The position numbers and the translations under genes were made by a program. From assembly GCA_033439255.1 (NCBI GenBank), contig CM065880.1, positions 806,001 through 870,000 on the forward strand: a stretch of 64,000 bases of DNA, read 5' to 3'. Source of the stretch: Hericium rajendrae. Taxonomy: Eukaryota; Basidiomycota; Agaricomycetes; Russulales; Hericiaceae. The notes beneath the pieces were generated by a model. It saw only the letters and a list, made by a program, of their open reading frames with translations. It made no database searches and had not been told where the DNA came from. Below are positions 1 to 64,000 of the stretch, piece after piece. The first letter of the stretch is position 1. Each line of letters starts with the position of its first letter.

Positions 1-882
1 CTTGACATCGATCCCGTGGACGGGGAGGATGGTGGCGAGCCGGGAGGGAATATCAGGCAGGCATATCTGTGAGTATCCTTCTGCGTCACGAGTGCTTCAT
101 AATTTGAGACATAAGTGCACAGATTCAAGAGTGACAAAATGAGCCTGGTTGGCGGGTCGCCTGCAGGTGGCTCGCTGGACGCGACGCAGGCCGTCCTGAA
201 CCAAGATGGCCAGGTCGGCTTAACGTGCGTTCCTCTCCCGACACATGCCCTCGACTACATTTCAAACCCGATGAGAATTTTTGAACAGCTTCAATCCCGG
301 TCGCATCGACCCGAACAACACCGCCTGGAGCGCCTCCCGCAAGCCGCTCGTCGCGCACTGGGAGACGCCCTCCGGCCAGCGGTTCTTCACGATCAACCAC
401 CACGGCACAGCCAAGAGCGGGAGCTCGTCGACAGAGGGTAACGCCCGCCCGCCCGTGAACCTAGGCGTTGATCAACGCGCGGCCCAAGTAGCATCCATCG
501 CCGTACGTCCGCCTCCCTACGCCCGAGATCTCACTCACAAAATGCCCGACATGTACAGAACTTCACGAAGAGCATCCTCGCGCTGGACCCGGGCGCCGCG
601 GTCCTCCTCGCGGGCGACTTCAACGAGTTCGCGCAGGCGCGCAGCGTCTTCGCGCCGCTCGCGGGCGTGCTCGCCGAGGCGGACGTGCTCGCGGGCATCC
701 CGGCCGTGGAGCGCTACACGTACGTGTTCGACCAGAACTGCGAGCAGCTGGACCACATCTTCGTGAGCCCCGCAGTCAGCGACGTGCAGGTCGAGCATGT
801 GCACGTGAACAACTGGGCGCCGTCGTCTGATGCGCGCGCGAGCGATCACGATCCGAGCGTTGCGCGGGTGCGGGTGTGCTAA
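1..882 (+). CDS. Endonuclease/exonuclease/phosphatase (DNase I-fold) family protein, 3' part
   Basis: The 5' end lies outside the window. Four exons join in frame: 1-68, 123-224, 289-502 and 559-882 (TAA stop), with GT-AG introns of 54-64 bp. The joined protein shows the family's blocks: DPVDGEDGGEPGGNIRQAYL at the start, then SLVGGSPAGGS, INHHGTAKSG, and near the end LLAGDFNE and ASDHDPSVA, which carry the metal-binding Asp/Asn and catalytic Asp-His of the DNase I fold. Known members are Mg-dependent nucleases or phosphoesterases, and fungal versions with a GG(E/N)xR block are often annotated as extracellular nuclease-like. Whether this one is secreted cannot be judged because the N-terminus is missing. 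It could equally be annotated as a generic EEP-domain phosphatase; the fold assignment is firm, the substrate is not. Confidence 0.88.
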
Positions 883-1189
883 ATATGCATGGTCGGCATC
901 GGGTTGTTGTATGGGTTGGTATTGTGCGGATGCTGTATTTGATATGGTCTCGTCGGCGGAATGCTATGTTGATGTCTTGCGGAGCGACGTTGAACATAAT
1001 GCCCGACGTCGAGATTCAGTATCCGCTAATAGTTAGGTGAGGGCTCATGCTCATTCTGGAACCAAGGCATTTGCCATGAGCGTTTTAATTCAGGGTCGCA
1101 CGTCGGTGAAAGCTTCTCAAATGCAAGCACCAAAATCGGGGTTTCGATTGACCGGCATCCTAAAGGATTATCTGCCTCTACACGTCTGG
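883..1189. other. Intergenic stretch, nothing recognised
   Basis: This is the 3' flank of the nuclease gene. Short ORFs in both strands have no domain, no consistent splice partners and no compositional signal. I see no RNA gene or repeat in it. Confidence 0.5.
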
Positions 1190-1540
1190 CACCCTTCAGA
1201 TTCTCAAGCGACAGAACTCTCTTCATAAACTTGGGGCTCTGGCTCGCGGAACTTCTGTGACGAAAAGCATGAGCGGTCAAGATATACAGAATGGGCGATG
1301 CGACACACAGGGACGGGTTCGAGGTGCTCACGCGTCCTCGGCTACGGGAACGGGCGCCTAGCAACACTCACGCTTTGGCTGCAGACGGAAAAATGTGAGT
1401 ATCCAGCAAAGCCCAAGCTAAGTGTAACGTACAGGGCGACAGCAGGGCGGCGGCGGTTCATACTTTGGAAATGGCTCGGGGTGGGGGGCTGCAAGCACGA
1501 CGGCTGCGGCCAGCAGAGCGACGAAGATGGGGAGCTTCAT
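1190..1540 (-). CDS. Small secreted cysteine-rich protein, family copy 1 (minus strand)
   Basis: Exon 1 runs from the ATG at 1540 to 1433 and encodes a clean signal peptide (MKLPIFVALLAAAVVLAAP) followed by a proline-rich stretch ending in CC. It ends at a GTACGT donor. The following intron and the next exon region align base for base with copy 3 at 5085-5434: the intron end (CCATTCT...CTT(G)ACCGCTCA...CACAG) and the GAGAATCTGAAG stretch are shared. In this copy exon 2 looks shortened and the last exon has diverged, so the mature C-terminus is uncertain. Function unknown; secretion is inferred from the signal peptide. It may be a working gene or an early pseudogene. Confidence 0.6.
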
Positions 1541-1594
1541 AGCGCAGAAAGTAATGGGGTGATTTGCTGGATATGCATCGCTTGCCAGGTGTCC

Positions 1595-1602
1595 TTTAAA
1601 TA
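1595..1602 (-). promoter_or_regulatory. TATA box of secreted-protein copy 1
   Basis: Minus-strand TATTTAAA, 55 bp upstream of the start codon. It is followed by GGACACCTGG and a CATATCCAGC block that recur in the same order after the TATA box of copy 4 (6166). Conservation of noncoding sequence between copies supports a real core promoter. Confidence 0.6.
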
Positions 1603-1676
1603 TGTTTTCAGGTGTCCTGCAGTGCGTAAAAGATGACTATTTTCTGCCATTTGAGTCCCACAGGGAACAGTAGTAT

Positions 1677-1696
1677 CAGAAGACGATTGTTCTGGG
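1677..1696 (-). promoter_or_regulatory. Conserved upstream element, copy 1
   Basis: Minus-strand CCCAGAACAATCGTCTTCTG. Near-identical elements occur upstream of copy 3 (4930-4948) and copy 4 (6063-6082), each about 75-85 bp before the TATA box. The fixed spacing and the conserved core GTCTTCTG suggest a transcription-factor site or a preserved duplicated promoter. Confidence 0.5.
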
Positions 1697-2196
1697 CAGG
1701 AGTACTCCATGTTCTCGCCCATTGACATAATAGATGTCGATGGAAGGAGGAAAACGACTCCTCAGAAATAGCAGACTAGTATCGGAGCACATATCTTTTA
1801 GCGGTTTCGGTCAAGATGATGGACAAGACGGTCGAATGATAGTCTGGTTGGAAATCAGTATCCTCAAGACAAGTAGTGGTACTCTTCGCACTGGACAGCG
1901 TGATAAGAACTCGGAAGGGAAGGCAGATATACTACTTACTGCGGTAGTATGTGGATGCTGATGCTGTTCTGGAAGATTTCAGCTACGCAAAAAAGAAGTC
2001 ACAATTCAATCCCCGTGGTCCAAGATTTGAACGCTGCGCATCCCATATGGCAAACGCAACTGCAGGATTGTGCATCTGTCAAGTCGAGAGTATAAGTGGT
2101 CCACGATCTCACCCGCGACCTCAATTTTGGATACAGCGTTCGGTCTATCGATACAGATGTACAAACCAATTGATCGTCTTCCTTGACAGCCTCACT

Positions 2197-3512
2197 TCAG
2201 TCGCTGTCCCCGTCTTCTTGCATACTCTGCCGGAGCTGCTCTTGCCATACCGCCGCAAACTCCTCCATTCCCCGACCACTGCCCAGGGTGAGCGCCTCGA
2301 GGGGGACCATGTTGTGCTGGTGCGTAGGCGCATTGCGCGCCGCCGCTGGATGGGCAGCAGAATCAATGACGCGCAGAATGGGTGACGTCTCCACGGGAAT
2401 TTCGGGGCTAGGCAGTAGTTCTTGGAGCTCTTCGTAGGTAAACAATAGCGAGTCGGTGCGGGGCGCATAGGGGTTGAAGTCTAGGACGTGGAACCGCTCG
2501 AGATCGCGCGTTAGCAGAATGTCGAAGGTGTCTAATCAGTAGGGAGAGGGAGGTCAGCTTGGACCTGAGCGACAGGGAGAGGAGAGGACGGACATGAACT
2601 AGTTGAAGTCCATCTAGGCTTGACCCGGGACTCCCAGTACGAACGAACTGAGGAGGTTATTTTCGCCTGGGTGGCGGCCTCGTTCAAGAAATCGTAGTGG
2701 TTGTTATCCCGCTGTGACAAGGCTGTTGGTGATTTCCGATCAAATATGGGCGCCCACTGAGCAAGCAAGGAGCATACCAATCAACTTATTCTCGCGGACG
2801 AAACATCGCAGCTCACGACTGCCTTCCATAGAATACCATTTCCTGAGGACGAGCTCAAGCTGATATTCAGAGGAGTCGCCGTCCTCCTGGTTCGGTGGCT
2901 CGATACAATTTTCAAATATATTGCTCTCGAGCAAGTCGTGCGTTACGAAGTCGGAGGATTTGAGAAGAAGGTAGACATCTGCGGGAGATGTGCACTTGAG
3001 AGGCGAGAATGATGGTAGAATCCATGCCGCATCCTATATAGACAGATAAACATGGGGTGAACTGATCCTAGTGCACAAGTGCCATACCTTCGGCGACGAG
3101 AAGTTGAGCTTTGGAAACACTGCATCGTACTCCTTGACGGCCGCTCTGATCTGCGCATCCAGCCCAGGAAACGCGAAATGTGGATGATCATTCTCCTCGC
3201 CCGCCTCTTCGTCCACGTCTTCGACTGTACTCGCTGCGGGTCTGCAATGTCAGGTGCATTTCATCAGTTACTTGTATAAGTGAAAGACATAGAGGGGCAT
3301 GGCGGACGCACGAACACGTCTTCAGAGCCTTCAGGTAGGAACACGCTCTCCGCATCCAGATAACTCCGGAACTCGATGCTCAAAGGACGGATGATTGTGG
3401 ACTTAATAGAGATTGACGAGAAGATGGGATACCAGGCAGAGAATTGGAAGGATAGGACATCTTTCCTAGTCAGAGGCGGAAACGGTGAAGGAACAGTTGG
3501 ATTATTTGACAT
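2197..3512 (-). CDS. CDC123: CDC123 homologue (eIF2 assembly / cell division cycle protein)
   Basis: Five exons join in frame on the minus strand: 3512-3316, 3241-3088, 3033 to about 2773, about 2737 to 2610, and 2531-2197 (stop). The joined protein follows the D123 family from end to end: FQFSAWYP...STIIRPL near residue 20-45, LPEGSEDV, FPKLNFSSPK|DAAWILP, TSPADVYLLLKSSDF, then RELRCFVRENKLI, SQRDNNHYDFL, LLTRDLERFHVLDFNPYAPRTDSLLFTYEEL. The RxFV, SQRD and DFNPY blocks form the ATP-grasp-like active region. In yeast and mammals CDC123 is a cytosolic factor that promotes assembly of the eIF2 heterotrimer, so it is expected to be a single-copy essential gene. The start was chosen at the ATG at 3512 because the conserved N-terminus begins about 16 residues later. 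The C-terminal acidic tail (EDGDSD) is also usual. Confidence 0.95.
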
Positions 3513-3964
3513 GGTGCAGAAATACACAGATCCTGGAGACCTTGTCAATGCGTTGGAGAAGGACGAAATCAAAATGAAGTCGCACCGCTGTGTTACCAAA
3601 TAAAGCTCATCACCTGCCTAATTCGAAACTTTCATTTTCCGTGGTCCCTGCCCGGCGTAACGGTAGATACAGCCTTTGCCTCACTTCGTGCAACTCCCTG
3701 CAATGGCCTTTGGGCCTGCTTATAAAGAGATCGAGACATCATTTGTTATCCAGAAGTTGGGATTGTAGAAGACCAGTGAGTCCGTATTCGCAGTCCACGA
3801 ACTGACTGCTACTGGCTGGCATCTATGACAACAGCGACGTCACGACGTAGGATGCAGATGATTGGTAGCAGAAACGGTACGTAGAGTATCGTTGAAATTC
3901 TGGAGTCGTTCTCGTGATCTGTAAACAGGATAGACGTCTTCCATCGCTCATAAGTACAAGGCCT

Positions 3965-4236
3965 AATGAAAGACGGCCCGTGAGTATCCCGCCCCAGTCC
4001 TATGCGTCGACGGCCCGCACATTCTCTTTACATACTTTGGTCACTCACGCTCTTTGTCACAGGTAGCCCGTGCGAGCTCGCCTTGCGAAGAATGTGTCAT
4101 CACTGAGTGTCCAGAGTTCGCCGGAGTTTACAGCCAGATGTACTGCTGTAATGCGCAGAAATCCCCGACTCCGGCGGAAAGAAATGCAGTAGAATCCAGG
4201 GTTTCCCAATCCTTCTCACGGCTCAACGCCGTCTGA
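3965..4236 (+). pseudogene. Secreted cysteine-rich protein, family copy 2, decayed
   Basis: The remnant of exon 2 (GACGGCCC before a GTGAGT donor), the following intron and the last exon align with copy 3. The last exon reads SPCEECVITECPEFAGVYSQMYCC and continues open to a stop at 4236, so this copy keeps a longer C-terminal part than copy 3. No signal-peptide exon can be found upstream: 3600-3960 gives no matching ORF, although a TATAAAGAG at about 3721-3731 may mark the old promoter. I read it as a 5'-decayed family member. An alternative is a functional gene with an exon 1 that I failed to recognise. Confidence 0.5.
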
Positions 4237-4904
4237 CATGGAAACCTTACGACACGACGCTGAGGGTCATGCACCCATAGCGCCGTTAGTGCACTACTGA
4301 CAGAACCTATGATATCGGATAGACCTTAGCGCGGGCCCAGCATTTTTTCTCTCTGAATGCAGAGATTGGCACCAGCCGATGTTGGTCGATGTCTAGAGAT
4401 GTAAGAGCCAGGAATGACTCAGTCCCAGTATCGCTCCCCCCTCTCCCCTTCCTGTTTCTGGATTAAAATCTCGTTCTAAAGCCGCATTTTTCCATGAAGG
4501 GACAGTAGAGCCGTAAATATAGGTATGAGTGTCTCTGGGCTGTTACAGAGAACTATCTACTAATTCTTGTTCTAATCTCACTCAGGGTCTTTGGCCGGAT
4601 CATTAAGTGGTGTAGGTCATTGTTCTTTGTGTGTTATTGTGGGCTGCACCTGACGCAAGAATTGTAGTAAGATATATTGGTCCAGCTACCTAAATTGTGG
4701 ATCGTGTTCTATCACTTCTCGTCCAGCAACAAAAGCTCAGCTATGTTTAAATGTCAACTCAACACATGCAATGCCCCGTCATAGCTCGCGCCACTGAAAC
4801 TACACAGGCGAGGATTTTTTTTTTTTGAAATACCACATGATCCTTTGACGCGCAGTCGATCTGGTCTTCCTGAAGAATATGTCAGAACGTCGGTCCTTTC
4901 GAAC
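4237..4904. other. Intergenic stretch between family copies 2 and 3
   Basis: No coding signal or repeat recognised. A 10-base T run sits near 4817. Short ORFs here have no matching splice partners. Confidence 0.4.
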
Positions 4905-4929
4905 AAGCATATGGAAGACTTGTATGTAT

Positions 4930-4948
4930 GCAGAGCGGCTGTCTTCTG
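4930..4948 (+). promoter_or_regulatory. Conserved upstream element, copy 3
   Basis: GCAGAGCGGCTGTCTTCTG, 75 bp before the TATA box at 5023. It shares the core CAGA-C-G-GTCTTCTG with copies 1 and 4, and the flanking block AGCATATGGAA is also shared with copy 4. Confidence 0.5.
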
Positions 4949-5022
4949 CTTCAGGCTTGACCCTGCCGCATGGGAACTTTCCCTTCCCCATTGAACGTAT
5001 CTATATCCGAAAGATTTCCTCT

Positions 5023-5028
5023 TATAAA
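5023..5028 (+). promoter_or_regulatory. TATA box of secreted-protein copy 3
   Basis: TATAAA, 57 bp upstream of the ATG at 5085. The other copies have a TATA-like box at a similar distance (copy 1 about 55 bp, copy 4 about 70 bp). Confidence 0.6.
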
Positions 5029-5084
5029 GCGCCCCCGGAGAGTTATGCCCATCCCAGGCAAAGCCTTCCCCCAAAGCTCCCAGT

Positions 5085-5434
5085 ATGAAGTTCGCCGCTC
5101 TCGTTGCGCTACTCGCTGCAGCCATCGTGCTCGCAGCCCCCCAGCCGCTGTCCAACAGGACGCCTTTCCCGCTCTCGGTGAGGCAGGAGTGCTGTCCCGA
5201 CGTGCGTCACATTCAGTGATTGCTTCGGCTCCATACAGAGGCTGATGATCTTTGTCTGCAGATTCACGCCTGCTGCTTTGCGGTAGACGAGAGTCCGTGA
5301 GCGCTGACCCGGTTCACTGTGCGTCGCGTCGTCCATTCTCTCCCATCTTGGCCGCTCACGCCCTTCGCCGCAGGTGACCTGCGAGCCGGAGTCCGCCTTG
5401 TGAAGAATGTATCGTCGCTGAGAATCTGAAGTAG
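5085..5434 (+). CDS. Small secreted cysteine-rich protein, family copy 3 (66 aa)
   Basis: Three exons, 5085-5201, 5262-5296 and 5386-5434, total 201 nt and join in frame to a 66-residue protein. It starts with a signal peptide (MKFAALVALLAAAIVLAAP) with a predicted cleavage after the AAP region. The mature part has six cysteines as CC (ECCPD), CC (HACCF) and CxxC (PPCEEC). It ends NLK-stop. The first AG of the last intron (before GTGACC) would create an immediate stop, so the acceptor 14 bp later (GCGAG|CC) was chosen; copies 1 and 2 have the same GCGAG. No family is recognised. Its size, cysteine content and secretion signal fit a small secreted protein of effector or surface type, but the role is unknown. 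This is the best-preserved member of the four-copy set. Confidence 0.68.
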
Positions 5435-6062
5435 CCAGAGTGTAACGGCAAATGTACTGACACACCGCCGGTGAATGGAAAGTAGATGTTCGGTTGTGCC
5501 TGCATTCGAGATGACCCAGTGCTTTTCGATGTACTCGTTCTCGCTGTGGATGGCTACAACTGATTGTCTGCCGCTCAATAGCCATGTTGGAGGCTGATGA
5601 CTCTCACTTTCAGCTGACGTCGGCGGACTTTGCATCGGGAGACAACGGATTCGACAGGTCTACGCAAACACCAATTTCTGTTCCTTTTTCGTACAGATTT
5701 CAATTAGATTACTCGACAACGTACGTCGTCATTCGCCTGTTCTTAGTTTTCATGACTGATGCATATGTACAAAGGCGATATGGAGTTATGAATTTCACCT
5801 TTGCTTGCACCGCGTTACGTTGTTCTCCAGAAACCTTGCCTGGGTTCCCCATTCCGTTCCCCCGCCCCCTCTGTTCACATTATCACTACCCATTCCTGGG
5901 AGAGTCCCTTCCGATGTCATCACCACGCGACCGTCTTGTCTTCATTCTTGACTGCATCCCGCGAGACAATGTCCTCTGATATCGACCCGAATCCTCCAAA
6001 GAGCCATTTTTCTCCTTCCTCAAGCATATTACTTATGCATGAGCATATGGAACACTCTTGTG

Positions 6063-6082
6063 CCCAGAACGACTGTCTTCTG
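6063..6082 (+). promoter_or_regulatory. Conserved upstream element, copy 4
   Basis: CCCAGAACGACTGTCTTCTG, 17 of 20 bases identical to the element of copy 1 and 84 bp before the TATA box at 6166. It is preceded by GCATATGGAA as in copy 3. Confidence 0.5.
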
Positions 6083-6165
6083 GTTCTGTTTCAGATCATC
6101 AACAAAGACTCGTGAGACGGTAAAGAATTGTATTCAGTTACGCGCTGATGCGGCAACTGAAAACA

Positions 6166-6171
6166 TATAAA
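6166..6171 (+). promoter_or_regulatory. TATA box of secreted-protein copy 4
   Basis: TATAAA followed by GGACATCCGG and GCATATCCAGC, the same block that follows the TATA box of copy 1. Confidence 0.55.
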
Positions 6172-6241
6172 GGACATCCGGTGAGCAAGGCATATCCAGC
6201 GCAAAGCCATATTCCGCCATAACCCACTTGGACGTACTACC

Positions 6242-6420
6242 ATGAGGTTTTCTGCTCTCCTCGCTTTCCCCGCCGCAACCGTTGTTCTAGTGGCCCACGG
6301 ACCCTGCTAGTGACCTGCGAACCGGAGTCCCGCCTCGTGAAGAACCTGTCGCCGCTGAGAATCCAGAGTTCCCCAGACGTGTACGGACAGATGTACTGCT
6401 ACACCTCCGTTCAATCGGAT
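6242..6420 (+). pseudogene. Secreted cysteine-rich protein, family copy 4, pseudogene
   Basis: The ATG at 6242 opens a signal-peptide-like stretch (MRFSALLAFPAATVVLVAHG) aligned with copies 1 and 3. It then hits TAG after PC. Directly after the stop the sequence continues as the last exon of the family (TGACCTGCGA, then GAAGAACCTGTCGCCGCTGAGAATC), with no intron and no exon 2. The middle of the gene has therefore been deleted. The promoter block is still well conserved, which suggests a recent loss. Confidence 0.6.
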
Positions 6421-7089
6421 TTGTATGTTCGTGCCTGCATTTGCGATGCTTCCGCAGTTCCATATAGATGCGGCCCTGCGCGATGGTGTTATTCAATGCG
6501 GGGGATCCGCCACGTAGCCACTCGATCAACACTCGATATAGCTTCCCAGAGGCAGTTGTGGACAGAACTCGACTGATGACCTTCCTACCGCAGGATCGTC
6601 TGTCCGAGCCCGGTGCACAGATCGAGCAACATTGCGCGAGACGCAGCGTCGAGTTCCTCATTCAGCGATACTGCGTCCGAATCTCGTATCCCTTGATTTT
6701 GAAAATAGCAAGGCTGCAGATCCGCAGACTTCACGGCGATGTAGGGTACGGCACCCTGGAGAATATTGCAGGTAAGCACTGAGCAACGTGGGTGAGCCGA
6801 CCTCCATTACCTTTGTAGGGGTTGACACCGGCCTTGGACGTAGGACTTCAGACTTGATCTCCCCCGCACGTCTGCAGTGACAATCAGAATCTAACAAGAC
6901 CGTAGCGGCGAATCCCACATGATATCACAAAGCGTGAGCGTGGAACAATCGTAATCATTATCTTCCATACTATCCATGAATTACTGTATATCGCCATCTC
7001 TCTCCGTCTCCAGAACCCCCAGGGACCGGCGATACAAGACCAGCTTTTCTACGAAATGCTGTTCGTCCATCCCCGCATCGTCGAACCAC
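6421..7089. other. Gap between secreted-family copy 4 and desaturase
   Basis: This holds the 3' side of the decayed copy 4 and the 3' flank of the desaturase gene. Short ORFs in both strands are not supported by homology or by spliceable partners. Confidence 0.4.
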
Positions 7090-8752
7090 CTACTTGTCGA
7101 CCTCAATACCCGAGTCGCTCGCGCTGTTGTCCGGGTACACCGGGCGCGTCGCCGCGAGGCCCTTCGCGTTCTTGTAGAACACGATGTCGCCCTCGTCCTC
7201 GACGAACTTGCACTCGCGGAAGACGCGGTAGATCTCCCCCCAGCCGCTCGGCGCGCCCTGCAGCTTGATGCCGGACTGCTCGAGGCGCTTGCGCAGCGCG
7301 TACGTCGCCTCCCACGCGTGGTAGTGCGGGATCTTGCTCGCGACGTGGTGCGCGACATGGGTCTCGGAGATGCCGTGCGTCACCGACGCGCCGATCCAGC
7401 CCATGATCGGGCCGAGCCCGCCGAGGAGGTTGCGGTCGAGCGTCGCGAGCGCGCCACGCTGGAAGGTGAACTCCGGCGCGCGGTAGTGGGGAAGGAGCGG
7501 GTCGGTGTGCTGCAGGAACGTGATCATCACCAGCCAGTGGTTCACCCTAGAATGCGGTAATCGTTAATGAACGCGGCAAATGAGCGGAGGAAGAAGACAC
7601 GTGCCAGAGATAAGGAACGAGGTAGACACGGAAGACTTCCGCGAAACCACGGTTCATCGTCCAGAGAACGAGCGCGCCAATCCAGAGAAGGATGCCGATG
7701 TCGGAGATGACAACCTGGCCGAACTGGTGAGGTGCGTAGATGATAGCGTTGGGGTTGAAGTCTGCGCAAATGAAATCTCAGACAACGGGAACGTGCCAAT
7801 AGACGTGTGGGACGTACGACTAGTGCCCCTGGGGTAACGCTTCTGACCAGATGCATTCCTAATCAGATACATGGGCCAACCAAAAGTCTGCATCATGGAA
7901 CATCATTGTAAGAAGCCGGTTCATAAAAGGCAATCAACGGAACATTTACGGACCAGGTACGAAAATGCACCAAAGAGAGCGCCGATGGGCGAATCACCAA
8001 TCGCATCGTAGAGCTCGTGCATAACCTTGTCCGAGATACTCGCACCCAGGAGATCCTCATTCTCATGGTCAATGGGAGGCAGACCCATCTCCGACCGGGT
8101 GCGGGGAACAAAGACCTGGTCCTGAGTCATATGGCCGGTCGAAGCGTGGTGCTTCGCGTGAGAAATGCGCCATGAATGGTATGGGACGCCCAAACTGCCA
8201 AAACAAGATCAGCCAAGACGCGTCGCGACAAAAGCGGAGTGACAGCTCACGCAGAATGCAACACCCATCCGACAGCGTTGTTGATGAACTTCGACTCTGA
8301 GAACGCCTGATGTCCGCACTCGTGCGCGACGACCCAAAGACCGGTGGCGACGAGGCCGGCACCGAAGCTGTACAGTGCCCAGAGAGCGAAGCGCGCGAGC
8401 GGGTAGAGGTAAGGATGGTAATAGTCGATATGCTCAGGGCTAAGGAGCGGGTCGACATAGGTCGTGGCCTTGTAGATCCCTGTGAGAAGAAGGACATCCC
8501 ACACGCTTTGGGGCGCGTTAGACGCGGGCGGGCGTGATGGTTGGGGTAGACTCACATGTAGAGTGAAGAGTGCAGCGCAGAGCGCTTGAAGCAATGCTGG
8601 CTGTGGTGAAAGGTCAGCGCACAAGAAAGAAGACGCGTCAAAGCGTGCGCGTACGGAATGGCCGACAGCAGATCCTTCACAGTAAAGTCTGGGATGATAC
8701 ATTTGTTTTGTTCGACGACATAGGTGGCGCCGTCGCGAGACTCGGTCTTCAT
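7090..8752 (-). CDS. FAD2: Delta-12 (oleate) fatty acid desaturase
   Basis: At least six exons on the minus strand. Exon 1 (8752-8655) ends ...DLLSAIP; exon 2 (8600-8556) gives HCFKRSALHSSLY; exon 3 starts at 8505 and carries the first histidine box HECGHQAF; exon 4 (from 8194) carries the second, HAKHH; the last exon (to 7090) has THVAHH, the third. These eight histidines bind the di-iron centre that inserts a double bond at carbon 12 of oleoyl lipid to give linoleate, in the ER membrane. Hydrophobic stretches around boxes 1 and 3 fit the usual four membrane spans. The start is the ATG at 8752, since the MKTESRDG N-terminus leads directly into the conserved DFTVKDLLSAIP. Phases of exons 1-3 agree. 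Delta-12 rather than delta-15 specificity is inferred from overall resemblance to basidiomycete oleate desaturases. Confidence 0.92.
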
Positions 8753-9743
8753 GTCGGGCAAGAAACGAGAGGACCGGGAGGAGAGGCGATAAAAAGTCTA
8801 GGAAACGTCTAGGGGGGCACGTCTATTTGAAAGGAAAGAGGGACTGGGACCGGACTGTCCGCAGGGAGGCAGTGGGCGGGTCTGAAGAAAAAAAGACAGC
8901 AGGTATCCATTTTATGGTCCAACCCCGCCCGTTCGGCCTTTACCGGTCCTATCGCTTGGCGCCCTTTGGGCAACAAAGGCCAACAACAGCCAACAACCCC
9001 ATCAAGTCGCGTCGTGCTCCGTTCAACTTCCGGTCACCAGGGTCATCCGATCACGCGTATGTTTCAAAGTCTTCCACACAAAAAAAAACTTACATATCAG
9101 TGATCACCAACGTCGCTCAACACGACGTACGTGTAGCTGCCATATGATGCTCGGAAGTAAAATGTTGTGCTGTGCATGGTCTTTGTCGACTGATCCTCGA
9201 TCGCGCTGTATCGCAATGTCAAATTTTCTGGGAAGCTTTATTCATGTGCCAGCGACGCGCCGCGGTCATGCAGCTCGTCCGTAGACTGGAACAGGCTGGA
9301 ATTACCGGATCACACCACTCGAGCTAGACAGAATCGAGACATCGTATGGCCTCAGAAAATTTACGCGCCCGAGGTGAGTTTGCAACCCTGACGAAGACAA
9401 GGCGCGCGCTATGGGGAAAGCGCAGACACGGAGGTAAATCTGAAGCAGTATTTCACCGCTTCCGCAACTACTCTACTACTAAGCCGCATCAGTACCGCTC
9501 CCATGCTATCCCACATTTTTCGACCATCTGTTTATATTGGCAGACCAACTTTGGATATCCTTGCACAATCCATCCGCAGGTACTGCTCCCCGACCGCAAA
9601 ACCCGACCACCGTTCGCACTCCTCTCAGCGCTCGACGTCGAGGAACCGCTGCGCGGCGGAACGATGCATGGTCAGCAGGGATGTAATAGCAATCTAAGCA
9701 GCCCGCTCTGCCGCGAAGTCCATGGTACGCAGACCCAATCCCG
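8753..9743. other. Desaturase promoter region and intergenic DNA
   Basis: About 1 kb with no recognised gene. It should contain the desaturase promoter and 5' leader just above 8752, and the 3' flank of the kinase gene below 9744. The plus-strand ORF that crosses 9346-10377 is an antisense shadow of the kinase tail. Confidence 0.45.
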
Positions 9744-11624
9744 CTACTGCACAACCGCCAGCTGCTCCGCTAGCCCCTCCAGAAACGAGAACCCGTCCTT
9801 CGTGAGCTTGCGCCCCGCCGTGCGGTCCGTGAGCGTGCCAAACTCCGCCACGAGCGCCGCGAGCGCGCCGTTGCCCTCCGCCCTGCGCACGCCGACGCGC
9901 AGCGCCCACAGCCGGCTGTGCCGCTCGCTCGGCTGCGACGCCGGCGCGAGCGACGCGCCCGCCGCCTTCGTCCGCGACGTGCGCAGCGGCAGCAGGAACA
10001 CGGACGGGTCCGCGAGCTGCTTGTGCAGCGCGTCGAGGAACGCGAAGCCCTCCTTCGTCAGCACGCGCGACGAGCTGCTCTGCAGCAGCGCGGCGAACTC
10101 GCCCACGAGCGCGCCGAGCGTCGCGTTATCCGTCGCGAGCGTGACCTTCTTTGTGAGCTGCCCGAGGCCCGCGGCCTTCGTGGTGCGCGTGCGCACGGGG
10201 CGGTTCTCCTCCTCGTCGCTGCTGATGACGATGACGCCTGGTGGCGAGGCTTTCTTTGGGGGCTTCGCCGCCACATTCCCGTTGGCGATGGGTGCGGGTG
10301 CGGGCGCAACGTTTTTCTTGTCCCCCAGCACTGGCCGATCGTCCAGCCTCATATTAGCCAGATCGTCTAAGATTTGACTCATTGCCGGCTGTGTGTTCTT
10401 TTCAATTTGCTGCGCGGGCCGCGGCTGCTACACTCCGTCAATATGCCTCCGTTCCAGCAAACAAACGCAACGCAACGTACCTGAGACGTGCGCGCTGGCG
10501 CCTGCGGCGGCGGCCACACGAACCGCTCGATATCCTCGAACCCAAGGTCAGTCGCGAGATCGCGAAACTGGCCGCGCCAGGTCGCATAATCCGGGCACGC
10601 CGCGAAAGGGAGACTTCGACAGTACCGGAGGAACGCCTCAAACTCCTCTGGGAGCCCGCGGCAGAGGTCCTGCGGCTGGGTGTCGCGCTTCGCTTTCTTC
10701 AGCCGGCGGTGGCCGTGCTCGTTCTTCGGGATGCCGTTGCGCGTCCAGGGCAGCCCGCCGGGCGTGAGCATGTGGATGAGCATCAGCGCGGCAGCCTCGA
10801 GATCGTCGCGGCGCGCGTGCGCTGTACACAGTTGTGAGCCCCGTCACACGTCGCGGAGTTGCCGACACACCTTTCATTTTGCAGTGCGTGTTGATGCTGG
10901 AGAACCAGTAATTTCCAGTAAAGTACGCCTGCTTGGTGTCCGTGATATGCTTGCGCGTCTTCGGATTCACGTACGGCTTTGCAAAGCCAAAGTCGATCAT
11001 GTACAGCACGCCGTCGTGCGGCGGCAGACCAATCGCGATGTTGCCGAGCTGGATGTCGCGATGCAGGATCCCGCGCGAGTGCATGAACTCCAACCTGGAT
11101 ATCTTCACGCCCACACGCCCACATACATCAGCTTATCTCTCGTAACTGATCGCGCACAGGACACTGACCAGCTGCACCGCGACACAGCACACCGTGCGCA
11201 GATCGAACGGGCGCCGGTCGATGCCCTTCCAGAGCCCGTCGAGGCTCGCGCCGAGCAGGTCCATCGCAAGGTAATCATACGACCCCGCGACCCCGCCCGC
11301 CCAGAGCGTCGGCATGCCCGTGCCGCCCTGCAACTGCGGGTATATCGTGCGCTCATGCGGGTTCGTCGGGTACGCGACGCCGACGCGCTGCAGCTTGAGC
11401 GCGACGAACTGCCCGTTGTAGACGTGCCGCGCGACGTAGGTGATGCCTGCTGGGCGTTAGCATGTGCGCGTGCCGGTATGAGGGGACGCACCGGATACGC
11501 CGGAGCCGAGGATGTCGCCGATGATGTAGTTTGCGACGACGCGAGGGGGGAGGTTCTGGTCGTCCTTCTTCTGCTGGGCATTCGCGTTGGGGTTCGCAGG
11601 CGCGAGAATTTGCACTTGTGCCAT
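9744..11624 (-). CDS. Casein kinase 1-like protein kinase with repeated C-terminal tail
   Basis: A multi-exon minus-strand gene starting at the ATG at 11624. Kinase landmarks in order: YIIGDILGSGVSA (glycine loop), GQFVALKLQ (ATP-binding Lys), PHERTIYPQL, YDYLAMDLLGASL (hinge), HSRGILHRDIQLGN (catalytic loop), MIDFGFAKPYV (metal-binding Asp), FTGNYWFSSINTH (CK1 equivalent of the activation segment) and RDDLEAAALMLIHML...LPW. The SINTH and RDDLE blocks place it in the CK1 group. The catalytic Asp is kept but the usual Lys two residues later is Gln. The final exon (from about 10427) adds an SSDEEEN acidic patch and two tandem copies of a roughly 40-residue helical unit (LGALVGEFAAL...LTKEGFAFLDAL and LAALVAEFGTL...LTKDGFSFLEGL). 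The 3' exon joins in frame at RTSQ|PRPAQQ. Substrate and activity are unknown. Confidence 0.85.
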
Positions 11625-12237
11625 GTTGATGCCGTTCAAGAAGAGATGATATCCAAGAAAGAAGAGAAAATAGGAATAGAGATACTAGTAGATGAGATGC
11701 TGTATAGATGGTACTGGTACAAATGCGATAAAATGGAATGACGTGTGGTTCGTGTGGGGGCCAGCGGATGTGGAGTTGGCGTGTGGCCCGACGTCTGTGG
11801 GCTTGCGTGCGCGATTGACGGGTGGTGGGCGCGTGTGGTGGTTGGAGGCAAGGCCGGGGGCGCGACAGCGAGCGTAATAAAACGACAGGGCGACTCACAA
11901 CGAATCGACGGGCTGTGGGATCGGCGTCTAAACCATCACGAGATGTTCAAAAACGCGATACGCGTCGCAGCACGTGGGCCCCGTCGCGTCCAGTCACGGC
12001 TCCGTCACAATACTGGCTCTGGCTGCTCGACTGCTCGCCGCCGCCGTCATGTTTCGCGGTGACAAGCAACAAAGACTCGAGAGGCTATATGCTCAGCTAC
12101 AACGACGTCCAAGATCGGGAAAACCTGGAAATCTCGATAATACAGATGCATTACAGATCATCTATGCTTCAATGCTATTGTACATACAGTGACCCACTTC
12201 TTTCTACACCCCAGGCTGATTCTACAATACTTACTCT
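11625..12237. other. Promoter of the kinase gene and 3' flank of pyruvate decarboxylase
   Basis: About 610 bp with no coding signal on either strand. Both neighbours are on the minus strand, so this holds the kinase promoter and the decarboxylase terminator region. It is purine-rich near 11640-11700. Confidence 0.5.
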
Positions 12238-14609
12238 CTACACGTGCTCAATCTCCGCATAGTGGTTCGTCTTCCCGCTCAGCTCAGCCTGGCGCTGGAG
12301 AGCCTGCGGCGCATCAAGTTTATCCATCATGATCTCGACCAACTGGATCCCCTCTGCCTTCGCAAATGACGGGTCATCGAGCAGCTTCGAGAACTCATCC
12401 TTGGTCTTCACTGTGTACGAGCGCGGCTTCACCTTAATGGACTCCGGCGCCATCACGTCAAGCAGCTTCGTCCACTTCCTGTTACACCACGGTCCAGTCA
12501 ACACACGCATAGATTCCTGAAAAGGTAGCGCACGCACCAGTTCACAATATCGTTGTAGTGCCGCTCCTTGCCATGCAGATACCGCTCGATCGTGTACCCG
12601 CTGTTGTTGAGAACGAAGATGATAGGGCTCAGATCGTGCTTCATCATTGTCGATAGCTCCTGCACCGTCAGCTGCAGGCTTCCATCGCCGACGAATAGAA
12701 TCGTCCGCCCAAGCTGGAGCTCGCGTGCCGCGAGGGACGCGCCAAGCGTGCTTCCTACGCGTGAATACAGCTCATCAGTTCCGGTTCGTAGAGGCCGAAA
12801 GAAAATACGAAAGACGCACCGACGGTGTACCCGATACTGCCCCACAAGATCTGGCTCACAAAACTCGCACCCTTCGGGAGCGGCACGTCCAGTACACCAA
12901 AGCTCGATGTGCCCGTCTCAGAGACAATGACATCTTTTTCGCGGAAAAACTGCCCTACGCGCGGCCACAGCCACTGGTGCGAAATCGTGCTTGGGCCGAG
13001 CGGGTCCTGCGATGGATCCGGGAGCGGCGCGGTAAACTTGGGTACGGGGATCGCCAGCGCGGTACTTGAGAACTGCTTCAAGCGCGCGGTGAGGAGGGGC
13101 AAAAGATGTTTCATGCCGATATCTGGGTAGACTGCATGCCGAACGCGGGTGTGGTCGGAATGGAGCTGTAAGGAGATGGATGTCAAGGGACAATCCGGTA
13201 CGAAGGACACGAGGCATTACCTCGACAGTGCGGTTCTTTGGGATACGATAGGTAAAGTTACCCGTGTTGAAGTCGGACTGGAGGCCGCCGATGTAGATGA
13301 TCAATGTCGCAGACTCGACCTGCTCCTTGACTTCCGGGTGTGAAATCGAGCCGACGTATATCTGGACGTCATCATGGTCAACACGGGATAGAGATGGGCA
13401 CGAAGGTCTTATTACTCACTCCGCCATACCGCTCGTATCCCTCCCACACCACCGCCTTGCCCATCGGCGCAGAGAAAACGGGATACCCTGTGCGCTGTAC
13501 GAACTCCCAGACCTCGTCCTTCACGTGATGGCGTATCGCACACGCGTCGATCAGGATGATGGCGTTCCCATCGGCCAGCTCAGCTAACTTCGTGATCTCA
13601 TCAAGGACAAACTCTTCCACCTCCTTGTCATTGACCGATGCCGCGGTGGGAAGCGGAGTCAGGAGGCGCTTGCGCGGGACTTTCTCGAAGACAAGGTCGG
13701 TGGGGAGCATAATATAGACAGGGCGCGCCTGTGAGGGAAGGATCAGTAACTGATTGGACTGCGGAGGCGTGGACGAACTGTAGTGACGCAGTCAATCAAG
13801 ACGCGGTCGATTTCTCCGGGTGCAAGTATCTTATCATCAAGCGCTGCATAAGTCGAAGTGACCTGTTGTGCGGCCTTGAGATATGCGTCGTATCTACAGA
13901 CAGAACAACCTCAGCTTGCATTCAAATTTGAAGACCGGCGGGAATCACCTTCCATCGCCGAGCGTATGGTGGAGCATGGCCTTATTCTTCTGCTGCGTCG
14001 TGCTCGGAACGCCGACGATGTGCACAATTGGGACACGCTCGGAGAAGGCTGTTGATGTATATGCGGTCAATGGTATACTCCCTGATAAAGAATAAAGACC
14101 GTAGGTGGCGTACATCCGGCAACACCATTGATGGCGCTGAGCTCGCCTACACCAAATCTTGAAGCAAAGACATGAGTCGGGAGAAATGCGAGTGGAGCAT
14201 GGGAGGGCGTACGTGGTGATAAGGGCACCCACGCTATGCTCATTGACCCGGGCGTACCCGTCGGCGGCGTACGCAGCGTTCAGTTCATTGCTGGGAGATA
14301 CGGTCAGACCTGGGTCTTGTAACAGCACGCTGCAGGTGCTCACCAGTTTCCTACCCATGTGAGCTTCGGATTGTCTTCCACCAAGTCCTGTGAGAAGATT
14401 GACTGGGTGCAAACGCGCGTAGGCTGCCGATGAAACGCACCAAAAATGCGAGGTTAAAGTCGCCAGGCACACCAAAGACGTCCTATTAAAGACAACATGA
14501 AGATTCAATATGAACGCCTTCTAAAGAGACGGATACGAACGGTGACGCCGAGCTGAATGAGCCTCGTAAGGAGATACTCGCCGAGGGAAACGGTATCTGC
14601 TGAAGACAT
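12238..14609 (-). CDS. PDC: Pyruvate decarboxylase (thiamine diphosphate-dependent)
   Basis: A minus-strand gene with about nine exons, ATG at 14609 ([22 protein letters not shown]). Blocks in order: [43 protein letters not shown] (with the cofactor-activating Glu nearby), [39 protein letters not shown] (paired catalytic His), then the middle domain ([19 protein letters not shown]), and [15 protein letters not shown]...NNSGYTIE, the GDG-N thiamine diphosphate/Mg motif. It ends at 12238 (AEIEHV). The enzyme converts pyruvate to acetaldehyde plus CO2 in the cytosol, the first committed step of alcoholic fermentation. All catalytic residues I can check are present, so I expect an active enzyme. 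It could instead decarboxylate other 2-keto acids (phenylpyruvate type), but the HHTLG and GDFNL contexts favour pyruvate. Confidence 0.93.
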
Positions 14610-14752
14610 GGTGGTGTAAGATGGTGTATAGAAACTCGGACGAACGACTGCGGCTTTCTATAGATTGCAGATGAGTTCCTTATGGACTCGGGGAGGATAG
14701 GAGACCCGCCTCGCCAGGTCCAGTTAGCTCGATTCTTCGTTGACGCGTGACG

Positions 14753-15425
14753 TCATTTCAAGGTCCTCCATTCCCAGGTGCGCGTTGTCCCCGTACAGCA
14801 AGTCGACACTCCAACTGCATCCTCCAGAGTCCAATTTTTCATCGTCTTCGTCGTCGTCGCTACGTCTCTGTTGTCTGCAACTTGGTCGCCCAAAAGTTCC
14901 CTGAGAATACCCATCGTGACCTCGTTCACACCCTCGCGCCACGTCGCCTTTCGTTTCCTCCCTTCCTCGACAAATCTTCTGTTTTCCATCAGCTATCGCT
15001 TGCATTGACATCTGGTGTTTACACTCATACTCTTTTGTATACCGTCGCCGCATGCTGATTTGACCACAGCGTGGTCAACGACAGCCTACGCAGTCCGAGC
15101 CCTACGTATACGTAGTCCACCAGCCACCGCATCATCTCCGTCCCATATCCTTGTCCCCACGACTTCCTCGATCCTACGATCCCCGCCTCTGCATCTTGGT
15201 CTTTCGGATTGTCTATCCACAGGCACACCTCGTCGACGTATCTCTCAGTCCCTTGTCCTTCGCCACCGCGAACAGCGAGCACTTCTGCGCCCACTCTTCT
15301 ATGTTCGCCTTCTGCATCTCGTCTGGTCGCGGCACGACCTACCGCGAGCTGGCTGTCTTCTGGACTTCGTAGTCATTGTAGTTCTCAGTCATGTCGTCCA
15401 GATCGGCTTTAGAGAGTTTTCACAG
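14753..15425 (-). pseudogene. GNAT-family N-acetyltransferase, disrupted
   Basis: The minus strand encodes most of a GNAT domain: EEWAQKCSLFAVAKDKG, then EVCLWIDNPKDQDAEAGIVG, RKSWGQGYGTEMMRWLVDYVY (acetyl-CoA loop), RRLSLTTLWSNQHAATVYKR, and after a 38-bp possible intron FVEEGRKRKATWREG. Two breaks are visible. A TAG lies in frame after TASSR near 15350. The part up to AVAKDKG and the part from EVCLW are in different frames, so a shift lies near 15230-15250. No intron of plausible length repairs either. The 5' part ends at about 15425 next to an inverted repeat. GNAT enzymes transfer acetyl groups to amines or proteins; this copy is probably dead, unless the breaks are assembly errors. Confidence 0.65.
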
Positions 15426-15582
15426 CCCTCCGACTCGGACCTAGCTAGTCGAACCCTATGCTTCATTGGTCGCTCCACCCTGCCATCCACAGCCGCTTAT
15501 AGTTGCATCCCAGTTGGACTCGGCGCTCCACTAGTCGAGTCCGAGTCCGAGTCCGAGTCGGTCACTCGTGAAAACTCTCTTT
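15409..15582. repeat. Inverted repeat of about 45 bp arms at the 5' end of the GNAT remnant
   Basis: AGAGAGTTTTCAC at 15409 and its complement GTGAAAACTCTCT at 15570 bound the element. Inside each arm lie CCGACTCGGAC-type hexamer repeats and a CTAGTCGA block. Arms match imperfectly over roughly 45 bases around a 90-bp centre. It may be a small MITE-like insertion or a foldback duplication. No target-site duplication is clear. Confidence 0.5.
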
Positions 15583-16424
15583 TGCGGAGGCCACGCAGGA
15601 TCGATCGTTGCGTCTCGAACATGTCAATGCCGTCGATGATGGAGATAGCGATCTTCTTCCGCATAGATCCATCTGATCACCAGCTTCTTATATCCCGAAG
15701 TCGTCCTGGCTCGCCTTCACTCGACTTGCGTTCACTATCAATTGAATATCTTACTGAGGATGCCGTTTGCACAGCAGGTGACAGGTCGGCGCACATTGGT
15801 CTTATCGCAAGAAGACCACACGGTGCACAGCACTTAGTTCCGGTGGGTCTGGTCTACACATCGCCGCGCCGCGGTGGTTCACGACAACACGACCTGCAGC
15901 TTCGCTTGACTCTCGAGTTGCTCTCGAGCACCTTCATGATTCCCGGCTCTCGAAGAGAGAAGAGGGTTTTGTCGCCACTTTTTCGCATCGTGTTGAAACT
16001 AGGGTCACCTGATTTGGATCGTGATGTTGACGCGACGTTTGGATTCATTTGTTTGGTTCATACTTTTGAACACTTCATATTTGGTGTTTAGTTTGCTCGC
16101 TGCTCGCTGCGATTGTGCGCTGACTAACTATTCTGTTAGGCAACCATGATGCCTCTACCGATAAGACCGAATAAGCAAGCAATATGGTCGATCGCAGTCG
16201 CCACGTCCACCTTCTCCACTTTCACGCCGTGTGCAATAAGAATAATAATAGTCGTCCAGTTCGCGCCCGCTCTTGCACTTATACGCAGTATTTTCCACAA
16301 ATCGCCCGATTCGCGCCCGGGTCTGCGTCTTCTGAAGCTGGAATATTGGCGTTTTCCGCAGGCGCCTGTTGATTGATGTCAATCTAGTACGCTTATCCGG
16401 TTGCGCAGCGACGCGCGGACGAAT
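15583..16424. other. No confident gene
   Basis: A short minus-strand open stretch (15480-15690) reads MRKKIAISIIDGID and ends in SD repeats produced by the hexamer repeat, but it has a stop upstream and no partner exon. The long plus-strand ORF crossing 15015-16091 overlaps the GNAT remnant antisense and looks spurious. Nothing else recognised. Confidence 0.4.
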
Positions 16425-16769
16425 TCAAGCTCGGCCTAGATCGCACACGTCTTGAGCGTCGCGGTCGCCGCGACGGTGTCCAGCGAGAATATCGCGATCG
16501 TGATGATGATGTTCATGGGCGGGTATGGCAGCGGCGCGAGCGCGTTCGTCGGACCAGGGGCGTATGTGGCGTTGTGGCGTATATGCGGCGCTGAGGCTCG
16601 ATGCGTCTTGCGAGAGCGACGAGGTCCTCCTCGAGCGTCTAACTTGTGACTCTGGCTGTACTGCGCCAGGGGCACGGACCCAGGGTGAAGTCACGGAGGA
16701 CATGGAGATCCCGCGCTCGGACACCGAGAGGAGGCTATCCGCGCGATCTGTATTCGTGCTGATGACCAT
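16425..16769 (-). CDS. Possible hypothetical protein fragment
   Basis: A GC-rich ORF of 114 codons with Ser/Arg-rich low-complexity sequence. A second frame over the same DNA reads PPMNIIITIAIFSLDTVAAT, a hydrophobic segment followed by LKTCAI-stop, so which frame is coding is unclear. Composition resembles genes to its left rather than the A+T-richer Helitron to its right. It could be the last exon(s) of a membrane protein whose other exons are lost. No family recognised. Confidence 0.22.
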   Translation of the reverse strand: MVISTNTDRADSLLSVSERGISMSSVTSPWVRAPGAVQPESQVRRSRRTSSLSQDASSLSAAYTPQRHIRPWSDERARAAAIPAHEHHHHDRDILAGHRRGDRDAQDVCDLGRA

Positions 16770-16799
16770 GTCTTCGTGCGCACCGTGCAGAGGTTGAGC

Positions 16800-17332
16800 A
16801 TTCGCGTGGCCTTAGTGCTTATGTCAGACTCTTCCGTGTCGAACGGGCTGCGCACTGCTCGCAGCGCCGCAGTCGGACGAGGCTCTGTACTGCACGTTTG
16901 TCATAAGTCTTCTACGTCTCGAGGCTCGTGCTGGATATATTATTTTTGATGAAGTAATTCAACCGCATACGATCATCCAGAAGGTCCCATAGATATTTCA
17001 GTCTGAGATGGTAGAGTAATGTTCTTTGATTGGGCTTAATTCAATATTCCGAGTTCGACACTGACGTACTACAGGACGGAATATGATGGAATCGAATGGA
17101 ATCGAAGAGGGGATGTATTTGTCGCTGTTTCTCGGGGTACAAAATGCGTGCCTGTATCCTCGAATTGGGATTCGTTCATCTTTCCTACCTTAGATCGTGT
17201 CCTGGAAATCAGCTGAGTATCTCCTCGACTCGCCTCCTTTTCTGTTCGTGTTGAACTGAGGTCTCTCTTAGGGCTTGTTGCTTCGGGTGTATATAGCCTG
17301 ATTGCATACTCCCGCCAAAGGCGATTATTGAT
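16800..17332. other. Left flank of the Helitron
   Basis: Composition changes here from GC-rich to A+T-richer. GATGGAATCGAATGGAATCGAAG near 17090 is a short internal repeat. The 5' terminus of the Helitron should lie in this interval, but I cannot fix it: Helitrons have no terminal inverted repeats or target duplication. Confidence 0.4.
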
Positions 17333-20300
17333 ATGACCTCTAAGAGGAGAAACTCTTCATCCGATGACGACGGCCTTGCCGATGTTCTACTACTCCATAA
17401 GCAACCCTGCAGGAGATCAAGGGTGCATGATGAGGCTGTCTGCCCACCGTGTGACATTGTTCATGCAATCCATGAATATCCATTGTATTACACGCCTATG
17501 TATTTTCCTGAATATTTTCCAGAGATTTTTGGCAACGAGCAGAGAATCTGTCAGTGGATTGAGAATGAATTCGATAAGATCGTGTCTGCCGAGTGGTGGG
17601 TATTCCGAAACAGAGACACGTTTGTGATAGCTAGTCGCAAAGGGTTCTGTGCACCATTCGAACTCGGTGTTATTGACCTTGAGTCGTCAAGCTTTGACTT
17701 TGGACGAGTCGTTGACGCTGAAGCTGTTAAGAATGTGTCGAGTGCGAGCGTTAATATTTCCTCCCCGACATGGATGAATATATCAAGGGAACACGTACTC
17801 GCTTCTTTATGTGGATTAGAACTGGATGTTCTTCGCCGTAAGTGCGAGTCATTGGAATTGAATGTGGATATGGATTCTAAGAGAATGATGAGTGAAGGAC
17901 TATATGATAGCATACAAGGCGTTGCAAAGAGCATCGCGGAAGTAGATAGTGATGTGTTGAAATCTGCGTGGGTAACGTTTGGTAAGATAGACGTCGGTGT
18001 TCCTGTGTCGAGGACCCAGATCATGTGCACAGTATTCGATAGTATATTTGGAAAGGATATAATGGGGAGGGTTCGGATTCCTGAATTGCGACCAGTTGAT
18101 GGTGTGTTTGACAAATATGACAATTTGAGTGGAATTCTATTTGGTAGTTTGTCTATCACAAAGCATACTTCTTGCTTGAAGGGAATGGGTCGATCGGGAT
18201 TGCTTACCTGTGCTAGTCGTATCCATCCACTCCACGCGGATATTTCTTCTCTTACTAACGTAGAAAAAATGGCTCGTGATGTTGCGGTTACTTTCCGTAG
18301 ACGATGTGCTGAGTACGATTCTATGTCAGAAAAAGAAATTGCGGTGGATCTAGAGTCATGGGATCCTCTGTATGTCCTCAGTGACCGTGTCGGACGGCGG
18401 GATGCAGTGCGTCGGCTTCTTGAGATAGAATTTGGAAGCGCCGCGATGAAAATATCATACGATTTGAAGGGGACGGGTGTCATCAATAAGCTGTCTGATA
18501 TGAAGGCTAAGAAAGAAGAACTTAAGTCGCGCTACGGTAAGGTCGAAGAGGCCTACAAAGCGAGGAAGCATAGTTGGCCTGAGGTGGTGACAGAAGATGT
18601 AGTCTTTAGTTGTTTAAGATCATACAAAGAGGCTATGAAGTGGAAGACTTCACCGATCTGTGCCGTGTGCGCTCGGAGTTCGAACGATAGGAGTTACAGT
18701 GATATTGGATGTAAAAGCAAACGCTTCTCCGCTCTGAAGATGAAGATCGTAAAGGGAGTTGGTGGGAGCATTGATACTGCTATGAAGGTTTCGAATGATT
18801 GGATAGGCAGCGAATGGGGTGTTTTATCGGGTCATGTGCTGGACAAGAGGGGGTTGAAAAGGTGCGACATCGCCAAGGACGGGTCCGAGATCACGATGTC
18901 TTTGTGTGATGACTGCGAAGGATCACTGAAATATGGCATTATGCCTAGGTTTGCATTAGCGAATAATATTTATAGAGGCAAATTGCCTGACGATTTAAAT
19001 GATATCACGTGGGTAGAGGAGATGGTTTGTTGCATTTACAGGACAACTGCTTATGTCTCGAGGCTCTATAAGACTTCGGGAATCAGCGATCCATTAGTTC
19101 TTCACGGAAATACATGTTCGCACAATACTAACATAGTATCCACTGCAGATGTCCTTCCTCGGACGCCGGCGGACATGAACGACGTTCTCAGCGTGGTCTT
19201 CATAGGTCCTGGCAAGTTGGAGTCAAGCGAGTTAAAGAAACTTTTCTATGTGCGGAAGAAGAAGATTGTTAAGTTTCTTGTCTGGCTTAAAGAGAACAAT
19301 GGTCTGTACGCAAATATTAAGATAGATTACGATATACTCAACATGTATCCTGATGACGATGCTCTTCCTGGGGTGCAAAATAGGATCATCGCCACTGATG
19401 TTCCATCTGAAGAGGTGACAAAGATGTTCAAGAAGGAGACTGCACCGTTCAGTGAGCATCCTTCTGAGCTTCAGGCGAAACCCACCGAGATGGGAAACAA
19501 AAAAGAAGTTGCGATTCTGGGTGTGGAAGAATGGTCGCCTGTGATGGAAAAATCTGGCATGATTGACCCGGAAAATTCTACTGTGAGCGGACGGAAGATG
19601 TTAGCCTCCAGTATGAGGAACTTAGTAGCGCATAGGGACAAAGGGAAGGCGGATCTTTACCTGTACAGAACATACAAACCTGTGCGAGACTACGACAATG
19701 CCGCTTTATTTCCTGGGATGTATCCTACACTCTATCCTTTTGGGATAGGAGGCTTTCAGGATCCAGCACGCCCGAGGTTTTTGACTCTTCAGTCTCAAGC
19801 GAATTATTATTTCGACGTTATAGACCGCGAGTTTAGATACCACTATTCCTTCATGTTTGTCATCTTGAATATAATACAGAGACACGAAGGACATTTACAG
19901 ACGTACCTTACAGTGAGAAAAGACAAGTTCTACTCGGTCGCTAAAGAATTCAGGCAATTGGGAGCGTCTAAAATAAAAGATATTGCTCGAAAAATAGAGG
20001 AAGAGGGATATTCAGTTGGGGCTCAAGGAGAATACAAGTTGGTACAGGACTTACTCAGACAGGTCAAGACTATATCGGCGAAGATACCAGGTTCTGCTGC
20101 ATCGAAGACTTATTTGCGACACGAGATAAGGAGTTATATGGGCCTGATGGGGACGCTCCAGATATTCTTCACAGTAAATCCCAATCCGCATCATAGTCCT
20201 GTCTTTCAGGTCATGTTTGGGGATTCCACTGTTGACCTTGACTCTAGGTTCCCTGATCTCGTACCTGGCGCTGAACGCACTAGGAGATTAGCAAAAGACC

Positions 20301-22296
20301 CCATGGCCGCGGCTGATTTCTTCGATCACAGTATTGACTGTATATTCAACGAGCTATTCGGTTGGGATGGTGCTGCGAAATGTTCAAAAGAACGCGGAGG
20401 AATTTTAGGTCATATGAAAGTGTACTATGGAACCGCCGAGTATAACGAAAGGGGTTGCCTTCATGGCCATTTTCTAATATGGTTAGAAGGTGGTTTAAAT
20501 CCGTCTGACCTGCACACTAAGATGAGAGTCAATAATGATTTTCAGGCTAGATTCTTCAGATTCTTCGAGGATGTCTCGAGACATGATCTGCCTCATGTGA
20601 ATATCCCGTCCTACGACGCGAACATATATGAGCCCAGAAAAGAAATGCCCCCGGATGTTCCTAATATAAACAAGGCCCGGAGTGCGAGCATCTGGAGATT
20701 ATGAAAGACTGGGAAAACATACTTAAGACTGAGATATACATGTGCGGAGAAAAACTTCAGCGTCACGTCTGTATGAACGTTTGTCATAAGTATGGTAATG
20801 AGGGTAGATGTAGATTTCTGTTTCCTCACGAGATAGTCGACGCCTCATATTTTGACGAAGAGAGTAATTCTGTGTTCCTTCTTTGCAGAGATGGAGACGT
20901 CAACTGGTATAATCCATATATATTGATTTTCTGCAGGCACAATCATGATATTCGATGCATCTTGTCGGGTAAGTCGGCCAAAGCTGCTATGTTTTACATT
21001 ACTGACTATATCACAAAGATGGATCTCAAGACTAACCAGATGTTGTCTCTCTTCTGCGAGGCCGTGATGAAGGTAGATTTTGATGATGCGGACAGTCCGT
21101 TGGCGAATGTTAAGAAAATGTTGCACAAGTGTTTAAGTCACTACGGGAGCCAGCACAAGATTCATGCTCAGCAAGCTGTTCGTTACTTACGGGGTCGAGG
21201 GGATTCCATTATATCGCATCCAACGATACCTATTATAAGTGGTGCGATCGTCAAATATGTCGAGTCGTTATTGGAACTTACGAATGTAGACGCGCATCCA
21301 GAAAATATGGACTGCGATTGTGAGGCGACGGATGATAAGAACTGTGATGCTGAAAATAGTGAACGCGACAATGATGAGATAGAGTACGTTCGACTTAAGA
21401 TGTCTAACGTGAATGGAGGAGGGGTCACTTATGTCAATCAAGTAACGGACTACCTGTATAGGGATTGTCGTCTCGATGATCTGTGTTTTTTTTGATTTTG
21501 TTTGTAGATACACTACGAGAAGGATAGAAGTGAGGGAAGGATACGTGTCTCGTGTTGAGACTTACGAGTTCAAAATAGGACACCCGAGCAGCCTGACTCA
21601 TGAGATCATCGAGAGGTATGAAGGTTCGTCTGTCAGACGGCATAGATTACCCGTTGTTCCCAGAGTTGTCGGAGCGAGCATCCCTCGTCGGTGTGACTCA
21701 TACAAGTATGCCCTATTTGTGCTTGGGCATTTCAAGCCATTTTCTATGTCTGAACTGCTTATCAGCGACAGAGAAGATATTGTAGAAACTCAGAGGACTT
21801 ACAGCTTTACGCCTTTATCCCTAGAAATTATGGATAACTGGGAGGCTGTGCATGAATGCGAAGATGCTAGGGAGGCAGAGAATCTTAAGAGGAATAGAGA
21901 AAGAGCGGACGGAATCGACAATCTAAGAGAGGTTTTCGAACTGACAAATGAAGCGGATGCTCACCACGTAGACATTGGTAAGACTATGATGAAGGATTTC
22001 AAAGCGATGCAGGTTGTAAGGAGGCTGATGGATGCGAACTACATGGACAGCGTGCATCCGGCAGCAAAACCTGACGAGATCACAGGAATTCGGTCGAATG
22101 ATCCTATTGACGCTGGGATTATCAATTTCAACGTAAAACGTCCCGTAGAAAGATGGATCAGGGAAGCTACAGCGCAAGACAAGCAAATTGAACTTGACAG
22201 ACGAAGGGCTAATGACCCTATTACTCAATCCATGGGTGATGGAGCTGAAGGCGTGAAAATAACTAGAAGGAAGAGGAAACGGGAGGAGACGAATGC
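17333..22296 (+). pseudogene. Helitron Rep region (HUH nuclease half), frameshifted
   Basis: The first about 460 residues are unassigned, with CAVC and CDDC cysteine pairs around 445-530. A DUF6570-like block follows (ANNIYRGKLPDDLNDITWVEEM). The Helitron-like N domain comes next: YFDVIDREFRYHYSF, LMGTLQIFFTVNPNPHHSPVF, then GCLHGHFLIWLEG, the His-x-His metal motif of HUH nucleases. The two-tyrosine signature YITDYITK lies near 20995-21020. The frame is lost at about 20670-20700 (one base missing), at 21484-21493 where a run of eight T needs to be seven (giving LCFFDFVCRY), and at about 22283-22297 (one base missing). Rep nicks and joins single DNA strands during rolling-circle transposition. 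The motifs are intact even though the frame is not. Confidence 0.83.
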
Positions 22297-25266
22297 ATGG
22301 ACGATATCAGTGATTCTACCGACGATGAATCACCAAAAAGGAAAAAGACTTATCGCATTGAATTGCCTGCAAAACAAACAGTTGCTCCATTCTTGAACGA
22401 GGGGGTTATAAAGACTGATAGGGATAGATATTCCATTGTTGAGAGCATAAAAGTCAGATTTTCGCTAAATGAGAAGCAACGATTCGCGTTTGGGATAGTG
22501 GCGGAGGCTTTTTTCGATTGTCTTGATAAGCGAAATAGTAAAGACAACGGAAAGAGCCATATATCCTCATCGGCCGAGCCATTGAGATTGCTTATGACAG
22601 GACCGGGTGGTACCGGTAAGACGCATGTGGTGAAGGCGCTGAAAGAACTTATGGATGAGTACGATTGTGGATATAGACTTAGATTGACAGCCCCTACAGG
22701 TTCAGCGGCCTCGTTGATTGGTGGCTCTACTTGTCATAAGTCCCTTTGCTTGAGGATAAGAAATTCTAGCGAGGAAGTAAAAGGTAAACCAAGAAGCATG
22801 GCTGACGAGAAGTACCCCAACGTAACAGTACAGGGTAGACTCACTCTCCGAACGTCGTGGAAGGATGTTGATATATTGCTGATGGACGAGATGTCCTTGA
22901 TAAGTGCACAGCTCTTGAACGACATCGACGGGGCCCTCCGATATGCAAAAGAACATCCTGGAGAGTGGTTTGGAGGTATGGTAATGTTGTTCTCAGGAGA
23001 TTTCTTCCAGTATCCGCCTATCGTGGGGAATCCACTGTATTCTGTAATAAGAGGCACGACGACGGACAACGACTGGGAATTAAGGCATAGACTTGGAAGG
23101 TTGGCATGGAAGACTGTGAACGAGGTAGTAGACTTCGTCGAGCAGCAGAGGATGAGAGATGATCCTGGTTATGCTGAAGCCGTGTACAGGCTGAGGATGA
23201 GGGAGACTACCGATGAGGATATCCATATGTTCAACGAGAGGGTTATTATGTCCGCGGAGAATCCAGATGGAGTTGATATGGGTTCTGATGGAAACGAGGA
23301 ATTGGTCCTGATTGTTGGGACGAATCACGTTAGAGAGCTTGTAAATATATGCAAAGGAATGTACATGAGCAAAAGACATGCTTCGGGGAAGCTATTGTTG
23401 AGTACTGCGATAGACAGCGTGAACGGTAAGGTTGTTGACGAGGAAGGAGAAATATCTAAGCGTGATTTACTCTCTACAGACTTGTCGAGATTTTCTTCTG
23501 ATGGAGCGCTCCTTGGTTATTTGCCGCTGTTCGTCGGTATGCCCGTTATTCTTAGGAGTAAGAATCCCGCTGTGGAATTAGGTATTGCTAATGGAAGCCA
23601 GGGGTTCGTCAGAGAAATAGACGCCTCGAACATCAAGGGATTCACTCACGCAACCCTGGTTGTTGTAGAATTTCCTGACAGCAGCGTTCGTATATCTGAC
23701 CTGGAACCCGGGTGTTACCCTTTAAAACCATGTACTTGGTCTTTTAGTACTACCATAAAGAGAGAAACAGAGTCAGGAATGTCGTATGAGAAAGTTAGGG
23801 TAAGTAGGAAACAGATACCTGTACAGCCTGGATACGCCATAACTGGTCAGTCTGCTCAGGGCAAGACTCTTCCTAAGGTACTGGTCGATTTCAAGGAAAG
23901 TCAGCATCATCTAGGCTTCGCCGTATACGTGGCAGCTTCGAGGGCTAGGAGAAGGACAGACTTATACTTGATGCGGCCTATCACGATGAGCGATCTAGAT
24001 ATGGATCTCCCGCCTGATCTTCGGAAGGAGCACAAGAGGATGCTAAAGATGGAGAACAATACTCTCGTGAGGTATAAATATCGGATTGGAGAAATTGTAT
24101 CGGTTCCCGATCCCGAAGATGGAGCGAAAAGAATGAAGTCTAGAGTGAATCTCTTGGACACGGGCTCAACGAACCCGAAAGGGTTGAACCCCATTCGCTG
24201 CGATGATATCAATGAAAGATCGGAACGCCTGGATCCAGCATATGGGCGACTGGTATATAAAGCACCTCCGGGTACAAATGTTAATGATACATCCAATATA
24301 AAAGGTAAAGGATCAACTGTACCTCCGTATAATGGTGTAGATCTTAGATCTAAGAAGGCCGACGACAGAGACAAAATTCCTGAGGATATTAATCCGATCC
24401 CGTATGTTCGAGGATCTTATCCAGGATGTAAATGGTCTAGAGAGAATTGGTCGTGTGCTTACGATGCAGTATTTATGTCGATGTGGTCCATGTACAAAGA
24501 GAAAACGGACCAGTGGAGAGATGAATGGAAAACTTGGAGCGGAGGCGCCGTTATGATTGGAATGCTGTTTGACATGATGCTATTGCCAAATAGGACGCTT
24601 GATGTCGGTGATATGAACACGTACCGCGATGCCTATAGAGACCATATGCATTCGTTGAATGCGACTATGTATCCTCGATTCGGAGTGGAGATGACATCTG
24701 CTGGAGATTTGTTGAGTCACTTATGGAATCGATCTATAAGTGATGGTGGACTCACTGTTATAGACGATTCCGACCCGCGGCCGACTAGGCGGAAGGAGCA
24801 CTTTCCTCAGCTGATAAGAAATAGCTCCGAAGGCGTGACTACGGTGCATACCATCCAATGTTATATATCAAGCTTTATGGGGGGTAGAGATATGTATGAC
24901 GTACATGGGTCTGACTGTCACGGTGTTGCAGCTAGTGTGAAAAAACTTCAGGAAGAGCCCTTATGGTTGACATTTGAAATAAACACCCCTGGATCTGGTG
25001 AGCTGTCGCCGTCTGATACCATTAGAGTCCGATCCATTCGTTCCGTCTTGACATACAGTCTATGCTCTGTGGTGTATTTCGGTAATTATCACTATAGCTC
25101 GTTGATGATAGAGGGACAGAAAAGGTATCATTACGACGGTCAAGTGAGAGGAGGTGTGTGTTTGGAGGAAGACACTCGGCCTGCGGATGCGGGTCCTGGA
25201 ATCCAACGCGATATATATCAAGGTAAGATAGCCAACCTTTGCGTCTATGTAAAGGTTAGTTCCTGA
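22297..25266 (+). CDS. Helitron PIF1-type helicase with C-terminal cysteine-protease-like domain
   Basis: A 989-codon ORF. PIF1 motifs: GPGGTGKTHVVKAL (Walker A, residues about 103-116), LLMDEMSLIS (Walker B), MLFSGDFFQYPPI, and late ITGQSAQGKTLPKVLVDF and YVAASRARRRTDLYLM (motifs V/VI). This is the DNA-unwinding half of the Helitron protein. After a linker of about 130 residues comes a further domain (about residues 705-985) with NWSCAYDAVFMSMW, a small-residue-flanked Cys, then VVYFGNYHYSSLM and KRYHYDGQ. The Cys...His...Asp order fits a papain-fold or deubiquitinase-like peptidase. Helicase identity is certain; the peptidase reading is inference. The listed ATG follows the third frame shift and is unlikely to be the native start: the protein probably continued from Rep. 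Confidence 0.88.
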   Translation: MDDISDSTDDESPKRKKTYRIELPAKQTVAPFLNEGVIKTDRDRYSIVESIKVRFSLNEKQRFAFGIVAEAFFDCLDKRNSKDNGKSHISSSAEPLRLLMTGPGGTGKTHVVKALKELMDEYDCGYRLRLTAPTGSAASLIGGSTCHKSLCLRIRNSSEEVKGKPRSMADEKYPNVTVQGRLTLRTSWKDVDILLMDEMSLISAQLLNDIDGALRYAKEHPGEWFGGMVMLFSGDFFQYPPIVGNPLYSVIRGTTTDNDWELRHRLGRLAWKTVNEVVDFVEQQRMRDDPGYAEAVYRLRMRETTDEDIHMFNERVIMSAENPDGVDMGSDGNEELVLIVGTNHVRELVNICKGMYMSKRHASGKLLLSTAIDSVNGKVVDEEGEISKRDLLSTDLSRFSSDGALLGYLPLFVGMPVILRSKNPAVELGIANGSQGFVREIDASNIKGFTHATLVVVEFPDSSVRISDLEPGCYPLKPCTWSFSTTIKRETESGMSYEKVRVSRKQIPVQPGYAITGQSAQGKTLPKVLVDFKESQHHLGFAVYVAASRARRRTDLYLMRPITMSDLDMDLPPDLRKEHKRMLKMENNTLVRYKYRIGEIVSVPDPEDGAKRMKSRVNLLDTGSTNPKGLNPIRCDDINERSERLDPAYGRLVYKAPPGTNVNDTSNIKGKGSTVPPYNGVDLRSKKADDRDKIPEDINPIPYVRGSYPGCKWSRENWSCAYDAVFMSMWSMYKEKTDQWRDEWKTWSGGAVMIGMLFDMMLLPNRTLDVGDMNTYRDAYRDHMHSLNATMYPRFGVEMTSAGDLLSHLWNRSISDGGLTVIDDSDPRPTRRKEHFPQLIRNSSEGVTTVHTIQCYISSFMGGRDMYDVHGSDCHGVAASVKKLQEEPLWLTFEINTPGSGELSPSDTIRVRSIRSVLTYSLCSVVYFGNYHYSSLMIEGQKRYHYDGQVRGGVCLEEDTRPADAGPGIQRDIYQGKIANLCVYVKVSS

Positions 25267-26287
25267 TGATCAAGGTGCAGCACAGTAGGTTAGGTACCGT
25301 TGATTATTGCGGAAATCAGTGAAGAGCGAGCCACGAAAGGCGAATGATAGGAGGGGAGCACGGTGAAAGGTAGACGACTGAATTAGATCTTGGACATGAT
25401 TAATGTCAGATACATAGTGGCATATGTTACGGTCGTGAACGGACGGACATTGGACACACAAACTCGTTGGGTGTTTCTCGACGGTGTATTGTTGCTTGCA
25501 AAGGCTCTCTCATGACACGACTGCGACCATTTTGTACTCCGCAGTAGACTTCAAGTGCCGTGTTTCGTCGGCTGACCCCTTGCTTGCTGAAGGACGGCAT
25601 GCTTGGTCCACCCAAATGAGGTTCGGAGGAAAGGTATTGGAATAAACATGGCAGATCAGATGAATTCTTGTAAGGTTTCTACGCTGTAACGTATCACAGC
25701 CATGAGATGCATGTGGACTGCAGGCCAGCACTATGATTGAACAGCTGAATGATTTAAGTCGGAGGTTGTACCAAATAATGTCCGACATAGTGCCGAGCAC
25801 TGCGGACGACTGGTGAGCAAGCCGGCAAGGCCTTGATTGTAAGCCCTTGCAAGCGAGGATATCCCGCTCCTCCGCTTAGACTTCGTCCGCAAATTCGTCG
25901 ACTCTCGACGGTGGTAAGCAACGCATAGATATCTAAACTCCGAAGCCGTCCGTGCCACTTCAGGTTTTTCGTCGAGTGGTAGGTAAATGCGGAGCTTCCG
26001 AAAGAGCTTCAAATATTAGTAGACATACACAGTAGATCTTATAAAATCGAATAGAGTTCAGTGCTGATTCTAATGTTGATATGCGCAGCTTTAATGCTCT
26101 CGATACGTCTGCTTTTCGTGTTTTGTCATACCTTCCAGGAGCCGTATGCTAAAACCACAATGACAAATTCGCTCTTCCCGATTTTATACAACTGATGGTC
26201 ATCCAATCTTTTATTTTGGAGGACAAGGTGATTTTATCCATGTAGATCCTGCCTCAAGACCGGGAGCGCTCCGCATCACTCGGCATC
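25267..26287. other. Right flank of the Helitron, no gene
   Basis: About 1 kb downstream of the helicase stop. The Helitron 3' end (short hairpin followed by CTRR) should lie here but I could not identify it with confidence. Short minus-strand ORFs are not supported. Confidence 0.4.
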
Positions 26288-26698
26288 GTGAAAACGGGTG
26301 TTATGAAATATGCCACAGACGCGTCTGCAGACGCCGGAGAGCTCAAACGCATCGTGTCTCTACATCGTATACCACAACTTCCGCTTGACCTCCGCTACTT
26401 ATCGCCCGAAGTACTCCACTTGTCCAAGTTCGAGGCGCAGTTTTTACGGCTTCGCGTGCTGTCGCTGAAGCTCCTGGTCACTGTGCCGCCAGGTCTCTAC
26501 AATGGGACGAAGGACCACCTTCTAATAGGTCTGATCACAATCTTCGAGGGTCTAGATGCAGTAGAAATAAGTGCGCTATATGATACAAGGATTCTCGACA
26601 TTTTGGGACCAGTTAATATATCTACAAGTCAGGATATCTCGGAGAGGGGGTGGGGGGGTGGGGGGGGGGTTTCTTCAGATAGTGAGGAGGAGGGCTAA
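26288..26698 (+). CDS. Hypothetical ORF, 136 aa
   Basis: An uninterrupted plus-strand ORF with plausible protein character through about residue 115 (YLSPEVLHLSKFEAQFLRLRVLSLKLLV, hydrophobic and charged residues alternating). It then runs into a G-tract encoding GWGGGGG and an SDSEEEG tail. No upstream or downstream partner exon is convincing. It may be a leftover exon of a longer gene. No family recognised. Confidence 0.3.
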   Translation: MKTGVMKYATDASADAGELKRIVSLHRIPQLPLDLRYLSPEVLHLSKFEAQFLRLRVLSLKLLVTVPPGLYNGTKDHLLIGLITIFEGLDAVEISALYDTRILDILGPVNISTSQDISERGWGGGGGVSSDSEEEG

Positions 26699-27827
26699 GT
26701 TAACGACTTCCTCCCTCCAATAAATCTTCGATTCATATGTCTAAGCTTCGCATACAGAATCATATAATATATAATACGAGGCTCCTTGCACCTGAACCAT
26801 CACCACGGTTCAGTTTCCCATGCACCACCATGTGCGCGAGGACAGGTACGATGACCGATCTCATAGCAACTGTGTACACCAGTTTGCTAGGGAGAGGCCA
26901 TACGACCTGAGAAGTCGACTGTCCCGTCGCTGTACGCACCAACGAATACTGACTCGATGACCTGCGGAGGGAAAAAGTCAGACAATACCTGCCTCAGAGA
27001 ACCCGGTACCCTGAACCCATGACACTTAACCTGCACTGCGTATGCCCGTCTGCCCTGGAAGCATGAGCTCACTGCGCACCCAAAGCTATGTCGAAGCATT
27101 AGCATGAGAGCCCATATCCCTAACCACCCAATACTTCCCATGCATGACGACGGCCACGTCTTATAACCTTCACCGCCCACCTGCAAAATGAATGACGATG
27201 TATTAAAAAGCCCATACACATACTGACACCAGGATCAAAATGAATGACGATAACTTGCGCAATAATTGCGACTTCAGAGCATAAATGAATGGTATAAGGA
27301 CAATGGAGAACCAGACCCCAATGTCCGCGACGACGGCCTTGACAATGCCAACACGGAGAAATGTCGCAACGAGGGACCGGGCCGGTGCACGATCCGAAAT
27401 CTGTACCTGACAATCTATAATCAGGATGACGCACTCGATCCGCCGATAAGATAAGGACTCACCTCCCAACTGCGAAGCCTAAACCAACATTCTGCCCTCC
27501 CGCACCGACAACGATGGCGTGAATGCATCCTAATCAACGAACAGTGTGAGCTCAGGCCCGATAATGGCCATGACCCTACTTACCTACGACCTTAAAGCCC
27601 TCCGCCGCGCACCCATGAACACATCATCCTTAGCCCCCATCCTTTGTGCTGACCTGCACCCACCCCCTGGCCACCCTAATTATGTGAGATATCCACCTCA
27701 TGAGCTTGAGTGAGAGACATTGCACTTACATGGTGGAAAATTGTGAATGGTGAGCGCAGGGTTGACGGCGTGCTGGTCACTGCTGGCGCAACTGCCCTCT
27801 CCAAAATCCGTGGCTGCAGAGTGTACC
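26699..27827. other. Gene-poor stretch
   Basis: No supported coding region. Several ORFs of 60-110 codons on the minus strand overlap each other in different frames and show no motif. GATGACG-type short repeats occur (27186, 27241). Confidence 0.35.
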
Positions 27828-28004
27828 CTGTCACTGCCCAGATCAAAGGGCACCAGATGGCTGTATCATTTCGATCGTAGGCTCATGGGGGTTGAGCTGT
27901 GACCAAGAACAGGCTCACGATGGGTCAAAATGAGGCTCACTCATCCCTTATGTTTTCGGGGGTTTGCAGGCCCTGTCACTGCCCAGATCAAAGGGCACCA
28001 GATG
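27828..28004 (+). repeat. Pair of 33-34 bp direct repeats
   Basis: CCCTGTCACTGCCCAGATCA and the following AAGGGCACCAGATG occur at 27828-27860 and again at 27971-28004, 143 bp apart, identical over the length. The second copy lies inside the ORF at 27941-28444. They could be the ends of a small excised element or a simple segmental duplication. Confidence 0.65.
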
Positions 28005-28444
28005 AACAAATCGACCGCTGCAGGCCCCGTGAAAGGGTGAGTACGGTCCCTGTGACCTGTGACATGAACGATTGACATACCCTCTGCCCGAAACTTGACA
28101 TACCCCCCGACCTGAAAGATCTCAGAGCATATGACAGAGCTTTGGCACCTTGGTTTGCCTGTCCATCCCACCGTCAACCCGATGCTCATGCGCTCTGTGG
28201 TAGGGGCGATGACAACTAGATCCCTGGTCTGTGTCCCAATGATAACAACCCACTGGATGACGGTGAAATTCCCGAGGACAATGTCTGGAAGGCGACCTTC
28301 GGCATTGGCCTCTGATCCAGGACCTGACTTCGATAGGCGGCTATAATGAACCTCTGACATCAGCGGAGGGACTGGTATATCGGTATTTGGAAGAGGAAGA
28401 TTCAGAACCACTGCAGATGATGCAGTTACTCTTGACGACGGCAT
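27941..28444 (-). CDS. Hypothetical ORF, 167 aa
   Basis: A minus-strand ORF with reasonable amino-acid composition in its first 110 residues (NLPLPNTDIPVPPLMSEVHY, FTVIQWVVIIGTQTRDLVVI). The C-terminal part reads through the 34-bp direct repeat, so its end may be an artefact. No domain recognised. Low-confidence gene; it may be a degraded transposon cargo ORF. Confidence 0.25.
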   Translation of the reverse strand: MPSSRVTASSAVVLNLPLPNTDIPVPPLMSEVHYSRLSKSGPGSEANAEGRLPDIVLGNFTVIQWVVIIGTQTRDLVVIAPTTERMSIGLTVGWTGKPRCQSSVICSEIFQVGGYVKFRAEGMSIVHVTGHRDRTHPFTGPAAVDLFIWCPLIWAVTGPANPRKHKG

Positions 28445-28449
28445 ACCAG

Positions 28450-31400
28450 TGAATGAAAAGAGGGAGAAAATAGATGATATTTAGCGCCCACATGTATCCA
28501 CTGCTTATATTGAGATCGCCTAAACCTTCGCCTAAAAATCATACTCCGCCCATAAGTCCGATATTAAGGAAGACTACAAATACTAAGTGCCAACTTCTGC
28601 GGCCCTCGCTCCCCAAGCCTCTCTAAGCCTGTGCCTTGTCGAGAACAATATTCAGCCATCATGACCCCTGCCACTACTACCCTGCTATTGGACGACACCC
28701 CGTCCACCACCCCCTCCCCCCGGACACTAATGGACCCCGATGAACCAATATAACTTAGATGCTAATACCCAACTCTCTCCCGCTAGCCGATGCACAATGC
28801 TGCCCTTCCTCTATCCGCCCCCACCCCAGTCCGTCATATGGGCCCACAATAAAAATGATCGTGCCTCTTAGACGACCGCCTTCTCTGACTTACATCTCCA
28901 AGTAGATGAGTTAAGTCATGATGCGCGCAATCGCTCCCAACAATGACCGCATTCGACCCATCGTATACCCTATCCCGACCTCCCGACAACTTAACGACCC
29001 ACCAAGAGTTCGAAAAAAAAGGCACCCTCTCAATGCATCAATCCCGAAGAACCGCAATCTATGAAGTATCTTAACACGAACGAGAGACCATCTTTTACCG
29101 TTGCGCCCTCGGTATCCTGTGCGTTTCCATCGCCACCTAGTCATCTCCCCGATACACCCCCGCTGATCTGTGCGTTCATTTCTGACTGCCTGCTTTGCCA
29201 CCGATTCGCGACTACTCCCATGGCTCTTATTAAACTACCAGATAACACGAGCGCTGTGGCCGCACAACCGGCTGCCGATACCCCCCTCCCCTACTCAACC
29301 CCCGTGCAAACGTGCTCGAGCGAGCAAGAGTACCCTAGCGAAGTCAAACACTATGACGCCACGGGTACGTCACTTTCCGCCACGCACCCGCCATCCAGAT
29401 GTACTGAGAACTGAATGGGCCCCTAGATGACCCTTGACCTCACCGGTCCCGTGAGCCAGAGCAGGTGCGCCTCATCCTCCGCACCCACGGTGCCTGCCAC
29501 TAGCATACCCCAGCCACTTCCTATGTCCCAAAATGCCGCAGCTCGCTCTCTTGCTCCCGTACAAGGCCTCACGCTGACTCCTGTCCCTGCTGTCATGCCC
29601 GGTGTCGACCACATGATCGTCGACTCACCCACCTCTGCCACCGTCGTCCCAGCCTCATCCACTGCGATCCGAACATGTCTCCGACTGTTGTGGAGGAGCA
29701 GCCTCCCGCCCATGACCCGCAGTTGACTTCCCGTCCGCGCCCGACGTGTCCGCCGAGCCCGCTCGCACGGGGTGTACCGATCCATACCGTTCCCCCCGGC
29801 CGTTACTTTCTCCACAATGGCCAGATCGTCTCCAAAGTCGTTCTGCCGTACGCTACAATAGCCGTAATGCCCCTGGCATCTCTACTACGGTGCCTCAGAC
29901 AACCCGATTTTTACAGTCGCCTCAGCCTGATAATCATGATTACGTCATCTAGTTGCTCAGTTCGCGCGCTGGCTAGCACTGGCTGCTGCCTTGCTCGCTA
30001 TTGGGCCATTTCGCGCATTGGACGCGTCAGGGTGTAATCTGCGGAATATGTGAGGATCTTCCTACGCTGAGCTGCCCATAGTGAGTCTTTGTGTGAATTT
30101 ATATGTGTATAACTTACTGAACTTTTGGGGGTAATGTCCTCCGTGCGGACTATGGGGACGAATTTTATATCAAATCGTTTGGCACCCTTGGCATGGTATA
30201 TTCTCGGCAAGCTTTTAATATATGGATCTGAGGTTCTGAAAATACCCATAGACGCAGATGCGTGCGGAGGCAGTACGGATGGCAGGAGGCGAATGGTGAA
30301 TAGGGAGGGGTGAGTTGTGCGCAGATACTGTGTGGAGAATCCGAGGCATGGAGCAGGCAAAATCGCGAGGTAACGGGTCGTCGTGTCCGAGAACAGGGTC
30401 AGACGTGGCCATGGGTGCCGGTGCGGGATTGCATAGTCGCCAGGGTACGTGGATTATCATGGATTTGGATGAATCTTTTCGGCGTTCTGGGTGTTGTTGA
30501 TGCCATTTATGCGTCGCTGATCTTCTTCCTACCCCCTATGCATATGCGTTGCGGTGAGGAGGTTTGGAGAGAGGAGTCGGCATTTTATCTGCGTCGAGTC
30601 GATATGTGGCGCGTAGGAGCGCATGGCATACTATTCGACATGTGCAGTCTTTACCTGCACTCCACATTCTATTCGTGTCGCGTAGTCTATGGGTGTGTTT
30701 CTCTCATTTTTTCTTTCAAACTATTGGTACTCAATGCCTTGGTTCGTTTTCCTAGATTGCTCAGTGCCCCACCCAGATCTGAGATTCAGGTTCGAGTCTA
30801 CATGTTTTATCATGCTGATCATTCCAGAGACAGGTTCAACTCTCCTCGATTTCTCTAAGAGTGTTTATCCTCGTTCCACATCAACAAAGGACTGTCTTCG
30901 ATATTATATGACTCAATATACTCAGGTACTCATTGGTTATTCTGGTTCAGACGTTGTTTCCACGAAGATAACGGGTGCGACCTGGTATTAATATTATCGA
31001 CACCTTCGCTCATCCAGGAAGCCTCGGTCTCGATCCGAACCGCCCGTCTGTCGGGCAGGGTCAGTCTTCGCCAAAACTATGCGGAATCTGATGCGCATTT
31101 ACTCGAAAAAGGCAGCTAGTCGCAGATGGTCAGCATGTCTCGAAACCTGCTCTCATACCATGCCGAGTATTAGTGTTCTGCCAGGCTGGGCTCAAAAGCT
31201 CAGGCCGGCCCAAGCCCGTCCCAGATTAGCCCGGTCCGGCATGGCCCGGCCCACAACAGCGTGAAGCCTGGATTCGGGCTCGGGCTTCACTCCCTTGAAG
31301 CCTGAGCCCGGCCTAAAGCCCGGGCTTTATCGCTTTAGCATCCGCAGATTCTCATTACGACCCGGGGCGAATTCTGGACGGCGGAGTTAGTGTGGGATGG

Positions 31401-32129
31401 TTGGCCGAATTGCACGGCGCTGGACGACATTGCGAACTTGTATACCCATGTACGTCTTCAGTCTCCGAGCTTCAAGCTTCACGCGCATGCCCGCATTGTA
31501 TGTATCGGCTGATGCGAGGATACAGCGAAGACCTCAACATGCTCGGGAGCACCACATATCCAGCATATTGTCTTCATCTTGCCGTTGAAGACCATCGCAA
31601 GCCTGGACACCGAGGCGTCCGCTGCCCTCAGCATTATCATTTATTTTGCCAGGTTTGTTGCATTATCTGGGAATGTTTGTATCACTTGCTGATCGACACT
31701 CATCTCCGAGCGTCGAATTTCGCCCGCAAGTTGAGCTGTGTCCATTTGCTACGGTACGTTTTTTGACTTGTAGTAGCTTGTTGCATCATGCAACTTGCAT
31801 CCTTCATTTATATCATCTGTCTTTCCGCGCTCGTCAGACTCTACGTGTCTATTTGGGAATCTTTTTACCGATAAGGTGGGTAGCGCCGTTCAGATTCAGA
31901 GAAACTTCACTCTTGCGAGAGCTCTCAAAAAAAAAAGCGAGTGCACCTATTGGATGTACGTTTGATTGGTCACGCTGTTGTAAAATCGTTATCTCGTTAT
32001 ACATCAACTTGGACGGCTGTGAGTGGGTTACATTAACAGGATTTGGGTCCTTGCGGGAACTACGTGCAGCCTATGTCAATGGCGCAATTTCTTTCGTTAC
32101 ATTACAAGTAGTAACAGCGAGTCCTCCTA
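28450..32129. other. Long stretch with decayed, proline-rich ORFs; no intact gene
   Basis: Between 28661 and 29730 the plus strand has broken Pro/Thr/Ser-rich ORFs (starting MTPATTTLLLDDTPSTTPSP, and LPMSQNAAARSLAPVQGL) that resemble the linker of a retroelement gag or a decayed gene, but without any zinc knuckle or protease motif. The rest has only short unconnected ORFs. I see no RNA gene. Confidence 0.35.
31180..31340. repeat. GC-rich partly palindromic repeat
   Basis: Repeated GCCCGG, AGCCCG and GAAGCCTG blocks in both orientations, with a perfect AAAGCCCGGGCTTT palindrome at about 31314-31327. The strong local self-complementarity could form a hairpin cluster. Similar GC-rich blocks are common in fungal repetitive DNA; it is a possible fragment of a mobile element. 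Confidence 0.4.
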
Positions 32130-33488
32130 TCCTATCGACTCTACGTCAGATCCCTCTGATACCTCAAAGATCTTCGATACGTGAACGGAACTGGGTGGAA
32201 AAGGGGAAGGATATACTAGGTACTCGTCTTGTCCTAAATACAATGGAATGCCACTCAAGGTAGAGATATTCACGCAGACGACTATGGGAAGTGATTCGAA
32301 TCGATATCCGGTCACCTTGATGTATAGATTAGACAGCATTTGAAGGGGAGGCGTTAAAGGCGAGTGGATGGGTGGGATATAGGTGTATTCTCCTGTAATT
32401 GAAGTGGTGGCCTCGCAGATGATAGTGGCGTGTCCGGAAGGCGTGACCATCCTCATCATGCAGCTCTGTCAAATCCAGTAGTCAGTGTTGAGCAGCATAG
32501 GAGGATATCGCTTGCTCAACTCACTATAACTTCGGGTGATAGAATGAGTAGTCCCACGTCCTTCATCTTGAGCTCGATCGATCCCATTACAATGCTACTC
32601 AAGTCGTCAGGATGGATGTATTTTTGAATATAGTCTTTGAAGTAGATACGCACCCTCCGTAACTCAACTGGAGTGGGCCTGAGAAAGTTGCGAATAGAGA
32701 TGACCGAGTTCAGTGATTAAGTCAACGACGGGTATGTCGCTCACAATGCGGGTCTACTGGGAAGTGGGAAGAGAGAGGATGCCTTTATAGTGTAGAACGG
32801 CACTGTTTTTTCATCCTTGCACAACTCGAAGAACAAAAACAAAAACAAAAATAAAAACATACCGTCAGTACGGGACAGTTTTTCCATGAGGTTATACGTT
32901 CTCACACAGCGCGGAACGCTTGCGGCTAGATGCGGGCCATTAGATACAAAGACAATATGTCTTCTTACTGACATATTATCATTGCCAACATATAAGGAGC
33001 TTGAGGCGCCGCTTCCTGTTGTATAAGATAACATAACAGATCCCGAGGGGATGAATGTAAACAATATGGGACGGTATGTGATTCAGGAAATCTCACCGGT
33101 GGTATGACGTATCCACGGCGTAGTTCAAGATGATCGGACACGCGTGGCATTCAAGACGGTCTGGCAGAGTAGCGTTCTGAGCTTCTTGATACTGTGGTAA
33201 GAAAAGAACGTCGGGAGGACAGACGATAGAAAGCCATTTGTCGGTGCCTGGTAGATCGGACGCTTCTAGTCTCATACCGAGGCCGTTTGGACGTTTCCAT
33301 TTTTTAAAAGAGGGTTGTATGATGTCTCTGATCGACGAGCGCTGAGCGCTCGACGAGCTTGAGCAATGGGTAAATGGGCGATCGTCCATTACTGATCGTG
33401 AGATCCCATTGGTCCGAGGCGTTGCTTGAATACTTGTAAGGGGAGGGTTCAGATGCGGATGCCACCCACTAGGACGCGAGTCAAGCAA
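32127..33488 (-). CDS. Spliced orphan gene, hypothetical protein
   Basis: Several minus-strand open stretches look like exons of one gene. One (to about 33093) reads KKWKRPNGLGMRLEASDLPGTDKW and PPDVLFLPQYQEAQNATLPDRLECHACP. One near 33060-32870 reads NDNMSVRRHIVFVSNGPHLA and ends TDG before a GTATGT donor. One near 32600-32530 reads YIHPDDLSSIVMGSIELKMKDVG. The last (32459-32127) reads MRMVTPSGHATIICEATTS and ends GSDVESIG. The order, spacing and donor sites are sensible, but I could not make every junction keep frame, so the model is partial. No family recognised. It is next to another minus-strand orphan (34.5-35.7 kb) and about 7 kb from the Helitron. Confidence 0.42.
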
Positions 33489-34525
33489 GATAAATCAAGA
33501 TTCAAATTCACATAGATTAAGCTGACCGAGTCCGAAATCATCAGTGTGTATTTCTACCCTGTTTCTGCGAGAAAGTACGGGATCCATTATCGTCAGATGT
33601 ATCTGAGTATCAGTGAGCGGAAAAAGGATACACGAGATAGAGAAGGGGAGGATGAGGAGGGGTGGGAAGGGGGTCGGCGGAGCGAAGGCTCAATTTTTAG
33701 GTCGTGGGAAAGTGTAGCCTCGTGTTCTGTACTGTTGCGTGATGCGCCTGTGACGCGTCGTTTGGAAGTGTCGCCGCTTCCTCTAGCATGCAATGATGAT
33801 GCGTTCTAACATTTCTTTGGTATCTCTAATTCGCAGCTCATCTCATTTTCTCTTTGATTCGTCGGTTGGTCTGGATATCGAGCTGTGTAAATGGGTAGGT
33901 GGTTCACTGTATGCCAATGGTTCTTACATTTTTTGAGGGATCGTCGCAATGGGAAAAATGTAACAACTGGTTGAAAGGACGAAACGTTCCTGTTTAGGTT
34001 GAATCGTGCGATGAATCTTAAGGTCTTTCAAGGCGTAGCCCAAGCGACACTCAGCTGGATGTAGATATGGTCGATGAGTGGCGAGGGAACACGCTCTTAG
34101 TAAGTCGGCCCCTCGTTCAATCGAGTTGGTTTAAGACTCTTACTAAAGCAAACAATTATCATTGCTGATGACCTTGCATGTTAATAGCGTGTTATCGAGC
34201 ATAGAAGCAGTTCCGGGGGAGGGGGAAAGAGGGGGGGGGGGGGGGGGTTCAAAATATCAAAATCCTGAAGGGTGAGTTTTCCGTCTCTTCCGTTGTTCTG
34301 ATTATGTTGAAATATGATTCGAGTGCGTTATATTACTAGTACACAGACAGGGATAACGCACGTGAATCGAGACTATACCGGTTGCAGCAAAACAGTAAGT
34401 GGGTAGCTATGACTATGATTTATTCGATTTTACTTCTTTTTAATAAAATTTCTCTTCCCCTCCCATAGGCCATGACGCTACGGTTGGTTCCTTGGACCGA
34501 TATGAAGTTGTTTTCTTACGGATCT
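33489..34525. other. Spacer with low-complexity tracts
   Basis: It contains a purine-rich run at about 33628-33685 and a G-tract of about 17 at 34230-34247, within a longer G-rich run starting about 34205. No gene recognised. The promoter of the 33.5-32.1 kb gene may lie in the left part. Confidence 0.45.
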
Positions 34526-35705
34526 CTACTCATCGACGCTCTCACTGTCGTGCATCGACATCCTCGCCATCTTCAATGGTGTGTCGTCCTCATCAGGCTC
34601 TTCCGGCTCCCGGCGTCTCTTGGACGGACGCGTCCTTTGTACTACACCATCTGCGCTTGTGGAAGGGTTTCCTCTGGCCAACCTTTCCGCCCTTAGCCTC
34701 GCTATCATCTGCAGTAAAGACATATCAATTTATTAATTGATGTCCGTGAGTTGATATGTGTGCTTACGATGGATCCAACCCTACTCATCAGTGTTATCTT
34801 TCTAACTATCGGCAGGAGGCGACGTAGATTCTTGCCGTTGTCTTTAATGACTCCGGACTGCATGTTGATGGTGAGTCTTACTATGTGGCCTTCTCTGAAG
34901 AAACCGGGGTTAACCGGCGTAGCTGCTTTGAACCCGAACCTAATGAAATTGTGAGTTGTAACAATTATATTTCGCTCTCCAGACGCGAGCTTACTTTTTC
35001 CCCGCGATCTTTTTCATTGATAGATACTCGACCTTGTTATCCCACGTGAACACGTAGCGGTTGTCGCGTGCAAGGAATGTGGACACTATCTTAGAGGGAT
35101 CCATGGATCCTGGAACTGGGCACTGTTTGTCTTTGATGGACGATACGGCCGGAGAAACCAGAGGATTGTTAGCTGAAATAGATCCTAGGCCATAGGAAGT
35201 CATCGGATTGAACGACAAGAAGTTACTGTCGGCCGTATTCTGCTCGAAGAACGTGTGGAAACTGTTCATGGAGTCCATGGCGTCGCTGAAGTATCCGCAA
35301 GAGCCACCTATTATCTTGGCTTGCTGGATAAACGAGAACGGCCTCTTAGAGAACCTAATGTATAGTGAGTGTATAGTACCATTTGATTTACGTCTGAATG
35401 ACGTACCTGAGCAGACTGTTGGACGTTGGAAGGTTCATCTCGGCGAGGATGCCTATCACGTCAAATTTGGCCTCTTCCTTTTCGTTCTCTTCCCCTTCAT
35501 GGTAAACCAGTACGTCCGTACCATCTGTCATGTGGTCAATGCCCACCGCATCGTCGATGGCCTCGTAGGTGCTAAATGAAGACAGGAGGTCACGTTTGGG
35601 GTAGTTGTCTTTGTACCATGAAGATATCTCCTTGAGCTCTTCATAACACTTGCCAGACGTCGAGATAGTATGGAGGTGTTCCGCGATGTGAGCGTTGCGG
35701 TTCAT
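34526..35705 (-). CDS. Spliced orphan gene, hypothetical protein of a basidiomycete repeat-associated type
   Basis: Four or more exons on the minus strand. ATG at 35705 (MNRNAHIAEHLHTISTSGKC); a second exon gives FHTFFEQNTADSNFLSFNPM and VSTFLARDNRYVFTWDNKVEY to KKIAGKK at a GTAAGC donor; a third (about 34936-34770) gives FGFKAATPVNPGFFREGHIV and LLPIVRKITLMSR; the last (from about 34705) ends KMARMSMHDSESVDE at 34526. The last two junctions keep frame and have good GT-AG sites. The RYVFTxDNxVEY and REGHIVRL...LPIVRKITLMSR pattern resembles hypothetical proteins that are multicopy in agaricomycete genomes (from memory, not verified). A basic KRRRE patch near the C-terminus could be a nuclear signal. 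Function unknown. Confidence 0.6.
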
Positions 35706-37376
35706 GGCGATATATGCGAAGGACGACGTCGCGAGTTCTGTGACAATGGGAGATCTTGTTATTTCGATGTGAGTCTTATATACATAATGCGCAAGTGTTA
35801 ATTTTATGTTAATTGGTCTTATTCATTATGTTTATGGTACTGTTTTATCAACGTGAAACAGTAGTAGATTGTGAGATACGATAGTTGATGGGTGGATTTT
35901 GTCCGAGGACGTAGTAGGGCTTCGAGCTATCCCTATCGCCGAAGCGACTCTCGGCTTAGAAGAGATAGAAATGCAGACTAAAGGTGCATTACATTCATAC
36001 AGATGAGTATGTTTGATATTGGATACATTGAATATTGTTCATTAACTTTGGCCGTTCTAAGGATTTAGGTGTAACATACTAGAAGAGCCTATTCTGCTCA
36101 TTCTTTGCTGTTGTATGTGCATGTATCGAATATGCCTGTTCATTTGTGGGTTCGCTGTTTCCACGCTTATACGATGCTTAGTTTTATTTGGGCAGCAAAC
36201 GTGGGCACACATTCTGTTATTCGAATAACCATTATAGCTGAATTCAGACCGATAGACCAGGTCGCATACGCTCAGCTTCAAAGCTGGTTGAGCCCTCGAT
36301 CGGATATCCTGCGAGCCAGAGTTTGTGAAATGTGCCCTCTCGCAGAGAACTCTGCCTTTCTGATCTACGTCGAGACGTGCAGCTTAAGTCTATTTACCTT
36401 AGCGGGGGAGATCAACTTTGGTTTAGTGTCTAATATCTCACACAGACGTCGATGTTGCTGGGCCAGTAGGCGTCCGGCTTGCGAATAGGGAGCCTAGTGG
36501 AGTCGGTTTTCTTCATCCCCGCCGATCTGCCTCTAGAGGCTATCTTCGGAGCAGGCTCTGTAAGCGCTGACCTGGCGATATGGTCTATCGTTTTGAGTTC
36601 AGCTGTACGTGTGCAACCTCTTACTCTCTATAGATCTTATCGTTGCTGACCACAGTCCTTTCGTATCAACGATCACGCTGGGCTGAGTTTTTGGCTCTCG
36701 ATGAGGAAGGCATAGTCTCTATGTGCGTATTGTCATTTATTTCTGTTTATTAACAAGAGTCAAAGTCGGATCGAAGCTGGTTTGCCACGGTTAGGGTAGG
36801 TAATCTCTAAGACAATATCCGATGCAATCTATGAAGCTGATATTGTTTATGTATTGAAGTGTATATTTTGCGAAATAAAATGAGACGAGAATGACGTCGA
36901 TCAGTCTTATCTCCTGGGTCTCGGTCACCGCGACGGGACTCAGTATACTGACAGTAAATATATAGAGATATAGTAGAACTTGTGGGACTGCTTCATGGCG
37001 TAAGTAAACCCATGCTAACTCGTTCGCGTTACAATCGCGGGGTAGCGGCGTGCGTGGGCTCCGAGTGTCAGAGGTCGTCTGTTCATGTGGACGGGAAAAT
37101 CGGGAATATTAATGGGGTGCGCATGTTACTGTTATTCGGAATTCGTTGGACGCATGGCTAAACAATTATGACCGAATGTATTGTTTTTAGGAGCTTCTAC
37201 TGGAACATCGAAGTTGTGATGCTGGGATCTGTGCTTCGAGAAGTGAATGGCTTTGTTCGATTTCGATCCTATACGTGTCTGATGACTCTAGTCCTAGCTG
37301 TGATTCAAGAATGATTAACGCGACGACCGACGGAGCGTAACTGGAAATACCGTTCGGGAAGGACCACACAATACAT
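35706..37376. other. Gene-poor stretch
   Basis: A+T-rich intergenic DNA with no supported ORF, RNA gene or repeat apart from a TATATAGAGATATAG run near 36959. The promoter of the 35.7-34.5 kb gene should lie just above 35705. Confidence 0.4.
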
Positions 37377-37735
37377 TGACTTTCGCCGCAACCTACGGGC
37401 CAGACAAAAGTGGCCTAAGGCCGTAAGTTACGGACTGGTCAAAGCCAGCTGGAATCACCGTTTTTGGTCCGTAAGCCACGAACCAGCTGGATTTGGGAAT
37501 AGACCGTAGGTTACGGGTCGGCTTGCATAGATATGTACCGCAGTTTACGGTGCAGCTCGGTCACCCATATTTAATGCCTCGCAAACTACGGCCCAGCTCA
37601 ACTGGCCTCGTCCCTGTCCGGATTCACCAGCCCGGTCTCGGACCACTGCATGCACATTCGGACTCGGACTCGGACTCGGATTCGGACTTATATTATTCGG
37701 ACTAGGGTTCGGATTCGGACTCAGAATTTCAGATT
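37377..37735. repeat. Degenerate palindromic tandem repeats and a CGGACT microsatellite
   Basis: From 37421 to 37600 there are five degenerate units of about 35-45 bp with the core CCGTAA-GTTACGG or CCG(C/T)A(A/G)NTTACGG followed by an ACCAGCTGG-like block. They are followed at about 37660-37735 by imperfect (GGACTC)n and GGATTC repeats. The core is itself palindromic. This could be the subterminal region of a DNA transposon next to the Zn-cluster gene. Confidence 0.5.
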
Positions 37736-37982
37736 CTCAGATCCTTAGGCCTCGGACTTATGCTCAAATCTGGCTGCAGATTCGGATTCACTCAACGGAC
37801 TTGGGCCAACCGGTTTCAGCATGCAATGGACCGGTATACGAGAATCAGAATACAATTGTATTGTCTGCGGACTACTACTTTCTCAGCCGGACTATCCACA
37901 CGATGAAGGGAACTACTGATAAACGCACACGAGAATCCATGCCTGACTAAATAAAATGTAAATAATGAGGAACTGACTGTGA

Positions 37983-40900
37983 CTACGCACTCTCGACCTG
38001 GATCCTTGTGACGTGTGCCACCTGGTCCTTCAACGTGTTCTGGTCCACCTGGAGGTTTCGCATCTGGCCCTGCAGCACAACGTAGTCCTCCTCCAGGCGC
38101 TGCTGCCCCAAACTGTTGTCACGTGCGTGAGTCTTGATGAGCCCTCGGAGCTTGCACACTTCCTCCTTGAGGTCATCAACCTGGCTTTGGAGAGACTGCG
38201 CCGTTGACCATGAGCGTTGTGCGAGGTCCCGAATTGAGTGCAAGCTCACATCACTGGTCAGAGTGACACGACTATTAGAGCTGTTCTTGGCGCCTGGCAA
38301 TCCTCTAGCTGCAGACGGACTACCCTCTCGGTCCGGGTGATGTGGGGGCAGCGTGCGGGGTTTCTTCCCCACAGGAGGTGCAGCAGGAATTGGTTCTGCT
38401 CCATCGTCGTCCGTGACAACATATTCCGCGGACTTCGGAGGGCCTAGAAATATGGTTAATGAGCCCCCATACTCTCGGCGATGGAGTGGATTACCTTTAC
38501 GTTTCCGTCCCGAGACGTTGGTAGCTCGTTCTGCCGCTTGCTCCCCGGCTTCCCGCTCCCCGGCTTCTCCGTCGGAACCTCTCTTGCCTGTTCTACGGGT
38601 CTTGCCCCACCCACCTGCCAAGGGACACTTAGCCCGGCGTTTCCAACACCACCAGCATGCTCCATTCGAATTTTCAGACCGTATGCATCGAGTACCCTTT
38701 CGACTACAGGGGGAACAAGGTGGGGACTGAATGAAGACTTTAGCATGCACATCTGAAAAAACTGAAGTTGCTACCATTGGCTACAGTAGCAATCTGTAGT
38801 CTACGGTAGCTACCTGTAGATCCTATAGTACCTGTAGTACTCGTAGGAAACCCCCCTTCTACGGTGGCTTCTGTAGTGACCTGTAGTGAGGATCTTTCTA
38901 CTGTAGTAACCAAACATGTTATAGTAGTTCTATGAACTTAAGCATAGACTACTAATGTTAGCAGTTTATTTCACACAATTTTAATAAATCAGATCATTCA
39001 ATATTCTCATTGTTGTATTAACTACAAAAAAACTAAGTACTCTAATCTATACTATTACAACCCATCTATGTATATAAGGGGGGCATGCAAGGGTGCAGGG
39101 TGCAGGCATGTAGATGTGCAGGTAAGCATGTGGGCAGGCAGGCATGTGGGTGGGTGGGCAAGCATATGAGCGGGTGAGCAGGCAAGCGGGTGAGCGAGCA
39201 AGCAAGTGCGGGTGAGCAGGCAAGTGGGTGAGCGGGTGAGCAAGTGAGCAGGTGGGCAGATGGACAAGTGAGTAGATAGATGGGTGGGCAAGCATGTGGG
39301 TGGGCAGGTAGACGTACACATCAGTACTGAAGCTTCTAAGATACAAACAAATTTACTTACCTTTTATGTTCTTGTTGCCACCTCTTGCACCCAACTGGCT
39401 TGAAAAGAAATGAGAAGCCAAGAAAAACAAGACTTACAATGATATAAGAAAAAAAAAAGAAAGAGAAGAAAAAAGAGGTGAGGAGAGAGAGTGAGGAGAG
39501 AGTGAGGAAGAGTGGTAAAGACGACGCGCATTGCTGGCAAGTCCTGAGGCCAAACAACACCAAAGGCAGAAATCAGATTGCCATATTTGGCAATCTGGTT
39601 TCTGCCCCCTTGCAGAATACGTTGTAAGTTACACTACTTACAACTTTTTTTAAAACATCTAGTAATGCTAGTTCTACACCAACTTATGTTTACTTTGTAC
39701 TGGCAAAAATAAGATTGCTATATTTGGCAATCTGTCTTCCTTAGTTGCATGTGTCGCAGCTGAAAGGGGCGTGGGAGAGTGTCCGGGTCCCCCTGACAGA
39801 TCTCCCTTTCTCTTCTACAAAAATCAATTCTTATCCGATTAGCACGTACCTAGTACCGTTCGAACCGTGTGATTCGTCTCTTTCGAACGGTGCCCTATAC
39901 GATGTGATACGTTGAATATTGAAGGCACTATAGCCCGAACACTATGGGTGACCTTTAGTAGGTACAAAAAGTGGGATAGTGCCTTGAATACTGCACGCAC
40001 CACAAAACTGATTTGACCATCTGAAAGCTCTAATCAATAGCGTTCGGACAAGCCCTCATGCCCCATGATAGGGGCAGAACTCGTACCATAGGGGCAAAAT
40101 CTCTGAAAATGAAGGTCAAATATTGTTTCAGGCCTATCTCAACAACGCGAGAACACACCATGAACGTTTCAACTGTTCTGGAAAGCGGTTGATCGTAGCT
40201 TTCGAACGGTGTCATGCATGACCCGATCTGAGAACTTCTAAAAATCGCCCCTCTAAACAAGAATGGGCTGTATCATAGCGAAGAATGGACGTACCGCAGA
40301 CGTTTTTGGCGCGTTGGAAAGAGCCCATCAAGAGCTTTCAAACGAGCCATCATGCGACCTGGTAGCTGCAAACCTGGAGCCACTAGAATGAAATCTCTGA
40401 AACTGTCAGCAAAAACATGTTTCTGGAATATTGTTACAATGAGGAAACACACCGGAGATGTGTTTAGTGTTCCAGAAAGCGGTGATCCGTACCTTTCGAA
40501 CGCATGTACATACATGCAAATCGGTGTACTTCTTGGTACACAACATCGAAATCTAGGATATAAGATAGTTAGTTAGAGCGTCAATCACACATACCTTTTC
40601 ATAACCAAACTTCCTAGAAGACGTTAATCAAGATAATTTGAATACACTCACATTTTTTCTTAACTTGAGCTTTGCTTGCCCTAGGACATAAATGCAGAGT
40701 GGGGAACTGTAAGAGGCGCGCTACATGTGTATGTGACATGTCACTTGTGGTGACAGTACATGAGTCATCAAAGAAGTCAGACTATATGATAAACACAAGT
40801 ACAGCTTTATTTTTCAGAAACATTCAAGGAATATAATGAATTGAAAATATAGTATAACTACAGAGAGCTACAGAAGGCTACCGTAGAATGAGATGAGCTA

Positions 40901-42102
40901 CAGTATCTGCCGGAGAACACCGGTAGTTACCATCAGTGCTTCTATAGGCACATCAGTGCTTCTGTAGGCACATCACCTGATTTAGCGAAACTCTGGTTTT
41001 TCCTGATGCAGGAACAAACAAGAGAAAGGCAGATATGCTTACCACTACAGGTAGGTCGTCTGGGGGCCCATCGGGCATAGGACTCCCTTTACCCTTCTTT
41101 CCCGCTCCGTTACCTGCAGGAGGATCCTGCACGTCCGGAGAGCTCTCCGCTTCGGCGTGATGGGGTCGGTCCAGTTCCTGATCCCCCGGACTGCCTGCCA
41201 TAACCACATCGAGCTGTTCATTATGTGCGACTTGGAGGCCGGACTGGACTGGTGGAGCCGGCGCAGTCAGGGCCAGGGTCGTTGGAGCTCCAGAGGGAAT
41301 CTGGGCTGGGATGCGGCGGTCTTCTGTAAATGTGATCGAAGATCCGGATGGCCTCTGCTCGTTTCTCTCCAGAGGATCATCAGTTGTTGCGCTCTGAGTA
41401 GTGCTTAGTGGTGCCGGATGGGGTGCAGATGTGAAACCGACAGGCTTAACGGCCATTTCAGTCGTTGCTAAGATGGCATGTCCCGCGGATTGTACAGCAG
41501 GGGGTCGGATCGGTCTGCTGGTTGACGCAGCAGGTGTCTTTCCACCGTCAACGGACTCAGCAGACCGCACAGACTCGGTAGGAAGGCGTTCTGTGGCCCC
41601 ACGTGATGTTCCCGGGACTGGGGGGGGGGGAGAGGGCACGGTTGTGTTGTGATCCAAATCTTCTGAAACCCACCAACGCTCTGACAATGGAATTCTCCCC
41701 ACACACTTCGACCAATCATCCCTCCCCTCCGAAAAGGAGTCCACCGTGCCCGCGAAGGTCTTCGGATCCAACAATTTCTTCGCCCTTATGAGACCAACCA
41801 AATTCCTGCCAACACTCTGGATCAGCGGGGGTAATGCGAATGTCTTGTTCTTGTCCATCACTTTGAGCATTTGAATGATGCAAGACGCTGTGTCCTAACA
41901 ACATGACCCCAGTAAGCTAAATGTACAAGCTAAAAGCTAGAACAGAACTTACACATTCTTTCAACAATCGGCGGTGCCACCACTCCCGGCGCTTGTTCGA
42001 CATCGGCTGAATCTCAATGGCCTTCTTCAAAGCGACCAGGGCACACCCCACACGGGCCTCGTGCAATTGAAGGTTGCCGAGGAGTTCTGAAGTAGTAGTC
42101 AT
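37983..42102 (-). CDS. Zn2Cys6-spaced cysteine-cluster protein, copy A, with a large transposon-bearing intron
   Basis: Exon 1 starts at the ATG at 42102 (MTTTSELLGNLQLHEARVGC), chosen because the homologous copy B starts at the same place. After KKAIEIQ...RRLLKEC a GTAAGT intron leads to DTASCIIQMLKVMDKN...SERWWVSEDLDHN and a long Pro/Ser-rich linker ending PVV (41050). The next exon, about 2.3 kb away, resumes in phase at SPPCSPCSRKGTRC and gives the cluster C-x2-C-x6-C-x9-C-x2-C-x6-C (38620-38722), then KRKGNPLHRREYGG, a basic linker and a C-terminal coiled coil (AQSLQSQVDDLKEEVCKLRG). The cysteine spacing equals that of fungal Gal4-type regulators, but the basic residues between cysteines differ. 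A DNA- or protein-binding nuclear role is inferred only. It is divergent from a small coiled-coil gene at 42.5 kb. Confidence 0.65.
39080..39312. repeat. GGTG/AGCA-type low-complexity tandem array
   Basis: About 230 bp of short imperfect units such as GGTGAGCAGGCAAGCGGGTG and GTGGGTGGGCAAGCATGTG. On the minus strand it gives a spurious Cys-Pro-Thr-Leu-His ORF. Simple-sequence expansion is the likely origin. Confidence 0.65.
39565..39606. repeat. Long hairpin (18-bp stem, 6-base loop)
   Basis: GGCAGAAATCAGATTGCC, loop ATATTT, then GGCAATCTGGTTTCTGCC: 17 of 18 stem pairs. A shorter version of the same palindrome (AGATTGC TATATT TGGCAATCT) lies at 39712-39733. Confidence 0.7.
40020..40520. repeat. 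Two diverged tandem units of about 280 bp
   Basis: Both units contain, in order, CATCATG/CCTCATGCC, ATCTCTGAAA, a T-rich AATATTGTT-like block, AACACAC, (C/G)AGAAAGCGGT or GGAAAGCGGT, and CTTTCGAACG. A partial third unit with CTTTCGAACGG begins near 39875. Translated minus-strand shadows are also similar (FESYDQPLS versus FERYGSPLS), which shows the duplication rather than coding. Confidence 0.55.
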
Positions 42103-42496
42103 ACCGGGTGGGCGAACAATGTCAACGAAGTGAGCGTGGGAGGGGGAACAGTACAACTGTGCTGGCAGACACAGCATCCGGCAATAGCCGCTGGATGGGC
42201 GATCCGAGGTGACCGTGATGCATGACTGTGACAACATATTGGCGACACCTCCATGCAGACCGAGAACGCCTTTACTGGGTCCCGTCTGCTTGTTCTGTTC
42301 TTGTCCTCTCAAAACAATATGTCTGACAATACCACAAAACAAACAGTCCTGAACAAGGTTAGAATGCACTTGTAAACCTGTCACTATTAGTCCACTTAAA
42401 CATGTCTCTTTTTGGACTCCATTGCTCCTGCCTCCTTGTGTTGCATGTACAGGACTCCACCCTTGCTTCGCGCCAGTCGCCAAACCGCCGGAACCA

Positions 42497-42874
42497 TGTC
42501 TCAACCGAGTCCCATCAGCCTGGACAGAATTCATCTTTTCTGTCCTCGAGCCGGAATGATTCTGATATCACCCCACCTGAGGCAAGTTTCATCATTACGC
42601 TATAGAGCCGCATCTTCATCATTGGTACAGTGGCTCCGTATTACGTCGACATTGACCCTTCCGTCAGAACCGGACAGGAAGGCCTGGCAGCACCAGGTCC
42701 TGACCGGTGAGCGCCTACCCTTCACACCGGACTCAACTGAGCAGACCGAGCCGATTAGAAGAAATTGGCGTTTTGCGTCGCTTGATTGCGTGGAAGACGG
42801 AGGAATTGCGGGAGCTCATCGAGCTCCATATTCAATTACAGAAAACCTCGGAGCTTTTCTATGAAGAGCAGTAG
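42497..42874 (+). CDS. Small coiled-coil protein, copy A
   Basis: The 3' half is well defined. An exon reading SRIFIIGTVAPYYVDIDPSV ends APGPDR at a GTGAGC donor, and after a 38-bp intron the last exon joins in phase as PSRLEEIGVLRRLIAWKTEE, then LRELIELHIQLQKTSELFYE, ending EEQ-stop at 42874. The C-terminus is a heptad-like coiled coil. The SRIFIIG block and the coiled-coil tail correspond to SRIIWIKG and the tail of copy B (60923-61834). The 5' exons are unclear; the ATG at 42497 is provisional. The gene is divergent from the Zn-cluster gene, about 400 bp apart, which suggests a shared promoter region. Confidence 0.5.
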
Positions 42875-43653
42875 CTAAAATATTCTGGTAGACTCAGTCA
42901 ACTTATTAGAAGGCTTGGACGCTATCCTTAGATTGCAATGGGACATGCTGCGGGTCATCTTATGTCAGGGTCCTAGTCCTAGCCGGAGCTGATCCGACAT
43001 GCAAACACTCCTCCGGACGGCAACTGTCTTCGGATGTAGGCCACCCCAGCATCATGTCTAGAACGACGCTCGGTAAGCGGCTTGTCCCAGAGAACCATTC
43101 TTTCGGAAGCATGGCCAGATCCGGCAGACCATTCCGGCTTTCCGGACAGGATCCCACTGACTCAGTCACCATCTAGAACATCGCCCGAGTCCTTCGATCT
43201 GCCACGGTGTCGCATCCACCATAATGACCCAGTGGAACCGTAGAAATTGATGCCAGAGAATTGGTTATAGAGATTGGCATAGCTAGGGAATCATACCCCG
43301 GTGCGGTACTGGTATGACTGGGGATGATATAGCTCCGTCGCACTGGATGTTTCAGTCCGGTAAGGGCATACCTGGGAAGTGGTAATGGACATTGCAATCG
43401 CTGGGGGACAATAACCGGACCATGTACGATTTCGGATTCAAATGATAGGATAGCGTCAACCGTCGGGTCCGAGGGAGGTGTATATCATCATTTGCATCAT
43501 AAGCCAGAATGGAGGTCCTTTTGGTAACAGGGTGAATGATCACAGATGACATTCGATCCAGCAAAATGACAAGACGACACATGAGGTACAGGTACATGCG
43601 GTCACGGAATTGCATAATGCAAGCCGGGCTCCCCTGCAACTTCCTCATCCCCC
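42875..43653. other. Spacer, nothing recognised
   Basis: No supported gene between the small coiled-coil gene and the F-box gene. Overlapping minus-strand ORFs (42960-43693) lack motifs. Confidence 0.4.
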
Positions 43654-45629
43654 CTAATCCTCTGCTGTCAACGGAGACTGCACAGAGTCCCATTCCACAT
43701 CCGCAAGGGTTCGCAAGGCCTCCACCTGGCTGACTGTGATTGCACAGTTCTGCATAACGAGAGTGAGCCGTGTCCCAAGCGCTGCATGGCGATAGGCCAG
43801 GGATTGCTTGAGAATGTAGCCAACAGCGTAAGAAGGACGAGGGGCAAAGAATTCACGGTTTTCAATCCTCGGATGCTCAGTGTCAAAATCCACTTCTGAA
43901 AAATGGATTTGGGTGACATTTCTGAAGAGATGCGGGAAGTCCGGGGTATCGTTTCTTGGACTTCATCGTGCTCTAGCTTCGGCATGTACGAGCAGGGGGC
44001 AGCAAGTGCCATGCATAATGTGCGGCCAACGTCGCCCTTGACGGATACAGTGTGAATATTGGTGTAACTGGCAAAATGGGAGATCCAGTTGCTTGACCGC
44101 AGGTTCTCGTGGCCGGACTTGCGGGCCCAGTTTAAACCGTGATCCTTGCCAGACTCCACGATCAGGTGTCGGATGGAGACCTTAGTCTCTGGGCTTGGAC
44201 AATGGTCCAAGGGCTCGAGGAGGTGCCTGTGCAATACTCCCTCAGACCTCCCGCGGGTGACATGGGCAACCACACGTGCGCACGGGATATCTGCACTGCC
44301 AGGGGGATAGTCCATGTCTTGAGGGAGAGGGACATCGGCCCAGAAAGACAGGTCCCAGGACTCAGATGACAAGACAGGCTTGACTCGCATCGTCATAGGA
44401 TAAGGTGCAACGTGGTTATTGAGAAAATGGGTCACGGTGGAAAAATTGTCCACCTCAGGGGCATAGCCTAGGATGAAGACATCGCATAAGGGAGGTATGT
44501 GGACATGCTGGATGACATTGCCGATGTGGAGGAATGAATTTGATTCACATGTGAAGTGACGGAGACGAGTCAGTTGGACCATGGGCACGTCCGGAGGGGG
44601 GTCAGGCTGGGAAGGGAAGCAGTGAGACATGAACAATGTCTCTAGCCCACACATTTGCGATAAAGCAAGGATGAGATCGAGAAAGGCCTTCTCGGGGGAT
44701 GGACCAGCAGCAGCGGGTGGCTCATGCTCGGATTCAGCATAGGGAATGCCATCATGTTCAGAATCAATGTTCATAACGTCGAAAATTGACGTGAAGTGAT
44801 TATTTATGTGCAATTTGGTGAGGTTGCGCATGAATGATGCGGACCATGTCGGGACAAGGTAATGTAGCGTCATCATGCGGAGCGAAGGCGCTTGCTCTTC
44901 AAAGAGGTCTGCGGGGAGGATACCCACACGGCCGCTCCGTAACCGGACTGCAAGAAATACCGATTCCAAGATCGGCGCCGGATGGACCAGGGATCGAATC
45001 AGGTTGAAGGAACCTGAGATAAAGTTGACAAGGGAAAGATGGCGGATGCGACGCATGCATTGCGCCAGGAGTGCAACGGTATGCGGGGTGGGGATGTTAT
45101 GCCTCCAATATACATCCCTGTAGGACAGGGGCAGTGAGTGGGAGCGTTCCACCAGGGCTTCTCTCCAGGGCTGAGATAATCCCGTGCAAATATTTGTCCA
45201 CAGGCTGCCATCCTGTAATGCGGCGACTCGGAGAAAGGTGCAGGTATGCGTGATGTGAAGCCACCCCAGGCCTTTCATGGATGCTGGCTCGTTAGCAGCG
45301 CAGAAGTGCAAGATACGATTTTGCAATTCAATGGGGATGCAGGCAAGAGGTGATAGTGTATTTCGCTTGGTGCAGATGGCAGTGCGGTCCATCCTCAGTC
45401 TTCGGATGACGTCCCCCATGCCATGCGGGTCGTTGCCACAGGCGCAGACAGCAACGAGCTCTCCATCTACATTTTTTATTAATTTGTCCGGCCGACGTCG
45501 CTCTCGCTCGATATCATGCGGGTCGGTGTGCGTGGGGATCCTGTAACAGGGATGTGAGACACTACCATTCATGGACAACGGATCGAGAGCAGACTTGCAT
45601 TGTACCGTCAGACATGGTGTTCTTTTCAA
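43654..45629 (-). pseudogene. F-box/LRR-type protein, single frame shift near the 3' end
   Basis: A long uninterrupted minus-strand frame. After a Cys/basic N-terminus (KSALDPLSMNGSVSH, VAVCACGNDPHG) the F-box reads LACIPIELQNRILHFCAANE...GWLHITHTCTFLRVAALQDGSLWTNI, followed by LRR-like repeats (LSLVNFISGSFNLIRSLVHP, LETLFMSHCF, LTRLRHFTCESN). F-box proteins recruit substrates to SCF ubiquitin ligases, and such F-box/LRR genes are expanded in agaricomycetes. Around 43950-43980 the reading changes: the frame that continues as DFPHLFRNVTQIHFSEVDFD and runs to a stop at 43654 is clearly the LRR continuation, whereas the original frame gives unrelated sequence. So there is one indel or an assembly error. 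Otherwise the gene is intact. Confidence 0.72.
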
Positions 45630-45893
45630 CGCACAGATATTTGGTAACGAAGAGAGAAATGGGAATTGAGTGGAGGAGGACTAAGTACACGAAGTGTCCG
45701 GCTTACACACAAGGGAGAATAACAGTCACACTACGTTACATTGACATGACAGGGCTGACAGTTGCGGACCTAGAGAATCAATAACAAGCAAATAGGTGGG
45801 CATCAAAACAAGGCGTGCATCAAAACACGACGCGTATCTAATAATGAGGATCCTCTGAAAGCCACGTGGAGCCTGCGCCGCGATGGATGGACC

Positions 45894-46433
45894 CTACATG
45901 ACATCCTCGGCATCCGGTGCATCCGGCGGGATCGTCGTGGGCTCAGTTGGAAAGGATCTCGCTCGGGAAATGAATATCTCCTCGAGACCGGCAATGAGGT
46001 TGTCGTTGATGCCACATCGAAGTAGGTGGTCGACGACTTGGGGAGGGGTGATGTGACCACAGTCCCCGGGATAAGGACGGGGAAAGCCAAAGTCAGACCG
46101 CGGTCGCAGACGAGTCATCGCAACTTCGATCTGGGCGAATAACCCAGCGACCGAGAAAATGCTGGCCAGCTCCATCATCCAAATCATCTCGAGCACCCCA
46201 TCCCCTTCGTCCCCCTCATCCGGCCCTGTCTCTACGCCGAATCGCCATGCGCGAACGAGATGCGGTGTTACGGTATTATCGAGACCAGAAATGCCAGCCG
46301 GTGCGAGATGCGGATACGTTGTGTAGAGGTATAACCAATATTCCACGCGGTCTTGTGGTGGAAAGGATCGGGCGGACGGGGTTCCCGGAGGCATGTTGTG
46401 ACGAGGGAGGTCTGGAGGGGGGTGGTTGAACAT
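45894..46433 (-). CDS. Hypothetical protein, 179 aa
   Basis: A minus-strand ORF with good protein character: DRVEYWLYLYTTYPHLAPAG, VLEMIWMMELASIFSVAGLF, VVDHLLRCGINDNLIAGLEE. It is predicted mostly helical with no signal peptide and no domain I recognise. The next ORF upstream on the same strand (46759-46493) is in the same transcription direction and separated by 59 bp, so the two may be exons of one gene. Confidence 0.42.
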   Translation of the reverse strand: MFNHPPPDLPRHNMPPGTPSARSFPPQDRVEYWLYLYTTYPHLAPAGISGLDNTVTPHLVRAWRFGVETGPDEGDEGDGVLEMIWMMELASIFSVAGLFAQIEVAMTRLRPRSDFGFPRPYPGDCGHITPPQVVDHLLRCGINDNLIAGLEEIFISRARSFPTEPTTIPPDAPDAEDVM

Positions 46434-46492
46434 GGTAAGGGAAGGGAAATGCAGAGGAGAGACTGACCGGAATTCTGAGCTAGGCCATGACG

Positions 46493-46750
46493 TCAGTCAC
46501 GGATGAGAAGATGGAGGATGTCAATCCTGTCTTGCGCGTCGTAGAAGTTGTGGATGACAGTGCCAAGGATTTCTTTCATTTCGTCACACTGTTCGCGAAG
46601 ACGGTGTACTTGGCGAGAGGCGATGGCAACTGCTTGTTCCATCTGAGAAAGTTGCTCGCGCATCCGCTCGAATGAAGGTGAATGTCGGATCCCGGTGTGA
46701 GCAGTGTGGGCAGTTGCAGATGGCGAGGAAAAGGGAGAAAGAGAAGGCAT
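46493..46750 (-). CDS. Hypothetical coiled-coil protein or 5' exon
   Basis: Starts MPSLSPFSSPSATAHTAHTG and continues with a strong heptad pattern (FERMREQLSQMEQAVAIASR, VHRLREQCDEMKEIL). It ends HLLIRD-stop. The 59-bp gap to the following minus-strand ORF could be a small intron, but I found no donor that keeps frame. Coiled-coil plus helical tail is reminiscent of the small genes at 42.5 and 60.9 kb, without clear sequence identity. Confidence 0.4.
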   Translation of the reverse strand: MPSLSPFSSPSATAHTAHTGIRHSPSFERMREQLSQMEQAVAIASRQVHRLREQCDEMKEILGTVIHNFYDAQDRIDILHLLIRD

Positions 46751-47019
46751 GATCAGCACGAAGAGCGAGTGGGTTGGGAGACGGGAAGCAGCGGGTGGAA
46801 GAGATAGCAGTGAAGAGAAAGAGGAGGAACAGGGACATATTTATACTACTCACGAGCAGGCGACTGCGAAATGACCTGAGGTCGACACCCGGAATGTCCG
46901 TCTGCAGCTTGCAGGAAGAAGGGTGCAAAGGTGTTGGAAATCCGCCCGGACCAACAGCCCAGACGGCAATGATCTTCAACGTGAAACGTCTACATGGGAC
47001 CAGTTGTCCTGAGCAAGAA

Positions 47020-47178
47020 CACATGAACAGTTGTCGCCTACACACGGCGAACAAGTGCCACATAGAACAGTTGTCGCCTATACACGGCGAACAAGCGCCA
47101 CATAGAACAGTTGTCGCCTAAATGCACGGCGAACAAGCGCCACATAGACCAATTCTAGCCTATACACGGCGAATAAGC
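47020..47178 (+). repeat. Minisatellite, four units of about 40 bp
   Basis: Unit core ACATAGAACAGTTGTCGCCT followed by ATACACGGCGAACAAGCGCC. Units begin at 47021, 47060, 47100 and 47142; the third has two extra bases and the last is more diverged. A partial unit (CTACATGGGACCAGTTGTCC) precedes them. Confidence 0.75.
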
Positions 47179-47189
47179 ATGATGTAGAC

Positions 47190-48630
47190 GACACGAGGCA
47201 GACAACCTTGCTCGCATCTTTGGAGCATGTTCAGCATGCATTTTTTCGCCGCTTATTAGGTCTCTCTGCCCGGTCGACGCTCGCCTTCCTCTATACCGAG
47301 ACAAGTTTGGAACCGCTGCGCTATCGCCGCGTGCAACTCCTCCTCCTCCCATTCGTTCACTACGCCTCGCTGCAGCCGCCGGACCGCCTCGTATGCCATG
47401 CATTCCGCGCATTTCTCCACTTGGCGGCTGATGGCGTGCCCGGATGGGCTTCAGACGTTATTTATGTCCTGCACACTCTGCCTCTCCCGGTACACGTCAT
47501 GCTGTCCGTTATTGACAGCAAAGCAAATACCAGACATTCTCGCACGTGTTACCGCTTCCATGCGCACACATTGGTCTGCTGTCATCAACGCTTCCCCTCG
47601 TGCGATGCTTTTGAATGGACGGACGGAGATTGTACATCACGGTGAGTTGCCCAGCCAGCCGGTTTTCCATTTCAGGCCTTATCTCCAGGTCCGAATCCCA
47701 CCACACCGACTAGCCCTCACACGCCTCCTCTTCACCGACCACCATCTGGCTTGCAAGGACCTGCGCCGTCCTTCTGCACATCAGCCTCGCATCCTGCGAT
47801 GCTGACGCCTTTGTCGCTTCTGTAAAGCAGCTGTAGAATCCCCGAACATGCCTTGTTGGAATGCTGTGCTCACCCGTCACTTTGCTCCCTCCGCACTTCC
47901 TTCCTCGAACGTGCCTCTCAGTTCCTGGGTCCAACGCGCTCTCGTACGCTGTTCGGGTCTCACGATACACGCTCGATCACAAAGAGCCTTGTGCGCGAGC
48001 GGGCATCCTCGACATGCTTGCGAAGTTCACCTTCGATGTGCTCGAGGTCTTTGCTGCCTCGCCCGTGTTCATTCATCCTTCTGCACAAGTTTCGCATGTG
48101 GTATGTCTCTGTTTGCTCGTGCGCTGGCCGGTCCCTCACACTCTTGTCGTGTCTCTATGGGACGTTGTCTAGGATTGACCCGGTCTCATAGCCACGAGGT
48201 TCTCACGCGCATGGGTTTACCCTCGCGGGAGGTTTTCCTGCCGCGGGCTCATCCCCGCTCGGTACTGACCCGGTTTTGCCATGGCGTCGGTTTTGGTCTC
48301 ATCTGAGGTTTTCCTTTGCATGGATCTTTCATCGGGTCGTGATTCATGTGTCTTGTGGCGGCCTGGTTTACCCACACACAGGTTTTTCCCTCAAAAAGAG
48401 ATTTTCCTGGTGTGGGTTTTTCATCAGTTCACCCGCTACACTGCTCTCTCTGTTCAATTCTGTGTGTTTGTCTTTTCTACTTTGTCGTCTATGTGCGTCA
48501 TCCTCGACAGCGATCGGAGTAGTTACATGACTTGAGTGTACATAGCGTAGTTTGTGCCTGACTATGTAGTATGAACACTGCTCTGTTCCGGAATGGGACC
48601 ACTGCGGAATAAACCTTCCTTTCTTCCTTC
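47190..48630 (+). mobile_element. 5'-truncated non-LTR retrotransposon (LINE), decayed
   Basis: The plus strand encodes the region downstream of a LINE reverse transcriptase: LEHVQHAFFRRLLGLSARST, LAFLYTETSLEPLRYRR, VPGWASDVIYVLHTLPLP, and later LCRFCKAAVESPEHALLECC...LRTSFLERA, the zinc-finger-like CxxC-x-H-x-C tail common to fungal LINEs. The blocks are in different frames, so it is inactive. The catalytic RT part and the endonuclease are missing, as expected from 5' truncation at insertion. The 3' end near 48600-48630 has AATAAACC and a CTTTCTTCC pyrimidine run. Confidence 0.7.
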
Positions 48631-48908
48631 CTTCATCACTCAAGCCGCGGGCTGCGGCTTTGGTATGGCCATCGACCATCTCATTGTCATGAACACTGAC
48701 ATGTCCTGGAACTCAGAGCAGAGTGATGCGGAGCAAGCGAATCAATACCAGTGCATTGTACTCTCATGACTGTGTTATTCGAAAGTACTCTAAGCCTATG
48801 CCGTAGGAACAAATAGCACATCATCGCAGACCGGTTGCCCATGCAGTTCACAGAAATGCAGCAGACATTGTCCAAGGGCACCAAAACCTGGCTCTTGGAT
48901 CAGAAGGC

Positions 48909-51741
48909 TCACCGACGTGCAGCAGCCTTCTTTTTCTCCGCAGTCTCCTGTCTCTTCTTGTAAGCAGCGGCATTCTTTTCCCGTTGGGCCGTCTGCTCTG
49001 GAATGATCCTACGACAACAATGATTTTCGAATTTCCACCAGTCAATGACATGGCATACTCACATTGCCATCTTCTTAGTGGGCACCCGTGTGCGGCCGCT
49101 CCGCTTGCTGGGAGAGCCAAGCAGGGCTTCAGACAAGGCGGCTGGAGGGGTGCAGCCCGGGACGACTGATGCTGTGACTTTTGCTTCTCAGGTGCAGCTG
49201 GGGCATCCGATGGTGATTGTACCTTTCCCCTCTTCTCGATCTGAGCCCGAGCAGGCAGAGCCTGTTTGCGAATTCTCTTGCTGGGACCAGCAGATGGTGC
49301 AGCTGCAGGCAACATATTCTTTCCAGTGGTTTCAGAGTATGCTGTGCGAGCATTCTCTAGATCCTCCTTCATGGTAATGCATTGCGGTTCAACATACTTT
49401 CCGAGGTAACGGAACGGAATTGTAGAGTTCTGAACATAGTCCGGGACCCCTGCATCAGGCCGACTTTCATCATCAGAGTCCGATGCACCCATCTGTGCAG
49501 TTTCAAGATCCCGGAGCAGTTGCCCATACGCCAAGGCCACCTCCATCAGTGCTGGTTTGCTCAAGATGTCTCCATCGCAATTACGCCAAGGCGTCTTGGG
49601 GTCCAATAGCCACTGTATCTCAGACTTGGGATTCACATTGGCATGAACACGGCGCGGCAACCATGGCCTTGGATAGTCAAATGTAGCCCAGTCAGGATGG
49701 TCTGGGTCTGCTGTAGTGCGATGTCCCTGCTGAAGGTATGATCAAATAACCAACATGACATATATTTTGGGACAGCGTACCCTGCACAATGAGATCTCCA
49801 GCACGAGGTCTTGATACAACTGCAGTCCAGAAAGACCGCTGAGGAAGGCAAACTTGGCTTTTTCATTTTTTGCCGAGTTTCCTGGTGTTTTCAGCGGACT
49901 GCCATCTGAGTCCAGACTGACTTGTGGTACAATCTGAGCCTTGTTTTTGGACTTATTGTTCGAAGGCATGGTCCCCGCACGCCGTTCCCTAAGCTGTTGC
50001 AAAGCCTTAGCTTTCCCAGCATTTGTCACTCGTAGACTGGTTTCCAATGGCGTAACGTCTTCGACATCATCCACATCCTCCTCTTCAGATCCGAAAGAGC
50101 CCAGGTCAAAAAACTCTCCATGTTCGTCGTAACCATTATGATCCTTTGTCCGAGCATTTTTGCGACCCGAGGGAATGCCAACCATCTCGACATCCTTCTC
50201 AGCTTCCGCGTCCGAGACATCCTGAGGGTTGGGCACATCCCGGTCTGCAAACCGCGCTTGAATTTCCTTCCGTCGACGAATCCGGACAGTCTTTCCTCCC
50301 CCGGTGTTGCTCTCACTGTCGGATGGAATCTCCATCACAGGGGTCCACTCGCCCTTCACGACGACTGCCTTGAACTCTAATACAGTGAGGCCATCGGACT
50401 CCCGGTTCTGCCAGAATTCGATGATGGGTTTGAGTTCCTGCCTATTAATGCGTGATGGATCTTCCCAAACGTATCCCGTAGGAAGGTACATCGGGTCAAT
50501 GTAGTTCTCGAAGCCGTCAGCTTTTATCTTCGCCCAGGGAATTGCCGATGCCTTCGGATTGGCGCGTGCTGATGAATTAATGCATTAGCCGGGCCAAGCA
50601 TGTTCATCACAGAAAATACACACCGTAATGAAAGGTTAGAAACTCCCTTATCAGCGATATCAACAAATCTGGCGTGTATTCTTCGAAATCCGCAGGTATT
50701 GTAACACCTCCATCTGGATTGTAGATCAACTGTAGAGTTGGTTTCCTGGACTTCTTGACTGCGTGGCCCGGTTCATTGGAATCATCCCCGGGACCTTCTG
50801 GAGTCAGCACCGCAGACCAAAGCATGAAATTCTGCATACCATATAGAGCTTCGGCATAGGATGTCCAGGCCGACATCATTGGCTGCTCATCCCAGTCCTT
50901 CACTGCTTCTGCGAGGGTTGGCCGTCCGAGGTCACCGTTGTAATCGAACCTGGATTCATTCAATATCACTCGACTATGGAAAAGGTTAGATCATACTTCC
51001 GGACCACCGCCGTCCCCTCTTCGTCTAGCCATGTCCCCAGGACCACTACGGACATCCCAAGATGTGACCGCATTTGTGTGGCGAACGACTTGGTGTACTC
51101 GCCAGCATGCTTAGATGCTTGTCTGCATAGAGACGACATGAGGACAGATACTGGACATACAGCAACAGTACGGACCTGGCCTGCACATCAGGAGGAGCCT
51201 CCGTCTTTGTCCACAATGCAGCATACTCCTCATATTGGGTCATCTTGTCCGGAGTAAGGTTGTTCATCACCTGACTCACTGCCCGGGAGTAGATCGCAAT
51301 GTGGGCTTTGCTTCCAGGCTGCGCACCACCAGATAGTACTTTGGCATGCTCCATGATGGCATCGCGTTCCATGTGCTGGACTACGGCCTTGAGTGTCCAT
51401 GTTCAGACATACTTAAATGAGTCCGCCTTCCGAAGCCGGTGCCTGCCATGTTTTAGCAGCCACTCGTGTATCAACTATATAGCGAAAGTGAGTTAGCAGC
51501 GACAGCTCATCAACAGATGCAGGCATACCCGCTAGACCCTGGTCAACTCAAGACCCCTGTATGAAAAACGGCCAAAGAATTGACCACCAGGTGCCTTGAG
51601 GTCCGTAATGATACGACGTCGTCCAGCCTTCCCGGTCTCCTTAAAGGCCTTCAACTGTGTTTTGAGAAAGTCAATCTCGTCCTCCGACAGATCAGTCTTG
51701 ACAGACTTGGACTTTTTCTGTGGAAGGGGACCTCTCGGCAT
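48909..51741 (-). CDS. Large lysine-rich orphan protein of the KDZ neighbourhood
   Basis: A multi-exon minus-strand gene beginning at the ATG at 51741 (MPRGPLPQKKSKSVKTDLSE). Later exons give LKAVVQHMERDAIMEHAKVL, VSQVMNNLTPDKMTQYEEYA, DWDEQPMMSAWTSYAEALYG, NPKASAIPWAKIKADG...YLPTGYVWEDPSRINRQELK, a long acidic/basic linker, and PDWATFDYPRPWLPRRVHAN...PKSEIQWLLDPKTPW. The last exon joins after a GTGAGT donor and ends KKRQETAEKKKAAARR at 48909. The minus frame that runs further to 48848 is a shadow. No domain recognised; the pattern resembles large hypothetical proteins frequent in agaricomycete genomes (memory, unverified). It is divergent from the TET/JBP gene, whose coding part begins within 200 bp, suggesting shared regulation. 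Confidence 0.58.
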
Positions 51742-51849
51742 TAAATTGAAAGTAGGAGGGGCGAACTGAGGGAAGGGGCGGAAGAAGGCAAACTGATCAG
51801 CAAATGGATTATAGTGCAGCGGAACGACATGGACTGACTTTTTTTTTGT

Positions 51850-53512
51850 TTTTCATGTACGTCCTCAGACATACGGTCTTCAAAGGTAACCAATATGATC
51901 CGATCTTTGTCCAATGCTGTACAGGCCGAATGAGGAATCCATCACCGGCAATCTCCTGCCGAAGCACATGTGGATAGCCGAATGCTTGGTGACAAACCTC
52001 TGCCACATCAAAGACCGCGACCAACCAGCCTTACTTTCCGCGCTGATCCTCATTTCCGCTCATTCCCCAAGTGAGATGTCCGAAGTCGAAGCAATCTCAA
52101 TCTATCTGAAACACATGTTTCATTGCTATTTGGCTAACCACCAGAAGGTCGACTTTGCCAATCCTGCCCCGATCCCATACTGGATGCTGTCATCCAGCCT
52201 GCACTGCGAGCTGGATTATATTGCCCGGGAGTTGGTTGCTGCTTTTCTAAACCGTAGTATGTGTATCAATTTGAAAATGAGATGATTGAAAACTGATGTA
52301 ACTTCAGTCCGGATGACTTGGGATGCACAGCGTTACGTCAGCCGCATTCCGAAGAAATACACCGGACTCAACTCACCGACAGAAGCATCCCTACACCGGC
52401 GTTACCCGGGCCTAACCTGGGGTACCAACAATACCTCGTGGCCTCTGATTGATGTCCCAATGACGGTCTCGGATACACACACCAATCACCTGGTGTGGTA
52501 CCTACCAGGTGTGCTGTCCCTGGAACGACAGGTGGCAACTCGCATTTGACATCACCCGTCATTGTGTTGATCAATTGCTTGTGCAGGCCATCATGTTCAA
52601 TGCTGCAAAGATCCTCGAGCCCCTCTTCCAAAGGAGCTGGACTGAAATTTACAGAAAGAATGGGCCGACGAATCCAGGACCAGCAGGATCGGGCATTGTC
52701 AAGTCCGCGAAGCAAGCAGCAGGCTCGAGGTCCAAGGGAACGAGGTCCGAAGCCATGAAGTCTCTGACTCGTCATGCTCAAAACCTTTATCATAATCCGG
52801 TAGTCTGCACCTTGCATCCTGGCTTTGTAGATTTGTCCCCAGCATGGTTTGCACTCGGCCATGAGGTATGAGACCCTTCCTTCTATCGTCGATGTAGAAT
52901 TCAGTGTGTACCTGGATTTTGCTGTAGGACACTCACTTTCCCCTCTACACGTCTGTCTCCCTCAAGACCCAGCGGGCAAAAGAATGGCTGCTAGCATTCC
53001 AGGAATCAGGCGCGATCATGAGTGCAATTCTTGGGGTCATATACCCAGAATTACACGAGGCTGGCATATGCACGTTGGAACGGCTCAGAGATATGCCGGA
53101 GTTTCGTGAAGTGATGTGCCACTGGACATCTGCATTTAGTGGTGTCTCGATCATCTCTAACCGGGCCACCATGCCGCATAGAGATATGGGAGGTCGCGCC
53201 GAATGGCCAGATCTCCTGGCGACGATCGGCACATATCCTGATGCAGAACTGCACCTCCAGAATCTCAACCTGAGGTTTGCATACAGGTCCGGGACACTAG
53301 CTGCGGTCTGCTCAAAAATGGTAATCCATGCAGTCCCAGAATGTGAACCGGACAGGGTGTGTTATGCATTTTGGATGAGAGATGCAGTGCACGAGCACAT
53401 GATCGTCAAAGCACCGGACTGGTGCAATGACAGTCAGTTCAACATCCCATCCGAACCCGACGTAACGGACGAGTCATCGCAGACTCACGCATCATTACCT
53501 TTTTCATTGTAA
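51850..53512 (+). CDS. TET/JBP-family 2-oxoglutarate/Fe(II) dioxygenase
   Basis: A plus-strand gene of about five exons. Early exons give LLPKHMWIAECLVTNLCHIK, IPYWMLSSSLHCELDYIARE and RMTWDAQRYVSRIPKKYTGL; a middle one gives WQLAFDITRHCVDQLLVQAI and LYHNPVVCTLHPGFVDLSPA; the last carries the catalytic core. There, SNRATMPHRDMGG holds the H-x-D iron ligands (codons 53177 and 53183), WPDLLATIGTYPDAELHLQN follows, IHAV gives the distal His (53327) and DRVCYAFWMRD the Arg (53354) that would bind 2-oxoglutarate. Family members oxidise 5-methylcytosine (TET) or thymine (JBP) in DNA. Fungal ones are known to be expanded and linked to KDZ transposons. All ligand residues are present, so activity is plausible. 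The N-terminus is uncertain: an in-frame stop lies just before 51902. Confidence 0.8.
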
Positions 53513-53668
53513 TAGCATATTCTTATCCCCGATGCTGTGAGATTCCTTGTGTCCCCACAATCCCCTTCCTCTGCTGTTCCTCCGTCTGCAGTTCTTCAGT
53601 ACCATTTTCTTCAGTTGCTGGCCTGACTTTGCTCCCCCTTCCCAATATCCTCTTTACCGCTTTAATAG

Positions 53669-56600
53669 ATGCCACCCAGAGTGAAGAAAGGCCGTGGCAT
53701 ACGGATCGTCGTGCAAGAAGAACTTGAGACTGGGCGTGGAACACGGAAAGTCAGTCGGCCAGCGGCTCAACCCAAGCAAACCAAGGAGGCCGATGATGCC
53801 TCATCAGACCGGAATGGAAGCGGAAAGTGTGCCCGTGCTGACAGAAAGGGTGATTCGTCACGGACTACCCACCAAGGATCTACAGCCAAGGCCGATGGAG
53901 CTGCACACGTCTCCCCAGAAGCTCCGGTCATGACCGAGCAAGACTGGGAGCTGTATCATGCCCAGTCACTTAAACCGCGGAAACCCCGTGTACGTCTCCA
54001 GCTTTGGAATTCATTTCTGTCCTAATATCATTCATGTAGACAGACCGAACATGGCTGACCGAATGGACAGACACCGAAGATGACTACATTCACACGATTC
54101 TTCAGGGTGAGGCCCGAGAGGACACATGCGCCACAGTGCAATGCAAACGGAAACCCGAATGGCGGTGCAAGGACTGCTTCTCCAGTCCGCAATTCTGCGC
54201 AAAGTGTTGTAAAAGGTGCCACAGTCATTTGCCATTCCACCGTGTTCAAAAATGGACCGGTACGCATTATGAGCCGGCTTGGCTCAGTGAACTCGGCGTT
54301 CTCATATATCTGGGACATGCTGGCTCACGCTGTCCGTCTATTGCTGGGAATGGCCATGATTCAGATAGCGCAGAATCCAGGATGACTGTTTCTTCCGGGA
54401 TGACTCCTCGACCATCCAGCCATTCTATTCAAGACCCGAACCATTCATTCACAGCATTCCGTTCACCATCAAGTTCTTCCTCCCGAGGCCCTTCACCCCC
54501 TGCCACGAATGACATCCTATCAGGTTCAGAGGATGGGTACTCAGAGATCGGTAATTCAGAAGTTGTGTCACGGGCTGCTACGACTTGTCCGCCGTCTCCA
54601 AGTGAATCGACTACCACCAGCAACACCAGCAGGTCACATATCCGGTCAGTCTTAGAGACCGTCCATGTTGGTAGAGGCCACCGGAAGGAGAAAGAAGGGA
54701 CCATTTCTACTGTGACTTCCCAGGAACCCCACATTGATGACTCTGACACTGATACTCCAGCCACATCCATGCATTTACTCCCCAATCGTCGCATCACTAG
54801 TACTCATGGAGACACAGGGGATATTGGACGATCAGCCGGGCTGGTGTCCGATGTACTTTCAGAATCTGAGGCTGAGTCACTACCAGCTGCCTCCAAATCC
54901 ATGCGCGGCCGCCTCATCACACGACCTCATCACAGCCGACAACCATCCCCATCACCACCCACACCCTTATCATCAACCCGAAGGATGACTACACGCTCAC
55001 ATAATGGAGCTCAGTCCAACGACGACCACCGAGGACCGGGGCCCAATTGTAGGACACCAAGTCCGGTGCCTACCATCCACTTTGACGAGTTCCAACGTGC
55101 TTCTGCCTACATGGCGAAGACTGAACAGGAAGCCATAGAATGTGGTGTCTTCCAGAAGGACCGGCCATGTACGCTAGCTGCGAGCCTCCTTGATGACGAT
55201 GATTATGTCCATGAGGATGATGGAGACACCAATTGGGAGCATGTCAACGAGGAAGATACCTTGGCGGAGGCTGAACATCAGGCCCGGAGTCAGAGGCTCC
55301 ATGCTAGCGAAGATACACCGGATCATATCCTGACCATTGTTGATCGGTCCGGAGTGCACGAATTAGGAGTGGTGAACTGCTATTGCTCTACTGATGAACC
55401 ACTGCACCGTCAACTCCTTCGGAGCAATCTATTTCCAGCATCATTCCGTCGGCCCCAGACTGCGTTCACATTCCAGGTGTTAGAAGACTGTCGTTTGGAC
55501 AATCTTGAATGCAAAACCTCATTTTTCCAGTTCTTCGGAAAGCTCCGTCGACTAACCAACCCTGCCTTTCCGGATTCGGTTCCTGTTGCGTTGCATGCCT
55601 TAACAGTTCTCTCATTGGCACTAACACATTCTCATAGGACCGTTATCGGGAACTTATGCAGTCTCTGCGGGTATGGAGGCACCTGCAGTATATGCGATGG
55701 CATGGTTTTGGTCATCGCACTGACATGCCAGGAAATGGAGACTTGGCATTATTCTGTCCCACATGTCCTCAACCAGGAGAAAACATGCTGCCTGAAGACC
55801 GACTGTGAGTCCATTATTTCCCATCCAGTTCTCTTCGTTGACTGCTGGTTTTCAGTGACCTCGATGCACGTATACAAATGCAGGATGGCAACTTTACTGC
55901 CCAGCTGGAGAAGATGAGAAGACCGGACAACAATTTCGCTTTGAGCGATGGCACCGGGTTCATGGTCGAGAGCAAAAGATACCATCAACATCTCCGCAGC
56001 AATCGGGAGGTCAGGCAAGAGGTGCAACTAAGTAGCATATTGCATTATGTGGTCGGTAACCGTTTTGCCTGCAACAGCGATCCACATGCAATGACCACCG
56101 CGCGGTGAATCAAGCCAATGCCCGGAAGAGTAATTTATACTCATCCGGTTTGGGGTCCGCTGCCTGCATGCATGGGGCATTTATACCACACACGACAGTG
56201 GACTTTCAAAAGGGTGAACGGTAGGTGTATCTCTCTGTCAGTCCACAAAGATAATGTTGTGCTGACAGATAGTCTGCAGTCAAGTCAATATGGATTACTC
56301 CGTCTGCCAAGGGTTGGGGTACAAGTCGCAAGGTCTGACTACAGCGAGACTCTTGTATGACATCGCTTGCCAGTGGTTTGTCAATTTCTACTCACGTGTG
56401 GACCGGAGCGAATTTTTGGAACTACCTCCGGACATGGAAATTATATCCGGTATTGGTCTTTTCCACATCCACGGTCACCGGCAAGAATGCCTTGCTCGGT
56501 TTTCACCAACGTTCATTCCGGGTGCACGCCAGGTAGATGGGGAGATATTGGAGACATTGTGGGCTCCTTTGAACGAGATCTCACGAAGTACGAGAGGGAT

Positions 56601-58181
56601 GTCTATCTCTCACAGGAGGGAGATTTTGGATGATCACATGAATGACTCAAATTGGAAGAAGCTTGTACACAGCGGTATGCATGTTTCGATCATTGTATGA
56701 GCTCCCTGACCAGTACTGAAAGTCGGGAGCAGTGAAGTCATTGTGCAAGAAGTGGAAGAAGTCAGCAACAGGTCTCGAGATTGCTGAGACAGCATTCGCA
56801 GATTTTGATCACACAGTGCCTGACGACGTCCATGATGGATGGAAGAAGATAGAAGAGACTGCACAGAAGAACCGCTTACGGGATATAAAAGCAATGGACG
56901 TATATGATCTGCAGATCGACGGACGTATGCTCCCAGCCATCCTCAGCCTGGAGAACAATTGCTAATGTCATAGACAGTACCAGGAAAAGCGGAAATGGAA
57001 AACCGACTTGTGGCTGCAGTGGAGTCTGACAGGCTTCGTGGTTGCACTGCATGGATTCACTCGGGACTCAAGATAGAAGAGGCTCAGTGCGTTGTCCGAT
57101 TTACCATTCCTTTATTCTGACGGAGCCAATGGTCATGCTAGGCTACAGCTGGCAGCATACGTCCGAAGCGTTGGTAAAACTGCTACATTAAACCAGCAGA
57201 ACACCATCGCAGAATGACGACGACGGCTGCAGACCCAAATTGATCAGTTTGAACGGCGGAGTCTGCCTTACATGTCCGAAGGCGAGGATTGGATCCCCGG
57301 ATTCACTATCGGACGGATGATCGATGACGGCGCCGAATACGATGAACTATGGGAGGACGTCCGCACTGAATATTCGAGACCTCTCATCGATGACGATGCA
57401 GCAATTCCGCCAGAGCGCGTTGCCCTTCCATTGCCCTCCACTGTGGGAAAGGCACTGGCCACTACTCATGGACTTCACGGCGTGTTGGAACAGGAAATTG
57501 ACCTTCGGATCGGGCAAATGAACGATGCACTTAGTCAGCTCCGTATAGCTCTCAGCGAGAAGGCATTCCAGTTCCGGATGAAGGTGCGGGCAGCCCGCGG
57601 ATCACAACGAAAGCGGACAAGGGCTTGGGCAGATATTGAGACTACGGACAAGGTTGTCCAACAGCAGTGCCGTGTCTACAACCGAGCACGATGTGCTCTA
57701 AACAGCCTTGGGCTTGCAGATTCTGACACATTGAAGACTTATAAGGTCTTGCACCGGTCGGACTTACGGGCGCAGACATTTGTCATTGACTCAAGCATGC
57801 AGGGATCTCGTAATGAACCTCTTTCATGGTTCTGGAGACTGGGACGGAAAGGCGAGAATGACAGTAAATGGACAATGGAATGTGGGTCCGGTCTGCTGCA
57901 TTCAACATGATCCCTGTCACTGATGGAGAATTGTAGTTTATCGTGTTCACTGGCTACGGTCTTGGGCCCAGATGAAGCAATGGCGTGCGGAGCGGGAAGC
58001 CCTTCCAAGGGAGATGGCACGAATGATCAATTACTTCACCAAGAGGGCAGAACGGTGGGGAAAATGGAAGGCCAACAACACAGATCCAGGGCACCAAAGC
58101 TATGCCTCCAGACAGATGGCACTCTGGATTAGCATGGCCAATCAGGCAGAGAGTGCATTTGCAGAGGCATTGGCACAATAG
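53669..58181 (+). CDS. KDZ-family transposase with CxC2-like cysteine cluster; one in-frame TGA
   Basis: Eight or more exons join in phase. Exon 1 has a basic MPPRVKKGRGIR start. Exon 2 (from about 54041) has the CxC2 cluster: CATVQCKRKPEWRCKDC...CAKCCKRCHSHLPFHRVQKW. After a long Ser/Thr-rich linker come DRYRELMQSLRVWRHLQYMR, CPTCPQPGENM, the first catalytic region MQDGNFTAQLEKMRRPDNN, then CNDHRAVNQANARKS, VDFQKGERQVNMDYS, LLYDIACQW (second Asp) and GARQVDGEILETLWAPLNEI (Glu), HRREILDDHM, and a C-terminal FYRVHWLRSWAQMKQWR. This is an RNase H-fold DNA transposase. At 57215-57217 TGA interrupts TIAE*RRRLQTQ in the correct frame. Everything else is open, so the gene was lost very recently, is read through, or the stop is a sequence error. 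It ends at 58181. Confidence 0.88.
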
Positions 58182-58477
58182 TACTTCAACAATGTTCATG
58201 CCTTTTTGATTTGTGGTATCAAACCCGGAGACGAAGAATGTGCATTAAAAACATCACAAAAGAATGACTGTACAAGTAATATTATTCTCAGGCAGATGGC
58301 TGGACCAAAAATGGAGCACGCCTCACGGAAGGTCGGATTGAATCAGGAACAACACAGTATCTCAAGCCAGTCCCGGTCCTACTGTGTGTACGTTTAGTTG
58401 CAGCATGACTTCCCTTTCTTGCTGTCCTTGGGTACATCTCACTGCAGTTGCTGGTGCGCCTCCCCCTCTACAAACCG

Positions 58478-60434
58478 TCACACAAATTCCAGGTCTGCTG
58501 AACTCGCCCGAGACATCTCCGCAAGTAGTGCTTGCAGATCAACCTCTGACGGGGGTTTGGCGGCCTGAATGCGCCCTTGTGTGGGTTCTTTCAGGATCTC
58601 TACAAGCAATGTTAGAAGGAAGGGGAATGATATGTACACACATACCGACAATGACCTTGTTAGCCGCAGGCTTCCTGGGACGGGATGGGCCGGCAACGCT
58701 CGAGGAGCGGGAGGCAGCTGGATGCTGTGATTTGGATATGGATCCTGAATGCCTCCCCCGGTGTTGTGCTGCATTCCGGCCCTACGATTCTGAGGTGTGT
58801 TGTGGCTGCAACGCTCCCGACGGATGTCACAACCGATACAGATATTTGGATGGCCCTCTTGGGTGGCACAGCGGTCACCGTGTTTCACGCAGCCATTGCA
58901 TCGAAATGGCTATCCAGAACTCAACTGTCAGGAGGGGGGATCATCGGACAAGGAGATCCACCCACAAAAGGAATCTCGGTTAGGTACGGGTTGTACCAAG
59001 ATTTCTTACTGGGCTGGCGCCGCCGATTATACAGGCCAAATTTGGGCGGCGGAGATGGTTTTCGGAGTACTTCGCGTGGCCGAAGACCAGACCGCTGCAT
59101 TGAACGACCCACCGCGACCGCCCTAGATGCGAATGTCGATGCAGATTGTGATGCGGGAACAACATCGGGATGCAGAACCTGACTTTCCGTGGAACTGGCC
59201 AATGAATGATAGGGCAGCTTGTGAACCATGCGTGACCGAGGAGGGCCAATCTTGGCACCGGGGGGGAGGCCTGACTGGCTTTCCTCGGTTTCCTCGCTCT
59301 CTTCGCCTGAACAAGCACATCGTCAGTAGACTGATTATATGGGGAAACTGTAAGGGATACATGCGGGCAGGGAGCATACCCAGGTCGGACAATGACTGCA
59401 TTGCTGGAGCGTCACAGGCTGGTCTGGTGCATCAGGAACCTTCAAAACTTTCTGATGGACCCTGCAGAGTCTGATCAACTGCAAGACCTGATCCAGCTGC
59501 AGGCTCTAATTAGAGATCAATTTCTGATCAGAGCTTTTATATTTTGAAATCAATAACTATTGGCAGATATAGTAGTCATCCAACTCTAATCATTAGATGC
59601 AACAAACTTTTCAATATCTAAAATTTACATAAATCTGATCAGTTCTGATCAATCTGTGAGCATTCTGCATTGATACTTTTTTGAATCTTGAGGTCAAATA
59701 TTCTGCAGCAAGCTGAGAGTAGCTGATATTGTCTGAGAGTATCTGATGTGTCTGATGCAACTGCTGCAGGTCATGCAGACACTGTCAGATGTCTCGCAGG
59801 TCAAACAGAAAGTTTTGAAGGTTCCTGATGTGGGGGGAGTCATTCCCTGATTTGTCTCATCCCCATTGCTGCACCACGAATTGACAAACCAATCGACGAG
59901 GGAGTCCGGAGTCGAATAGCGGACGGCATCCTGTGCAGGGACAAGTAATTCCGCTATCAGGGACAATGTCAGGCTACATCCTTGCAGATTACAATAGCGA
60001 GCTTACGGTTCTCCCACCAGCGCAGGCCCAAATCCATATTTTGCGCCTTGACGTTCAAATTGCGATCCTGAGGATCAAGAAAGCTTGCGAGCTGGTGTAG
60101 ATCGAATAAGCCCTCCGGGTCCGTCTGGCTCTGCAAGAAGTTGAGGTAGCGGGCTGTGTGGCGCATATACCTGGGGGTCAGCATCATCATTTCCCTGACA
60201 CCTGCCTCCATGGCCGACTCCCTGATCCTCTTTGCTGAGACCTGAACATAGTTTAGCAACGTGGAGACCAGTGAATTGAAAAGAGCATACCATTTCTTTT
60301 GTGAATTCTGTCTGCCAGGCACGCCGTGCATGCTCTGACAACCGAACAGGTGCTCTGCTAGCAGCATGAAGTGCGATCCCAACACGCACCGACAAGATCA
60401 AGTAGCTGGCATTCAGAACATTGACACTGTCCAT
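58478..60434 (-). CDS. Zn2Cys6-spaced cysteine-cluster protein, copy B
   Basis: Start at the ATG at 60434 (MDSVNVLNASYLILSVRVGI), matching copy A; an upstream in-frame ATG at about 60596 is the alternative. Exons: to TEFTKEM, then VSAKRIRESAMEAGVREMMM to LGLRWWEN, then PELLVPAQDAVRYSTPDSLV to MTPPT. After an inserted foldback repeat come STDDVLVQAKRARKPRKA and the cluster RCNGCVKHGDRC...ICIGCDIRRERC (58803-58904), spacing C-x2-C-x6-C-x9-C-x2-C-x6-C, identical to copy A. The tail is basic (SRPRKPAANKVIV) and joins across a 46-bp intron to EILKEPTQGRIQAAK, ending SADLEFV at 58478. Similarity to copy A covers the N-terminus (WWENR versus WWVSED context) and the cluster. Role unknown; nuclear DNA-binding is only inferred. 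It converges with the transposase gene. Confidence 0.62.
59430..59830. repeat. Foldback insertion with 25-bp perfect inverted ends
   Basis: CATCAGGAACCTTCAAAACT+TTCTG at 59430-59454 is the exact reverse complement of 59806-59830. Weaker similarity continues about 50 bp further inward (CTGCAG, TGATC and CAACTGC blocks). The 350-bp centre is A+T-rich and non-coding. It lies between two exons of the Zn-cluster gene copy B. MITE-like; no target duplication is obvious. Confidence 0.65.
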
Positions 60435-60922
60435 AGCAGCCAGAGGTAAGAAAGAATGAAAGTCTGAGAGAGAGAGAGTGACGCAGAAGGGGATCAAGAT
60501 GCACAATTGGACTGCCAACGTGTCACCCATGCAGTGATTGTCATGTGTTACGTCATCGCAGGCGTGGACCGCAAGAGGTTTGAAATTTTGTTTCAAGCCA
60601 CCATTGATCAGATGACTGATGTTGCGTAGTCCGGTGGGTCTGGATCATTCGTGTTTGTGTTGTCATTTTCGGACCGGAACCCCACGCCCCTAATCCGATC
60701 GGACCTACCTTGTGCATGCCCGTTACACGCGGTGTTAAGAGAGGTTCCGCATTATCACAGCTTCCATCTCCCCTTCCGCCCCTCGTCCTCACATCCTGCA
60801 GCCTACCGTCCTTTGCTCAACTCTGGTCGTGAGCTCCGGAAGTAATATGGGTATGCCGCATATTACATAGGTCTTTGTGTCTTTCTGACGATTGTTGAAT
60901 AAATCGTACAATCCTTGCGGTG

Positions 60923-61834
60923 ATGCCTATCAACACACATCGAGGATTTCAAGCTTTGGCGCATGACACAGAGCTTGTTGGTGAGAAGAATGTGGCCGGA
61001 GACATGAGTGGCCAGGATGCAGCGCCGAGCAGTGTGCCACCGCTTAGTCAGGAGTCGGACTGGCAGTTGAAGGAAGGCATGGTACGTGGGATCACATTGG
61101 ACATCAGCGAGAGGCAACTGACAATCTTCAGAACCTGATGATGGAGTTGGGTGATCAGTTCTCCGAAGTGGAGGGGAGCCAGGACAATTTACCGTATGTA
61201 GATCAGGTTTTCGGTGTGACATTTGACGTTTGACCATATTGTAGTAAAACAGATGGCACCATCGATTCATTACCTCCAGTCCGCACCGAGTTAACTGACA
61301 GGGGAATGCCAGGGCATACTGACGGACGCCCCCTTGCCGACCTGGCCAATGCGGAGTCCAATGTCGGAGATGTGCCGCCCTCTCAAGAGCAGGTTCCGAC
61401 GTCTCAGGATGTTGAAATGGAGGATGGCTTACGCACCCCGGTTCCACATTCTGCATCGGTGTTGGCGGCCCTCGGCCAGGTGAGTTGAGCCAGGTGAAGA
61501 TTTGAGAGACATCTCGCTGATGTTCTTCGTAGGATCTTCCCGATAGCGAATTCCTACCCCCGCCTCCGAGAGCACCGGTCGATGAGAAATCCCGGATTAT
61601 CTGGATCAAAGGTGCACTTCGTGGTATGGTTCTTTCTCACTTTTTTTCGGAACCATATTCATTTGCTATCTAGCTCATATCAGGTGGATAACGGATCGGA
61701 GAGAGTCCCTGCTCCGGGAGTTGCAGGACTTGGAATCTCGGGCAGCTCAATTAGAGTTATTGAGTGCCTCATATACCATCCCTCCGGATGCCCAGGGTGA
61801 GAGAAACACAAGCGAAGGCTCGTCAAATGTATGA
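60923..61834 (+). CDS. Small coiled-coil protein, copy B
   Basis: Five exons join in frame with canonical GT-AG introns of 49-55 bp: MPINTHRGFQALAHDTELVG to LKEGM; NLMMELGDQFSEVEGSQDNL; KTDGTIDSLPPVRTELTDRG to SVLAALGQ; DLPDSEFLPPPPRAPVDEKS with SRIIWIKGALR; and AHIRWITDRRESLLRELQDL followed by ESRAAQLELLSASYTIPPDA and an NTSEGSSNV end at 61834. The consistent phases make this a real gene. The last exon is a coiled coil. The SRIIWIKG block is shared with copy A (SRIFIIG). It starts about 490 bp from the divergent Zn-cluster gene copy B, repeating the arrangement at 42 kb. Function unknown; partnership of the two products is inferred from the repeated pairing. Confidence 0.68.
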
Positions 61835-62845
61835 TAGCTTTGGTGCTGAGTTCAGCTAAGCGCCAACGATTGAATATCAGTATGGAAGTATGGATCTTAG
61901 AATAGGAACTAGGAAATTGTAAGAAATTTCCAATGGGGACACGAAGGTGAGACAAAGTTAGGTTCACGGTAGGTCAATGGGACACAATGGGTTGGCAGGG
62001 GTACTGAGTAAAACCGTGTTCATACTCCGGCCTCATTCCCTCGATATAGTGCTGTCTTCTCAGATTATGATACCCAGGTATTCCCATGTATATGCGAGCG
62101 TATCATGTCCACTTCCACAGAGCGCACCTGGTCCATACACGACCCTAACCTTGCAATTTAGAGAGAATGAAACTGAAAAGGCGTGCGGAAAGAACCACCA
62201 TCTCGATATCTCTCAGCGGGTACATGATGATGCCCACCATGGGACCTTCGCATTGGCTCTGTCTAGATATCCAGTGCGACATCCTTTCTAACCGAGCCCA
62301 CGACGATGCAGCGGATTTGCCAGAGACCCCCAACACTGTCGATGTCTTGTAAGGTTAAGCTATAGCCGCGCATGCTCCACATCAGCTAGGTTAGAGTGAA
62401 GACAAATTGGCCCAAGCTTGCCGGAAGCTGGGTTACTGTCCGGACATGGGGGCCTGCAGGGTTCCTGCCAAGGAGAAAAAATTGGGAGAAAATCTGAATT
62501 TCAGCGGATCAGGTACACAATCCTGACGAAATTGTACAACATCAGGCTGGAACCAAAGCTTCATCGGCACGGATTCGGGGCCTTCCGACTGGGCTGTCCG
62601 GACACGGGCTTTAAAAAAATTGACCCCGGTTGTATACCAGTCCATACCAATTATACGGGGTCTTCTCATGCACCGCCGCATCATGCAACTGTCAATCCGG
62701 TCAAATGTAGTCATAACGCCACACACCTGTCACCCTGGCCAGCTGTTTATAAACTGCTCATCCATAGTCCACGTTTGTTAGTTTTTCTCTGCCTCGACGA
62801 CTACCCTTACTTATTGTTGCTGTATCCGTCACCCGAAAATACATC
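61835..62845. other. Spacer, nothing recognised
   Basis: No supported ORF; overlapping short frames only. No repeats of note. Confidence 0.4.
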
Positions 62846-63099
62846 ATGTCAACCGGATCAAGTTTCCAGATCTTGAGGCAAGTCCGGCGGGATCTTTCAT
62901 CCATCAATGTTTGGATTACTGACTACTCGCATCCCCTTCCAGGATTCCTGTACACCCTGACCCAGTTGATATAGAACAGCAGCGAGCTGCCATTGACGAG
63001 GAGCTAAACCAGCTACTCCTCCTCACCCTCGATGCTCGTGCCCGGCGAAACAGATTATCACCCCTGATCCGCATCCCCACCGAAGTGTGCACGCGCTGA
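62846..63099 (+). pseudogene. F-box protein N-terminal fragment
   Basis: The ATG at 62846 (MSTGSSFQILRQVRRDLSSI) is followed, after a probable short intron ending CCTTCCAG at 62939, by IPVHPDPVDIEQQRAAIDEE, then LNQLLLLTLDARARRNRLSP and LIRIPTEV. This is the typical entrance of agaricomycete F-box proteins: a short coiled coil, then xxLSPLxRIPxEV. A TGA follows at 63097 and no LRR part can be found downstream, so the gene is truncated. Confidence 0.5.
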
Positions 63100-64000
63100 T
63101 ACGCCTCAAGCTGTGTTCAGCAACGTTAGACCTCATCTCACCATCTTCCATGCAGTTCCCCTTCACTTCCATCCAGCTTCCAGCTCCTCACCCACCAACC
63201 TCGCTCAGAGCAGTGATGTCCCTCATCTCAGGAGTTGTCAGCTACTGCAGGCCTCACCGAGGTTTCCTCAAGTTCGCTCCAGGTCGTCCTCAGCGGTTTT
63301 GGTGAGCCAATCAGGTTGCTGGCATTATGGTACTGGGTCTGTGTTGTACAGGATGCCTGGATGCCGCCTTTTGATGGTTTCGGACCATAGATGTACCATA
63401 GAGCAGCCGAGTCCGAGATCGCCCGAGACCGCCAAGGGCGAGTTTCTTACTTGTATGGTAGACAGAGTCCCAGCTTCGAATAGAACCCCCCAGTGCACCT
63501 TTCCCCCTCAGAGCTCAGACCTCAGAAGTCTCTCTCACTGTTGTTCTCATCGTTCCCCGGACTTTAGACAAGTTCGCCCTCTTTAGGCCAGTCCGCCCGC
63601 AGCGTCGTTCGTCAGATTCAGTCATATCAGCCGCTTTTCAGTCCTTTTCTCTAGGATTAGTCTGTCGTATCGGAGACCCGTGTGTCTCGTCGTTCTCCTT
63701 GTCATTCTACAGCCGTTCCTCGTCCTTCCCAGCCGCTTATCACCAGATCGCCTCAGACTCGCCCTTAGCGAACCGGTCGCTCCATTGTTCCTGCTGCAGT
63801 GACCCTCAGCTGCCCTCACCTCACTCCTCACTTGAGATACTTGGTCCCCTCGCACCCCCCGGTACTCTGTTGGTTTTGGTTTTGGCTGCCGCCTCCATTC
63901 CCAGGGTCCACACATCATTTTGGAGCCCACCGCGAGGGTTCCATACTCAAAACAGTGAGGGGTGTACCCAGGCGTAGCCTCTATCAGGTCAAGACTGCCA
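63100..64000. other. Unassigned sequence at the right edge
   Basis: Pyrimidine-rich, with many CGTC/TCGTC blocks on the plus strand. Frames are short and without motifs. It could be the LTR or untranslated part of a retroelement continuing past the window, but neither a TG...CA border nor a primer-binding site was identified. Confidence 0.3.

Follow-up and report, generated by a model that had tools for sequence, protein, structure and literature searches.

Gene content of the locus

The window, by which we mean the whole 64,000-bp stretch of DNA analysed, comprises bases 806001–870000 of contig C3 in a genome of 46.8 Mb and 19 contigs. A TET/JBP dioxygenase gene and a KDZ transposase gene lie side by side in its right half, within a set of features that are listed here by window position.

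37358–37364, no strand: left 7-bp target site duplication, GAAGGAC; its partner follows the right end at C3:886150, outside the window
37365–63096, + strand: the part inside the window of a putative TET+ Kyakuja-type element, from shared ends and copy comparison
37377–37710, no strand: left arm of a 334-bp subterminal inverted repeat (element positions 13–346), ~98% identical to the right arm
38750–41005, no strand: insertion of ~2.26 kb with CATC..GATG ends, absent from other copies that cover the site; not part of the element
43671–45572, − strand: F-box-like cargo gene, single exon, 634 aa with the first ATG taken as the start
48851–51852, − strand: divergently transcribed orphan gene, several ORF pieces, lysine-rich N terminus
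51914–53512, + strand: TET/JBP dioxygenase gene, open four-exon model of 476 aa, Tet_JBP match at 52982–53380
53669–58181, + strand: KDZ transposase gene, CxC2 cluster at 55318–55560, best KDZ exon at 56281–56652, C-terminal in-frame stop in the window copy
59430–59829, no strand: MITE of ~400 bp, not belonging to the element; inverted repeats of 32 bp, ends CATCA..TGATG
63097–64000, no strand: start of a nested LTR-retroelement-like repeat, seen elsewhere in the genome as ~820-bp repeats ~4.3 kb apart; not part of the element

The TET/JBP gene was modelled as four exons (51914–52256, 52308–52531, 52587–52865 and 52928–53512) with an open reading frame, and in a Pfam profile search the last exon scored 66.7 bits, above the Tet_JBP cut-off of 34.9. 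The spliced protein matches Coprinopsis CcTET (PDB 7vpn) with an E value of 7e-32. Counted along the 7vpn alignment, the CcTET metal ligands His326, Asp328 and His376 (PMC11040006) have identical counterparts in the window protein (HxD...H), as do the pocket residues Gly331 and Asp337, whose significance in AG-type TET/JBP proteins has been described (PMC12730594, PMC11040006). Rather than scoring below threshold with its ligands unaligned, the protein thus exceeds the cut-off and carries the ligand residues claimed for it in the original prediction. CcTET of Coprinopsis cinerea (PDB 7vpn, 7w5p, 8jkk) oxidises 5mC (PMC11040006). The window protein is a distant homologue that shares its enzyme family and pocket residues, and by sequence it is an AG-type TET/JBP dioxygenase with putative 5mC/6mA oxidation.

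For the KDZ gene the scores are 86 bits against CxC2 (cut-off 27) and 94 bits against KDZ (cut-off 26.6), so that all three Pfam profiles, Tet_JBP included, are above cut-off. Its ATG lies 156 bp beyond the TET stop on the same strand, and both genes were found where they had been placed, with TET directly upstream of KDZ. Their description as a near-intact pair is fair to the extent that TET is open; the C-terminal part of the window KDZ gene contains an in-frame stop, which recurs in 3 of 7 covering copies (window included), is absent from the other 4, and may lie in an intron. A suspected KDZ frameshift was dropped, the sole indel being a 1-base deletion in copy C3b on comparison with seven other copies of all or part of the TET-KDZ region.

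The divergent lysine-rich orphan gene proposed upstream of the pair is present at 48851–51852 (− strand). Neither it nor the other ORF pieces gave a Pfam match above cut-off, and one ORF in the right part of the element had weak coiled-coil matches. Among the ORFs scanned, 21 pieces in the part of the element inside the window and 5 larger ones in its right part, no further transposase domain was found and no tyrosine recombinase appeared. We take the product of 43671–45572 to resemble mushroom F-box proteins; it has no Pfam match, and structure prediction from a two-sequence alignment gave a mean pLDDT of 29.5. A paralogue of this F-box-like gene (41% in alignment) lies near the opposite end of the element, and relatives at 30–39% identity occur outside the element on contigs C13, C8, C3 and C10. 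Such relatives are clustered at C8:541016–829750, around the element insertions at C8:678803 and C8:763526.

Element boundaries, copies and target duplications

Many copies ~99% similar to the window DNA are present across the genome. All 17 copies with a left end begin with CA at the base matching window position 37365, with differing flanks, and all 16 right ends examined terminate in TG. Within the window, position 63096 was considered as the right end and rejected; other copies continue past it, so it marks a nested insertion point, and for that reason no convincing terminal inverted repeats are found between 37365 and 63096. The true right end was located by following a copy on contig C8, and lies at C8:710886. 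The 334-bp inverted repeats are subterminal, and the outermost 12 bp of the two ends match only partially in inverted orientation.

The insertion-free copy at C8:678803–710886 is 32,084 bp long and another is 32,079 bp, while the remaining 11 of 13 paired copies span 32.7–83.7 kb, apparently because of nested insertions such as are directly visible in the window copy. The latter occupies C3:843365–886150 (42,786 bp including nested insertions) and extends beyond the window end. The gene pair is therefore where the original prediction had located it, but the element is far larger than that interval, running from 37365 past the end of the window.

Perfect 7-bp target duplications flank 12 of the 14 two-ended copies; one further copy has a single mismatch (C2a) and one has none (C3b). 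The 12 include an unusual copy on contig C16 (C16:833511–939851), in which a left end on the + strand and a right end on the − strand lie 90 kb apart and share the duplication AATATAC, with TET and KDZ separated by 79 kb; this configuration suggests a later large inversion. TET and CxC2 matches are found inside every copy with paired ends (13/13), although in C2b the TET match is partial and below cut-off. TET and KDZ lie in one mobile unit with CA..TG ends.

Three observations concern DNA nested in the copies. The insertions at 59430–59829 and 38750–41005 have apparent 2–3-bp duplications and ends that resemble the PlavakaB ends of PMC12730594. The ~400-bp MITE has a CpG observed/expected ratio of 0.07. 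The 83.7-kb copy (C1:122541–206252) contains a second TET-CxC2-KDZ set belonging to another group, apparently nested (TET at C1:138455).

Short relatives sharing the ends

End patterns were searched allowing 3 mismatches, with the reversed pattern as control. In the form of the 32-kb family, the left-end pattern was found 17 times, 14 of them without mismatch and 3 with one; a variant form was found 14 times, and the reversed control gave none. For the right-end pattern there were 42 occurrences (30 exact), with 8 for the control. Of the 14 left ends of the variant form, ten are matched by an exact right end at a distance of 2.1–2.3 kb on the same strand, one by such an end at 27.3 kb, and three have none near. 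Short spans bearing both ends would be expected of elements mobilised in trans, and from their end patterns and spacing the ten 2.1–2.3-kb elements are probably short, non-autonomous and mobilised in this way. The 27.3-kb span (C9:540451–567754), which combines a variant left end with an exact right end, contains a weak Tet_JBP match below cut-off at C9:549710 and no listed CxC2 match; it is perhaps the larger partner of the 2.2-kb elements.

TET-KDZ pairing across the genome

A profile search of the whole genome found 46 Tet_JBP matches, 38 of them above cut-off. A CxC2 match follows downstream, on the same strand and no more than 6 kb away, for 36 of the 46, and for 34 of the 38 above cut-off. 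When 40 TET matches were placed at random a mean of 0.5 were paired, and the observed pairing exceeds chance. In this one fungal genome the two genes are thus adjacent again and again, contrary to the possibility that they are never neighbours elsewhere. The matches above cut-off without a nearby same-strand CxC2 are the apparently inverted C16 copy, C1:1705501, C12:2182408 and C5:1141088. Viewed from the transposase side, only 36 of 124 CxC2 matches have TET upstream, so most KDZ genes in the genome do without it.

Further groups in this genome, distinguished by score and spacing, have the TET-CxC2-KDZ order as well. In one of these, family A (L003–L008), a TET ~39–41% identical to the window TET is followed by CxC2-KDZ, and a divergent lysine-rich ORF upstream of TET has a weak likeness to the window orphan (E ~0.1). 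Separately, five weak Tet_JBP matches in 129-aa frames (C2:33965, C2:3866436, C4:1122998, C4:348987 and C9:549710) have no CxC2 within 10 kb, and perhaps represent another TET type on other transposons.

Probable methylation footprint and selection

Variants were counted among 17 copies of uneven coverage, at 21,919 positions covered by at least 4 copies, with insertions and the tandem-repeat stretch at 47000–47200 omitted. CpG transitions make up 591 of the 752 variants. Transitions affect 0.242 of CpG sites; for other G/C sites the fraction is 0.012, and for A/T sites 0.0027. The CpG observed/expected ratio is 0.77 over 37365–63096 (insertions included) versus 0.91–1.19 in four stretches of window 1–37364. 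Part of this comparison region looks Helitron-like: at 17297–25266, ORFs of 1135, 276, 316 and 999 aa presumably correspond to a Helitron-type N-terminal part and a Pif1-type helicase.

The CpG-transition rate is even along the element. In 1-kb bins with data it ranges from 0.020 to 0.044 per site and copy, with 0.027 in the bin of the TET promoter, and the bins reveal neither a protected CpG stretch nor a dip near that promoter. Family A, which also carries TET, shows CpG transitions at 55 of 67 variants among six copies. For a pair of the 2.26-kb insertions, which lack TET, 15 of 64 differences are CpG transitions at 93% identity, a pair that is older and so not age-matched to the element copies. 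The genome profile search gave five C5-methyltransferase domain matches above cut-off at four loci, which together with the excess of CpG transitions makes a methylated substrate likely. Because CpG transitions are both dominant and evenly spread, the copies appear to be methylated despite carrying TET. We read the variant pattern as CpG methylation followed by deamination, although errors of repair after TET oxidation might leave an identical change.

Nonsynonymous and synonymous CpG changes did not differ at p 0.05 in 16 ORF pieces, the piece at 37986–38748 being left out (out of frame, 15 stops). The TET gene, with 17/92 nonsynonymous and 4/58 synonymous changes (p 0.055), tends in the direction opposite to constraint. 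No purifying selection on TET or KDZ was detected among the copies, which therefore seem to decay neutrally after insertion.

Relation to known elements

That TET/JBP and KDZ genes are linked in mushrooms, as the original prediction stated, is indeed published. Iyer et al. (2014, PNAS) reportedly described TET/JBP genes next to KDZ genes and their expansion in mushrooms; those neighbourhoods concern gene adjacency, to which element boundaries, target duplications and copies are added here. TET+ Kyakuja of Agaricomycetes have CA..TG ends and 7-bp duplications, and methylation escape has been proposed for them (Kojima 2025, PMC12730594). Like Kyakuja-1_LB, Kyakuja-2_LB and others in that report, the window element unites KDZ and an AG-type TET/JBP in one transposon, and it has the ends, the duplication length and the CcTET-like pocket residues in common with them. 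The counterpoint is that two Laccaria Kyakuja families are described there as having no TIRs, whereas the window element has long subterminal inverted repeats of 334 bp. The element thus fits TET+ Kyakuja in ends, duplications and gene content, the inverted repeats excepted, an assignment based on these characters. The ~32-kb length, the F-box-like cargo and the short derivatives do not appear in the sections of PMC12730594 consulted.

Zisupton has 8-bp target duplications (PMC12730594), as opposed to 7 bp here. The KDZ/Plavaka elements of Marasmius oreades are mushroom KDZ-group elements with a characterised TIR motif, and in the portion of PMC8290104 consulted TET linkage appears only as a reference title; given that motif, the inverted repeats described here may not be new. 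Cryptococcus KDZ1-3 are also basidiomycete KDZ elements, with TIRs of 139–241 bp, but they are 9–11 kb long, have CxC1 rather than CxC2 and 4–8-bp duplications, and in the sections of PMC12810828 at hand TET is not named as an element gene. As a giant cargo-carrying fungal element, the window element resembles the Starships of Pezizomycotina (PMC12134995), which differ in having a tyrosine recombinase captain, of which there is none among the window-element ORFs scanned. A literature search that reached few subscription papers and no supplements found no earlier report of a giant cargo-carrying KDZ element. Apparently unusual features are the length of the element, its 334-bp subterminal inverted repeats, the two F-box-like genes among its cargo and the ten short elements with which it shares both ends.

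Interpretation

We put a probability of roughly 0.75 on the gene pair being the core of one ~32-kb KDZ transposon of the Kyakuja kind, which carries an AG-type TET/JBP gene, a divergent orphan and cargo including two F-box-like genes. The common CA..TG ends, the 7-bp duplications at different sites and the presence of TET and CxC2 in all paired copies argue for a single unit, whose KDZ protein would recognise the element ends and move it. Were the pair instead a compact Kyakuja sitting inside a bigger element that another protein moves, this would accommodate both a length ~3 times that of the Cryptococcus KDZ elements and the encoded proteins without Pfam match. That arrangement is very improbable, as the TET-KDZ block is never missing from a copy with paired ends, those ends and the duplication length are the ones reported for Kyakuja, and the ORFs scanned hold no other transposase domain. 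That TET serves the host and adjoins KDZ incidentally we find scarcely credible: the unpaired TET loci on C1, C12 and C5 could be host genes, but the window gene is multicopy and sits inside an element with target duplications.

The role of TET within this single transposon is a separate matter. The original prediction had TET, with its ligands, upstream of KDZ in one element, and the shared ends and target duplications sustain that part; its further proposal, that the enzyme helps the element escape silencing, is weakened by the even CpG transitions. Oxidation of 5mC by CcTET, and the methylation escape suggested in PMC12730594, lend some plausibility to a TET that keeps each copy methylation-free in cis. 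We nevertheless judge protection of this kind improbable in view of the predominance of CpG transitions, their evenness through the TET promoter and the same pattern in TET+ family A. A captured passenger with no role in the life of the element would be consistent with the want of purifying selection among copies and with the minority of CxC2 matches that have TET upstream; yet neutral decay after insertion is expected of any transposon, and further groups, of which family A was examined, have the TET-CxC2-KDZ order too, so that a passenger seems rather unlikely.

We see a roughly even chance that TET made by expressed copies acts in trans, or for a short time around transposition, to oxidise 5-methylcytosine and perhaps 6mA, which CcTET oxidises too. 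Such action would let methylated copies be transcribed or cut, and would not keep each copy methylation-free over time. This is our best guess, drawn from sequence patterns. Reports from Laccaria bear on it in two ways. Oxidised methylcytosine has been linked to transposable-element silencing and gene regulation (PMC8889193), a link that does not favour relief of silencing as the role of TET. Most of the 46 Laccaria TET genes bear oxidised methylcytosine, and expression is detectable for no more than four of them (PMC8889193), which fits mostly silenced copies.

At somewhat less than even odds, and so tentatively, we suggest that some KDZ transposons of mushrooms are giant cargo carriers, the equivalent in basidiomycetes of Starships. 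They would capture genes of host families such as the F-box-like genes, bring their own DNA oxidase to act in trans on the whole family, and mobilise short derivatives that have only the ends in common with them. The target duplications go beyond gene adjacency in placing a TET dioxygenase and a KDZ transposase in one mobile unit. With ~17 copies in graded decay, mutation patterns allow the effect of a transposon-borne DNA oxidase to be read, and the heavy CpG decay makes the idea of methylation escape testable; if TET helps, its action is probably in trans or brief. Should the size and cargo of this element prove general, KDZ elements would provide Basidiomycota with a means of moving genes of host type.
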